Source: Odontesthes bonariensis
Taxonomy: Eukaryota > Chordata > Actinopteri > Atheriniformes > Atherinopsidae
Direction: 5' to 3'
Assembly (NCBI RefSeq): GCF_027942865.1
Contig: NC_134510.1
Span: forward strand, 38,956,686-39,020,685
DNA: 64,000 bases
Shown: positions 1 to 64,000 of the stretch, piece by piece
How positions within the stretch are numbered: the first letter of the stretch is position 1
How the letters are laid out: every line of letters starts with the position of its first letter
Position numbers and translations under genes: made by a program
Notes under the pieces: model-generated
The model's input: the letters and a program-made list of their open reading frames with translations, nothing else
Databases searched by the model: none
What the model was told of the DNA's origin: nothing

Positions 1-2028
1 AAACAGTTGACTGGCTCTGCTCCATCTGGGCTTCTTTAACAAAATTATTGATTTACACTCCTTCTTTTTTATCTATAAAAGCTCAAATTAGTGCAAAACC
101 AAAAAAAGATATTCGCAGTTTACTATCTCAGAAAACTTTGACTTAAAGGATTATCAGATTCCATCATCAGTGGTCAGAGTCTTCTTGTCTGAACGCCTGA
201 TAAACAATCTGCTGGAATGAAATGTTGTAGATTTTAAACGTTTTTACATTTAATGTTGGACTCGAATGGACATGATTGTGCTTCATTGGTCCTAAAAGAG
301 AAACCGTGTTGACGTCTTCTGTTTGAGGTCAAGCTGTGATCAAAGTAATTACCTCTAACTGTGGGACTGTAGCATTAAATCATGCCTCATGTAACATTTA
401 CACATGAGGGGGATCGGGCTGCAGTTTGGTCGTAAATCAGTCGGCATGATGATGAGCTGCTGAGGGGGGTGTTGGGCGTTTAGGAGGAGAGGAGAAGAAC
501 TCAAACTGCAACATGTAAGTAGCTGTGTGAAGTCTGGGAACTAAAAGTGTTGAACGGGAAAAAACCAAAGCTGTGTATCTTCTTTTATTCTGTCCATCAT
601 GCCAGCGCAGACTGGTGCTTGCGTAAAGTTCTCCATCATGTTCTTATTCTGAAGGGAGTGTTTATTCTCTTTTTTCTCTTTATTATTTAATGAGACCAAC
701 ACAATGAGTTACTCTGTGGATTTCTCATTCAGCGACCACCCTTTTAGTGTTTAGTGATTTATAAACGGACCTCCACACATTCAGCCCGTGTTTCCTGCCC
801 ATAAGCGTCTCCTATCTGTGCACCACGCATACCTTTAGGTTTGGAAGTACCCACCCAGCCCCGCTGCAAGCCTTTTACTCTCTGATCAGCCCGCTCTCTT
901 AACGCCGTTTTCAGCATCATTTTCAGTTTTCTCCCGGTATTCCCAACCATTCCCACTTCCACACATTCACCTTTAGAGCCGCAGGATGTGTGCTGAGCAG
1001 TTCCATTCTTATTATGAGGAATCTCCTCACATGAAAGTGTGTTTGTTGAGTGGAACTTTTCCGGGTTTAAGTTCTAACTTTGGCTCAGCCTGTTCGGTTC
1101 GGCTGCGGACAGAAACCCGCTTTGTTGTCATTTTTTTTTAATAGCTTATAACTGATTTTTTATTTGACATATAAAGACATACAAACACAAACTCAGCAAA
1201 CACAGAGGGGGTGTATATTATATGCAGTTATACTTTCTTAAAGTTCTTTAAAAGTCCTTTCTCTCTCTCTTTCTTTTTTTCTTCCACTGACTAGATCTTT
1301 GTAAATTTCAGTCACTGTTTTGCACCTTTACGTCATATTTCCGCTAATCCAATCCTCTTCTTCGCTCTATATGCCCTAACCAGCATTCTGCATTAATATA
1401 AGTGAGAAAAACAACCATACAGAGTACGAGTCATTTACAGGTGAGAGCAACAACAATACAAAAAGAAAAATAAAGAACCTCTCCTGTAATTAATAAAAAA
1501 ATAAAAAATAAAAATAAGAAAAACAAGAATATAGAGGTAACTAGAGTCCCGGCGGTGCCTGTACTAATAATGACCATCTTTTATCAAACACGTCTGTTTT
1601 CAGGTGTGGTCTTGCTGTGATTTTTTCCATAATAAACACATTTTCTCTCCATTGCTTTATGCTTGGAGGCTGTTGTTTCAGCCAGGAAGCTGTTATAGTC
1701 TTTCTTTGCCATCAGCAGCAGGATTCTCAGTAAACATTTAGAGCTCTTATAGAATAGAAATAGAAAAGAAAAATACTTTATTCATCCCCCAATTGGGGAA
1801 ATTCAAATATCTATTATCTGTCACACCGTCAGGAATTATACCCAAAATGCAAAGTGCTGCTTCCAGATGTGTTGTCATTCTTTTAACGGAGGATCTCTCA
1901 TGAATGAATGTTGGGTCGCTTGTTGCTGCGGGGATGGGCTCTGACGTCACGGTGGTTAAACAAACCTCGGCGCCTCAGGTCACGACGCACCCGCAGGCAC
2001 GCGCCCCGCCCACCCCTTTCCGCCGCGC
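1..2028. other. Non-coding upstream region of etv2
   Basis: I see no coding exon here. At about 1749-1812 there is a short copy of a common fish dispersed repeat containing TACTTTATTCATCCCCCAAT and GGGGAAATTC. Stretches at 1440-1525 are A-rich, and 1990-2025 is GC-rich with a CCCCGCCCACCCC box that fits a Sp1/KLF site near a promoter. Anything else regulatory would be guesswork. Confidence 0.5.
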
Positions 2029-2034
2029 TTATAA
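2029..2034 (+). promoter_or_regulatory. TATA-like box of the putative etv2 promoter
   Basis: TTATAA lies just after a GC-rich stretch with a CCCCGCCCACCCC box and about 150 bp before a good splice donor at 2187. This is the arrangement expected for a promoter followed by a short non-coding first exon. It is inferred from position and motif only. Confidence 0.35.
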
Positions 2035-2059
2035 CGGCACCGGGCCGGCTGGAGGCTGA

Positions 2060-2186
2060 GCGTCTTCCCGCTGATCCGCAGCCGGTAAAAGTCTGATAAC
2101 AAAGTGTTGGAACGAGCCACATGTTCTGGGAGACCGACATCACACCCGGAGACAGAAACGCGGACAACAGAAACTCGGAATTAAAG
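2060..2186 (+). other. Candidate 5' UTR exon of etv2
   Basis: The stretch follows the TATA-like box by about 30 bp and ends at TTAAAG|GTTGGT, a possible splice donor. The coding start at 2446 directly follows CAG (2443-2445), so exon 2 may begin at the ATG itself. No ORF in this stretch continues into the coding exon. Its 5' boundary is a guess. Confidence 0.3.
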
Positions 2187-2445
2187 GTTGGTTCATGACT
2201 TTTTTTAAATTCATTCATTGGTAACATCCAGTTTACAGGCGGAAGCTTTTCAGCTGAAAAGTGGAGCTCATGAGATCTATAAGAAAAGCCATTTCTGACA
2301 CATGTTGGGTGATAAGTGCCGGTGTTAGACATGACTGTGCGCTGTTGTGACTTTAGACTTAATTTGTAAGTTGGGTGTGGGGGGGGGCGGTTTTGCCTTT
2401 ATTTAGAAGGTGAAAGGATTAAAGTTGTAATCACATGACTCACAG

Positions 2446-5400
2446 ATGGAGATCTGCCACACTGGATACTACACAGAAGACTTCAGGACACAGGAGGTGC
2501 CGGCCGGCCTGGATTTTGCATCTTATGGTGAGTTCGCCTCTCTGTCCTGCTCACGGGGCTGAAGCAGAGCTTTTTGCATGTTTGTCTGAGCTGTTTCCTC
2601 TGGACCCCAGCGGCTGAAGGACAGAGGAAACATTTTTTGTTGACAGAGTCATCGCATCTGTCAGAGCTTTCTGAGGCCTGCGTCAGGGTGACGGGGCGCT
2701 GCGGGGTGTGATCAGGCCTGAAAGGGCCGGGCAGAGGCCGGGTGGTCGGGTTAAAGACGCCCTCCACGCTGCACTCCCCTCTCTGTCCTCCCTAATCCTT
2801 TCCTCCAGACTTCCTCCTCCAACAGATTTAGAGTTCCCCCTCCCCATCCCTCCATCACTACTCTGTCACACTCCCTCCGCTGGCGTTTCCTCCTCGCTCT
2901 TCCTCCCCCTCCCTGCCCTGTTTCCTCAGAGCTGCATCCATCCACGGAGCTGTAAAAATCTGCACTTTGACGGTAAACTGATTGCTATCTCCTGTTAGAT
3001 AACAACCCAAACATCTAATTCACAAATTCATCCCATCTTTTCTTTTCTTCTCTGTGCTGAGCTGAGCTCGTGTTAACCTCCTGCTTAAAGAACCAAACCA
3101 GTGACTTTATCATGTCACAGTTTCCTGCACAGAGTGTGTTTAACACTCAGATTTGAACTCATTTGATGTGAAACTTCACCCATATGGAGCTCTTATAACA
3201 GAGACGGCTTCTTGTATTCTTGAGTTTTATGCAACACTGAAAAAAGTGACTTTTTGGTCAAATAACTGTCATAATCTCCACCTTGTATTTTTAAGATTCA
3301 GTAAGAACTAGAGCTTCTTATAAGTAAAATTAAACATTTTATTAACGTAATACATGAATTATGGGGGAAGAATAAGTTTTACTTAGGTTTCCTCATACAA
3401 TTTAAATGTTTAATAGTTGTATGTACATAAACCTAGAAATACTACATAAACTTTACTCTGAAAGTGTGTCGTTAAAATCTACTGAGTTACTTCGTAACAG
3501 CAAATACTACAGATATATAACATTTACTTAAAATTATGAGTAAAATGATGTTCCTGCCTATGAAAAACAAGTAGACTTTACTTAATTTGTTTAAATAAAT
3601 ATAACTTAAAACTTAGATGCAATTAAGTAAATGTTACTTAATATCTTCTAAACTGTTTTATGGGAAGTAACATTTACTTGATATTGCAGCATTAAATATT
3701 ACTTAAATCGTTTGAGTGCAAATACTTACAAAGGGTTTTGTAAGTAAACCTTATGAGTTGGAGCTGGCAGGAGAAAAGTCATTAACTCCAACACATTTCC
3801 TCTAATGCACCCAAAGTGAGCATTGAGGGTCCTTTAAACTCACAGTAGTTTATGTTTTCAGTCATATTTCTCTGCTGAAATGGATCCAAATGTGTTTGTT
3901 TTGTATGTGAAACTGATGGTTTGGTCCATAACAAGCATGAGCTGTGCTTCTGCCCTCCCCTCCTCCACTGACTCCACCTGTCTGCGTTATGTTTAACCTC
4001 CAGACTACCCTGGTGAAGACCTGTCTTTTCTGTTAGACAGTAAAGCACCCGGGCAGCAGCAGTATGTGGCTGGAGGCAGTTACCCGGAGCAGCCCAAAGC
4101 CTCCCACCCCTATGACACCAAAGGTAAAACCTCCTCTGATGTGCTTGCTTTGGGAGAGGCGTCGGCCGGTGGTTGTGATGGCTCATCTTAGTTTTTGCTC
4201 CCTCTCCCCTCAGTGAGCAGCAACGAAGCTGCCCTCTTCAACCTGGACTCGTACCAGGAGTTCAACTGGTGGGCTTCTTATCCGCATGGTGAGCCTCACA
4301 CTCTACGGTCCTGGTCTGTTTGTCACAGCTTTAAAGGGGCGTGTTCTCGTGTCTGACTTTCTCACTTTGGAAATATCTTTCCAAATCAAAGATATTGTCC
4401 ATTTACAACATTTAAACTATGGAAACATGGATATTTGTCTTCAAAGTCCGGTACACTCTCAGAAACAGGGGTACAGTACAAGTCCTTTTTGTCCCCTGAG
4501 GTACAATCTATACTAATGTACCCCCTACACTCTCAGAAATTGTACCTTTAGAGGTACGATGGCTTGTCCCTGGGGCAGTACCCTCAGAAGGTATAGTTTT
4601 GTACCCTTATACTGAAGTAGCCTAACACAGACTGTCTATTGTACCCCAGCATGTAGAAAAAAAGGTACATATATGTACCTTTTACCACTTAAGTACATAT
4701 ATGTACCTTTTACCACTTGAGTACATATATGTACCTTTTACCACTTAAGTACATATATGTACCTTTTACCACTTGAGTACATATATGTACCTTTTACCAC
4801 TTGAGTACATATATGTACCTTTTACCACTTGAGTACATATATGTACCTTTTACCACTTGAGTACATATATGTACCTTTTACCACTTGAGTACATATATGT
4901 ACCTTTTACCACTTAAGTACATATATGTACCTTTTACCACTTGAGTACATATATGTACCTTTTACCACTTGAGTACATATATGTACCTTTTACCACTTGA
5001 GTACATATATGTACCTTTTACCACTTGAGTACATATATGTACCTTTTACCTCTTGAGTACATATATGTACCTTTTACCACTTGAGTACATATATGTACCT
5101 TTTACCACTTGAGTACATATATGTACCTTTTACCACTTGAGTACATATATGTACCTTTTACCACTTGAGTACATATATGTACCTTTTACCACTTGAGTAC
5201 ATATATGTACCTTTTACCACTAGAGTTCATATATGTACCTTTTTACCACTTAAGTACATATATGTACCTTTTACCACTTAAGTACATATATGTACCCTTT
5301 ACCACTTGAGTACATATATGTACCTTTTACCACTTGAGTACATATATGTACCTTTTACCACTAGAGTTCATATATGTACCCTTTACCACTTGAGTACATA

Positions 5401-8400
5401 TATGTACCTTTTACCACTTGAGTACATATATGTACCTTTTTACCACTTAAGTACATATATGTACCTTTTACCACTTAAGTACATATATGTACCCTTTACC
5501 ACTTGAGTACATATATGTACCTTTTACCACTTGAGTACATATATGTACCTTTTACCACTTGAGTACATATATGTACCTTTTACCACTTGAGTACATATAT
5601 GTACCTTTTTACCACTTAAGTACATATATGTACCTTTTACCACTTAAGTACATATATGTACCTTTTACCACTTAAGTACATATATGTACCTTTTACCACT
5701 AGAGTACATATATGTACCCTTTACCACTTGAGTACATATATGTACCTTTTACCACTTGAGTACATATATGTACCTTTTACCACTTGAGTACATATATGTA
5801 CCTTTTTACCACTTAAGTACATATATGTACCTTTTACCACTTGAGTACATATATGTACCTTTTACCACTTGAGTACATATATGTACCTTTTACCACTTGA
5901 GTACATATATGTACCTTTTACCACTTGAGTACATATATGTACCTTTTTACCACTTAAGTACATATATGTACCTTTTACCACTTGAGTACATATATGTACC
6001 TTTTTACCACTTAAGTACATATATGTACCTTTTACCACTAGAGTTCATATATGTACCTTTTTACCACTTAAGTACATATATGTACCTTTTACCACTTAAG
6101 TACATATATGTACCCTTTACCACTTGAGTAGATATATGTACCTTTTACCACTTGAGTACATATATGTACCTTTTACCACTTGAGTACATATATGTACCTT
6201 TTACCACTAGAGTTCATATATGTACCTTTTTACCACTTAAGTACATATATGTACCTTTTACCACTTAAGTACATATATGTACCTTTTACCACTAGAGTAC
6301 ATATATGTACCCTTTACCACTTGAGTACATATATGTACCTTTTACCACTTGAGTACATATATGTACCTTTTACCACTTGAGTACATATATGTACCTTTTT
6401 ACCACTTAAGTACATATATGTACCTTTTACCACTTAAGTACATATATGTACCCTTTACCACTTGAGTACATATATGTACCTTTTACCACTTGAGTACATA
6501 TATGTACCTTTTACCACTTGAGTACATATATGTACCTTTTACCACTTAAGTACATATATGTACCTTTTACCACTTAAGTACATATATGTACCTTTTTACC
6601 ACTTGAGTACATATATGTACCTTTTACCACTTGAGTACATATATGTACCTTTTACCACTTAAGTACATATATGTACCTTTTACCACTTAAGTACATATAT
6701 GTACCTTTTACCACTTAAGTACATATATGTACCTTTTTACCACTTGAGTACATATATGTACCTTTTACCACTTGAGTACATATATGTACCTTTTACCACT
6801 TGAGTACATATATGTACCTTTTACCACTTAAGTACATATATGTACCTTTTACCACTTAAGTACATATATGTACCTTTTACCACTTAAGTACATATATGTA
6901 CCTTTTACCACTTAAGTACATATATGTACCTTTTACCACTTGAGTACATATATGTACTTTTTACCACTTGAGTACATATATGTACCTTTTGGACCCTCAA
7001 AAAGGTACATACATGTACTTTTTACCACTTGAGTACATATATGTACCTTTTGGACCCTAAAAAAAGGTACATATAGGTACCTTCAGGTCCAATAATTAAC
7101 CCTAGGGGGTACATTAGTACAGATTGTACCTCAGGGGGGAAAAAAGGACTCGTACTGTACCCCTATTTCTGAGAGTGTAGGGTTAATTATTGGACCTAAA
7201 AGTACATATATGCACCTTTTTTTCTACATGCTGGGATACAATAGACAGTCTGTGTTAGGCAACTTCAGTATAAAGGTACAAAATTGCCACCAGAGGTACA
7301 AGATTGGTCTCTGTAACGTACAAACCACAAGGGTACAAAACTATACCTTTTGAGGGTACTGCCCCAGGGACAAGCCATCGTACCCCTAAAGGTACAATCC
7401 TGTACTTTATTTTCTGAGAGTGTATCAGGGACACACACTTCCATCTCATTTCCAACAATACTTTAAAAAAAACCCTCAAACATTCACTCCAGAACAAATC
7501 GGCAATCTAAGCTGTTGTACCACCAGAGCACAGTTTTCCATCAAATATAAACTTTATGGAACAGGTATATTCACCTGACAAACAGCTCTCCCTCCCTACC
7601 CGTCTATAAAAGGAAATTAAAAGTTCACCTGTACTCTATGGGACTGTCTTAATACTTTTTATTCTCTTTTTTGTTTATAGTTGCCATTGCAATTTAGTCT
7701 TTTGATTTATTGTAATTGATTTTTGTGATGTTGTTTTTATTCTTTTTTTTTTTCTCATTAATCCATTTGTTGTTTTATCCTGATAAGATGCATTTAATTT
7801 TGTTTATTTATCTTAATGGTGAGGTTCCCAATAAGCCCTCCCAGAGTTTCTAACCTCTCCAGCTCTGATTCATTGCAGCTTATCATTTATTATCTATTGT
7901 ATATATATTTATTTTATTCCATTTCTTTCTTTTATGTGACATACTCTTGTTTGTAATGTTTTATTAAAGTGCAAACAAACAATAATAATACTTGTGCACA
8001 GATGGATTGGCTCTAAATCCGACGCAAACTGGGTACCAGGAGACTGCCCAGACATATCAGAGCCTGGTGCCCCAGAACGGACAGTTCAGCCCAGCCTTGG
8101 AGGGAAGCCACAGTCCCTTCCTGACTGGAAAAGGATCTAATACATTACAGAGTGCGTGGTGTCTCTCGCAGATTCAAATCAAACATCTCATGCACTGCGG
8201 GTCGGTGTGTGTAATCCTTGTTTTCGTTGCAGATGAGGCAGATCAGAGCTACTACGACGCAGAAGGACAGAGGCAGTCTTCCTCCTTCTGGCCTGAATAT
8301 CCATCCCCCAGCTTCACCACTCCGCCACCACCACTCCCTTCTCCGGCATCCTGTCCCTCCAACCCCAACCGCCAGTCCTCGGTGCAGTACTGCCCTCGTG

Positions 8401-11400
8401 TGGCCAAACGGAAACACACACACTCCCAGAGGCCAGAGAGGGAGGGCCAGATGACGGGAATGTCAGCTTACCCAGGTCAGAAAGGGTTTCATCTTATTCT
8501 GAGATCCGAGCATCTGACACGATTTTTTTTTTATTGGAATCTTTTTGGGGTTATTCTTTTTAGAAAATCCAGTTAGTTTTTTATTAGGGCTGGGCAACGA
8601 TTAAAATGTTTAATCTAATTAATCGCATGATTTCCCTGATTAATCACGATTAATCGCATTTGTACGCAGAATCCAAAAATGAATCCAAAAGTAGCGTATA
8701 GCTTTTAGCATTTAGCTTTATTTTAAATGTGCTGCCATATGAATGAAAGTGCCATAACATTTGTTGTGCAAACACACTTTTAACATCAGCATCTTTCAAA
8801 TCAAATCAAATCAAATTTATTTGTAGCACATTTCATGTACAAAACAATTCAAAGTGCTTCACATAAAATAAAAGCATTGCAGCAGGGAGTGGAAGAAGCG
8901 TTAAAATATATAAAATAATATAAAGAGAAACAAATAAAGTAATTTAAATGAATTTAAAAACAACATCTTTCTGTAGTTTTTATGTAGAAGCCTCGCTCCA
9001 CTGTCTGTTTCCTTGAATGACTTGCTGCTATCAGTTGTGTGTTTTGCCTTTAAAGCCCGATTAAATATTACCTATGGATCACTGGTAATTCGAAACTACC
9101 CCCGCACCTCTGTATTTTTTTGTGGCGCATTCGGACGGGACAAGCAAAAGTTTGTAATTTACTCAAATCACAGACATCATGAGCGGATATTCCGTAATTG
9201 TCGTCACAAGAGATGTGCGATTGCATTCACAAACACACACGTGTGCGTTCACACAGGACTTAAATTACCACAGGACGTCTGTGTTTCGCCGAAACACAGT
9301 AGGTAATTCGCGGCGGAATTATTACCCCACAAATCACGGACATGGCGCATTCGCACAGGACTAAGAACTCAGACATTCTCCGCAATTATTCCGAATTACG
9401 GGGGGTCCATAGGTAATACAAGTCCCATGCGAATCGGGCTTTAGTGATATTTTAGACTGGAACTACTACGCTGAGAAGACAATTCAACTTGGCAGTGTTT
9501 ACAGATGACTTTGGTTCTGTCGACTCCGCCGTCTGGAAGAACTTTAAAATGAAAATGGCCGAGTAAAAGTTCCGTACCCTTCTCCATGTTTGGTGGATCC
9601 GCCGATTACTTTCTTTTCCGGTTCCACAGCAGACAGCAGCAGACTTTTACAAAATAAAAGCCTGTGAGCAACAGACTTTTACAATATTAAAATAAATAAT
9701 AAAACAGGGGTGGTCCGTGGCGTAGTGGGTTGAGCAGGCGCCCCATGTACAGAGGCTATAGTCCTCGCTGCAGCTGGCCCCGGTTCGAGTCCCGCATCGG
9801 ATGGCCCTGTGCTGCGTGTCGTTCCCCCTCTCTCTGCCCCCTGCTTCCTGTCTGTCTGAACTTTCCTATCCATTAAAGGCACAAAAGCCCCCCCAAAAAA
9901 ATGTGATGTAATTTTTTTAATGTAAAAAAAATATACATATATTTTTTTTATTTTTACATTTTAAAAAAAATTTAAATTTATTTTTTTTTAATGTTAATTT
10001 AAAAAATAAATAAATATAACATGCGTTAATGCGCGATAAAATATTTAACGAGTTAACGTGATAATAACGAGTTAACTCGCCCAGCCCTAATGTTTTTATA
10101 TATTTGAACAAACACTGATTATTACACGTTAATGCAAACTTCTGTGACCACATTTATCAGTTTGTTCATACGTTTTTCAGGTTCTGGTCCCATCCAGTTG
10201 TGGCAGTTTTTACTGGAGCTTCTTCTGGACTCTACCTGCAACACGTTCATCTCCTGGACCGGAGATGGCTGGGAGTTCAAGATGTCCGACCCCACAGAGG
10301 TAAGGACGGGTTTTACATGGGTGCAAAGTTACCTCATACCTTCCTCTGGGATCTTTCTTTCTTTTGCATCTTTTGGACATTATGAAAAGTAGTAACTTCT
10401 GTTTTAAATGCACACAATAGTCCCAGTTCAGGAGTCTGTGGTAGCTCAGTTATGTCAGAACCAATCAGTCAAATTGTTATTGGAAGTTATGTGTTTTATG
10501 ATTATCTTATCACTGTTTTCTGCACTTGTTGCTGGAGTTTGGACCTCTGTCCACTCCCAGCTCTTTAGACTTTGGATGCGTCTGAACTCTATATGAGGTA
10601 GTTATCAACAGCTCCATCTCAGTCAGTTAAGGCAAGGCAGGTTTATCTGTACGGCACAATTCAACTACAAAGCGATTCAAAGTGCTTTACAGATAAAACA
10701 GTAGAAATAAAAAGCATGATTTAAATTTTAAACAAAACAGAAAGAAATAAGAACAATAGATAGAATCAGATCAAATCAGTAGTTAAAATGTGATTAACAG
10801 TTAAACAGGCAGACACTCTCTTTCCAACATGTGAGATAAAGCATTGGATGTTCAGTAGAGATGGGACCAAGTCACACATGTGCAAGTCTCAAGTCATTTT
10901 TTCTTGGTCAAGTCAAAGTCAAAGTCACCTTATTATTGCAATTTTACCTGCAGAATCTGATCTTAATAAAGTGAAAACACAAAGATATAAGTAACTGTCA
11001 GTAAACATCATTGGCCAATGTGTCCAACCTGTCCACCCCGTATCATATCAAGCTAACGTTAGCTAACTACCGACTAGGCTAACAGGATAATATTAGCTAA
11101 TTTGACGAGCACTTACTGGTCAGAATGGATCTTCAAATGACGAACAAAGTTGGAAGTTGTCGTCTGGCTGTCTGAGATGTTGATGCTGCATGTCTTGCAC
11201 TGAGCTGTTCGTCTTTTGCCGTCAAAATGGTGATTACGGAAGCCGAAGACAACGACTCTCGGTCCCGCTGACATGTTGATGCATATCTGATATGAGTTTA
11301 TTCTCTCCAATAAACACTAAGGTATGTAGAGAGGGCATGACTGATTGACAGGGTAGGGATCCAATCATGACGCCATTCTCAGCCTGCGCTGCTACCGGGT

Positions 11401-11986
11401 AATCAATATTATTTTTTAAATTAATTTATTAGTTTTATATTCAAACTGAAAACATGAACTGAATAACTCTCAAGTCATTCAAGTCATCGTGTCTCAAGTC
11501 AAGTCAAGTGCCGAGTCTTTAACTTCCAAGTCCGAGTCGAGTCTCAAGTCTTTTATTTTTTTGTCAAGTCACAAGTCATCAAAACAGCGACTCGAGTCCC
11601 CATCTCTGGTGTTCAGCTTCTGAATGACTAATCCCCGGGTTTACTCCACGTTTATCCAGCACTGAAGTTGAGGGTTTTTCTTTTTGTTGACCCCACAGGT
11701 GGCCAAGCGCTGGGGTCAGTGTAAGAACAAACCCAAAATGAACTACGAGAAGTTGAGCCGCGGCCTGCGCTACTACTACCACAAGAACATCATCCACAAG
11801 ACGGCGGGCAAGCGCTACGTGTACCGCTTCGTCTGTGACATGCAGGGCATGCTGGGTAAGACGGCGCAGGAGGTCCTGAGCAGTCTGAACATCATGCCTG
11901 CAAACACAGAGTCGTGGACCAGGGTACCTGCGGCGGCGGTGGCGGCGGCGTCCGAACACGGCAGCGAATCATGGGCGGCGCAGTAG
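2446..11986 (+). CDS. etv2: ETS-family transcription factor, Etv2/Etsrp-like (7 coding exons)
   Basis: The coding exons are 2446-2527, 4004-4123, 4214-4288, 8002-8151, 8233-8475, 10181-10299 and 11699-11986. All joins are GT-AG and phase-compatible, giving 1077 nt and 358 aa. Residues about 224-310 form the ETS winged-helix DNA-binding domain, which binds GGA(A/T) cores. It starts [13 protein letters not shown], and the recognition helix [13 protein letters not shown] carries the two base-contacting arginines (about R284 and R287). The N-terminal half is acidic, aromatic and proline-rich, as in an activation domain. There is no Pointed domain, which separates it from Ets1/Ets2 although the DNA-binding domain is Ets1-like. 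The N-terminus ([15 protein letters not shown]), overall size and lack of a Pointed domain fit fish Etsrp/Etv2, the endothelial and myeloid specifier. The tail is alanine-rich. The name comes from memory of the family, not a search. Confidence 0.88.
3235..3760 (+). mobile_element. MITE (ACTGAAAAAAGTGACTTTTT family), in etv2 intron 1
   Basis: The copy begins CACTGAAAAAAGTGACTTTTT and is AT-rich, with many AAGTAA/TTACTT repeats. Related copies lie at 26846-27387 (inverted) and 30057-31465, which makes it a dispersed family. The right terminus here stops at TTATGAGTTG and lacks the TTTTTTCAGTG end seen in the 30-kb copy, so this copy is 3'-truncated. Confidence 0.75.
4528..7177 (-). mobile_element. 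Inner MITE copy of the same family, inserted in inverted orientation
   Basis: It is bounded by CACTCTCAGAAA and TTTCTGAGAGTG with TA duplications at 4526-4527 and 7178-7179. Its left end matches the reverse complement of the right end of the 58949-59276 copy, so it is inverted relative to the outer copy. The interior has been replaced by a giant minisatellite grown from the GTACATATATGTAC motif that the short copy also carries. Confidence 0.85.
4665..7052. repeat. 28-bp minisatellite, about 85 copies (GTACATATATGTAC CTTTTACCACTTGA)
   Basis: The unit is a 14-bp perfect palindrome GTACATATATGTAC plus a 14-bp spacer CTTTTACCACTTGA. Common variants are TTAAG or TAGAG for TTGAG, CCTTTTT for CCTTTT, and GTTCAT for GTACAT. 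Most units are 28 bp, some 27 or 29. Short ORFs such as those at 5306-5506 and 5897-6127 are by-products of the period. The array lies in etv2 intron 3 and makes up most of that intron. Confidence 0.97.
7655..7990 (+). repeat. Inverted-duplicate segment A (partner at 15062-15425)
   Basis: From about TTTTTATTCTC to TTTATTAAAGTGCAAAC this AT-rich segment is the close reverse complement of 15062-15425. It includes the shared GGTGAGGTTCCCAATAAGC-like and GATTCATTGCAGCTTATCAT stretches. It ends 11 bp before etv2 exon 4. It may be two copies of a dispersed element or a local inverted duplication; I cannot tell which. Confidence 0.75.
8797..8963 (+). repeat. Dispersed repeat inserted in hAT copy A (CAAAGTGCTTCACAT family)
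   Basis: It runs from AAATCAAATCAAATTTATTT through CAAAGTGCTTCACATAAAAT and ends in an A-rich tail. CATCTTTC flanks it on both sides as a target duplication, and the sister hAT copy at about 13300 shows the empty site. Related copies lie at 34723-34810 and 35550-35960. It is probably a SINE or a 5'-truncated retroelement; the family is not assigned. Confidence 0.65.
9050..9441. mobile_element. MITE inserted in hAT copy A (TIR AAGCCCGATT)
   Basis: The inverted ends are AAGCCCGATT and AATCGGGCTT, followed inside by TATTACCTATGGA and TCCATAGGTAATA. It interrupts GCCTTTA/GTGATATTTTAG, which is continuous in the sister copies at about 13390, 17695 and 20200. TA flanks both ends. The interior repeats GCATTCGGACGGGACAAG-like blocks and has no ORF. 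Confidence 0.65.
9707..9894 (+). mobile_element. tRNA-derived SINE
   Basis: RNA polymerase III A-box-like TGGCGTAGTGGG (9718-9729) and B-box GGTTCGAGTCC (9782-9792) mark a tRNA-derived head. A C/T-rich body follows and the copy ends at ACAAAAGCCCCCCC. A second copy lies in the opposite orientation at 19693-19877, at the same place inside a sister hAT element. It is not an intact tRNA gene because no cloverleaf 3' half is present. Confidence 0.75.
10637..10850 (+). repeat. Dispersed repeat in etv2 intron 6
   Basis: GGCAAGGCAGGTTTATCTGT and AAAGCGATTCAAAGTGCTTT belong to the widespread fish repeat family also seen at 8797 and 35550. It has an A-rich 3' part and no ORF. Confidence 0.5.
10856..11608 (-). 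mobile_element. hAT element (8-bp target duplication) with BED-finger remnant
   Basis: The ends TAGAGATGGGA and TCCCCATCTCTG match the hAT terminal pattern YARNG. They are flanked by ATGTTCAG (10848-10855) and GTGTTCAG (11609-11616), an 8-bp duplication with one mismatch. The minus-strand ORF 11113-11310 contains a BED-type zinc finger: QCKTC, then FVRHLKIH. The rest is built of CAAGTC repeats and no transposase remains. It sits in etv2 intron 6. Confidence 0.85.
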
Positions 11987-12412
11987 GGAACTGGCCCCAG
12001 GAGACAACACTGCTTCTTCAGGGCCCCCCAACGAACTTTTGTGCCTTCAGCGGCTGATTCTGTGGCAGGGAATTCTCAGATCTGGTGTTTGTAGGTCAGA
12101 TTGTCGTAAATAATACATGAAACTTAATGAATTTCTCAGTCTTTTTACGCTCAGGGCTACGAGTGCAGCACAGAAACCGGCCGGAGATCATTTCAGCACT
12201 ACAGATGCAGCCATATTTCACTCGATGGGTTTCCAATTATCATTTGTAAATAGTGTTTATATGAACACTTTGTAGAGTTTTGTGCATTTATATTGTTATT
12301 GTTTTTTAAACAAAACTCATGTCTACCTCCATTGATACTGAGACTGACAGACTGGTGGTCATTAGGCCCTCCCAGAGAAGCTTTTATTAATTAATGATGA
12401 TCCTTTTCTGTA

Positions 12413-12418
12413 AATAAA
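12413..12418 (+). terminator. Poly(A) signal of etv2
   Basis: AATAAA lies about 430 bp after the etv2 stop codon (11986) and is the first canonical signal in the 3' flank. The intervening stretch 11987-12410 has no ORF and is the likely 3' UTR. Confidence 0.6.
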
Positions 12419-12484
12419 TTGTATATATTAAACACTTGCTGAGCGTTTTGGTTTAAAAGACTTTGAAGAACTTAATGGTTTGTG

Positions 12485-12900
12485 GAGCTAAAATTCAATT
12501 CAATTCAATTAATTTTTATTTAAATAGCGCCAAATACGACAAATGTCACCTCAAGGCACTTAAATAATAAAGTCCAATTCAAGCCAATTGGAATTCAATT
12601 TATTGTAATCATAATTATTTACAAAATAATCCAATTCGTTCATATAGAGCCAATTAAAAAACAATTTCCCAGCTAAGGAAACCAACAGATTGCACCGAAA
12701 CTTGTCTTCAGTCCAATCTCCCGTGCTGAGCGTGCCTGAGGCGACTGTGGAGAGAAACGACTCCCTTTGAACAGGAAGAAACCTCTGGCAGAACCAGAAC
12801 CAGGAAGGGTGGCCATCCGCCTCCACCAGCTGGGGTCTGAGAAGACAGAAAAGAGCAGAAAAAACCCACTGTAACACCATTCAAAGGATACCTGTTGGAA
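12485..12900. repeat. Dispersed fish repeat
   Basis: It starts with repeated CAATTCAATTCAATT and continues to a block with ACGACTCCCTTTGAACAGGA, AGAAACCTCTGGCAGAACC and GGTGGCCATCCGCCTCC. I recognise this as a common fish interspersed sequence but cannot name its family. The minus-strand ORFs here have no recognisable domain. Confidence 0.5.
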
Positions 12901-13226
12901 CAGGGAAACACGAGTTAATGACCACAATAATGTCACAAAATTGGGCTAAATTTGGTTAAAAAGGGCAGAGAGGCAAAGCAAATGTATTTGTGTAGCAAAG
13001 TGCTTTAAATCGAACATAAAAGCCTTAAAAAGAACATTTACGACCTCTTCTGAGAGCTACAGTGCAGTGAAAGCTATTAACCAAAGTCCATCAATTCAAT
13101 TCAGTCGGTAATTCAACTCAGCGATAAACGGGAAAGTCTTTGGGTTTGATTCAAAAGACAAAGCGATGCCTCAGACCTATCTGGGAGTTTGCATGATCCA
13201 TAAAAACTGAAGGCAGCTTCTCCATT

Positions 13227-14755
13227 TAGCTGTATTTTAAATGTGCTGCCATATGAATGAAAGTGCCATAACATTTGTTGTGCAAACACACTTTTAACAT
13301 CAGCATCTTTCTGTAGTTTTTATGTAGAAGCCTCGCTCCACTGTCTGTTTCCTTGAATGACTTGCTGCTATCAGTTGTGTGTTTTGCCTTTAAGTGATAT
13401 TTTAGACTGGAACTACTACGCTGAGAAGACAATTCAACTTGGCTGTAAATGCAGGAGTTTTTTTAAAAACTTATTTTGAAATACATGCTTTTATGTTGAA
13501 ACCAGTAAAACAGGAAGTGGCGCCGGTTAGCTCCGTGAGCTTCACACAGAGACCGAGGAGCACCTGTAGCGGTGATGTCTAACTTGAATGAAAATGTAAA
13601 AGTTCCGTACCCTTCTCCATGTTTGGTGGGGCCTGTAGCCAGGATTTTGCTTGGGGGGGTTCTTTTTGTATATTTTTGAGACTTTGTTGTAGGGGGGTCG
13701 GTGGGGGGGGGGGGGGGGGGGGGGTATGCCCCCCCGTAAAATTTTGAAAATTCAACCCTCTGAAATGGCATTTCCTGTGTTTTTGAGAGGATTTCAAAGT
13801 AAGAAACGGAGACTGTAGATAACTGTTTCAGGCAGTATTGTATTCAAAGAATGTATAAATTTTCGATGAAGAATACGAATTCAATATATACATTTTTGTA
13901 ATGCCTCCACATGCATCTTTTTAGACTTTGTAGAACACCCCCTGCCTACGGGCCTGCACCGTAAGGTCTTTGGGCTCTCACAGGCCTACCCACTCAGCCA
14001 TGTTCATGTTTCACTCATCACTCATCACATATGTATTTGACTGTACGTGTGTCCTTAGCCATACTAACAAGATGATATTCACTCAATAGCGTAGCGTAGA
14101 CTTGACGGGGTACTAAATATGCCAAGAGACATTTTAAGACGTAGTCAGAGCCCAAGCTTAAATAGTGGAGGGAAATGTAGGTGGGCTTTAGAATCTTTGG
14201 CAACGATATTACCCAGACATCCTTGCTATTTTTCGAGGGCAAGATTACTTAATAAAAACGAGATTCTTTTCATTCAGCAAAAGGCAAACGAGGCTAAATG
14301 AATTAATTGCTGTTGTTAAGACTGACTATTGTTAATATGTTTATTGGGCAGGTGATAGCTCATAGCTATGAATAAGTTATCCCCTGAAGAAGTTGTATTA
14401 ATGTTTTCACATGTGTGGTCTATCTGCTCATTATACACTGTTTCTCCAAAATCATTTTGACCGATGAAATACTGTGTTCATTGGTGTTTTCATTCAAACA
14501 TATTATAACAACCCTTAATGTGTAGGCTACTGTACATCATAAGTAAGGAATCCTTACAATTACTGATATGCCGCGCGTATCAGTAATTGTTAACTCATCA
14601 CCTGCCGCGACCGGACTTCTCGGGACTGCATACGGACCTGAGAAAGCAACAGACTTTTACAATAACAAAACCTGCGTTAACGCGCGATAAAATATTGATC
14701 GGCGTTAAATAATTAACAAGTTAACGCGATAATAACGAGTTAACTCGCCCAGCCC
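13227..14755 (-). mobile_element. hAT-like element, copy B (left end truncated)
   Basis: It shares the minus-strand BED-exon remnant (13226-13432) with copies A, C and D and ends at AACTCGCCCAGCCCT. Its left TIR is missing. It keeps an interior block around 13450-13620 that copy A lacks, plus a run of about 20 G at 13700-13720. The stretch 13800-14580 has no counterpart in the sister copies and may be a further insertion. Confidence 0.65.
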
Positions 14756-15061
14756 TGGTTATTTTAAATGTTTTTTGGGGCATTTGTGTCCTTTTTGTGA
14801 GCAGATAGACAGCAAATGGCCTCAGTTTGAGGAATACAGCCGCCTGCCTAATAACAAATCTTCTCTTTTCTATCTGAACGAGTGATTGTTTGTTGTTGAC
14901 TTGAAGCAGGATGACGGCTGTGAAAGATAGAATGATCTGTGGACCGCTTTCACCTTTACGGATAAGAGTGAGTGAAGAGAAATGAATTCTCCCGGGGTCG
15001 CGGTGTGTAAATGTTTGGTGTAAAGTTCAATCAGGATTAGTTTAATATTGTGTTAAATCAG

Positions 15062-15425
15062 AGGCTGTTATGTGTTCACTTTAATAAAACATTACAAACA
15101 AGAGTATATCACATAAAAGAAAGAAATAGAATAAAATAAATAAATATATATATATATATAAATATATATATATATACAATAGATAATAAATGATAAGCTG
15201 CAATGAATCAGAGGTTAGAAACCCTGGGAGGGCTTATCGGGAACATCACCATTGAGGTAAATAAACAAAATTAAATGTATCTTATCAGGATAAAACAACA
15301 AATGGATTAATGAGAGAGAAAAACAAAAACAATAAAGAATAAAAACAACACAAAAACCAACAATCAAACAATGAATCAAGAAATAAATTACAATAAATCA
15401 AAAGACTAAATTGCAAAGGCAGAAA
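15062..15425 (-). repeat. Inverted-duplicate segment B (partner at 7655-7990)
   Basis: This is the close reverse complement of 7655-7990 in etv2 intron 3, with an added TATATA run at 15143-15175. No ORF of note is present. Confidence 0.75.
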
Positions 15426-15828
15426 CAGACAGATCAGACTTTTACATGCACAAGCTGTCTTAATCTTACGCATTTATAATGACCCAGATGTTGTTTCTGT
15501 GGCTTTTTGGGGTCTAATTTAATCTAAACTGTTTATCCTACAACTTCCGCGTCTCGTGCTGCTTCCAACAGCTGATTTGCAGAGCTCTTCTTGTCCGACA
15601 CCAGTTGAAGGTTTCCTTTGCTCTGGTGCATTGGATCGTGTTCAGTTCCACATTCTAAAGAAGTCCATTCACATCACGGACGTGGAAAAGGAGGAGTTCT
15701 GTTCCAGATGTGTACTCTGCTGCGCTTCCTGTTTCTGAACGCGGCCTCCCGGCGCGCGCCTTGAACTTGGCTGTTCTTCCTCTTTTGGAGGCGAGGGTGA
15801 GAATAAAGATCGTTTTTCCTCAGGAGGA

Positions 15829-16081
15829 ATGCCTCCCCCCAACATAAAGGTAGCGCTGCTGAACGCGCTGGAGACACTGTCCAAGCACAACTTTGACTTG
15901 TTCTGCCACGAGCTCGTGCACCGCGCGGAGGAACCGCGCGTCCGCCGCTGCACGGTGGAGGGGAAACTTCGGGTGGAGATCGTGGACGTGATGGTGTCAA
16001 CCTTCACCGAGGCGAGAGCCGTGCACGTGGCCGTGGAGACGCTGCGGGAGATCAACTGCAACGAGGAGGCGCACGCGCTCG
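15829..16081 (+). CDS. Pyrin-domain exon, ASC-like PYD without CARD (PYD-only candidate)
   Basis: The ORF opens at ATG 15829 (context AGGAGGAATGCC) and encodes one death-fold pyrin domain. It ends at GCTC G|GTGAGG (16081), giving 84 codons plus 1 nt, exactly the length and phase of pycard exon 1 (31592-31844). A gap-free hand alignment to that exon gives about 34 of 84 identical residues, including the start MPP, the LS at the second helix, and the EPR, VEGK and STF blocks. If the donor is not used, translation reads on to a stop at 16125 (98 aa). I found no CARD or other matching exon before pycard itself. PYDs act in the cytosol by homotypic assembly, so a lone PYD could restrain or nucleate ASC filaments. 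The ORF is intact and GC-rich, which argues against a decayed pseudogene. An expressed gene is not proven. Confidence 0.7.
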
Positions 16082-16247
16082 GTGAGGTCTCTGCACGCTT
16101 TGGGTTCCGCTCGTTCCTCTCCTAACAGGAAACCCGAAGGGTGACGTGGCCATGGCAGGGAAATAAAGTAGTGCTAAGGCAAAGCAGAAATCCTTTAGTC
16201 CGCGTCCCAGTGAAGATATTCCGAAGTGAAGAGTCTTTATGGGTAAC

Positions 16248-16540
16248 ACCTGGGATTATTCTGTAGTTAGATAAGTAAATGCATCCTTTTTATCCTTTTA
16301 TCTGAGACAGTTTGGGTCTGAACCAACCCTGAAGTTCCATTTTGGGTAAAACCTGGGATTATTCTGTAGTTAGATAAGTAAATGCGTCCTTTTTATCCTT
16401 TTATCTGAGACAGTTTGGGTCTGAACCAACCCTGAAGTTCCATTTTGGGTAAAACCTGGGATTATTCTGTAGTTAGATAAGTAAATGCATCCTTTTTATC
16501 CTTTTATCTGAGACAGTTTGGGTCTGAACCAACCTTGAAG
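16248..16540. repeat. Tandem repeat, 103-bp unit, 2.8 copies
   Basis: ACCTGGGATTATTCTGTAGT starts at 16248, 16351 and 16454, exactly 103 bp apart. The units are almost identical; for example GCATCC alternates with GCGTCC. It lies just downstream of the lone PYD exon and has no coding potential. Confidence 0.95.
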
Positions 16541-16885
16541 TAACGTCTTAAATATTTATCTCACTTTTCTCACATTTAAAAAGCTCAAACATAATTTAAA
16601 TGTTAAATCTAAATGTTTTCAATATGCTTGTTTAAATTTATATTTAATATTTAGATTTAGATGTGAGCTCTATACGTGTCGTTGTCGGTTAGATGTAAGA
16701 AACAAAAATGTGATCTTAAACATGTGAAAGCTTCCTGGTTTCCTGTCATTGAGAAACTGACCCGAAAACCTTTTCTAGTGTCAATACTGAACTTTAATTC
16801 ATTCAGTCCTTTGGAGTTGTTCATTATTATTTATTATATTTTTCCTTTTGAACTGACTGATATTGAACTTCTTGAACTTTGAAAT

Positions 16886-17983
16886 GGGGCTGGGCGAGTT
16901 AAATCGTTATAATGTGTTAATTATTTAACGCCGATAAATATTTTATCGCGCATTAACGCAGGTTTTATTATTATTTATTTTATTATTGTAAAAGTTTGTT
17001 GCTCACAGGCTTTTATTTTGTAAAAGTCTGCTGCTCACAGGCTTTTATTTTGTAAAAGTCTGCTGCTGTCTGCTGTGGAACAGGAAAAGAAAGTAATCGG
17101 CGGATCCACCAAACCTGGAGAAGGGTACGGAACTTTTACTCGGCCATTTTCATGTTAAAGTTCTTCCAGACGGCGGAGTCGACAGAACCAAAGTCATCTG
17201 TAAACTCTGCCAATATGCCGCCCGTTGATTTTCACAAATGTTTATTAACGCCACATCAACACCGTAGAACTAAATGTTCATGTAAACAAAGTAAAAGACA
17301 ACATTAGTTGTTGTAATCATTAAAGAAATAGCATGCTTAGCATTGTCGCTGGTACCAATAAATAATCAAAGTAATTCTGGCCACTTTAGCTGCTTCTGAA
17401 CCAACGGCAGAGTCAATCTTCACGGTCAGAACTAGGATTCTTTAACTTCCACTTCTCCTCTGCATCACATTCACACAGTTACAGCAAACACCACGAAGCA
17501 TGGAGGAATAAAATAAAGATAAACGAGCAGGTAACATCACCGCTACAGGTGTGAAGCTAACGGAGCTAACTGGCGCTACTTCCTGTTTTACTTGTTTCAA
17601 CATAAAAGCACGTATTTCAAAATAAATTTTAAGAAAAACTCCTGCAACAGCCAAGTTGAATTGTCTTCTCAGCGTAGTAGTTCCAGTCTAAAATATCACT
17701 TAAAGGCAAAACACACAACTGATAGCAGCAAGTCATTCAAGGAAACAGACAGTGGAGCGAGGCTTCTACATAAAAACTACAGAAAGATGCTGATGTTAAA
17801 AGTGTGTTTGCACAACAAATGTTATGGCACTTTCATTCATATGGCAGCACATTTAAAATAAAGCTAAATGCTAAAAGCTATACGCTACTTTTGGATTCAT
17901 TTTTGGATTTTGTGTACAAATGTGATTAATTAGGGAAATCATGTTATTAATTAGATTAAACATTTTAATCGTTGCCCAGCCCT
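16886..17983 (+). mobile_element. hAT-like element, copy C
   Basis: It runs from GGGGCTGGGCGAGTTAA to GTTGCCCAGCCCT. It keeps the BED-exon 3' part (17592-17861, with the SSLKYHLKAKH histidines) and a longer unique interior (17215-17650) lost in copies A and D. No transposase domain is visible. Confidence 0.75.
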
Positions 17984-18003
17984 ATTTTGAAATGATCTTT
18001 TTC

Positions 18004-18075
18004 ATGCATTTAGCGGACGTTTTTATCCAAAGCGACTTGCATATGAGGCTATAACATTACAGCTAACGTCAAAGC
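18004..18075. repeat. Common fish repeat fragment (TATCCAAAGCGACTT family)
   Basis: TGCATTTAGCGGACG and TATCCAAAGCGACTTGCA match a very common fish interspersed motif. A sister fragment lies at 46146-46215. The flanking DNA at 18080-18780 shows nothing I can name. Confidence 0.6.
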
Positions 18076-19632
18076 TAACAATAAGCTACATAGAAGGAAA
18101 CCACCAGTCAGACTCAGAGGGGACGGTGAAGCATACAGGGAGATGCTCTCTGATCAGCTGGGACAGGGACGCCCCTGTTCTGGTGGCGCTCGGTTGGTCT
18201 TTGAACAAAAGGAAGCCAGAGATATCAGCTCAAATATAACGTCCTTAAACTAAAACAGGAACACCATCTTATGTGAAATGCGCTTCTGTTGTCTCTGACC
18301 ATGATGCCTGGTTAGAATTTGTTTAGTTTGGCTCAAATTGGCCAAGATGGAGGAAGGAAAAAAGGAGGAAGATGATGCTTTTTACAGGGAATACCTGAAT
18401 GTTGCTGCTGCATGGAAAAGATCTGATGCTGTGCTGAAACCTGATGCCTCACAGAATTAGACCCCCCAATGCATTATTTATTTATTATTAGACGTGTTTG
18501 TTTGGTTCTGAGGATTCTAAATGGACTGAGATGTGAGCACAAACTATTCTGACATTAGAAGTTGGGGCCTGTGCAGACAAACGCTTCTCAGGGCCCGAAT
18601 GAACCAACAGGTGATGCCAACTTAACATTTTCTCTGCAGACGTGCCCACAGCTAGCAACGCATTTAGATTTGTGTTTCATTAAATCATTTTTACTGCAGG
18701 AAACAGATTGTTTGAATAGTTTTCTGTTGTTCTGAATAAATAAATGAAAGAAAAAGCCAAACGCTGACGTCACCGTTCTTGTTTCTGATGTGTTTTACAG
18801 TCAGAGAGGCGAGGGGAGGACAGTAGAGCTCCTGTGTGTTCACGGTGAGTTGTTGACCTGAAAAGATTTTACTCTTTGTGCACTTACCTTAACATTCGCA
18901 AAAAAAATAAATAAAAAAATTCTAATTGTTTTGCAGGAGGAGGACTTCCAGGAGCTGTGCTGCAGCGGCGCGTGTTGATGACATCATCCCAGTAGACGTG
19001 TGTGTAGAAAGCTTCCTATAAGCCCCCCGATAACCCCGGATAACAGCAACACGGCAGCTCTGAGCTAACAGAGCAATAGTACGCGTTTATTCATTCATTG
19101 GTCTTAAAGTATTGGTGAAATAAAGACAGACAATGCCTTATTTAGAGGCTGTATTGTCTCTTTCTTGTTCTCTCCCGTTATATGGATATACGCCGATCTC
19201 CAGTGATCTAAATATCTTCCGAAGGACGCCGACTTTCACCAAACTGTTATCGATGAGTAGATGAACGTATTTTATGCCAGAAATAAGGTTTAAAACAACC
19301 GAACTTCTCCTTTAAGCGGGTATAGAAAATGGATGGACTGATGAAGCAGCCTACTTCTCTTTTCTGCTTTTATCTCTAAGTACAGAAATGGCTGCTGCCA
19401 TTTTTTTCTCCCTCAAAATACTACCAAATTGTCAGAGACACTGTTACAGCTTTGCTTTTGGCCTCAGCTGTTAAACCTTCGAAACCCCAAATTGAACACT
19501 TTAAAATCCAAAAGAATGTGTTTCTCAGACTAAACGCTGTTTATTTCTTCCCAGTAGAGATGTACTCCCTTCCAGACTTACAGGATAATGTTCTGATCTG
19601 ACGGAATCCAGACGCTTGTGTTAAATCTCACG

Positions 19633-19639
<7 letters not shown>

Positions 19640-19663
<24 letters not shown>

Positions 19664-20485
19664 TTTATATTAAAAAAATTACATTACATTTTTTGGGGGG
19701 GGCTTTTGTGCCTTTAATGGATAGGAAAGTTCAGAGAGACAGGGCAGAGAGAGGGGGAACAACACGCAGCACAGGGCCATCCAATGTGGGACTCGAACCG
19801 GGGCCAGCTGCAGCGAGGACTATAGCCTCTGTACATGGGGCGCCTGCTCAACCCACTACGCCACGGACCACCCCTGTTTTATTATTTATTTAATTATTGT
19901 AAAAGTCTGTCGCTCACAGGTTTTTATTTTGTAAAAGTCTGTTGCTCACAGGCTTTTATTCTGTAAAAGTCTTTTGCTCACAGGCTTTTATTCTGTAAAA
20001 GTCTGTTGCTGTCTGCTGTGGAACAGGAAAAGAAAGTAATCGGCGGATCCACCAAACATGGAGAAGGGTACGGAACTTTTTCTCGGCCATTTTCATGTTA
20101 AAGTTCTTCCAGACGGCGGAGTCGACAGAACCAAAGTCATCTGTAAACTCTGCCAAGTTGAATTGTCTTCTCAGCGTCGTAGTTCCAGTCTAAAATATCA
20201 CTTAAAGGCAAAACACACAACTGATAGCAGCAAGTCATTCAAGGAAACAGACAGTGGAGCGAGGCTTCTACATAAAAACTACAGAAAGATGCTGATGTTA
20301 AAAGTGTGTTTGCACAACAAATGTTATGGCACTTTCATTCATATGGCAGCACATTTAAAATAAAGCTAAATGCTAAAGGCTATACACTACTTTTGGATTC
20401 ATTTTGGGATTTTGCGATTAATTGTGGTTAATCAGGGAAATCATGTGATTAATTAGATTAAACATTTTAATCGTTGCCCAGCCCT
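19640..20485 (+). mobile_element. hAT-like element, copy D, with best-preserved BED finger
   Basis: It ends at GTTGCCCAGCCCT; the left end is lost in an AT run. The ORF 20058-20363 encodes the BED zinc finger typical of hAT transposase N-termini: VICKLC (cysteine pair) and YHLKAKH (histidine pair), stopping shortly after. The catalytic domain is absent. A SINE sits at 19693-19877 at the same site as the SINE in copy A. Confidence 0.75.
19693..19877 (-). mobile_element. tRNA-derived SINE, second copy
   Basis: This is the reverse complement of the 9707-9894 SINE, with B-box GGACTCGAACC (reverse) at 19789-19799. Orientation relative to the surrounding hAT element matches the first copy, so the pair was probably carried along inside the hAT element and not inserted twice. 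Confidence 0.75.
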
Positions 20486-21560
20486 AAAATGAACCTTTCA
20501 ATCGAAACATCTGTTGAAAACCTAAAAACCCGAATCCAGCTAAAAGCATCAGGATCACAGCTGGAAGCCATTTTGTGTCCATTTTCGCTCACATCTTTAA
20601 TATTTATTTATATTTTTAATATTTCACAAAGCAAACTTTGGATGAACTGCTTCTTCTGTAAATCGATGTAAAAAATTAAATGTTTTCCTCTTTCTGAGGG
20701 AAACGCTTTGTCGGATCATGTCTATGTGTTCACCAGTTGCCATTTTTATTCCTTTATCTGTCTCATCCGTCAGCTGTTTGGCTCAATAAGGAAACTGGAA
20801 AACTCTTCCTGGTGCAGGAAGAAGGAAAGGATGCAAGAATTTCCCAGACTGTGATTAATTCTATCTTAATGTTGCATTAATAGCACCAAATGTCAGTAGC
20901 GCGGCACCCTCCGTGTTCCAGGTTATGGACCCGATGATGTTCTCTGTTTGTCTTTCTGATATTAAACCTTTCTGTTAAGTCTCTTCTTAAATTCCACAGA
21001 GCTCAGAAACTTATTTTTACCACAAGCTAATTGACCTTTTCCTTCTTCTGAGATGGCGGTAATGACTGCCTCCTCCCACCAGCGGTTCATTTTCTCTTAT
21101 CTTTATCACCCAGTTACAGTTTCTTTCAGTAACCGTTGAAAATAGGAAAAAACAGCTTCAGAATAACTGAGGGAACCAAACGTGAATATTTCATCTGCCT
21201 CACGGAGAGAAAACAAATCTGAATGTGCTCCAGCAGTGTTCACACGCAGGTTAAAGTGTGTAACCTGCATGTTGTGTGTGTGGGGGGGGGTCTTTATGTG
21301 GGCGGGTCGGGCAGTTTACACCCGGGGTGGAAAGAGTACCAAAAAAATCTACTCAAGATTCAAGGTAAACACAAGAAACTTGTGCTAAAGAAAAAAAGAA
21401 AAAAAAAGAAAAAAGGACCAGACTCAGTGACTAATTCCCTGTACTCCCTATATATACCAGTGAGCAGTGCTGACCAACATGTCATTGGGGTCATCAGGTG
21501 GGAACCTCCTTTCATCAGTGTTTCATCTAGTTGGGCCCACGACACCTCCAGGAGGCTAGA
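20486..21560. other. No recognisable gene
   Basis: Unique-looking AT-rich DNA, with simple G-rich and A-rich runs at 21270-21310 and 21385-21415. ORFs here are short and lack domains. Confidence 0.5.
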
Positions 21561-21569
21561 GAGTGATCA

Positions 21570-21780
21570 CTTTTACAGCCACAAGCTACCCCAGCCTGTC
21601 ACCAACTGCACACCAGTCACAGCGGGGTGGGGATGCAAACCCTGGTTCGGGTAGGGGGTAATCAAAGCATAGAGGGTGCCAGAGGTGGAAGCAGGACAAG
21701 ACTCACTAGCAGATTCAGCAGACAAACTCACCTAAACAGTCCTATAATCAGCAAAAATGCCAGCAAAAACTAAGCCATAC
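21570..21780 (-). repeat. Dispersed repeat (partner at 36020-36205)
   Basis: CAGCCACAAGCTACC through CAACTGCACACCAGTCACAG and GGGGATGCAAACCCTGGTT is the reverse complement of 36020-36205. It is a retroelement or MITE fragment of unknown family. Confidence 0.6.
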
Positions 21781-22140
21781 AACTCACTCAAAGCCAACTC
21801 ACCCAAAATGGCCGCCTGATTTCAAAAGGATCACATAGGCCAAACCCTCCACTTAAATTTCCTGAATTTCTTCTTTGCTTCTTCCAAAAGTCTGTTTACC
21901 CTAAGTGCTCCCCCTGCTGGGCCCCCAGCTGCCATTGCTTCTTCTAATCCAAATCCACTGACTGGACTTTACTGCCTCATCTGACACTTCCTTCACCATT
22001 TTCCTCACACTCTGTCCACTTACGCCCAGCTCCCTCAAAAATGAGACAACAGACTGTTACCTTGATTAAATTTTACTTAAGTAAAAGTTAAAGTGCTGGT
22101 GTAAAAATCTATTCAATAAAAGTAAAAAGTAGCTCATTTA

Positions 22141-24162
22141 GGCCCAATCCCAATTCACCCCTTGGCCCTACCCCTTACCCCTTCCCCTCCGTTTTGCGCG
22201 TTCACGTGTAGAGGTAGTGTTGTCCCAATACTCTTCCAAAGCCCTTCCCCTTAACCCTACCCCTCCGTTGTAGCCCTTCAAACGGAGGGCTTCGGCCAGG
22301 CAGACTCCGTTTGAAGGGGTATGATATATTTCCCAGAATACAACGCGACTACCGGGAGATCGCGAGTCTTTTTAAAAATGGCAGAAGCAGCAAAGAGCAC
22401 CACACAAATGTAAGTTCTTCTATTTTTTTTGCCATAATTTAACTGTTTTAATCGTTTTAGGTTGTGATAACTGGTGTATTGTGTGAGTTTAAAGTGGTGG
22501 CAATGTGTAGTTGTTTTCTGCTATAAACGCACATGGGAAAAGTTGCTATTTTACATGGAGTAATCGGTCAATGCATGTGAAGGTGCTGCGAAAGAGTTGT
22601 CGTTTTTTAAATTGTAACACGAGTATTTACAAGCAATGTAGTTGGTTAACCATAGAGAAGTTCCTTTTGAGTGTCATTTCGCTACCTATTATCACAAGTA
22701 TTCATATACGTGACTGATTCACAGGGACTCAAGCACAAACAAAGAGCCTGATCAGGTTTAGCGCCGAAAACGAAGATCTGTTTCTAAAGTCATCCCCATC
22801 CCCAAAAAGAAGTAGGAAGTCCAATCCCATAATGGATTACCTGATACAGGAGAGCCTGAAGGAGCAGAAGCGCCACGAGCAGAAAACGGAGCGCTTTTTA
22901 GCTCTGTTTGAGCGCATGATAGACAAACTTTACGGTGAGTTGATGCGCCATGCACCTATTGTACACACAGCCACCACTACCGCATTCTGAAACACCTTTT
23001 TTAAATTTTTTACAATGGATGAAAGTACATGCTATAATGTCATGTCTTGTTCCCCCAGAACATCACTGAGCCCATCAGCACCTCCGATGCGCCCTCCGCT
23101 GTTCCTGCTCCGGTCATCTCGTTCTTGATGATTGCACTGTTGCCCGTTTATATTCATACTGTTTATTGTCCATATTTGCACCACACACTTTACAGCAGAC
23201 ACTTTAAGCTGTTATTTCTGAAAATAAGCTGCCTTACCAGTCTGTAATGTGAGCCTAATAAAAGAAATTAAGGACAAAAGGTTTGTGAGCATGATTATCA
23301 CATCAACATCATATGAACGACTGGAACGGATATTGGTATGAAGAGATTTATTATACAAGGGATAACAAAAAAAATTGGGGTACATGTTGTGGTCCAATGG
23401 GCAATAATTTGTAGGATGACCCGTCTGCTGGAAAGAAAAACATGGAAAGGTCAGGCTTTTATCCTCCCAAACCAACACATTGATAGCACACACAATGCAG
23501 TGCATTTATTTAAGTCATCAAATCTGAACCTGGTACAAAGAAAACCGCTTCAAAAACGCATGAGCTGCACGTTTATTCCAAACGGAACGAGGCGAGTAAC
23601 AAAGGCTAAACGTTAGCTTATGCTTTCAGCTAGGTTAGCCAGGTTAGGATACTACTCCAGTCAATAAATCAGCAAATCCAACGAGACAAGCAAATTGTTT
23701 CTATATTACACGATATCACAAATGTACAGTTAGAAGCACTTTCAAACACACACACACACAATCATTTTCACACGCCGGCTCTGGAAGCTACCAGCTGCTC
23801 ACTCACAAGCGTTATTTGCATTAATTTCTTATTGTACATACTGTAACAAGATCCAGCAATGCTCCCAGATGTCGAAGACGCCTTCGCCTGATGGCACTCC
23901 GTCGATTCGACGCAGATATTTCTAAAAATATCCGAATAGCCCAGGACAGCGCGAACACCACAGCACCGGTCATGTTTGTTTACTTCTGGCTAAAGCTGTC
24001 GCTTTTGGTTACGTAACAACTGACGGCGCGGACTTATTACGTTCGTGAGTGTGAAGTGCTGTCCCAATTCGAAGGGGTGACATTCTTAGCCCTTCGCCTA
24101 CCCCTACGTTTGAAGGGGCGAGGGGTAGGCGAAGGGGTAGAAAATAGAATTGGGATTGGGCC
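22141..24162 (+). mobile_element. PIF/Harbinger-type DNA transposon derivative, TTA duplication
   Basis: The inverted termini start GGCCCAATCCCAATTC, followed by CCCCTT/CCCTACCCCTT-rich subterminal repeats on both sides. TTA flanks both ends (22138-22140 and 24163-24165), as expected for PIF/Harbinger. It carries an exon remnant at 22725-22934 but no DDE transposase, so it is an internally deleted copy. The rest, 22940-24100, holds only degenerate non-coding DNA. Confidence 0.85.
22725..22934 (+). pseudogene. Remnant exon of the Harbinger accessory (Myb-like) protein
   Basis: The exon lies between CACAG (22720-22724) and GTGAGT (22935). One frame stays open and encodes a lysine- and serine-rich stretch with KSSPSPKRSRKS. 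A charged helix follows, QEQKRHEQKTERFLALFERM in style, as at the C-terminus of Myb/SANT accessory proteins of Harbinger elements. The upstream ATG exon (22378-22409) does not join it in frame, and the following exon reaches a stop after a few codons. The element cannot make a full protein. Confidence 0.45.
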
Positions 24163-24529
24163 TTAAAATGTACTCAGAGTAAAAGTTACTTACTTACTTA
24201 TTTTTTTAGTTCTTTAAAAGCAGGTTGTTCAACCACAGCAAATGGATGAAGGCCTTCACAAATTAACTTAATCAGAACCATGTCAACTTTTGCTTGTGGC
24301 GCACGTTTGGTTCCACCCACTGACAGGAAGTCAGATATTTTTGCTTGCTTGGGTTTTTTTTTTCTGGTTCCAGGTTTCGCTTCCGTGGTGCCACGAGGTC
24401 AGTGTAGACCATAACTCTTTGATTTAATTTTAAAGAGACCCAATAATAGAACAAAGCTAGAAGATTTTTTATGAGCCAAAACTTAATAGCTTTTTGGTGC
24501 ATTTTTCAATGTGCCATAATACACTCATA

Positions 24530-24739
24530 ATATCATAGAAGTATTCTAAAGAGGCTATAGATTCATTAAAACCTTGTTTGGGATTCGTGAAACCTTTGTC
24601 TGATCTGTGAAAATGCAGAACAGGGCCATTTTACTGCATTTTCTTTGCATTTTGATCACACTACACTAGATCCTGTATGGAAACTACAATTGTTAGACTG
24701 CTCAAATCTGGATGGAATTATTCTAAAGAGGCTATAGAT
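24530..24739 (+). repeat. Satellite-like tandem repeat, left part (about 170-bp unit)
   Basis: The unit runs from AAAGAGGCTATAGATTC to CTGGATGGAATTATTCT and includes ATCCTGTATGGAAACTACAA. It recurs at 25838-26180, on the other side of the Penelope-like insertion. Both parts together make about three partial units. Confidence 0.8.
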
Positions 24740-25435
24740 GTTGAACAGGGTCGAGATAGAAATTTACTATCTCGACCCTTTTTTGTTACACAATACAGCT
24801 CAGAGGCCAAACAGGTTACACGGATCATCAGGAATAATTGGGCCATTATTAACTCGGACCCTGATCTGCAACAGATCTTTCCTGAACCCCCGTTAGTCTC
24901 TTACAAAAGAGCTCCGACACTGCGCGACAGACTCGTACACACCCATCTTCCTCCTGTTAAAAAGGAGAGTTGGCTCAAGAGACCGTTGGGAGTCTACCGT
25001 TGTTATAATTGCCCTCATTGTGCTCATCTTATTCCTTCAAAAGCATTTACTGATTTTAAAACCAATAAGGAATATAGAATAAAAGATTTTATAAATTGTA
25101 ACACCACGTTTGTTATTTATCGTCTGTCCTGTCCGTGCCCAGGTGTGTTCTATGTAGGACGCACCAAAAGACGCCTACGTGATCGACTTGCTGAGCATAA
25201 ATATGCGATACGCACTGTTAATGCTGACTACCAGATGGCCCAACATTTCCTACAAGCGCACAATAAGAACGACTCCTTGTTAAAAATTGAGGCTTTGGAG
25301 CACATTAGGCCCTTAGATAGAGGCGGCGACCGGATCCGCAGGCTCAACCAACGTGAGACGTTTTGGATCCACCAGTTAGATGCGCTTAGGTATCCAGGCC
25401 TTAATGAAGATATCGAGTTTAAATGTTTTTTATGA
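24677..25435 (+). CDS. Penelope-like GIY-YIG endonuclease, C-terminal fragment
   Basis: This 252-aa ORF is chimeric. Its first 21 codons (24677-24739) belong to the target satellite and only the rest belongs to the element. It has a CxxC pair (CPHC, residues 112-115), as in the linker before Penelope endonucleases. The GIY-YIG core follows: VIY at 146-148 and YVG at 159-161. Next come the arginine-rich helix RTKRRLRDRLAEH and a likely catalytic glutamate at 227 (QRETFW). The end GLNEDIEF is typical of the family. The domain nicks target DNA during retrotransposition. Without reverse transcriptase the copy is not self-sufficient. Confidence 0.85.
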   Translation: METTIVRLLKSGWNYSKEAIDVEQGRDRNLLSRPFFVTQYSSEAKQVTRIIRNNWAIINSDPDLQQIFPEPPLVSYKRAPTLRDRLVHTHLPPVKKESWLKRPLGVYRCYNCPHCAHLIPSKAFTDFKTNKEYRIKDFINCNTTFVIYRLSCPCPGVFYVGRTKRRLRDRLAEHKYAIRTVNADYQMAQHFLQAHNKNDSLLKIEALEHIRPLDRGGDRIRRLNQRETFWIHQLDALRYPGLNEDIEFKCFL

Positions 25436-25837
25436 TATTTTGTCTGTAGGTTTTTCTGATGTTATCTGCCCATTTGCTATTTTGTATATCTAAAGAGTTT
25501 ATTGTTTTTGTCATGCTGGTACTTATACAACTATTATTGTATTGTGATCTATGCCCCCCCCCTCCCCCTCCCTCCCTCCCTCATCTATGACAGGTGCGCC
25601 TTACTCTTCCAATTGTTATTGGTGGCACACTAATTATACACCTGATCCAGGTGTGGGGTTTAATTGTCTTTACCGTTGTTCAGTCTGTGACTTCTGCTTT
25701 GCCCTGATGAAGACCACGGTGGTGGTTGAAACATGTTGGCATTTTATCATGATTAGCCAAAGTCATTAAAGGCTTTTTATTTATACCTTCTTCCTTTTCT
25801 ACTTTTTGAGTGCCTGGGACTTATTTATTTTCATATC
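24740..25837 (+). mobile_element. 5'-truncated Penelope-like retroelement
   Basis: An 11-bp direct duplication AGGCTATAGAT flanks it (24729-24739 and 25838-25848). It carries the C-terminal GIY-YIG endonuclease of Penelope-like elements and a 3' UTR with a hammerhead ribozyme core (25700-25741). The reverse-transcriptase part is missing, so the insertion was truncated on arrival. It sits inside the 170-bp satellite. Confidence 0.88.
25700..25741 (+). ncRNA. Hammerhead ribozyme in Penelope-like 3' UTR
   Basis: The conserved core boxes are in the right order: CTGATGA (25704-25710), a 6-bp stem II GACCAC/GTGGTT (25712-25717 with 25722-25727), then GAA (25728-25730). Stem III is minimal, AC..GT within ACATGT, ending in a GUU-type cleavage triplet. 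Stem I is TGCC (25700-25703) with GGCA (25738-25741). Hammerheads are known from Penelope-like elements, which supports the reading. The very short stems I and III suggest that it acts as a dimer or is weak. Confidence 0.7.
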
Positions 25838-26210
25838 AGGCTATAGATTCATTAAAAGCTTGTTTGGGATTTATGAAACCTTTTTCTGATTTGTAAAATG
25901 CAGAACAAGGCCATTTTACTGCATTTTGATCACACTAAATTAGATCCTGTATGGAAACTACAATAGTTACACTGCTCAAATCTGGATGGAATTATTCTAA
26001 AGAGGCTATAGATTCATTAAAACCTGGTTTGGGATTTTTGAAACCTTTTTCTGATTTGTAAAAATGCAGAACAAGGCCATTTTCTGCATTTTTTTGCATT
26101 TTGATCACACTAAACTAGGTCCTGTATGGAAACTACAATAGTTGCACTGCTCATATCTGGATGGAATTATTCTAAAGAGGGTGCAGGGTCTTTAAAACAC
26201 ATTTTATGAT
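25838..26210 (+). repeat. Satellite-like tandem repeat, right part
   Basis: It continues the 170-bp unit of 24530-24739: AGGCTATAGATTCATTAAA recurs at 25838 and again near 26006. Copies differ by scattered substitutions. The following stretch 26210-26560 has no gene; 26410-26550 is rich in AAGTAAAA, like the flank of the Harbinger element. Confidence 0.75.
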
Positions 26211-26569
26211 TTTTAAAACTTTATTTGGTCATTGAAAATTCAAAAAGGTGAAATCATCTTGCTGTAAAAGTGGGGGTGTCGAAACACCCCCATCCCCCAC
26301 GGATGCGACGCCCACGGGTGTCTCCACCCACACACTCGTCTCCATTATCTTTTAGCTAGCTCCTCTGTGGCACCAACGTCTCGACGTTTCGCACTTTCTG
26401 GCGCTGCAGAAACTGTTTTTTTTTTTTTTTACTTTGTAACAGAAGTTATTTAAAATGTAGTGAAGTAAAATACTTCCAACAATATTTACTTAAATAAAAG
26501 TAAAATGACTGATTTTAAAAATTACTCAAAAAAGTACAAGTACAAAAAAAAAACTACTCAAGATTCAAA

Positions 26570-26850
26570 GTTTTATTTGTCACATGCATTGTTATACACG
26601 GTACAACATGCAGTGAAATGACCTTGACCGCCGTCCACAAAATACAAAATATAAACTAGGTAGCAAAGTAACATTAATGGAAAGTTAAAGTAAAATTAAA
26701 AATTCCTAAATTAGAATAGTAGAATATCAAATAAAATATATAAGCAAGATTAAAGTACAAAATAAGATTAAAAATATATACATATGGAATAAAATAGAGT
26801 GCAATGAATAATCATATATTTATCTTATATTAAATTGAGTATACACTGAA
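26570..26850 (+). repeat. Dispersed fish repeat (TTTTATTTGTCACATGCAT type)
   Basis: TTTTATTTGTCACATGCATT followed by ACACGGTACAACATGCAGTG and an A-rich tail is a common fish interspersed sequence. The family is not assigned. Confidence 0.55.
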
Positions 26851-27387
26851 AAAAACAACTTGTAAGATTTACTTAAAAAACCCTTCGTAAGTATTTGTAC
26901 TCAAATGATTTAAGTAATATTTAATGCTGCAATATCAAGTGAATTTTACTTACCATAAAACACAACCGTTTAGAAGATATTAAATAACATTTAATTAATT
27001 ACATCTAAGTTTTAAGTTATATTTATTTAAACAAATTAAGTAAAGTCTACTTGTTTTTCATACGCAGGAACATCATTTTACTCAAAATTTTAAGTAAATT
27101 TTACATATCTGTAGTATTTGCTGTTATGAAGTAACTTAGTAGATTTTAACGATACACTTTCAGAGTAAAGTTTATGTAGTATTTCTAGGTTTATGTACAT
27201 ACAACTATTAAACATTTAAATTGTATGAGGAAACCTAAGTAAAACTTACTCTTCCCCCATAATTCATGTATTACGTTAATAAAATGTTTAATTTTACTTA
27301 AGAAGCTCGAGTTCTTACTGAATCTTAAAAATACAAGGTGGAGATTATGACAGTTACTTCACCAAAAAGTAATTTTTTTCAGTGTAA
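26846..27387 (-). mobile_element. MITE, inverted copy of the 3235-3760 family
   Basis: It starts CACTGAAAAAAACAACTTG and ends TTTTTTTCAGTGTAAAAG. Its interior is the reverse complement of 3235-3760, with the AACATTTAAATTGTATGAGG and AACATCATTTTACTC stretches. Both termini are present. Confidence 0.8.
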
Positions 27388-27389
27388 AA

Positions 27390-27609
27390 GAAGGTCATGA
27401 AAACTGTTTTAAAGTTCTTACCAACAGCAGATGTTGCATCACACAAACTGAGATAAAAACGAGCCAAATCTGTCCTTTAGTTTCTGATGGAGGGCCTGTG
27501 TTCAGCTGCAGCTGCTGTGCACACATGTAAGCGCTCCGCTGGCTGTGTCACGTTGTTTTCCGACAGCTTTGAACGCAGAACCTTGTTTTTTTTCCCCTCG
27601 CTGTCACCG
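27390..27609 (+). promoter_or_regulatory. Probable native pycard promoter, displaced upstream
   Basis: This short non-repetitive stretch ends exactly at the left target duplication of a 3.9-kb hAT insertion. Its natural continuation begins at 31512, only 80 bp before the pycard ATG. It should therefore contain what was the proximal pycard upstream region. I see an E-box-like CAGCTG but no TATA box. This is an inference from geometry. Confidence 0.4.
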
Positions 27610-28251
27610 TTGGACACTAGTGATGGGAAGTTCGGCTCTTTTCCGAGATCCGGCTCTTTCGACTCCCGAACCGCTCTTTATTTAGGATCTTTTGTAGCCT
27701 ATATTTTACCGTAACTGTGTTGAAAACCCTTTTGCTTTCAGTGTTTTTATGAGAGACCTTATAATTGCCTAATTCTTTGCATTTATTCTGTGACAAAACC
27801 ACTTTTCATATTTGTTTATTTCAATTAAACGTTTTTATTGCACAAATTAACAATAAACTTCAAACAAATCCACAGAACAGAACCAAACTCAAGCTAACAT
27901 TAATAATGTCCTCAATTAAACTTTTTTATTGCACAAATTAAAGGGACATTCCACCAGTGGAGATATGAATATGTATTGAAAGTGGGCCATATATGTAGTA
28001 GAATAGTAGCATAAATTTCTAATTTGGTGCCTTATTGACCGAGAAAAGGCAGAAAATGACTTTTTTGTGCTTGCGGATTGCAGACAACAATCCCCATAGT
28101 GCATTGCAATGCTCAAGATCCGCAGGCCACTCCCCCGAGAGTGCACTAGCTCCACCCGACTCTACGCTACCTGGAAATCATGTCACACAATTTCTAGTGA
28201 AGAGTTAGTTTGCGAAATCATTAGTGAATTACTCCTCGTTTGTGTTTCGAA

Positions 28252-28587
28252 ATGGTGTGCACTTGCATGGTACCGGGATGTTCAGCCAGCACAAGGAAAA
28301 TACACGGAGTAAGTTTTCATAGATTACCCAAAGAGTTGGACTTGTGCAAAAAGTGGCTACGGGCCATCAAAAACCCGAAGTTCGGAGAGGACACGGCCAT
28401 TGAAGCACTAAAAAATCTGACGGTGTGCAGTCTACATTTCAAGCCAGAAGACTTCGAACCCAACCCCTTAGGAGTGAAGAGACCCGCGCTTGTGAAAACC
28501 GCAATTCCGTCGATATTGCCAGATGATGTCGACGAACAGCCAGGAACTTCTGGAACTGCTAGCAGTGCTAAACGCATTTGCCTGGAG
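28252..28587 (+). CDS. THAP-domain exon, transposon-borne
   Basis: ATG 28252 opens a 112-codon exon ending CTGGAG|GTAAGG. It encodes a THAP C2CH zinc finger (residues about 1-85) with cysteines in VCTCMVPGC, the conserved W in KKWLRAI, CSLHF for the last Cys-His pair, and the conserved proline in KTAIPSIL. THAP domains bind DNA site-specifically in transposases and in host genes derived from them. The following exons, where a catalytic part should be, are not present inside the element, so only the DNA-binding half remains. It belongs to the 27941-29747 transposon and is not a host gene. Confidence 0.8.
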
Positions 28588-28931
28588 GTAAGGTTTTTTC
28601 TAACTCGACTCTAGCGGCTACTGAGAACACACACTGATATAGTCGTCTGCAGTAAAGCAGCACATCTCATATGATTTGGCTGTTTACAAAGTAAATATCT
28701 TGTATGTTTTGGTCGCTTGCTGTTCTAGTGTGTCTGCCTCGCTAACTCCACTCGTCAGCAAAGTTAGCAATGTAACGTTAGACACTTTGCTATGTAGATC
28801 TGATCTAGGGATTTGAGCCTAGCGTGCCACAGTAGCTTGCATAACTGCAAGCTATTTGTGCAATGAACATGCCACGTTAGGGTGTTAGCAAGAGTACTCC
28901 TTGACATAGTAACAAAGAAAACAAACTTACT

Positions 28932-29418
28932 TTACAGAAAGACGTCCATTTGGCCCTGTAGGCTTTGGCTGTCGTTTCCAGTTGACTTTAGGTATTCTAA
29001 AGTAGGTCTCCAGGACGCCACTATCCATATGGGGTGCGAAACTCGGGTGATCAACAACACACACGTCCGTGTCATCCTCCGATTCCATGATTTCGTCCAG
29101 AAGAAATTGGCACCGCTGGAATTCTCGGCAGCAGACAGACTCTTGTTCTGTGTCCATTGGCGCACAGTTAGAGCACAGGCACCACCAATTCGCCCCAACT
29201 CGAGCCATTGCGGGCTCCTCGTCCGCGACAGGCAGGTCGTCTGCCTCGGCTGTAGTGGCAGCAGCTTCAGCCGCCTCCTGTTCCTCCATAGGCCTCAGCT
29301 GCTCGTCGCTATATTGTGGCTCAAAAAGATAGCCACGAACATCCGTTTCTACCATATCTTCTTCTAAATCCCAGTCCTCCGTATTGCATCCGTCTGAGTA
29401 TTCGGTACCTTCGACCAT
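28932..29418 (-). CDS. Cysteine-rich exon resembling the P2X7 C-terminal tail, transposon-borne
   Basis: From ATG at 29418 the minus strand encodes about 162 aa, ending at a perfect donor AAA|GTAAGT near 28932. The N-terminal 85 residues are acidic and alanine-rich. A cysteine cluster then follows: WWCLCSNCAPM, then ESVCCREF about ten residues later. It ends with a basic KVNWKRQPKP segment. The spacing of the WCxC, C and CC residues recalls the zinc-binding cytoplasmic tail of P2X7 receptors, which is also found in stand-alone fish proteins. The ORF faces the THAP exon inside the same transposon and has lost its downstream exons. The P2X7 link rests on motif memory. Confidence 0.55.
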
Positions 29419-30056
29419 GTTAGCTGCAGCTCTCTGCCAGTGACTTCAAAAGCACTGGCACTAATCTGTGATAGGTCTGTTAGCGCATTAGGTCCAACCC
29501 CCCTATGGGCGGTCTTGAAGGGTGGGAACTAGCGCTTGTAGTCTCAACAGAAATCCACCCCTCTTACACTTCCTCCTACAATGATGCAAAATGACGATTT
29601 TTGCGTCATTGTAGGAGGAAGTGTAAAGAGGTGAATACGGATTTCTCCCATCTCAAGGGGAAATGAGAAAGTGTTGCATGACCATTCAAAAGTATGACTG
29701 GGTTTCTAACAATGCAAAGCCTAATGCAAATGGGTGGAATGTCCCTTTAACAATAAACTTCAAACACATCCACAGGACAGAACCAAACTCAAGCTAACAT
29801 TAATAATGTCCTCAATTAAACTTTTTTATTGGACAAATGAACCAAAAAATTTCAAACAAATCCACAGAACCAAAACCAGAACCAAACTCCTTAATTCTCA
29901 CGTGAATACCGCATGCGGTCCCATGCTGGCCAGTCATAACAAAGCTCTGTCATAACCAGAGCTGGGACTGAGCACTGAAAGTGAAACCTGAGCAGCGAAT
30001 GGAAAAAAACTTGGAGCCGGCTCTCACTTGATGCGAGTCGGCTCTTCTGATTCACT

Positions 30057-31465
30057 ACACTGTAAAAAGTGACTTTTTGGTGAAGTAAACTCTATTAGAG
30101 TAACTGTCATAATTTCTACCTTGTATTTTTAAGATTCTGTAAGAACTAGAGTTTCTTAAGTAAACGTTTTATTAACGTATTACATGAATTATGGGGGAAG
30201 AGTAACTTTTACTACTTAAACTTTACTCTGAAAGTGTCTCGTTTTGAAACGCATGCACGACGCATGCGCCCAGTACGACAGCATGAGGATTGGCGCTCAT
30301 CCGTACGTTAGATGCAGGATCACAGAGCGAGGTGGAGCACGAACGATTCGTTTCACAGGTAAGTTATTACTGTTCTGTTTTAAATTTGTGATAATATGTA
30401 AGTCTGCATGGAGTTTGACGCAAGATATGTCACAGTTCATAAGTTAATTTAACGTTAGCATAACGCCACATTGGTCTCTACTGGTTGTTTTGAGCATATT
30501 TGTGTGTGTTAAATGTTCTTGAATATCTAAGTATTATATTTCTGTGATGAATGTTGAAACTCTGTTTCAGAGGGTTTCTCAATGCATTTTTGAAAAGCAC
30601 TATTCCAGATCTGTACTACAAAAGTATTGGGACACCTGCACAATCTAATGCAATTATTTCCAGTCCGCAGCTCTGCCAGCTTCTGCTTTTGTTAAGCTTC
30701 TACATGCTCAGGTTTTATTCACTTTGTCAGAAAGGTGATAATTTGACTTTATGTTTATTACTGAAGTTGTGGTGGATGGTGCTGGTCTACCATTATAGTG
30801 CATTATGTTGACAGTGTTCCTAAAATTTTGTCCCAATAGTGTATAATGAATGCAGTGTCAGTTATTTTCATGTCAGTCATGCTAATGTTAAACTTATGGC
30901 TGCCCCATAAAAGATTGGGCAATTAAATCCACAATAGTAGTGGATTTACTTTGACTGTTCTTGTTAAACTGTTTAAAATGGAAAATAAACAGTCTAATTG
31001 CATCATAATTTAGTTGTGTGATATGTGATACATATATATTAAATGCATAGAGTATCTGTTAAATATATTTGGTAACATTTATCAAAAGAATAATGGCAAT
31101 GATTACTTAATTTTAGTGAGTAGTGTAACGTATGCGACCAAGTAAATTAATTTGTTTAGCACGAGAAAATAATTCAAATCTCCTAACAGCAAATACTACA
31201 GATATATTAAATTGACTTAAAATTTTCAGTAAAATGATGTTCCTGCCTATGAAAAACAAGTAGACTTTACTTGATTTGTGATATAAATATAACTTAAAAA
31301 TTAGATGTAATTACGAAATGTTACCTAATACCTTCACAACTGTAATGTTTTATGGTAAATAAAATTTACTTGATATTGCAGCATTAAATATTACTTAAGC
31401 CACTTGAGTGGAAATACTTACAAAGGTTTTTCTAAGTAAATCTTATGAGTTGTTTTTTTCAGTGT
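30057..31465 (+). mobile_element. MITE copy of the 3235 family with a 0.9-kb internal insert, inside the hAT element
   Basis: It has both termini, CACTGTAAAAAGTGAC and TTTTTTTCAGTGT. Between about 30243 and 31175 there is sequence absent from the other two copies (GAAACGCATGCACGACGCAT onward, including CAAAAGTATTGGGACACCTG). It is either the fuller parent form or a later insertion. No recognisable protein is encoded in it. Confidence 0.65.
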
Positions 31466-31591
31466 AGAGCCGCCTCTCAGAGCCGATGCGTGTGCGCATG
31501 ACCCATCACTGTTGGACACTGAGCAGCACAGCTGATCGGCACACAGCTTCTGTTATACTAGCACTGCGGGTTTTATGTCTCTGAGTGACAG

Positions 31592-34350
31592 ATGCCTCCT
31601 AAGACCGTGAGAAAGTGCGTGGAGCGCGCGCTGGACAACCTGTCCGCGACCAAATTGGATCGGTTCCGCAACGAGCTCGTGAAAAGAAAGCAGGAGCCGC
31701 GCATTGCGCTCAACAGGGTGGAGGGCAAACGATCCTGGGAAGTTGTAGGTGAGATGATCTCCACTTTTAAAGAGGATGGAGCTCTGGAAGTGACCAAGGA
31801 GCTGCTGGAGGAGCTCGAATTCACCGAGGACGCGGAGACTATGCGTAAGCATCCTAACATCTGGTTCGGTGCTGGAGCCGCGCATTGGCGCGCATTTCAT
31901 GCCGCAGGGAAACTTTAGCGTCAGTTCAGAGTCTGTAGTTCAAACTGCTGACATTTGTCCTGAACGATGCAGCCACGTTCTGTCATCATTCATCAATATT
32001 CTTTAATTAATTCCACGAAGTCGAACATTTAAAGATTTTAATGAAAGACTAAAGCGCGCTGCTTCATTTGATTTACTTTCGCTTTGACCCACATTTCCTG
32101 CTTTCAGGTTTGTTCCCCTTATGATACTATACCCTATAAGAATGTAGCTGTACCACAGAGACCCGAGTACAGAGATACAAAAGCATGATAATGGTGTGTG
32201 TGTGTGTAGTGGAAGAAGTAAACAGCCGCTGCGTAATCTCCCCAAACTCATTAAAAACGGCCACAGCGCACCAAGACTCAGCTGAGAAATATGCGCAGAG
32301 TTGGTTCAGCTGAGTCTGTAGCAGGCTCTGTCATGTTGGGCTGACACATCTGACACATCTGCTCAGTTAGGCTTGCCCTCTCAGTGATTCCTGCCTTATA
32401 AGGAAAGTGACGTTTCCGCGGTGTTACGCATGTTTGTGCACACGGGCTGTTGTTAGACTCTGAACTGAATCTGCGGAACTTGTCTTTTAATGCGCACTTA
32501 ACATCAGCTTTCCTGTGAAGGTATGTTTATATTCTTTCACATCTACCGTGGTGGTTTAATACTTTTTTTTTATTGTGAATGTTTGTCTAAAGGGGACTCG
32601 GACCGGGCTGAGTTTTAATCAGAAATAACCTCCCTAACCTCTCGATGGGCTAACATTTGACTTTATTTTATTTTTATTGCATTTTATTTAGGCTAGCTTA
32701 TATATATAGCCTAGTTATATTGGATTTTTTTTTTGTTATCCTTTTCAGGATGAGTTTTTAACTTGCAGTTTTAGTTGTGTCATCTCTGCTCTGCTGATTT
32801 ATTGTGTGAAGGATTTATAGTCCACTCTGTGTTTCCTGTGGCTCGGCTCTCAAAGATTAAAGTGCTTTAAATCCAGAAAACATACTTCATGCTGTTTGTT
32901 GCATGTTTTATTTGATGTAAAATGAAGATTACCTGCCACCAAAACAGAAAAGACAGGTCACACCATCACCTGGTTTGGTAACTTTTAGATTAAAAGGTGT
33001 TTAAATGATTTTAAATGCCATTTTAACCAACCCCAAACATCAGAGTCAGGGACTCCTTTCCTCTGGTGTTTTCCCTTTTGTAAAATCTCTGAACGTCAGA
33101 TTTGAACTGAACCTTATTCCTCAGAATCTAACTCTGTGTTTCTCTCATCTTAACAGTTAAAGAAGCGATGGAAGCTGGATATCGTCCACCTCCACCTGGT
33201 CAGTAGCAGTGACTCGTCCTTACCTCTTCTGTCATCACATCCAGAGGATCATATTTCAGTATCACAGCTTCTTACCTGTGCTGGAAAAATTTGAATTCCA
33301 TCTGATTTTAGAAGCTCTAACTCTTTTTCACAGCTGGAGGGGCTGCTGGGGCTCCGGCTGCAGGGGCTCAGGCTGCAGGTAAACTGTTCCAACGTCTTCC
33401 ATTTGAACAGGAGACATCACAGTTCAGCTGATGTTCTGCTGACCTTCAGAAAGTTCCTTCAAAAAGCATCACCTGCTTTAAATTTGGCTTCTACCCCCCG
33501 CTGCGCTCCTGCTACATTCAGAACAACTGAGCTTCAGACGTGGAGCCTTTAAAGATCAAACTCAGCTACAGCCAGTGAACCAGTTTCTGTCCCATGCTTG
33601 TATACAGGGACAGCCCAGTTGGGCTTAAAGGGACAGTTTGCCTCTTTAGACATGAAGCTGTATGACATCCCATATCAGCAACATCATTTATGAACATCTT
33701 CTTACCCCCTGCTGCGTCCTGTGAGCAGAGTTCCAGCCTCGTTTTGGTGCTGATGAAGGTAGTCCGGCTAGTTGGCTGGGGTTTAAAAAATAAAGCGTTT
33801 TGCTTCTCAAAACAATATGCGTTCAACAGAGTAATACATTTGCATCACAAAATGGTTCTCCAGGAAAAAGTCAGACCTCACAATGGCTTGGGCCTAATTT
33901 GTCTCCCTTCGTATCACTGCCTGCTGTGCAGACCGAGCAGCAAACACCGTAACAGGCGCGGCTGTCGGCAGATAGAAAATAGATGGATGGATCTTCAGTC
34001 GTTACATTTTAAAACGACCAAGAAGTTTTCTGCCTTTGGATTAAAAGTGTTGACCGAATCTTTTCTTTCATTTCTGTCTTTTCTCCACAGAGGAGCACTT
34101 TGTGGACAGACACATGGATGTGTTGATCCAGAGAGGGACCGGCATTGACGCCATTTTGGATGCACTCCTCAAGGAAAAAGTATTAAGTCCAGAAATATAT
34201 GACGATATAAGAAGTCAGCGAACCTCTCAGGCTAAGATGAGGGAGCTGTACAGCGGTCCCCTGAGAGCTGCAGAAGAAGTCAAAGATATCTTCTACCGAA
34301 TCCTGAAGGCCCAGCAGCCGCTTCTCGTCCAAAGCCTGGAAAAGAAATGA
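31592..34350 (+). CDS. pycard: ASC, inflammasome adaptor (PYD-linker-CARD), 4 exons
   Basis: The exons are 31592-31844, 33157-33198, 33334-33378 and 34091-34350. All are joined in phase 1 by GT-AG, giving 600 nt and 199 aa. Residues 1-84 are a pyrin domain (LDNLSATKLDRFRNELV; STFKEDGALEVTKELLEEL). Residues 85-113 are a flexible linker rich in Pro, Gly and Ala, encoded by two tiny exons. Residues 114-199 are a CARD (HFVDRHMDVLIQRGTGIDAI; LKEKVLSPEIYDDIRS; LYSGPLRAAEEVKDIFYRIL). ASC polymerises through its PYD on activated sensors and recruits caspase-1-type enzymes through its CARD, forming cytosolic specks. The size is close to zebrafish Asc. The start is the first ATG after the hAT insertion. 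The exon order PYD, two linker exons, CARD supports an intact gene. Confidence 0.95.
33625..33968 (+). mobile_element. Half copy of a long-palindrome MITE in pycard intron 3
   Basis: TTAAAGGGACAGTTTGCC through CCCTTCGTATCACTGCCTGC matches one arm of the complete palindrome at 47922-48574 almost base for base. Only one arm is present here. The mirrored ORF 33690-34148 is part of the arm and not a gene. Confidence 0.85.
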
Positions 34351-34530
34351 ATTCTGTGGCCTTACAGTAGAAATGAGGAAAAGTGATTCTAGATGTTTTT
34401 TTATTGGTGTCATCCCTGATCACTGAGCCTCATTTCATTACCTCATTTTATATAAAAAACACAATGCAGGGAATGTTTTCTGATGAAAATGCAGATCTTT
34501 GTTATTTCAGCAGAAATGTCACGTTTTAAT

Positions 34531-34810
34531 GCAGCATATCACATGAAGAAGAGTCTGTTTTTAAGCTGAATATTTTCAGTAGAAAACAAAAGAATTTGAA
34601 ATTGAATCAGGTCTGATAAGAATTCACTGTTTGTTCTTCATTCAAAATGTTTTCTGGAATGAACTTAATAATAAAATCAGAGAATTTGAAGTGTCTGTGT
34701 TTAGAACGTCACTTTTATTTCAAATCAAATTTATTTGTAGCACATTTCATGCACAAAACAGTTCAAAGTGCTTCACATAAAATAAAAGCATTGCAGCAGG
34801 GAGTGGAAGT
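34531..34810 (+). repeat. pycard 3' flank, duplicated segment 1
   Basis: GCAGCATATCACATGAAGAA begins a segment of about 280 bp that recurs, 817 bp on, at 35348-35640 with few differences. Both copies run into the CAAAGTGCTTCACATAAAAT dispersed repeat. Confidence 0.9.
34670..34675 (+). terminator. Likely poly(A) signal of pycard
   Basis: AATAAA lies 320 bp after the stop codon at 34350, in AATAATAAAATC. The stretch 34351-34670 is the probable 3' UTR. In the duplicated copy downstream the same place reads AATGATAAAATC, with the signal lost. Confidence 0.55.
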
Positions 34811-34964
34811 ATGGGGTGCCGTTTGTAAAGCGGCTCACGCTGAAAATAACAGCAACATTTTGTCACATTTAGCTTCAAACAATGTTTAAAAAACTGGTGT
34901 GAATTTTTGAGCTTCACTCTTTTGCACATTTACAACAATATTCGTCAACTTAGAGATATTATAG

Positions 34965-35098
34965 ATATTTAGATGTAAATGTTAAATGTAAATCTAAATG
35001 TTAAATGTAAATCTAAATGTTAAATTTAAATCTAAATGTTAAATTTAAATCTAAATGTTAAATTTAAATCTAAATGTTAAATTTAAATCTAAATGTTT
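34965..35098. repeat. Short tandem repeat, about 18-bp unit
   Basis: AATCTAAATGTTAAATTT repeats about seven times with TGTAAATC/TTTAAATC variants. It lies between the two duplicated pycard 3' flank segments. Confidence 0.9.
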
Positions 35099-35347
35099 CG
35101 GGTGAAACTAAATATTTAGCTAATTTGCAAATTCAAATGGCGGTAACAGGAAGTACCAAAATAAAAGCTTGTGGAGGTCCGAGTGTGTTTATAGTGGCAA
35201 ATAATGAATAAAACCCATCTTATCCGGGGAGATGGACTCTTGGACATGGATTATCGTGATAATAGCTACCTAAAATAACAAACACGGTTGGAGAAACTTT
35301 ATTTGAAGAGTTTTTAGTGTCACTTTTATGAAGGGTGCTGGACTTAT

Positions 35348-35640
35348 GCAGCATATCACATGAAGAAGAGTCTGTTTTTAAGCTGAACATTTTTAGTAGA
35401 AAACAAAAGAATTTGAAATTGAATCAGGTCTAATAAGAATTCACTGTTTGTTCTTCATTCGAAATATTTTCTGGAATGAACTTAATGATAAAATCAGCAA
35501 TTTTTGAGTGAATTTTGAAGTGTCTGTGTTTAGAACGTGACTTTTATTTCAAATCAATTTATTTGTAGCACATTTCATGTACAAAACAGTTCAAAGTGCT
35601 TCACATAAAATAAAAGCATGGCAGCAGGGAGTGGAAGAAG
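35348..35640 (+). repeat. pycard 3' flank, duplicated segment 2
   Basis: This is the second copy of 34531-34810. The dispersed repeat continues to about 35960 with GTTTTTAACCTGGATTTAAA and GGCAGTTTGTTCCACTTG. Nothing coding is seen. Confidence 0.9.
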
Positions 35641-36019
35641 CATTAAAAATACATAAAAGAATATAAAGAGAAAGAAATAAAATAATTTAAATGATTAAAA
35701 ACCAGCAACAGTCCAGATAAGTTCAAAGATATCGTGCAGATTTCATGCATAGACACATGAGAACAGAAATGTTTTTAACCTGGATTTAAAAATGTCTCCA
35801 TTTGGTGAAAGTTTAATCTCCACTGGCAGTTTGTTCCACTTGTAGAAATGAGGAAAAGTGATTCTAAATGTTTTTTGAAAATGTGGGAATGAGTGATCAG
35901 GCCTTCATCATTTATCAACAAACCTTTATCACTGAGTCCAAGATGATCTATTGCTTCCAATAAGTACATTTATTCCTCTGGAATTGTAATCCAAAACTTG
36001 GCTAACTACATTTCAGCAT

Positions 36020-36205
36020 TTTTTTGTGATTATAGGACTGTTTAGGTGAGTTTGTCTGCTGAATCTGCTCGTGTGTCTTGTCCTGCCTCCACCTCTGGCA
36101 CCCTCTATGCTTTCATTACCCCCTACCCGAACCAGGGTTTGCATCCCCACCCCGCTGTGACTGGTGTGCAGTTGGTGAGAGGCTGAGGTAGCTTGTGGCT
36201 GTAAA
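36020..36205 (+). repeat. Dispersed repeat (partner at 21570-21780)
   Basis: This is the reverse complement of 21570-21780, ending in an A-run at 36204-36220. The family is unknown. Confidence 0.6.
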
Positions 36206-36293
36206 AAAAAAAAAAAAAGATGGTTGTTGTGGTGTGAGGAGCAGTGATGGCTGGCATTAGGGGGGTGACTCTGGGACGCCAGTGATCACTGGC

Positions 36294-37190
36294 TGTGTTC
36301 GAAACCGCCTACTACTCCTACTAACTTTAACTTTTTTTAAGTTCCCGGATGCATACTAGATTCTCTGAAATGTTGGGTATGCATCATGAGGTTACTACTC
36401 ATACTCAAACTACCCAAGATGCAACGTAACGTGACGTCGCCGATCGTCATTTCCTGTCAAAACGGCAGTTTCAAGCTAGCTACAACGAGGGTAGCTACAC
36501 TTCCTGTTTTCAAAACAAAAGCACCAATTGTATGGTAATGGCTTTCCCTATGATAAAAGGCAACGGGTATTTTATTTTGTGAAAATAACCGGAAGTGCGT
36601 TGCTCAGCAAGATGACAGGAGACATGTAAGTGGATTGCATGTTTGAAATAAAAAAAATGAAACAAAGTAAAAAGCAGTCAGCCCTCCTCTTCCAGGGACA
36701 GATGATCAGTCAAAGTTTCTGTAATAAGGAATTCAATGGTTCCCAGATCCTCCAAAACTTGTCTGATTTATGGTTAAGGTCATGAGTCAACTTCTCAAGA
36801 GGAATAAGAGCAGAAATCTGTGTTAACCACATGTCGACGGTAGGGACCCGGGGAGTTGACCACCTCAGCAAAATACATTTTTTAGCCAGAAATAAAAGAA
36901 TTATCAACAAAGACTTGGTATCTGCGTCAAAGAGAGTGTCTAGGGTATGACTGAGGAGACAGAAAGAGGAATTCAGCAAAAATGTTTTACCAGTGACCTC
37001 CTGGATTACGGAGTGTACCCCCTTCCAGAAAGTCTGGATAGGGGAGCAATGCACTTCCAGTTATTTTCACAAAATGAACCTACCCTCGTTGTAGCTAGCT
37101 TGAAACTGCCATTTTGACAGGAAATGACGATCTGCGACGTCCAGTTACGTTGCATCTTGGGTAGTTTAAGTATGACAAGTAACTACTACA
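36294..37190 (-). mobile_element. Broken MITE (TGTTCGAAACCGC family) with an L1-like fragment inside
   Basis: GGCTGTGTTCGAAACCGCC at 36294 starts the reverse complement of the right half of the complete element 62724-63410, ending near 36620. Part of the same element recurs in forward orientation at 37060-37185. Between them lies the minus-strand ORF 36710-37054. The two inverted halves around an unrelated insert suggest rearrangement. Confidence 0.7.
36710..37054 (-). pseudogene. L1-like LINE ORF2 C-terminal fragment
   Basis: The 114-residue minus-strand ORF has FWKGVHSVI, then FLAKKCILLRW and, near its end, ISALIPLEKLTH. This is the pattern of the region after the reverse transcriptase in L1-clade ORF2 proteins (FW..V..I then AKK.IL..W). 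No reverse-transcriptase motifs are present. It is a dead fragment. Confidence 0.6.
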
Positions 37191-37198
37191 ACTTCAAG

Positions 37199-37229
37199 CA
37201 CAATAATAATAATAACAATAATAATAATG

Positions 37230-37280
<51 letters not shown>

Positions 37281-37335
37281 GTAATAATAATAATAATCAT
37301 AGTAAAAATAATATAATACTACTAATAATAGTAAT

Positions 37336-37371
<36 letters not shown>

Positions 37372-37500
37372 TAATAATAATAATAATAGTAATGTAATAG
37401 TAATAATAATAATAATAATAATAATAGTAATAATAATAATAATCATAGTAAAATAATATAATACTACTAATAATAGTAATGTAATAATAATAATAGTAAT

Positions 37501-37536
<36 letters not shown>

Positions 37537-37655
37537 TAATAATAATAATAATAATAGTAATGTAATAGTAATAATAATAATAATGATAATAATAATAATA
37601 GTAATAATAATAATAATCACAGTAAAAATAATATAATACTACTAATAATAGTAAT

Positions 37656-37697
<42 letters not shown>

Positions 37698-37725
37698 TAA
37701 TAATAATAATAATAATAGTAATGTA

Positions 37726-37784
<59 letters not shown>

Positions 37785-37785
37785 T
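37199..37785. repeat. (AAT)n microsatellite, interrupted
   Basis: Nearly 590 bp of AAT units are broken by recurring blocks such as AATCATAGTAAAAATAATAT and AGTAATGTAATAGTAATAAT, so a larger segment was itself duplicated about three times. The poly-Asn and poly-Ile ORFs here are artefacts. Confidence 0.97.
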
Positions 37786-38107
37786 CAATTCGGTAATGAA
37801 AATATGGTCACACTAGCATAAATCATGACCGTCAATTTTGTTAACAGTGTGGAATTTTTAGATGAAGTTTTTTTTTTTTTTTTTTTTGGTAAAGAAATGT
37901 AGAACTTGTAGGATGCATGCAAACGCACCATTACAACGCCATCAGGGTCACAAGAAATGTGTTCACCAAGTAACTGCTGAAGAGAAGAAATAAAGCTGAG
38001 AGTACCAGAACACTATTACCCTGCAGTCCTGTTGTATACCAGAACTGAAATCTGCATCCATTGTCCAGCAGAAGGACAAAGTGTTCAACACTCAGAGGCA
38101 TGGTTAA
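37786..38107 (+). repeat. Left arm of a fold-back element
   Basis: AATTCGGTAATGAAAATATGG through CACTCAGAGGCATGGTTAAA is mirrored at 39175-39495. Outside each arm lies an AAT/ATT microsatellite and a shared CTACAACTTCAAGCACAA flank, so the inverted symmetry reaches about 37180-39590. The arms enclose about 1.07 kb. Confidence 0.85.
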
Positions 38108-39174
38108 AGTAAGAGAGGATGAAACCCAACTACCACTCTATCTAGGCAATTCCAGGACAGTCACATCCATCTGGAATACTTTTAAATTGTTTATAAACTA
38201 TTCAGAGTGGGTCTATGTCAGATCTCGTTTGTGGCTCAGTGGAATTTTTTTTATGAAGTTTTTTTTTTTGTAGAGAAATACAGAACTTGTATGATGCATG
38301 CAACCAACAGCAAGCTATCAATAAAATCAAAGGTATACAACATATGATTACTGCCAGTGTTGTATAGTAACGAAGTAAAAATACTTCACTACTGTACTTA
38401 AGTATATTTTGGAATACTTTGTACTTTCCTCGAGTTTAACATTTTTCGACAACTTTCACTTTTACTTCACTATATTTCCGAACTTAATTGCATACTTTTA
38501 CTCAGATACATTTTCATTGTTCGGTTTAGTTACTCGTTCCAAAAAAAAGAGAGAGAGAAACATTTTCTGTACTGAGTTATTTTATTTATTTTTTAGAAAG
38601 GTTTACAAAAGGGGTTTCAAACTGGACTCCCTCTTCAGCTGCCAGATAAGCTTCAGTTTTCTCCTATTTTTTTCTTTAAATTTAGTTTATAATGACGGCA
38701 ATAACAGTAGCAGCCTCTTTTGTTTCATTTTTTTCTTAATGGTGTAATGTACGCCTCATTTTCAGCACTGACCTTACATGAAGAAGAAAAAGCTAAAGGT
38801 TCACAAAGTTTGTATTGGTGGTGCAATTTTATTTTGCAAAGTTTTGCTTTGCTCTCTAGCGCCTCGCGTTTTCAAATGTGCGTTGCAACTTCTTGAACTA
38901 CGGCAGGCGGTATGTGTCAAGATTCAAGAAGCTATGGCTTCAGACTCAAGGTCCATACAAACAAAAAGACATCAAGACACACAGTACAAAGGATTACATA
39001 ACACACATACAACAACACTATACATACAGATGACAGATAACATGTCAGATAACATAAGTTGACATATTGAGATTTTTGACGGAGATAATTTTACACCAAT
39101 GAGGACTAATTTATGAATGAATATGTTGATTTGAGCTAATAAATGACTTAATTTATCACATAGTGTCCCTTTAA

Positions 39175-39495
39175 CCAAGCCTCTGAGTGTTGAACACTTT
39201 GTTCTTTCTGCTGGACAATGGATGCAGAGTTCAGTTCTGGTATACAACAGGACTGCAGGGTAATAGTGTTCTGGTACTCTCAGCTTCATTTCTTCTCTTC
39301 AGCAGTTACTTGGTGAACACATTTCTTGTGACCCTGATGGCGTTGTAATGGTGCGTTTGCATGCATCATACAAGTTCTACATTTCTTTACCAAAAAAAAA
39401 AAAAAAAAAAAAAACTTCATAAAAAAATTCCACACTGTTAACAAAATTGACGGTCATGATTTATGCTAGTGTGGCCATATTTTCATTACCGAATT
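39175..39495 (-). repeat. Right arm of the fold-back element
   Basis: This is the reverse complement of 37786-38107 with few differences, followed by an ATT microsatellite (39496-39565). No ORF survives the arm. Confidence 0.85.
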
Positions 39496-39530
39496 GATTA
39501 TTTTTATTATTATTATTATTATTATTATTA

Positions 39531-39564
<34 letters not shown>

Positions 39565-39813
39565 GTGCTTGAAGTTGTAGTAGTGGTTTTTCTTCCTTAC
39601 TTGAAGAAGAAAAACTTAAAGGTTCACAAAGTTTGTATTTTCTGTCTAAATTTTGCCTGCACTTGGTTGTGTGCAGATTTGAAGTGTATTTGACCTTCAA
39701 AGTTTACTAAAATATAAAAAATGTCATTCAAACTGCATTTGCCTTGTTTACTTTTTACTTATACTTTTCATTACATTACTTAAGTACATCTATTTTTACA
39801 GTAATTCTCATAC

Positions 39814-40248
39814 TTAAAGCTGCAGTCGGCAGGTTTTCAAAATTGCGAGTCTAAAGTCGGAAAATTCGAACTGATACAACTTTCAGGTCCCTCCCCCAAC
39901 CTCTAACAAGCTCCGAATCGCCCCCCCCTCCCCCTCCCCCTCTGTGGACGAGGTTGTGCACGTGAGTTCACACCAGTGTGCGCGCACACAAGCTGGGGGC
40001 AGACTCACGCTCAGAATGGAAGACGTGGTTGGTGACTGTTCTGCTCAGATAATAGATAAATAATAAACCTAACTTGATTGGTTAAAAACAGCCGGGAGCG
40101 CTCGGTTTTTGCAAGCATGATTACAGGCTTCAGAGGGAGCTACAGAATTCGGGATTTTTCCTAAACAGCCTATTTAATATTCTACTTCCAGAATCCCATG
40201 ACAGTTCAACCTAATATGACTAAAAAAAAGTTGCCGACGGCAGCTTTA
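39814..40248. mobile_element. Small element, TIR TTAAAGCTGC(A/C)GTCGGCA
   Basis: TTAAAGCTGCAGTCGGCA and TGCCGACGGCAGCTTTAA are inverted ends. The 30-odd bases AAGTACATCTATTTTTACAG and onward occur on both sides, as a long duplication around the element. The interior has C-rich runs at 39890-39950 and no ORF. Confidence 0.7.
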
Positions 40249-40649
40249 AGTACATCTATTTTTACAGTAATTCTCATACTTAAGTACAAGATGTTTCGGA
40301 TACTTTAAGACTTTAACTCAAGTAACATTTCAGTCAGTGACTTGGACTTTTACCAAAGTCATATTTTGGAGGGGATCCTTTACTTTTACTTGAGTGTGAG
40401 ATTTCATTACAGTGGAAACCGCTTATAGTGGTCACGGATATAGTAATCAACCGCTTATATAGATCAAAAGGCTTGGGACAGAATCATTTCTATACAAATG
40501 CTGTTTGAATAATTTGTTTATAGTAATCAAGAAATCCGCTTATAATGTTCATTTTTGGCCATTTTATGAATGTAAACATGTGCAAAAATAATTTTAAAAC
40601 TATGTGTAGCTATTTTATTTTTTACTCCCTTGATTCCTTTCTGGACGTT

Positions 40650-43600
40650 TGCTTCTGCCCTATGCTTCTGCCCTATGCTTCTGCCCTATGCTTCTGCCCT
40701 ATGCTTCTGCCTATGCTTCTGCCCTATGCTTCTGCTCTATGCTTCTGCCCTATGTTTCTGCCCTATGCTTCTGCTCTATGCTTCTGCTCTATGCTTCTGC
40801 CCTATGCTTCTGCTCTATGCTTCTGCCCTATGCTTCTGCTCTATGCTTCTGCCCTATGCTTCTGCCCTATGCCTCTGCCCTATGTTTCTGCCCTATGCTT
40901 CTGCTCTATGCTTCTGCTCTATGCTTCTGCCCTATGCTTCTGCTCTATGCTTCTGCCCTATGCTTCTGCTCTATGCTTCTGCCCTATGCTTCTGCCCTAT
41001 GCCTCTGCCCTATGTTTCTGCCCTATGCTTCTGCCCTATGCTTCTGCCCTATGCTTCTGCCTATGCTTCTGCCTATGCTTCTGCCTATGCTTCTGCCCTA
41101 TGCTTCTGCTCTATGCTTCTGCCCTATGCTTGTGCTCTATGCTTCTGCCCTATGTTTCTGCCCTATGCTTCTTCGCTATGCTTCTGCCCTATGCTTCTGC
41201 CTATGCTTCTGCCCTATGCTTCTTCGCTATGCTTCTGCCCTATGCTTCTGCCCTATGCTTCTGCCCTATGCTACTGCCCTATGCTTCTGCCCTATGTTTC
41301 TGCCCTATGCTTCTGCCTATGCTTCTGCCCTATGTTTCTGCCCTATGCTTCTGCCTATGCTTCTGCCCTATGCTTCTGCCCTATGCTTCTGCCCTATGCT
41401 TCTGCCTATGCTTCTGCCCTATGTTTCTGCCCTATGCTTCTGCCTATGCTTCTGCCTATGCTTCTGCCCTATGTTTCTGCCCTATGCTTCTGCCTATGCT
41501 TCTGCCTATGCTTCTGCCCTATGCTTCTGCCCTATATTTCTGCCTATGCTTCTGCCTATGCTTCTGCCCTATGCTTCTGCCCTATGCTTCTGCCTATGCT
41601 TCTGCCAATGCTTCTGCCCTATGCTTCTGCCCTATGCTTCTGCCTATGCTTCTGCCTATGCTTCTGCCCTATGCTCCTTGCCCTATGCTTCTGCCTATGC
41701 TTCTGCCCTATGCTTCTGCCCTATGCTCCTTGCCCTATGCTCCTTGCCCTATGCTTCTGCCCTATGCTTCTGCCCTATGCTTCTGCCCTATGCTCCTTGC
41801 CCTATGCTTCTGCCCTATGCTTCTGCCCTATGCTTCTGCCTATGCTTCTGCCCTATGCTTCTGCCCTATGCTTCTGCTCTATGCTTGTGCCCTATGCTTC
41901 TGCCCTATGCTCCTTGCCCTATGCTTCTGCCCTATGCTTCTGCCCTATGCTTCTGCCCTATGCTCCTTGCCCTATGCTTCTGCCCTATGCTTCTGCCCTA
42001 TGCTTCTGCCTATGCTTCTGCCTATGCTTCTGCCCTATGCTTCTGCCCTATGCTTCTGCCCTATGCTTCTGCCCTATGCTTCTGCTCTATGCTTGTGCCC
42101 TATGCTTCTGCCCTATGCTCCTTGCCCTATGCTTCTGCCCTATGCTTCTGCCCTATGCTTCTGCCCTATGCTCCTTGCCCTATGCTTCTGCCCTATGCTT
42201 CTGCCCTATGCTTCTGCTCTATGCTTCTGCTCTATGCTTCTGCCCTATGCTTCTGCCCTATGCTTCTGCCCTATGCCTCTGCCCTATGTTTCTGCCCTAT
42301 GCTTCTGCCTATGCTTCTGCTCTATGCTTCTGCCCTATGCTTCTGCCCTATGCTTCTGCCCTATGCCTCTGCCCTATGTTTCTGCCCTATGCTTCTGCCC
42401 TATGCTTCTGCCCTATGCTTCTGCTCTATGCTTCTGCCCTATGCTTCTGCTCTATGCTTCTGCCCTATGCTTCTGCCCTATGCCTCTGCCCTATGTTTCT
42501 GCCCTATGCTTCTGCCCTATGCTTCTGCCCTATGCTTCTGCTCTATGCTTCTGCCCTATGCTTCTGCCCTATGCTTCTGCCTATGCTTCTGCCTATGCTT
42601 CTGCCCTATGCTTCTGCTCTATGCTTCTGCCCTATGCTTCTGCTCTATGCTTCTGCCCTATGTTTCTGCCCTATGCTTCTTGGCTATGCTTCTGCCCTAT
42701 GCTTCTGCCTATGCTTCTGCCCTATGCTTCTTCGCTATGCTTCTGCCCTATGCTTCTGCCCTATGCTTCTGCCCTATGCTACTGCCCTATGCTTCTGCCC
42801 TATGTTTCTGCCCTATGCTTCTGCCTATGCTTCTGCCCTATGTTTCTGCCCTATGCTTCTGCCTATGCTTCTGCCTATGCTTCTGCCCTATGCTTCTGCC
42901 CTATGCTTCTGCCTATGCTTCTGCCCTATGTTTCTGCCCTATGCTTCTGCCTATGCTTCTGCCTATGCTTCTGCCCTATGCTTCTGCCCTATATTTCTGC
43001 CTATGCTTCTGCCTATGCTTCTGCCCTATGCTTCTGCCCTATGCTTCTGCCTATGCTTCTGCCAATGCTTCTGCCCTATGCTTCTGCCCTATGCTTCTGC
43101 CTATGTTTCTGCCCTATGCTTCTGCCTATGCTTCTGCCCTATGCTCCTTGCCCTATGCTTCTGCCTATGCTTCTGCCCTATGCTTCTGCCCTATGCTCCT
43201 TGCCCTATGCTCCTTGCCCTATGCTTCTGCCCTATGCTTCTGCCCTATGCTTCTGCCCTATGCTCATTGCCCTATGCTTCTGCCCTATGCTTCTGCCCTA
43301 TGCTTCTGCCTATGCTTCTGCCCTATGCTTCTGCCCTATGCTTCTGCTCTATGCTTGTGCCCTATGCTTCTGCCCTATGCTCCTTGCCCTATGCTTCTGC
43401 CCTATGCTTCTGCCCTATGCTTTTGCCCTATGCTCCTTGCCCTATGCTTCTGCCCTATGCTTCTGCCCTATGCTTCTGCCTATGCTTCTGCCTATGCTTC
43501 TGCCCTATGCTTCTGCCCTATGCTTCTGCCCTATGCTTCTGCTCTATGCTTGTGCCCTATGCTTCTGCCCTATGCTTCTGCGCTATGCTTCTGCCCTATG

Positions 43601-44600
43601 CTTCTGCCTATGCTTCTGCCCTATGCTTCTGCCCTATGCTTCTGCCCTATGTTTCTGCCCTATGCTTCTGCCTATGCTTCTGCCCTATGTTTCTGCCCTA
43701 TGCTTCTGCCTATGCTTCTGCCTATGCTTCTGCCCTATGTTTCTGCCCTATGCTTCTGCCTATGCTTCTGCCTATGCTTCTGCCCTATATTTCTGCCCTA
43801 TGCTTCTGCCTATGCTTCTGCCCTATGCTTCTGCCCTATGCTTCTGTCTATGCTTCTGCCAATGCTTCTGCCCTATGCTTCTGCCCTATGCTTCTGCCTA
43901 TGCTTCTGCCCTATGCTTCTGCCCTATGCTCCTTGCCCTATGCTTCTGCCCTATGCTTCTGCCTATGCTTCTGCCCTATGCTTCTGCCCTATGCTCCTTG
44001 CCCTATGCTCCTTGCCCAATGCTTCTGCCCTATGCTTCTGCCCTATGCTTCTGCCCTATGCTCCTTGCCCTATGTTTCTGCCCTATGCTTCTGCCCTATG
44101 CTTCTGCCCTATGCTCCTTGCCCTATGCTCCTTGCCCTATGCTTCTGCCCTATGCCCCTTGCCCTATGTTTCTGCCCTATGCTTCTGCCCTATGCTTCTG
44201 CCCTATGCTTCTGCCCTATGCTTCTGCCCTATGTTTCTGCCCTATGCTTCTGCCCTATGCTCCTTGCCCTATGCTTCTGCCCTATGCTCCTTGCCCTATG
44301 CTTCTGCCCTATGCTTCTGCCTATGCTTCTGCCTATGCTTCTGCCCTATGCTCCTTGCCCTATGCTTCTGCCCTATGCTTCTGCCCTATGCTTCTGCCCT
44401 ATGTTTCTGCCCTATGCTTCTGCCCTATGCTCCTTGCCCTATGCTTCTGCCCTATGCTCCTTGCCCTATGCTTCTGCCCTATGCTTCTGCCTATGCTTCT
44501 GCCTATGCTTCTGCCTATGCTTCTGCCCTATGCTCCTTGCCCTATGCTTCTGCCCTATGCTTCTGCCCAATGCCTCTGCCCTTTGCTTCTGCCTCGCTAG
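40650..44600. repeat. 13-bp minisatellite (CTATGCTTCTGCC), about 3.95 kb, with higher-order structure
   Basis: The unit CTATGCTTCTGCC alternates with 12-bp (one C fewer), 14-bp (CTCCTTGCC) and substituted forms (TGTTTC, TGCCTC, CTCTATG, TTCGCTATG). Marker variants recur about 1.46-1.51 kb apart; for example CTTCTTCGCTATG at 41168 pairs with CTTCTTGGCTATG at 42676, and ATGCTTGTGCCC at 41881 pairs with 43351. So the array itself was duplicated. The unit has no stop codon in any forward frame, which creates three overlapping ORFs of over 1300 codons with a 13-residue period. These are not genes. Confidence 0.97.
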
Positions 44601-44641
44601 CTAACGTAACGAGTTGACACCGGGCAGCAAGTGCGCGAATC

Positions 44642-44854
44642 ATGGCGGGAAAAGGGAAGTAATTTTCTCTGGATGAAAAACGTAGTCTCCTCGAGGCGTA
44701 TGACAAATTAGCAAAAACGAGCCAACGAGATGCTGCGGCGAAGCTTGGCATTCCTCAGGCTACCTTGTGTAGTCTAATTAAGCAACGAGAGACAGTCATG
44801 AATGCTAACGATGGAGAAAGAAAACGACGGCGCACTGCGCAGTACTGTAATTAA
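44642..44854 (+). pseudogene. Tigger transposase N-terminal helix-turn-helix remnant
   Basis: ATG 44642 begins MAGKGK followed by an in-frame TAA. The frame then continues FSLDEKRSLLEAYDKL and QRDAAAKLGIPQATLCSLI to a stop at 44854. This is the CENP-B/pogo N-terminal DNA-binding helix-turn-helix. The DDE domain is absent and the early stop makes it dead. Confidence 0.75.
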
Positions 44855-45087
44855 ACTTGCATGATAATAAAATTCAGTAAATGCTGAAGCTATCCGTTTC
44901 ATTTAATTTTTCTCATTGAAAAACGATACAAATGGCATTTAGATGATATTCTGCATAAAAAAATAAGTGAAATACCTGTACTGTAATACAAATTCGGTTT
45001 TAGTAATCAACCGCTTATAGAGTTCAAATTGGCTCTGGACCAACGTGATCACTATAAGCGGTTTCCACTGTACTTTATACAACACTG

Positions 45088-45560
45088 ATTACCAGAGGTG
45101 GGAGAAAGTCCCTATGTTGCAAGTCCAAGTAGAGTCTCAAGTCTTTGCTCTCAAGTCAAAGTCCTGTGATTTTTTTTTTCGATTCCCAACCAAGTCCTAA
45201 CAAATCGATTATAATTAATGATACGGATCATGACCACGCCTCAATTAAGTTGTTTATATTTTATTGTTAATGTTCTGCCACTTATTCATTTGTTTATTTT
45301 TATTAATATTGTGTTTAGATGCTTCGTCAATATAAGATCTGCCTTCTTGTGCCAATAAAGCTATTTGAAATTGAAAAAAATTGGGCGATATCTTTAGTAT
45401 CTTTTTTTTGTGTGTATTGGCATTAATTATCCAGCCAAGACTGATAACAGGAGTGCATTTGTAAATCAATAGACAATAGACTTTGGGAGGTATTTCTCCT
45501 TTTATTTCTACACAAACTTGCTGAAACTAGCCACGGCCCTGCCCACAGGAGGATGTTTCT
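45088..45560. other. No gene; degenerate MITE-like sequence
   Basis: 45090-45200 carries CAAGTC repeats like the hAT element in etv2 intron 6. The rest is AT-rich with no domain-bearing ORF. Confidence 0.45.
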
Positions 45561-45591
45561 CAGTTCCGCCATCTGGGCGTTGGTTTGAGGA

Positions 45592-45601
45592 GGAAGTGAA
45601 A
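45592..45601 (+). promoter_or_regulatory. EICE-like site (GGAAGTGAAA)
   Basis: GGAAGTGAAA is a perfect match to the ETS-IRF composite element GGAANNGAAA, used by PU.1 with IRF4/IRF8 in myeloid and B cells. It lies about 120 bp before a good splice donor (45713) that may end the first exon of the PYD array gene. A ten-base motif can occur by chance. Confidence 0.3.
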
Positions 45602-45619
45602 GTACTTTCAAAGCCCATA

Positions 45620-45712
45620 AACTCCCTGCTCTGGCTTTCAGAAGCTGGAGACGTGGCTGTGTTTCAGTCCTGAAGCAGAGTGCTGGCAGAGCTGCAGGGT
45701 TCCTCAGAGAAG
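45620..45712 (+). other. Candidate 5' UTR exon of the multi-PYD gene
   Basis: The stretch ends at CAGAGAAG|GTGAGC, a strong donor, and is the only convincing one between the Tigger element and the first PYD exon. No in-frame coding joins it to 46934. The 5' edge is unknown. The gap to 46930 holds a common repeat fragment (46146-46215) and a G+C-balanced stretch without domains. Confidence 0.3.
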
Positions 45713-46145
45713 GTGAGCGGCACACCTGCACACAGCACATCCCTGCAGCACCCTGAGGGAGCATCAGTGTCTGCTCACTTTCAGCTGGGCGCTCTGACTT
45801 CCTGTTTCCAGCCGTTTTTATTCCTGTGTGGAAACAGCTTACAGAAAGCCACTCTAACCAGTCTCAGTTCATTTCCTTCCGAGCTTCACAGGAAGGGTTT
45901 GAGTTGTTCATTCAGTACATTTTAGAAAGATTTAATCAGATAAACGCACACAGAGGCGCGCGCGCGCACAGAAACGCACTACGGAAGAAGAGGAAAGGAA
46001 ATATTTTATAGTTCGTTGTAAAAACAAATGAAATAACATCATTAACGTTAGTTCCAAATCTTTAAACGTGCGCAGGAACAAACTTTGGAGAGATCAGAGT
46101 CTGCTTTAGGCTGCAGAAACATTCCTTTCTGATGACACATCTCTC

Positions 46146-46215
46146 ACAAACATTACATTACATTACGGTCATTTTGCAGACGCTTTTAACCAAAGCGACT
46201 TACAATAAGTGCGTT
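46146..46215. repeat. Common fish repeat fragment (CCAAAGCGACTTACA family)
   Basis: ACATTACATTACGGTCATTT then GCAGACGCTTTTAACCAAAG and CGACTTACAATAAG; sister to 18004-18075. Confidence 0.6.
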
Positions 46216-46933
46216 CAACATCGGTAGGCAAAAGGTGGGCTCACTGCTCATGCGCCGACGTCTTTGTCCTATTTAAATCTGTCAGAGAGCTGATTGGTCA
46301 GGAGGCGGGGCTTTTACAGGTATCGGGTGCTTGTCTGCCAACCCAACCTGCTCCGGAGCATCAGCTGTCAGGGTGAAACAGCTGGTTAGAAGAGAACCAG
46401 CTGGGTGATTCTGATCATTACGCACAGATGGAAGAACATTTCCACTGCTTTGTATCCACAGTCCCTGTTCTCCCGCTGGATGCTGAGCCTGACCAGGGTC
46501 AGAGCTGTGCTTATATTCACACACTTTACTGAGTTTTACTACAAGCTGATTTCAGTTTTGTCTGAGTTTAGCTGGAGAAAATAGTTTTGCATCCACACAC
46601 TGATCTGTTCGATGCAGCGACACAACGTATCTACAGGCCTGTGTTCTCCTGCCGTCAGTGACACGTAGATCTGAGTGTCATCTGCATAGTTGTGGTAGGA
46701 CACATTATAGCTGCGTATTAGCTAGCCTAATGGAAGCATGTACAGATTGAACAATAGGGGTCCCAGGATTGACCCCTGGGGAACCCCACAGGTCGTAGCC
46801 ATTTGGTCTGAGACACAGTTACTGATTTCAACAAAATATTTGTGCAGTGCAGCTGCTTTCTTTGTCACATGACTGGATGTTTGCAGCTCCCAGTCCTCTG
46901 TGTACTGGTTGATATCTTCTTGTAATTTTCCAG

Positions 46934-47861
46934 GTGGAAACTATGACGACTCAGAAGCTGCTTGTTGAAACTCTGAATCAGTTGAGTCCAGAGGAGTTTG
47001 ATGAATTCAAGTCACTCATTGGGACAAAGAAAGGTTCATTACTCCCCTGAAGGCAGCAAACCACCACCCCTGGGTAACTTAATTAAACAGAAAAAAGGGT
47101 GACAATGACAAGATCAGCCATCAGGGGGGACTGTGAGGTACAGTTTAGGAGAACGGCATTTGCACAGAAGGTCCTATCAGTCTTTGGTTGCTCTACATGG
47201 AACACAGTTCCGTTGGCCATAAGGGAAAATTCAACATATGTAGCTTTTAAGAAACAACTAAAAACATGGCTTACAGATAACCAGGACTGTAAACATGAAG
47301 GGTAGTTTTAGTTTTAGTTTTATCTTGTGATGTGGTTAAGTGATATGGAATGTTGTACGTTTTGTTTTCTTGTTTCCTATTTTTGTCTTTGTCTTGTCTT
47401 GATTTTAGTGTGAACAGCAGGACTGCAGATGGAAATTAGCCTTGGAGCTAAATCTGGCATATTTACATTGTATGTTTATTAATATGCAGAGTCCTGTCAC
47501 AAATAAACAAATAACTAACTAAACACGCAGGATGGCTTTCTGGAAGAAGATAATGACTGATCTGCTGCAGAGATTGTTGGGCGCTGACTCAGGAGCCAAA
47601 GGTGAGGCAACAAACGTACCGGAGCACTGCGTATATTTCAGAGCTTCACTTGGAAATTAAGGAGCGCATGAAGATTATTAAAGTGTTTCCATCAGATCTG
47701 TCACAGTTTAGCAGATTCCACACAAATACATTCAACAGCATTTAGCATGGTTTCACTTCAGGGTAAAATGTGTCGGATAAAAGCTGATAATGAACCAGCT
47801 GCTGACAGCTTTTATTCTGTCTCTTTCCTCCTCAGAGAAACGACCTGAGCGGAGCCAGAGA
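46934..47861 (+). pseudogene. PYD cassette 1, broken by LINE fragment
   Basis: After TTTTCCAG the exon starts [20 protein letters not shown], a normal PYD first and second helix, up to about 47033. LINE 3' sequence replaces the middle. The PYD end resumes at about 47532 ([11 protein letters not shown]) and stops at the usual phase-1 donor 47601. Reading straight through meets a stop at about 47050, and the apparent AAAG|GTTC donor does not restore frame. The linker exon 47836-47861 (EKRPERSQR) is the shortest of the set. The gene may now start in cassette 2. Confidence 0.8.
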
Positions 47862-50800
47862 GTGAGTAACATCACATCAGTCCACTGCACACAGTTCAGC
47901 TTTGAAACAGAGGATCAACACTTAAAGGGACAGTTCGCCTCTTTTGACATGAAGCTGTATGACATCCCATATCAGCAACATCATTTATGAACATCTTCTT
48001 ACCCCCTGCTGCGTCCTGTGAGCAGAGTTCCAGCCTCGTTTTGGTGTTGATGAAGGTAGTCCGGCTAGTTGGCTGGGGTTTAAAAAATAAAGCGTTTTGC
48101 TTCTCAAAACAATATGCGTTCAACAGAGTAATACATTTGCATCACAAAATCGTTCTCCAGGAAAAAGTCAGACCTCACAATCTCTTGGCCCTATTTTCTC
48201 TCCCTTCGTATCACTGCCTGCTGTGTAGACCCAGCAGCAAACACCGTAACAGGTGCGGTTGTCGGCAGGCGGCAGCAGGCAGTGATACGAAGGGAGAGAA
48301 AATAGGGCCAAGAGATTGTGAGGTCTGACTTTTTCATGGAGAACGATTTTGTGATGCAAATGTATAACTCTTTTGAACGCATATTGTTTTGAGAAGCAAA
48401 ACGCTTTATTTTTTAAACCCCAGCCAACTAGCCGGACTACCTTCATCAACACCAAAACGAGGCTGGAACTCTGCTCACAGGACGCAGCAGGGGGTAAGAA
48501 GATGTTCATAAATGATGTTGCTGATATGGGATGTTACACAGCTTCATGTCAAAAGAGGCGAACTATCCCTTTAAAGTCAGCGTCACCTTAAATTATTAAA
48601 GCTTTCCTCAGTCTAATTTAGCAAAGATCATCCTGAGAACACATTCTGAACACATGACTTCCTCATCATAATAACTAACGACACCATCATGGGGAAGTCT
48701 GCAGTGAGAAAGAAGAGCTTCACTTTGTTTGAGCTTCACTGACCAGAGTTCACATCCACACTTTGTGTCGTCTCTCCATCTGTTTTCAGTGACATTCATG
48801 TGATGATATCTTCATAAAGCTTCATCTGAACATCACCAGCTGCTAAAATATTCTGTCTTGAGTCCGTTGTCATGACTGTTCAGCTGTTCGGTTCAGCAGG
48901 AATCAGTTGAGGAGAAGATTCAGTTCAGCTGTGTTATCAGCAGATGTGCTGAGTTTTTCACTGTTTCTGGGCTCTGTCTCAGTTTTCCTTCCATAAATAA
49001 AGACACAGTGTAATATGTCATGTGTTGCTGTTCATCTGAGCTTGGATTCACCTCATTTTAGGCCCTGGATAGCACCAGATTACTTTCATCATGTCCTGAT
49101 ATGTAAAAGCTGGTGTGGTGGTCAGCACTGTCACCTCACAGCAAGAAGGTTCCTGGTTCAAATCCCAGCTTTCTGTTTGCATGTTCTCCATGTCTATGTG
49201 TGGCTTCTCTCTGGGAACTCTGGCTTCTTCCCATCGTGTCACAGCTGACGAATTGAACTGTGACTCATGAACGTTTTGTTTGAATTTACCAGGTAGAAAC
49301 GATGGAGTCCATTTTAGAGCTGCTGTTGGAAACACTGGCTGATCTGAGTGATGGAGAGCTCCGGGCCTTTAAGGACTTTCACAACCGTAACGACTCGGGC
49401 TTTGAGGACTTAAGTGAGCGTTACCTTTCCCTTTATTCAATGACCAACCGGATGTTCATGGAGATGACAGACCTGCACAACACAGTGTATTCAATGGTGC
49501 AGTTTTACGGCCAAAGGTCTGTGGAGGAGACTAAGAAGACTTTGATGAAGATGAAGAAGAAGGATCTGGTGCAGAGGCTGTCAAACCCCAAAAGTAAGAG
49601 AGTGAAAACGTGGAAATAAAAGAATTATAAATGTTTAGGAAATGAGCGGCAGGCCTGCTTCATTTGTGGGTTTAAAACAAGATGGTGAATGGGTCAGGAT
49701 ACAGGAAAGAGGATGATGAACCGTGAGCCGGTTTCTGAACAGTTGGTAGTCGGCTGTGTTTGGTGAGGCAGTTTAACACTCAGCTTTGCCATCAGTGTGA
49801 AATAAGAAATAAATCTCCATCAGAAGCAGAACGTGTGTCATAAGAAGGCTTTTATAAGTGGGCCTTTGATGGAAAAGATGGCCTTCAGATCTCAGAGGTT
49901 TCAGTTGAACGTTTGTTGACTTTGACCATCCTGATGAACAGTAATGAAATAGATAAAAGCCGATATGTGCAAACATCTGATCTCTCTGCGTTTATGTCTG
50001 GAATGTTCTAAACTCCCTCAAAACAGTGCTAAATAGTTAAAAAGTTCCAACTATAAAAGGTCAGCAAAGAAAGTTAAAAGGTGCACGTGCACCTCAGCAG
50101 AGGAAAATGTGTTGGGGAAGATGTCCACCTCCACCTTTCTGTGCTGACATTTTGTCACCTCTTAGCATCTTCATTTCCTTTTTAAGCTGCTTCTCCTGGT
50201 GTTTGAATTCTTTTCTTTATTTCTCCTCAGAAGAAAAGCTGCATGAGTGTCAGTCTGCTCTGATCCACAAAGTGAGTACTGTCTCACCTGTCTGACCCTG
50301 CAGAGCAAGGCCTTTATTCAAAAAGAGCCTAAAATCACGTTTTCATCATGCATTTTGGATGGTTTTCACAGAACTGAGTTCGACTTTAAAGTAGGGCTGT
50401 GACTCGATTAAAATTTTTAATCGAGTTAACTACAGGCTTTGAAATTAATTAATCGCAATTAATCGCATTTTAATCGCATATACTTTATCCTTTAGAAAAT
50501 TAACATTTTCAACAATATTTCAACAAACACAGAACATATCCCTATTTGAAATCTGAATGTAGCATGCATGAAAACACAGTATATAGAATCTTGGATGTTA
50601 AGCTGCGTTGGGCCCCTGTTAGCTACCACGCTAGCTGCTACATGTTTAGCGTTGAGGTGATATTGAGGTGATATTGAGCCAATTTTTACAATACGCTGCG
50701 GTGATACGCGAATTCCTTGTTGCATAATCTGCAAACAACCACGCTCTTGTCGACGCTTCCATCCGTCTGTATTTAAAAAAAAAAAAAAAATTATAGTGTG

Positions 50801-53800
50801 CGATTAAAATGCGTTATTTTTTTTAACGCGCTTATAAAGCTTTAAAGCTTTTTCTTTTACACATGAAACTAGATTAAATAAGAAGGATTTGGTTCATATG
50901 TTTCTGCTACACTGTGCTGCTGGCTTAAAGTGAATTATTGAAGAACATTTGGTGTTCAGGTCAGTTTTGGTATCACTATTAAAAAGTTCCACCCTGAAAA
51001 CACTGTTAATACTAAAGATGAATTCACCTACGTGCTGTATGTTTGTTCATCTTTTGCTCTGTAAAGATGCTTCAGTTATTTGTGTTCTCCTGAGAGAAAA
51101 ACATCTTTAAACATCCAAAGGTCTGAAGTAATGACATTGAAAGATAATATATTAGGATAAACTACAACACCGTCTGATTCTCTGTGAACTAAATCGATAT
51201 TTTCCTCTGAAACACTGTTGGTTTTCCAGATGGCAGCCATGTTAGCTGTGAAACAGCTGCTTTTGGACACACTGATGGAGTTGAAGGGTGATGAGCTCAG
51301 TAGATTTAGGTGGTTTCTACATTTGACCCAATTCAAGATGGATCTTCCACAAATCCCATGGAGCCAACTGAGCTGTGCAAACAACAGCTACATAGTGGAT
51401 CTGATGGTGAATATATACGGTCAACATTATGTGGAGGTGACCCGGGAGACCTTCATGGATATGAACAGGACTGATCTGGCACAGAGGCTGCCAGAGAGCA
51501 GCTTTGGACCCAAAGGTACAGTAAACATCTTTCTCAATAATGTACTGTATCATGATAAATACAGGGGTACTTGAAAGTTTATGAACCTTCTTAAATTTTG
51601 CTGTTTAAATAGACTTTAGTAGCATTATAACTCAATTTAACATCACATCTCCACACAAGCTGTGACAGCAGATAAAGAAAAACTGATGAAACAAAGTAGA
51701 TGAGGCCACAAAATTCTGTTTATTTACAGCTTCCACGGGAATTAAGAGGGTAAGAAGCAGCCAGGAGCTGCTGATCAATGCACTGATTAATTGATCATCA
51801 GTCAGGAAAGACATCAGCACTGATCTTAGAGAAGCAGCTGCTGCTGCCCATCAATCTGGGAAAGGTTATAAGGCCGTTTCCAAACTATCTGGAGTCCATC
51901 ATTCTACAGAGAGAAAGATTATTCACAAGTGGTGTAGGTGCAAAAGTCGACTAGCAGATATTCCTGGCTTACACGTGTTCAAAAAACTGTTGTCCTTAAA
52001 AATCCACATGAAGTCCAGGTAACGTTAGAAAAAACATAGAAATTTATTCCACAAGTGTCACTCAAGTATCCATACACCTGGCTTTCAACACAATATAGGA
52101 CGGAACACGGTAAAAAACCGTGTGTCTCCACTGCTGGTCTGACGTTCACAACACAGGTGTAACCTTCCAGCCTCTTAAAGTTACAGTACCGCCAGTATTA
52201 AACTTAAATTAAATAGCCCGTACTAAACAGAAAAGATGAACAAACAGCCATATTCAATAAAACTTTCTCATCAATGACTATTAGACCAATATTCAAACTT
52301 AAGAATAAAGAACATAAAGTTAAATTACATAAGCAGAAATAAGAAATCTGCAAATCTGTATGTAGGAGCCATAATTATTTTCTTTATATTTTTTGTTTTC
52401 ATTATGGTACACTTTATGGTTATTGGTTCACTTTGATTTGTGTTTTTGTTTATTGGTTATCATTGGACATGGGTGTGACACTGGGCGTGTGTGGTGCGCA
52501 ATTGGAAGCCCTTTATTAGCCCTACCTGGCACCTGTGCGCCAGTTCAGTTTGGCGTGGGGTGAGTAAGGGGGAAGGCTATCCTTTTGCGCACCGCATCGC
52601 ACTTCTCACATCGGATGGACTAAAAGCCTTTGTCTCAACGTTTCTGCTCTATCTTGCAATTGGAAAGGACTTTTGGAGTCTGAATGATATGGAGAGCAAT
52701 AAACGGAAGAAACCGGAATGAGTGTGTGGACATTACATCATTGAGTACGCGTAAGACAACTGATTTCCCCCTGCTTAGCCCACAGCGGCGCTGAACTAAT
52801 TGGTGTTGGATCTAGCCGCAATACTGTACTTGCCTCATACAAGTGGAAAACATTCAGGACAGCTGTCAATCTTTCCAGGAGTGGACGTCCCAGCAAGGTC
52901 ACCCGAAGGTCAGAAACCCAAGAGCTACATCTCAGACTCTGCAGGCCTCAGTTAGCATGTTAAAGTTCACCCCAAGGTCAGAAACCCAAGAGCTACATCT
53001 CAGACTCTGCAGGCCTCAGTTAGCATGTTAAAGGTTACAGATCACCCCAAGGTCAGAAACCCAAGAGCTACATCTCAGACTCTGCAGGCCTCAGTTAGCA
53101 TGTTAAAGGTTAAAGTTCACCCCAAAGTCAGAAACCCAAGAGCTACATCTCAGACTCTGCGGGCCTCAGTTGGCATGTTAAAGGTTAAAGGTCACCCCAA
53201 GGTCAGAAACCCAAGAGCTACATCTCAGACTCTGCAGGCCTCAGTTAGCATGTTAAAGCGGGCACACCTGTGCACGAGAGAGAAGCCACCACAACGAGTG
53301 AACGCTGGCGCGATTTGCTGCCGCTGCTCGCCGGTAGGCCTACTTGCTGCCCTACTGCCGCTGCTCGCCGGTAACTTTTAAAGTTTTAAAACTCACCTGG
53401 AGCCTTTTTTCTGGCCGTCTACGCTACCCGAGCCCTCGTCAATAATGTGGACCGGTAGGACATACATCCTGCGTCTGGCTCCTTCTACTGCCCGTTCACC
53501 TGCAAGTGGCGGGTCTGCTACAGTACTCGGCCACTGACCTGCTCCAGCTGCGCTGTCACTCGCCTGGACCCGCGCCAGAGGCACTCCACCTTCACCCGAT
53601 CATCATCTTCCAGCCTCGCCGGAGATACATTCACCGAGGGTCCCGCCGGGATTTCCAACACAACAGCTCAACAGCAATAAAATCCATCTGGTCCAGCTCT
53701 CGACGTCGCCCTCCACGCTCCACCAGCCAGGCTGTCGACCACAGCGTGTTAGCCCGCCTAGCTCGGTCGGCTAACACCACCATCAGCTGCGACAACACCT

Positions 53801-56800
53801 CACTCAACTTTGGATTACTCAACATCCGCTCACTGACACGCAAGGGACATCTCATCCAGGACCTCATCACCGACCGTAAGCTAGACTTTCTTTGCTTAAC
53901 CGAGACATGGCAACAGCCCCAAGACTATTCTCAGTTGATTGAATCCACTCCAAGTGGGTTTGTTTACAGCTGTCAACCCTGTGTCTCTGGCCGGGGAGGA
54001 GGCCTCCCGATAATCTATCGCGAGAACTGTAAAGTCTCGCCGGTGCCCGTGCCAGTCTCTAGCTCGTTTGAGTCCATTGTCTGTCAGTTGTCTGGTCCCA
54101 CTCCAACCATTATTGCCACTGTCTACCGCCCCCCAAAACCGAAAAGTGACTTTTTAAATGATTTTACTGCTTTTCTCACACATCTATCCTCTCTCTCACC
54201 AAACATAATACTGCTGGGTGATTTTAACATCCACATGGACAATACCAATCTGCCTCTCACCAAAGACTTCACTTCCTGTTTAGATGGTTCTGGATTTCAG
54301 CAACATACCACTATTCCCACACACTCCAAAGGACATATTCTGGACTTAATCTGCTGCTCTGGTGTCACCCCTCTCAACATAACAGCTGATGAACTCCCCA
54401 TAACTGACCACTTTCTCCTCTCATTTACAGTGAAGCTCACTCTCTCAATCGCTAAAACACCACGCCTCATTTCTTTCCGAAACATAAAGAACATTAACCC
54501 CTCCACTCTCACTGCAAGTATCCACTCTTCATGCCTCCTCGATATCAACAATCTGTCCACCCCCGATGACCTGGTCTCTCACTATAACACTGGTCTCCAT
54601 AAGATTCTTGATTCTCTGGCTCCACTGAAAAACCGATCTGTCTCCTTCACCATCTCCGCCCCCTGGTTCACCCCCGATCTCCGACTCATGAAAGCCAAAG
54701 GACGACAACAGGAACAGCTTTACAGAAAAACTGGTCTCACTATTCACAAAGAAATATACAATAACCACATCTTACAGTATAAGGACTTCATTGCCAGCAC
54801 CAAATCACACTACTACTCCAGCCTAATCACTGCCAATCAAAGCAACTCTAAGTCACTTTTCTCCCTACTCAACAATACCACCAAACCCCAGGACTCTCTC
54901 CCCCCTCACCTCTACACAACCTCATTCTGCAATGCCATCATGTCATTTTTCACAGAAAAAATCAAGAACATCCACCAGAACCTCGGATCAATACCTCACC
55001 TCAGCACCCCAGTCGACCTTCCCCCACCTACACACTCCCTCTCCTCCTTCCATCTCCCCACTCTCTCAGAAATCACAGAGCTCATCCAGAAATCCAAACC
55101 ATCCACCTGTCAATAAGACCCCCTCCCAACCCAACTTGTCAAAACATGCCTCCCTTCTCTGGTCCCTCTCATCTCCGCAATCATCCACACCTCCCTCACC
55201 ACTGGAACTGTCCCTACACCTTTTAAAACTGCAGCCATTACCCCAATTGTAAAAAAAACCTGGTGCTGACCCCTCCAACTTCAACAACCTCCGTCCTATC
55301 TCCAATCTACCCTTCATTTCCAAAATCCTCGAAAAAACAGTTGCCTCCCAGCTCCATTCTCACCTATCCCACAACAATCTGTATGAACAGTTCCAGTCCG
55401 GTTTCCGCCCACTCCATAGCACTGAAACAGCACTCATCAAAATCACCAATGACCTCCTCATGGCATCTGAATCTGGACTACTCACCATCCTCATCCTCCT
55501 CGACCTAAGTGCAGCCTTTGACACCATCTGCCACACCACCCTCCTCAGCAGGCTATCTTCCATTGGCATCACCCACACTCCCCTGGACTGGTTTACCTCC
55601 TACTTCTCTGGCCGCACTCAATTCATTCAACTCAAGACCCTCAAATCAACTCTCTCCCCCGTCACCTCAGGTGTGCCCCAGGGCTCTGTCCTGGGGCCCC
55701 TCCTCTTCATCATCTACCTCCTTCCCCTTGGCAATATCTTCCGCAAATTCAACATCCACTTCCACTGCTATGCTGATGACACCCAGCTCTACCTCACCAC
55801 TAAACCTTCGTCCTCTCTCCCGCCCACCTCCCTCACTAATTGCATATCTGAAATAAAAGCCTGGTTCACCCAAAACTTCCTCAAATTAAACAGTAGCAAA
55901 ATGGAGGTTCTCCTCATTGGCACAAAATCCACTCTATCCAAAACCAACAGCTTCCCACTCACTATTGACAACTCCTCCGTCTCACCCCTCCCCCAGGTTA
56001 AGAGTCTGGGCGTCATCCTGGACAGTACACTATCCTTTCAATCCCATATCAATAACATTACCCGGTCAGCCTACTTCCACTTATGAAGCATCAACCGCCT
56101 CCGCCTCCGCCCCTCCCTTACCCCTCACACTGCTGCCATCCTTGTCCACAGCCTCGTCCCCTCCCGCCTGGACTACTGTAACTCTCTCCTCTTTGGCCTC
56201 CCTCAAAAATCACTCCATAAACTTCAACTGGTCCAGAACTCAGCTGCCCGCATTATTACAAGAACCCCCCTCTATCCACCACATCACCCCTGTCCTCAAA
56301 CAGCTCCACTGGCTCCCTGTTCAGTTCCGTATTCAATTCAAAGTTCTCCTAGTAACATTCAAGGCCCTTCACAATCTCGCCCCCCCATATCTGTCAGATC
56401 TCCTCCATGTTTCCACCCCCTCCCGCTCTCTCAGATCCTCTTCTTCCACACACCTGTCTATCCCCTCCGCCCGTCTCACCACCATGGGCAGCGGAGCATT
56501 CAGCCGCTCTGCCCCCCGCCTCTGGAACTCTCTACCACCCCTGCTCAGAAACACAGACACACTCCCCCATTTCAAATCACAACTCAAAACTCATCTGTTT
56601 AAAACTGCCTATTCCATCTGATACAATTCCCTGCCCCCTTTTTTGTTGTAAAAGATTTTCTGTGTTTTATTAATTTTATTGATTTCTGGTGTTTTACTTC
56701 TTTTAATATTGATGTGTTTTATTTTGATGTTTTTTATCCACTTTGTAAGGTGACCTTGAGTGTCCAGAAAGGCGCCTCTTTAAAAATAAAATTTATTATT

Positions 56801-59800
56801 ATTATTATTATTAAAGGTTAAAGGTCATGACAGCACAGCTAGAAACAGGCTGAACAAGTATGGTTTGTGTGGAAGGGCTGCAGGAGAAAGCCTCTTCTCT
56901 CTAAAGACAAATGATGTTTGGTCATAATGCACAGCAGCACGTTTGGATGGTGGAAAGTATCTGCAAAAACATCATAAAAGAACTGAGAATAGATGAAAGC
57001 TGCACACCAGCAGTCCAATCATGAGGTAACCAGCTTTCTGAAGAAGAAGGCGGTTTTAGAAAGAAACAGAAAAACAATCCTGACAAAGATCTGTGTTTTC
57101 TCTCAAAGGAACGTGCTTCCTCCTGCTTTCTTTCCTTGTGGGAGGGATGTGGGTAATCTAAAGATTTAACAGTGTTCATTTAAATATGTTCTGAGTATAA
57201 CACCTGCTGCTGAATCAGTAACTTCTGAATCTTTTCTCCTCAGAGAAACACGCTGGGGGTGAATGTTTTCCTGCACTGATCCACAAAGTGAGTCTGACTG
57301 CAGTTCATTTGGCTTTCACTGAATAGATGTTACACACATTATCTTTGGTTCCAACATGTCCAGCTGAAATAATCTTTCTCCGTCTGCATTTCTAAAACAT
57401 GAATGAGAAGTAAAAAGACAGATCAGTTTAAATCACAGCTGATGACTGAATTAAACAACATTTCCTTTGAATTACCAGATAAAAACGATGGAGTCTGTTA
57501 CAGAGCTGCTGCTGGAAAAGTTGGCTGAGCTGAGTGACCGTTCGCTCAAAGACTTCTGGATCACATTTAGTAAAACTCAACAAGTCGGGCCTCATTATGT
57601 AAAACCATGGACGCCGCTGGATGTGCCAAACATACAGGATTTGGTGTTTTCAATGGTTCAGACTTACGGCCAACAGGCGGTGGAGGAAACTGAGAAGATT
57701 TTACAGGAAATAAAGAAGACTGATCAGCTGGCAGAATCCAGCTTTGGGCCAGAAAGTAAGACAACAAAGACAAAACATGTGCAAATCATAAAACTTTGCC
57801 ACTCACAAGTGTCTTTTGTGTCTTTTCCTCCTCAGAGAAACTCTCTGTGGGTGAACAGCGAGGTCTGATCCACAAAGTGAGTAACGTGACATCAGTCTGA
57901 CTCAGAACGTGACGGCTTTCATTCAGCAGATGCAGGCTGAGTCCTCACACTGAACATGTTACTGATTCAATGCAAACACGTGTTTAATGCCGGATGTTTG
58001 TAAGGAGCACAGGAGGAATGAATCGAGGGATAGAAATGAATTACACAACCTTAACTCATTGGCTGCCAGCCATTTTCAGTGCAGAGAGACCCATACTGCC
58101 AAGTGTTTTTCAGTATTTTGACTGATTTTCCAAGACCCACAGAAAAGTGTGTCTTATGACTTTGTACACACCGAAATTACCAAAAGAAAGAGTAGACTCT
58201 CTTCTTTCATCAGGAAAAATGTTTGTTTCTACCATTTTCAGTCCTTTAGTAATAGACAGTAGAACATAGGTTGGTTTCACCAAAAACAGCTGTTTGACCA
58301 AAAAATGGAGAAAACAAGCTTTTTGTGCAAAGAAACCTGTCAAGCAGAACAGTGACTTTGATGCTAACATTTTTTGCTTTAGTGACACCTCAAACATCTG
58401 AAAAGTGGTTTCCTTCCATAAAACAGCAAAAACAACACTGAGAAGGTATTTTGATAGCATAGCATTGTCTGAGTCATCAGAACTGTCTGGTGGTGCGCTC
58501 CGCTGAGGTGAAATACGAGCACGCCGACGACTCTCTCCGCTTGGCCCGGGTATCTCGTCGGTGGATAGTAGTGGTACACTACTTCTGCTGCACAGAAGGC
58601 TCTGTTCGAGCGTTAGCTGCCTAAATTTTTTGTTTTTTTGTATTTTCTCATTCTCCGATCTTGGCAATTATAGTTTACAAACATTTTGATTAGTCTCATT
58701 GGCTTCAAAGCCGCTTCAGTCTTCTTCTACAATCTATGTGATCTTTACTCATCTCCCATCCAAAGTAAGTAATTTTGCCAGTATATTCTCTGTTTAGTGT
58801 TTACAAGCCTAAGATTTAGTGACAAACTCTGCTAGATTGTTCCCCAGCCTCCGTTAAAAAACGCAATTGAAGTCTATAGACGTCTTTGGCAGTCAATGAG
58901 TTAAACACAGACACAGATATGAGATCCTGTTATGGATTTCTGTGTTTACACTCTCAGAAATAGGGGTACAGTACGAGTCTTTTTTTTGTCCCCTGAGGTA
59001 CAATCTATACTAATGTACCCCCTAGGGTTAATTATTGGACCTAAAAGTACATATATGTATCTTTTTGAGGGTCCAAAAGGTACATATATGTACTCAAGTG
59101 GTAAAAGGTACATATATGTACCCCAGCATGTTTTCTACATGCTGGGGTACAATAGACAGTCTGTGTTAGGCTACTTCAGTATAAGGGTACAGAACTATAC
59201 CTTCTGAGGGTACTGCCCCAGGGACAAGCCATCGTACCCCTAAAGGTACAATTCTGTACTTTAGTTTCTGAGAGTGAAGCAGCAATAAACATTGAGAGCT
59301 GCAGGCTGTAAATAAAATCATTTTAAGAAGCTGAAGGAGGAAAAGTTCATTTTTCCTCCTCTTGTCATTTTTCAGCCTGTTTTGCTGATGATCAGAAACA
59401 GTAAACAGCCCTCTGTAGTCAATCCTGCAGCATGTACCAAATGCATCGGGGCCGTGTGTGATCTTGCTGACATGTTTGTAACCGTCTCAGTGGGTTGAAT
59501 ATCTGTCTCATGCATGTACTGACTGTTCCAGGTGGCAACGGTGGCAGCTGTCAAACAGCTGCTTTTAGGGACTTTGAATGATTTGAGGCCTGAGGAGCTC
59601 CTGAAATTCAGAAGACTTCTGGTGTCGGTGACCTTCCTTACTTTTGGTTCAGACTTTTCGAGTCGTACAGAAAGCAGCACAGGCACAGTGGATGTGATGG
59701 TGATGGAGTTTGGACAGCAGTCTGTGGAGTGGACCCGAAAGGTTCTCGAGTACCTGAACAGAACCGATCTGGTCCAGAGGTTCTTGGAGACCAGCTCAGC

Positions 59801-62800
59801 ACCAAACAGTAGGACAATAACAACAGAAATCTGAGAATGGATGCTAACATTTGGGTGATAAACTCAGTAAGATTTGTAATGTTGAAGAAAGACGTCTGCA
59901 CTGGAAAAAATCTAAATCTTACCAAGTATATTTGTCTCATTGAGTATCCCATTACACTTAATATCAGACACAACTGCCTAACAAGCACCATTTCAGCCAG
60001 ATATAGGGACTTGTTTTAATACAATACATCTGGAATATCTTGTTAAGTGAAAAAGTCTTGAAAACATATTGTTTTGAGTCATATTTCACATGAAACAAGC
60101 TTTTTCTTTTCATTTGAAGAGGTTTTTAAGCTAATTTCAAGGTAATTTTTATCTCAAAATTCCTAAATATCACATCTTATTTCAAGAAATCTTGACAAGC
60201 CGAAAATTGGCTTGTCAAGATATTTAGGCAGATTTTTTGCTTATTTCAAGCAAAAACATCTTGTATTTGTTGTTTTTTTTTACTTATTTTTGGAGGGGCA
60301 TTTTTTCCAGTGTGTTTTCCAGTATTTATATTATGAGTCAAAGGAAAGAAAATGGCGGTGTGAGTGTCAGTGTTGGGGCTGTGAGACACAGCTCATATCC
60401 TTTATCATTGCTGAGAAGGTTCAAATTGAGTTTTGTTTAGTTGTACAATCATGCTTCTGATACAAAGAGTTAAGATATAATTATGAAATCAGTTGTTCAC
60501 GAGTGTCTTTTGTGTCTTTTCCTCCTCAGAGAAACTCTCTGTGGGTGAACAGCGAGGTCTGATCCACAAAGTGAGTAACGTGACATCAGTCTGACTCAGA
60601 ACGTGACGGCTTTCATTCAGCAGATGCAGGCTGAGTCCTCACTCTGAACATGTTACTGATGCCTCCCTTTGACCCGCCGTGAAAGAGTTGCAGTCTGTAA
60701 CTTAACAAAATAACCGTGTCTCAGCATCTAAAAGAGAAGGAAAAGGACTCGTTGTTTTGTGTAGAATTTAGTTTGATGTTAAAAAACGTAATGAGACAAA
60801 TAGATCAATATGTTCTGTTCTATGTACATATACACACACACACACACACATATAAATAATGGATGTACTGACTGTTCCAGGTGTCATATCTGACAGCTGT
60901 GAAACATCTGCTTTTGGAAACTCTGAATGATTTGAGCGACGAGGAGCTGAAGAGATTCGAAGAGTTGATGATCTCTCGGGAGAATCTCTCACACATGTTA
61001 TGGACATCGCTGCCTGCAGACAGGTTACTTATAGCTTATGTGATGGTGGAGGAGCTGAACCAGCAGTCTGTGGAGGTGGTCAGTGAGACTCTCATGGAGA
61101 TGAAGAAGACTGATCTGGTGCAAAGACTCACAGACAGAAGCTCAGTACTCAAAGGTAAGCTGAACTAGTTCAAACTGGATCATCACCTGTACTAAACAGA
61201 AGAAACGAGGTTCATAAAGCTGTACGGAAATATCTGACTCACGTCTCCTTGTTGCTCAGTGTTTTTAGCTGGATTCTTTAGTTCTGCATGTATAATGTGC
61301 ATGTTTAACTTTGACCAAAGACGACTCCATCTGGATGTGAGATGACATCATAATTATCTGTTTTTTCTCAGAGGAACTCTCTGGGGATGAGCATGGAGCT
61401 GCGCTGTTGAAGGCAGTAAGTGTGACATCACAGCTTTCATTCAGCATGAAAATCAATCTCACCTTTAACATTTTAAATGAGGCCGCAAACAAAACTCGTG
61501 TTTGAAACTAGACGACTCTTAAAGTTTCCAGTCTGAGGCCACGGTCCAAAGCAGAGAAGAGTGGATTTCCCGCTCCGTGTTGGGAGTGAGTCGCTGCCTG
61601 GAGTAGAGGAGTTTAAGTATCTCTGGATGCTGTTTAAGAAGCGGGGTAGAATAGAGCGTGGGATTGTCAGACAGATCAGAGGCCATGATCTGTGGGACCA
61701 AATGAATTAGATTCCAATCACAAGCAGCTGAAATAAGCTTTCTTGGAAGGATAGAAACCTTTCAGGCGTATAAGAGATTCTCGGTCAGACTGAGGTCAGG
61801 GCTTTGACCATCATTCCAAGAAGTTCAAACTTTCCATGAAACACTTGTTTCTGTAGCGGTGTGATTTGAGTCATCATGCTGAAAAGGGAACCTCAGCTTT
61901 TCCTCAACAGTTTACCTGCATTTAGCCTGATGAATCATTCCTTCAGTCATGACCACATTCCCAAGCCCTGCCAAACAGCCCACAGCATGATTGTTCCACC
62001 ACCGTGCTTTACTGTGCTGATGTTATTCTCAGGGTGCTGACTTTGTACCATGTGGTGTTTTTCTTTGATCCATCTTAATTCTCATGTTGCCAGAGGACCT
62101 TCTTACCCATTTTTGAGGAGTCTCCCAGATGCCTTTAGGTGAACTCTAAATATTCTATCTTCTTTTTTCTGAGCACTCTTTCATAAAGTCCATCTTTGAG
62201 GAGTGTGGGACATACCAGAGTCCTGTGGACAGACGCTCCATTGATGCTTTTTCGAGTCCCTGCGTGTCCCTGGTTGAACACTTTGTTGGGATGGCCTCTC
62301 TTCTCTGACAGGTGTCATCCCTTCCTGCTGTTGATGCTCTTGTCACACCTCTGAGTGCCCTGAAACAACAGGAAATCTTGTGCACACCAGGGAGAAGGCT
62401 TTGTTTACACTGGATCTGTCGGAGGTGTAATTATTGACTGTGAAATCAGAACTGAGCCGTCACTTTTGGAACCTTAGTTCCTTCTGATCTGACTCGGATG
62501 AGGAAGGGTCCCTTGATCCAGAGAGGAGGGGATCATACCATGTTGAAGTCGTGTTTTCCAGAACTTTCCTAATGAACATGACCCGTCTCTCTGAAGGTCT
62601 GCATCCAAGCTGTCGACAGAAGGACAAATCTCTGGCTCATGTAATGCACTCCTGACACATCTCCAGTGAGACAGGAACTCCCTCAGGCTGGTTCTGGTTG
62701 TTCAAAGCGAAGCAGAGTCATATGCTGTGTTCGAAACCGCATACTACAAACTACATACTTCCATACTACATACTACATACTGCATACTGCATACTACATA

Positions 62801-64000
62801 CTACATACTACATACTACATACTCATGGATCAGACAGTATGCAGAGCGTTTACCCACAATGCATTTCGCTCCTGCCCGAGCCGAAATCAGCCGGCCTGAA
62901 GCTGATTTCTCTTAAGCTATAAACTCTGTAAACTTTAGCAACATTTGAAACATTTTCAGGTGAGAAAGTAGTCGTTTAGATCCCCAACGTGTTGAAAACC
63001 TGACAAAATACCGGCTGTTTACAATTTTGTTCCCACGAATTCGGCGCTACTAAAGCTAGCCGCAGTGAGCAACGCACTTCCGGTTATTTTCACAAAATAA
63101 AATACCCGTTGCCTTTTATCATAGGGAAAGCCATTACGATACAATTGGTGCTTTTGTTTTGAAAACAGGAAGTGAACCTACCCTCGTTGTAGCTAGCTTG
63201 AAACTGCCATTTTCACAGGAAATGACGATCGGCGACGTCACGTTACGTTGCATCTTGGGTAGTTTGAGTATGAGTAGTAACCTCATGATGCATACCCAAC
63301 ATTTCGGAGAATCTAGTATGCATCCGGGAACTTCTCGCTTCCTCAAACTCGCATACTAACTCAAAAAGTTAGTAGGAGAAGTAGGAGAAGTATGCGGTTT
63401 CGAACACAGCCAAAGACTTTGTTAGATTATTATGCAAAGGGCCCTGAGGTGTTTGTTTGATTGTAAACTGGTTTTATCTGGATAAAACTAAGGTGATTGA
63501 ATTCAAAGTTGTTAACAGAAGAAAACCTGAGAATGAACGCTCTGGGATTAATCACACCTACCAGCTAAGGCAGCGGGAACTCAGGGCCCTGAAACACCAG
63601 TCAGAGAATCAGCTGTTGGGAATGTTGGTGTTTTTTATGGACATTGGTCATCATGCAAACATTCAGATTAAAACACTGATACTGATAAAATGTGAAGAAA
63701 TGCAGCTTTAACTTTGCCATCTGAGAAAATGCACCTTTAAGAATGAATTCTTTGTTTTTTTCAGATAGCAGCAGAGACAGCTGATAAACAGATTCTTCTG
63801 GAAACTCTGAAGAGTTTGAGTAAAACAGATCTTTTAAAATTCACATGGTTGCTGGAGCTGACATGTTTCCAGAGGGGCGTCCCACAAATCCCTCACTATA
63901 AGCTGGAGTACCGTCTCATGACAGCTGAAATGTTGAATCTGGTGGTGGTGGAGCTTGGCCAGCAGTGGGTGGAGGTGACCAAAGAGGTTTTCATGGACAT
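46934..64000 (+). CDS. Tandem pyrin-domain gene: seven PYD plus linker cassettes (runs off window)
   Basis: A two-exon cassette repeats. A PYD exon of 274-301 nt (phase 0 start, phase 1 end) is followed by a linker exon of 26-44 nt (phase 1 to 0). Intact PYD exons are 49293-49593, 51230-51515, 57479-57755, 59532-59808, 60881-61154 and 63765 to beyond 64000; a broken one starts at 46934. Linkers are 47836-47861, 50231-50271, 57244-57287, 57836-57876, 60530-60570 and 61372-61415. Because each cassette is symmetric, any number can be joined or skipped in frame. The joined product would be a chain of PYDs of about 92-100 residues with linkers of about 9-15. No NACHT, LRR, CARD or caspase sequence is seen before 64000. 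It could be a free-standing multi-PYD protein or the N-terminus of a larger sensor. The PYD calls are firm; that it is one transcript is inferred. Confidence 0.75.
47034..47525 (+). mobile_element. 5'-truncated LINE 3' end inside PYD cassette 1
   Basis: The ORF 47099-47305 has [16 protein letters not shown] and FKKQLKTWL, the tail that follows the reverse transcriptase in L2/CR1/RTE-like fish LINEs. It ends in an AAATAAACAAATAACTAACT tail. It replaced about 35-40 codons of the PYD. The exact left edge is uncertain. Confidence 0.7.
47922..48574. mobile_element. Long-palindrome MITE (arms about 315 bp)
   Basis: TTAAAGGGACAGTTCGCC at the left mirrors GGCGAACTATCCCTTTAA at the right. The arms match nearly completely to a short central loop near 48240-48255, so a transcript would fold into a hairpin of about 315 bp. 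Mirrored ORFs 47987-48328 and 48168-48509 result from this symmetry. It lies in the intron between cassettes 1 and 2. One arm alone recurs in pycard intron 3. Confidence 0.92.
49293..50271 (+). CDS. PYD cassette 2 (A-type), exons 49293-49593 and 50231-50271
   Basis: After ATTTACCAG the exon reads [20 protein letters not shown], with an ATG at 49302 that could be the translation start now that cassette 1 is broken. It has the helix-2 GELRAFKDF, an extended loop, and the final [20 protein letters not shown] block. The donor is AAA A|GTAAGA. Linker exon: [14 protein letters not shown]. At 301 nt this is the longest PYD exon because of a longer loop between helices 2 and 4. Without splicing at 49594 the frame would stop at 49619. 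Confidence 0.85.
50395..50850. mobile_element. hAT-like MITE remnant (AATCGAGTTAAC / AATTAATCGCA)
   Basis: TAGGGCTGTGACTCGATTAA opens a sequence rich in TTAATCGCA, related to the subterminal parts of hAT copies A-D. It ends near TTTTTTAACGCGCTTATAAAG. It lies in the intron between cassettes 2 and 3. Confidence 0.6.
51230..51515 (+). CDS. PYD cassette 3 (B-type), PYD exon
   Basis: After TTTTCCAG the exon reads [20 protein letters not shown], then [11 protein letters not shown] and the classic [10 protein letters not shown] loop before helix 3. It finishes [17 protein letters not shown] and [17 protein letters not shown]. It is the most canonical PYD of the array, with the IP and W-S-L features of NLRP and fish caspase PYDs. 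Its linker exon, 57244-57287 ([15 protein letters not shown]), lies 5.7 kb away because transposons fill the intron. Donor G|GTACAG. Confidence 0.88.
51933..52838 (+). mobile_element. Unclassified 906-bp insertion with 8-bp duplication ACAAGTGG
   Basis: It interrupts the Tc1-like transposase exactly at CACAAGTGG; ACAAGTGG occurs at 51925-51932 and 52839-52846. It begins TGTAGGTGC and ends GCCTCAT, with AATAAA at about 52699. It could be a solo LTR of an unusual retroelement, but the terminal CA is missing. It has no TIR I can find. Short ORFs inside lack domains. Confidence 0.6.
52900..53258 (+). repeat. Tandem repeat of about 68-77 bp, five copies, grown inside the Tc1-like sequence
   Basis: GGTCAGAAACCCAAGAGCTA, CATCTCAGACTCTGCAGGCC and TCAGTTAGCATGTTAAAG recur five times, with variable GGTTAAAG spacers. 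The unit is a piece of the Tc1-like transposase gene. Confidence 0.93.
53506..55116 (+). pseudogene. LINE AP-endonuclease ORF
   Basis: Residues about 105-315 form an APE-type endonuclease: [17 protein letters not shown] (catalytic Glu), [17 protein letters not shown] and the final ITDHFLLSF with the catalytic Asp-His. It nicks target DNA for reverse transcription. The ORF stops at STCQ just where the reverse transcriptase should begin. Confidence 0.88.
55255..56086 (+). pseudogene. LINE reverse-transcriptase region (broken)
   Basis: After the frameshift the frame reads [24 protein letters not shown] (catalytic Asp), [14 protein letters not shown] and YADDTQLYL with the YADD box at 55769-55780. 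A TGA at 56084-56086 truncates it. The tail domain ([37 protein letters not shown]) follows in two frames. It is not functional as it stands. Confidence 0.85.
57479..57876 (+). CDS. PYD cassette 4 (A-type), exons 57479-57755 and 57836-57876
   Basis: After ATTACCAG the exon reads [20 protein letters not shown], then the short helix-2 [10 protein letters not shown] and the ending [20 protein letters not shown]. It lacks the usual LVQR at the end of helix 6 ([11 protein letters not shown]), so the last helix is shortened. The linker exon [14 protein letters not shown] lies only 80 bp away and is identical base for base to the linker of cassette 5, including flanking intron sequence. Confidence 0.85.
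58055..58900 (-). mobile_element. piggyBac-type element, TTAA duplication
   Basis: TTAA at 58051-58054 and 58901-58904 flanks inverted ends CTCATTGGCTGCCA and TGGCAGTCAATGAG, as in piggyBac. The minus-strand ORF 58110-58667 begins [15 protein letters not shown] and has an acidic [11 protein letters not shown] stretch, like a piggyBac transposase N-terminus. The catalytic domain is missing; the rest of the ORF is non-coding interior. It lies between cassettes 4 and 5. Confidence 0.8.
58949..59276 (+). mobile_element. MITE (TIR CACTCTCAGAAA), short 328-bp copy
   Basis: This is the compact form of the element that, in etv2 intron 3, has nested into itself and expanded. It has both TIRs and TA at the left (58947-58948). 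It carries only about three GTACATATATGTA motifs with CTCAAGTGGTAAAAG spacing, the apparent seed of the 28-bp minisatellite. Confidence 0.88.
59532..60570 (+). CDS. PYD cassette 5 (B-type), exons 59532-59808 and 60530-60570
   Basis: After CTGTTCCAG the exon reads [31 protein letters not shown] and a loop without the IP motif. It ends [20 protein letters not shown] and [14 protein letters not shown]. The donor AAC A|GTAGGA is weaker than the others. Linker exon [14 protein letters not shown] is identical to that of cassette 4. Confidence 0.85.
59899..60312. mobile_element. MITE (TIR CACTGGAAAAA), cassette 5 intron
   Basis: CACTGGAAAAAATC and TTTTTTCCAGTG are inverted ends. An inner palindrome AATCTTGACAAGCC ... 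GGCTTGTCAAGAT lies at about 60188-60222. It carries no ORF of note. Confidence 0.75.
60881..61415 (+). CDS. PYD cassette 6 (B-type), exons 60881-61154 and 61372-61415
   Basis: After CTGTTCCAG the exon reads [31 protein letters not shown] and a short loop. It ends [20 protein letters not shown] and [14 protein letters not shown]. The upstream intron block of about 40 bp (ATGTACTGACTGTTCCAG) matches that of cassette 5, so 5 and 6 are recent sisters. Linker exon: [15 protein letters not shown]. Confidence 0.85.
61690..62700 (-). mobile_element. Decayed DNA-transposon-like sequence
   Basis: This long stretch has blocks familiar from dispersed fish elements (CCAAACAGCCCACAGCATGA, TTCCACCACCGTGCTTTACT, CTGACAGGTGTCATCCC). 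No intact ORF is seen on either strand, and I cannot assign the family. It lies between cassettes 6 and 7. Confidence 0.4.
62724..63410. mobile_element. MITE (TIR GCTGTGTTCGAAACCGCATACT), complete copy
   Basis: The 22-bp ends are perfect inverted repeats. Near the left end ATACTACATACTACATACTG-type decamers are tandemly repeated (62745-62823). The right half is found rearranged at 36294-37190. It has no coding content; nearby ORFs are frame artefacts. Confidence 0.85.
63765..64000 (+). CDS. PYD cassette 7 (B-type), cut by window end
   Basis: After TTTTTTTCAG the exon reads [32 protein letters not shown] and a loop [10 protein letters not shown] that restores the IP motif. It then runs [20 protein letters not shown] to the last base. 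Sequence and loop are closest to cassette 3. The exon, its linker and any further domains lie beyond the window. Confidence 0.85.
   Translation, partial: MAAETADKQILLETLKSLSKTDLLKFTWLLELTCFQRGVPQIPHYKLEYRLMTAEMLNLVVVELGQQWVEVTKEVFMD

Follow-up and report, generated by a model that had tools for sequence, protein, structure and literature searches.

A tandem array of PYD exons beside pycard in Odontesthes bonariensis that probably forms the front of a FIIND–CARD sensor gene

In the genome of the fish Odontesthes bonariensis, PYD exons stand in a row beside pycard, alternating with very short exons. This raises the question of whether they belong to one gene and, if so, what a protein with so many PYDs would do. 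The window is the whole stretch analysed, 64,000 nucleotides of contig NC_134510.1; the features listed within it are on its plus strand, and positions past its end keep its numbering. A sequence-only reading had counted seven PYD exons and six linkers next to pycard and had proposed one protein with six or more linked PYDs, serving as a seed for ASC filaments or as a decoy. The neighbor is pycard as stated, at 31589–34347; its PYD exon (31589..31915, PYRIN 32.0 bits) and CARD exon (34054..34347, CARD 51.5 bits) are outside the gene described here.

All six intact PYD exons pass the Pfam PF02758 cut-off of 22.9 bits, with scores from 25.8 to 65.9, so it is not the case that most units fall below threshold. 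These are PYD2 (49293..49593, 25.8 bits, the fastest changing unit), PYD3 (51230..51515, 65.9 bits), PYD4 (57479..57755, 32.4 bits), PYD5 (59532..59808, 30.1 bits), PYD6 (60881..61154, 37.4 bits) and PYD7, which runs from 63765 to the window end at 64000 and then for 53 bases more to 64053 in the genome, and scores 30.8 bits on the window part, the only part scored. Alternating with them are six linker exons of 26–44 nt, recognized by splice sites and phase: linkers 1 (47836..47861), 2 (50231..50271), 3 (57244..57287), 4 (57836..57876), 5 (60530..60570, identical to linker 4) and 6 (61372..61415). An AG acceptor and a GT donor flank all 12 of these exons. The PYD exons enter in phase 0 and leave in phase 1, the linkers enter in phase 1 and leave in phase 0, and every intact cassette is therefore 0/0, just as had been read from the letters. 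The Pfam scores, the fit of the phases and the presence of three further copies of the array together argue that it is not a chance arrangement.

The earlier reading had suggested searching past the window for NACHT, LRR, CARD or caspase exons. In the 12.4 kb directly downstream of the window end, a FIIND (ZU5-UPA) and a C-terminal CARD are encoded. The genome sequence there gives linker 7 (64627–64661), a short exon before ZU5 (64787–64860), the ZU5 exon (65063–65277), three UPA exons (65372–65625, 67875–67991 and 69246–69399) and the CARD exon (76188–76450). Read by splice sites and phase from PYD2 to the stop, the model has 18 exons and 3,027 nt encoding 1,008 residues in a single frame, and all 17 introns are bounded by AG/GT. 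The middle UPA exon was selected by visual inspection, and its acceptor is weak in the copy in the window (copy A); homologous frames in the three other copies (B, C and D) support it. From the end of PYD7 at 64053 to the start of ZU5 at 65063 is about 1.0 kb, with two short exons between and a continuous frame. No NACHT or LRR was seen between the PYDs and FIIND in the gene model, which is the basis of that statement, and the idea that the array leads into a NACHT-LRR region was dropped given the 1.0 kb gap in the model. The predicted gene order, (PYD-linker)n-FIIND-CARD, is very probably that of an NLRP1/CARD8 tail lacking NACHT-LRR. Because the frame is single and open, the phases match and the copies keep the frame, one gene with at least six covalently linked PYDs, as first proposed, is well supported as a prediction from the sequence.

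The FIIND assignment comes from several directions. Pfam PF13553 scores 85.7 and 31.7 bits on two exons (cut-off 25.8), and UPA-FIIND scores 31.9 bits (cut-off 27), while the last UPA exon, at 21.6, is under the cut-off. In the PDB, CARD8 is a relative of both halves (E 3.4e-5 and 2.1e-5), and NLRP1 matches the first half at E 6e-5 and the second weakly at 0.034. There is a candidate self-cleavage site in which a His, a Glu at +9 and Phe|Thr at +27 align with H270, E279 and F296|S297 of CARD8, given as the self-cleavage residues in the accessible text of PMC8081665 and PMC3210808. The same pattern is present in copies A, B, C and D, with Thr in place of Ser in all four, and a paralogue on C24 carries F|S at the FIIND site. 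A whole-genome FIIND search found matches at all four array copies. It flagged one stop inside the match of copy A and one inside that of copy C; the copy A match extends about 30 bases beyond the modelled exon end, and the modelled exons of A and C have no stops.

The CARD of copy A scores 55.6 bits; its PDB matches are rat NLRP1 (the best), ASC and a zebrafish GBP (4irl), and it is 52% identical to the ASC CARD. Being ASC-like and separated from the last UPA exon by 6.8 kb, this CARD at 76190 was considered as a stray ASC exon, and that was rejected. Copy D holds a CARD 94% identical in the equivalent place, and three other ASC-like CARDs of the cluster are, together with that of ASC, 78–89% identical among themselves and just 52–55% identical to the array CARD; the CARD at 76190 is therefore taken as part of the gene.

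Within 350 kb there are three further copies of the array, and in all four a series of PYDs is followed by FIIND. Copies B and C are mostly 96–99% identical to A and have no stops over 17 and 19 modelled exons. Copy D is divergent, with paired PYDs at pS 0.42–0.55; it has FIIND, CARD and at least six PYDs, and reads as six PYDs, FIIND and CARD in a single frame of 1,003 residues, two of its linkers having been picked solely for phase fit. All six of its PYDs are above the PF02758 cut-off. By phmmer and tblastn, no CARD match was found in the 57 kb from the last UPA exon of copy B and no array-type CARD in the 62 kb beyond copy C, where there are just two ASC-like CARDs, 51–55% identical, the one on the same strand being about 44 kb away. 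Because no CARD of their own was found for B and C, only A and D read as complete. In copies B and C, exon lengths differ in five places, always by a multiple of 3, and 12 of 56 pairwise intron gaps are, in a count that omits 2 of the 15 introns and uses the first alignment of each only. Exchange between copies is evident, since the UPA1 of B is D-like and the ZU5 and CARD are nearly alike in A and D; such exchange could disturb rate comparisons.

The two parts of the gene change at different rates. Among the close copies, in counts that leave out copy A's broken PYD1 and linker 2, dN/dS in the PYDs is 2.0–2.4 in three pairs (the B–C figure including PYD1). In FIIND it is 0.27–0.39, counted with the short exon that precedes ZU5 and, wherever B is one of the pair, without the final two UPA exons. 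The per-pair PYD tests are modest (p 0.042, 0.086 and 0.033). Pooled over PYD2-7 only, the non-synonymous rate is 0.065, the synonymous rate 0.031 and the intron rate 0.025; protein changes exceed intron changes at p=1.6e-10. When PYD2 is left out, non-synonymous versus synonymous is not significant (p 0.28), but non-synonymous versus intron still is (p 2e-4). The changes are concentrated from α2 through α3, at 45 of 228 aligned positions in the α2–α3 loop and 27 of 111 in α3, compared to 4 of 228 in α1 and 0 of 86 in α6; here a residue aligned to a gap is scored as changed, and the three pairs compared are not independent of one another. By these sequence comparisons, FIIND is constrained and the PYDs show fast protein change.

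With FIIND and CARD exons at its end, the gene has a different likely role from the one first proposed. It would not be simply an ASC seed or a free decoy; what stands of that proposal is the PYD array, kept as the N-terminus of an NLRP1/CARD8-like autoinhibited sensor. We think it probable that this is one inflammasome-sensor gene, (PYD-linker)6-7-FIIND-CARD, of the CARD8/NLRP1 autoinhibited type, with the PYDs as bait in an arms race. For FIIND-type autoinhibition and release taken separately, the balance is only slightly favorable, and the claim that the PYDs are bait rather than an ASC-binding scaffold is tentative, falling somewhat short of an even chance. In the mechanism that we envisage, FIIND would cut itself at PSF|T, and the PYD-ZU5 half would afterwards keep UPA-CARD inactive. 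Pathogens might attack these PYDs like those of ASC or receptors, by cleavage, binding or tagging for degradation. Proteasomal destruction of the PYD part would then free UPA-CARD, which could assemble via its ASC-like CARD and lead to caspase activation. According to the accessible text of PMC10249858, the N-terminal tripwire ahead of FIIND-CARD in NLRP1 and CARD8 is under positive selection. A fuller picture is rather doubtful: the diversifying PYD string would be a set of sacrificial decoys on a FIIND with a threonine nucleophile that leads to an ASC-like CARD, so that cutting, sequestering or degrading PYDs triggers cell death, and PYD number and surface would form an evolving recognition repertoire tuned by the CARD-less copies.

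CARD8 is the nearest comparison. It shares with array copies A and D a FIIND followed by a C-terminal CARD and the lack of NACHT-LRR, and with the array gene the FIIND similarity in Pfam and the PDB, the His, Glu and Phe residues at what is here a candidate self-cleavage site and, going by the CARD8 data in the accessible part of PMC10249858, a fast-changing N-terminal part. It differs in that its N-terminus is a disordered tripwire with no PYD, compared to six or seven PYDs here, and its cleavage site is F|S rather than F|T. Human NLRP1 is PYD-NACHT-LRR-FIIND-CARD, and fish forms of NLRP1 are described in what is accessible of PMC12436146. The array gene resembles NLRP1 in its N-terminal PYD (in the human form), its C-terminal FIIND and CARD, and its CARD's best PDB match being rat NLRP1, but it lacks NACHT and LRR in its model and has many PYDs instead of one. 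Zebrafish GBP-type CARD proteins also carry FIIND; like the array gene they fuse a CARD to an unrelated N-terminal module, and the CARDs are similar (PDB 4irl), but theirs is a GTPase in place of the PYDs. Zebrafish Gbp4 is a GBP-type protein with a C-terminal CARD, according to the abstract of PMC4932187. ASC/PYCARD, the neighboring gene, likewise combines PYD and CARD, but it is an adaptor with a single PYD and no FIIND, whereas the array gene is sensor-like with six PYDs and FIIND. PYD-only proteins have a single PYD alone, unlike the six PYDs, FIIND and CARD here. The zebrafish NLR-B30.2 family, as far as the accessible text of PMC4852459 goes, is similar in consisting of fish immune genes with N-terminal repeats of one exon each and exon shuffling, and differs in that its repeats are ~30-residue peptides and belong to NACHT proteins, where the array gene joins PYDs to FIIND-CARD. 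No description of a tandem-PYD or PYD-FIIND-CARD protein was found in the literature searched, outside of which most subscription papers lay, and predicted ones may exist in databases.

The FIIND-CARD trigger has mostly been known with an NLR or a disordered bait ahead of it. With a string of PYDs in that place, it would look like a portable module to which hosts couple the targets of pathogens, and fish would offer a direct test of whether anti-inflammasome factors are sensed through decoys. The gene would be a case of PYDs fast-changing on one side with the trigger constrained, and a natural covalent PYD string would be material for studies of filament nucleation and capping.

The same gene could instead use its PYD array as a signalling scaffold for nucleating or capping filaments of the ASC PYD, while its FIIND-CARD tail would make another contact with ASC or caspase. 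The PYD profile matches the solved PYDs of ASC and NLRP6, both of which form filaments; the gene adjoins pycard, and the CARD resemblance to ASC given above fits as well. We nevertheless consider this unlikely, as all six PYDs are acidic (pI 4.7–5.5, compared to 7.2 for the ASC PYD of the same genome), the fastest change, from α2 through α3, is odd for a part that should match ASC, and a scaffold would need no FIIND.

Less likely again is that the PYD exons are alternative cassettes, one or a few per transcript, yielding a set of isoforms in place of one protein with six or seven PYDs. Since each intact PYD-linker cassette is symmetric, any of them could be skipped with no frame shift. No feature setting the exons apart as mutually exclusive was noticed. 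An ATG is near the exon start in PYD1-4, and an early ATG is absent from PYD5-7 of copy A.

Quite improbable is a decaying cluster that recent segmental duplication has enlarged and in which some copies have hardly any function or none. It draws on the missing CARDs of B and C in the DNA searched, a retrotransposon-like insert in an intron of copy A, and the broken PYD1 of that copy. Six of the seven PYD exons first counted are intact, and the seventh, PYD1, is not. Its first part (46934..47050) is open for 38 codons and then stops; the fragment scores 19.1 PYRIN bits on its first 37 codons, below 22.9, and has no donor at its frame end. The A-versus-B alignment places an insertion at approx. 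47062..47525, which together with an adjoining deletion breaks the exon, positions 47061 and 47534 in A corresponding to 110308 and 110374 in B. Part of the insertion resembles the end of a non-LTR retrotransposon frame, the element type being judged by eye, and no second copy of it was found in the 280 kb + 40 kb searched. Intact PYD1 units are present in copies B (two) and C (one), at 44–46 bits, all three above the PF02758 cut-off. Against decay, in all four copies (A being read from PYD2 on) the modelled exons are free of stops other than the terminal ones in A and D, exon lengths differ in multiples of 3, and FIIND is under constraint.

That each PYD is a separate gene, for which the early ATG in several PYD exons might speak, is rejected as extremely improbable, since a single frame appears to join the exons of PYD2–PYD7 to those of FIIND-CARD, free of stops up to the CARD end, and all four copies place the PYDs ahead of FIIND.

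Upstream of the array, 45542..45768 is a probable promoter and 5' non-coding exon region, with an exon end at ~45712 and a gtgagc donor; these roles are suggested by its conservation as a block, found 99.1% identical upstream of copy B and 97.9% upstream of copy C. A third such block, at 97.8% identity, is at 219 kb. An IRF-like motif, AAGTGAAA, at 45594 is present in copies A and B.

Downstream of the window, the multi-PYD gene next to pycard (copy A) continues into a FIIND and a CARD. The DNA examined beyond the window comprised 200 kb downstream, then 16 kb, plus a separate 40 kb stretch. In window numbering, which continues past 64,000, PYD7 ends at 64053 and is followed by a linker (64627-64661), a short exon (64787-64860) and the first part of the FIIND (65063-65277; 85.7 bits). 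Three UPA exons follow: 65372-65625 (FIIND 31.7 bits, UPA-FIIND 31.9 bits), 67875-67991 (recognized by eye, with matching frames in the further arrays B, C and D) and 69246-69399 (UPA-FIIND 21.6 bits, below the cut-off of 27). The CARD exon, with the stop codon, is at 76188-76450 (55.6 bits). The sequence-only reading had proposed extending downstream for further domain exons, among them CARD, and the extension yielded a CARD exon together with the ZU5 and UPA halves of a FIIND. Copy A reads from PYD2 to its stop through 18 exons (3,027 nt, 1,008 residues), and no earlier stop codon interrupts the frame. Among solved structures, both FIIND halves are related to CARD8 (E 3.4e-5 and 2.1e-5) and to NLRP1 (E 6e-5, and weakly at 0.034), and the CARD to rat NLRP1, ASC and one zebrafish GBP.

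The PYD exons lie on the plus strand at 46.9-64.0 kb, where a local profile from the window's PYDs finds six full-length units and one truncated. That reading's cassettes, phase 0 in and out, were right in detail, because the six PYD exons run from phase 0 to phase 1, the linker exons (26-44 nt) from phase 1 to phase 0, and AG/GT borders occur at all of them; its count of seven fails at PYD1, which is broken in copy A. The PYRIN model it suggested as a check places all six full-length PYDs above the cut-off of 22.9 bits (in order 25.8, 65.9, 32.4, 30.1, 37.4 and 30.8, the last from the window part of PYD7 only), but the truncated unit at 19.1. Solved PYDs of ASC, NLRP6, AIM2 and others match a profile of these six plus the PYD at 15.8 kb and the pycard PYD. 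The PYD1 frame ends at a stop after 38 codons. Its site spans ~470 bases, versus ~65 at the same place in copy B, and part of the insert resembles, by eye, the terminal portion of a non-LTR retrotransposon frame. PYD1 is intact in three exons of the other copies, two in copy B and one in copy C (44-46 bits). Linker 5 repeats linker 4 exactly. The 164-bp stretches around the two (57803-57966 and 60497-60660) match both linker segments of copy B crosswise, at 97.6% and 100%, which suggests recent duplication or conversion within the array. Between PYD3 and linker 3, the intron contains, by eye, ~3 kb of retrotransposon-like open frames (53446-56600), skipped by alignments to copies B and C.

According to passages of fish reviews, NLRP1 carries FIIND and CARD in fish, and short peptide repeats stand at the N-terminus of zebrafish NLRs (PMC12436146, PMC4852459); part of a round goby paper gives 20 cases of PYD plus CARD. 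In the literature searched, we found no description of a PYD array or a PYD-FIIND-CARD protein. We regard the gene as a variant of the FIIND-CARD sensor kind.

In the 945 Mb genome the window corresponds to C6:38956686-39020685. The PYRIN matches listed genome-wide number 66 (a minimum count); 31 of them fall within 350 kb of contig C6, as do 4 of the 16 FIIND loci above cut-off. Copy B starts at ~108.8 kb (plus strand) and copy C occupies ~251-277 kb (minus strand). Both are mostly 96-99% identical to A with some lower blocks, such as B's FIIND start (88%). Neither B from PYD1 to UPA1 (17 exons) nor C from PYD1 to UPA3 (19 exons) contains a stop, and no CARD of their own was found in the downstream DNA examined. 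Copy D (C6:39302114-39336295) has a FIIND, a CARD and six PYDs, a minimum since the DNA examined starts at 39300686; all six exceed the PYRIN cut-off (28.9-56.3 bits). Its 18 exons, including two uncertain linkers chosen by phase fit, total 3,012 nt with a single terminal stop. In the PYD tree, D2 groups with PYD3 (support 0.81), D4 with PYD5/6 (0.89) and D5 with PYD7 (0.81), following the order of copy A, so an array in tandem had probably arisen before A and D split; D1, D3 and D6 fall in the PYD2/PYD4 group (0.85). Paired PYDs put that split at pS 0.42-0.55. At synonymous sites A and D differ by 0.04 in ZU5 and 0.03 in the CARD, and UPA1 of copy B is 0.05 from D and 0.43 from A; these are signs of exchange between copies.

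Exon lengths among A, B and C differ at five places, always by 3 or 6 nt; in introns, 12 of 56 pairwise gaps are multiples of three. Nei-Gojobori counts among these three sequences, whose shared branches make all p-values here guides, give dN/dS of 2.38, 2.03 and 2.14 for the PYDs (p 0.042, 0.086 and 0.033) versus 0.39, 0.27 and 0.35 for the FIIND exons. For pooled PYD2-7, the non-synonymous rate is 0.065, compared with 0.031 at synonymous sites (p 0.022) and 0.025 in introns (p 1.6e-10); synonymous sites and introns do not differ (p 0.40). PYD2 is the strongest unit; without it, the non-synonymous rate is 0.047 against a synonymous 0.031 (p 0.28), and p is 2e-4 against introns. With the helix borders of human ASC and gaps scored as changes, α2 through α3 accounts for 101 of 165 changed positions (α2 29/232, α2-α3 loop 45/228, α3 27/111; α4 23/212, α5 20/266, α1 4/228, α6 0/86).

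In CARD8 and NLRP1, as sections of two papers put it, the FIIND cuts itself and both parts remain associated; the N-terminal one evolves fast and serves as a tripwire, whose degradation frees UPA-CARD (PMC10249858, PMC11760013). Self-cleavage residues of CARD8 are given as H270, E279 and F296 in portions of two others (PMC8081665, PMC3210808). The multi-PYD FIIND retains the His, a Glu nine residues further and the cut-site Phe, but has Thr instead of the Ser. Thr is able to act in comparable N-to-O shifts of other self-cutting domains, and therefore self-cleavage at Thr is plausible by analogy. We rank a bait-and-trigger sensor first, because the PYDs change while the FIIND is constrained, and because all six copy A PYDs are acidic, which the ASC PYD of this genome is not. 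The FIIND would cut itself with the halves staying joined; the N-terminal PYD part would be the bait, and its degradation would free the UPA-CARD trigger. An ASC-binding scaffold comes second: its PYD array would have to fit ASC, and changing PYDs beside a constrained FIIND suit a tripwire or decoy better.

Outside the C6 cluster, 4 of 12 FIIND loci are followed at 5-16 kb by a same-strand PYD (C16:24951466/24967473, C16:35832932/35839971, C16:9387848/9382785 on the minus strand, and L042 at C28:4583320/4588398). Possibly these are FIIND-PYD genes, the PYD replacing the CARD. A further locus, L045 (C24:20885300-20886200), has by eye the FIIND nearest to the multi-PYD family among the others compared, retains F|S at the cut site and has a CARD ~2.7 kb downstream; it may show the origin of the family.

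Pycard appears to have multiplied within the cluster, because there are further ASC-like PYD/CARD pairs, at 91399-91569 (-) with 83036-83284 (-) and 222302-222523 (+) with 226810-227055 (+). An ASC-like PYD frame at 15739-16122 (+; PYRIN 60.1 bits) may be a PYD-only gene or what is left of an ASC gene; CARD searches found none between it and pycard, which is at 31.6 kb. Large tandem arrays lie at 4665-7051 (28-base unit, ~85 copies) and, between pycard and the multi-PYD gene, at 40650-44593 (13-base unit, ~306 copies). An open frame at 11672-11983 (+) looks, by eye, like the last part of an ETS-family DNA-binding domain.
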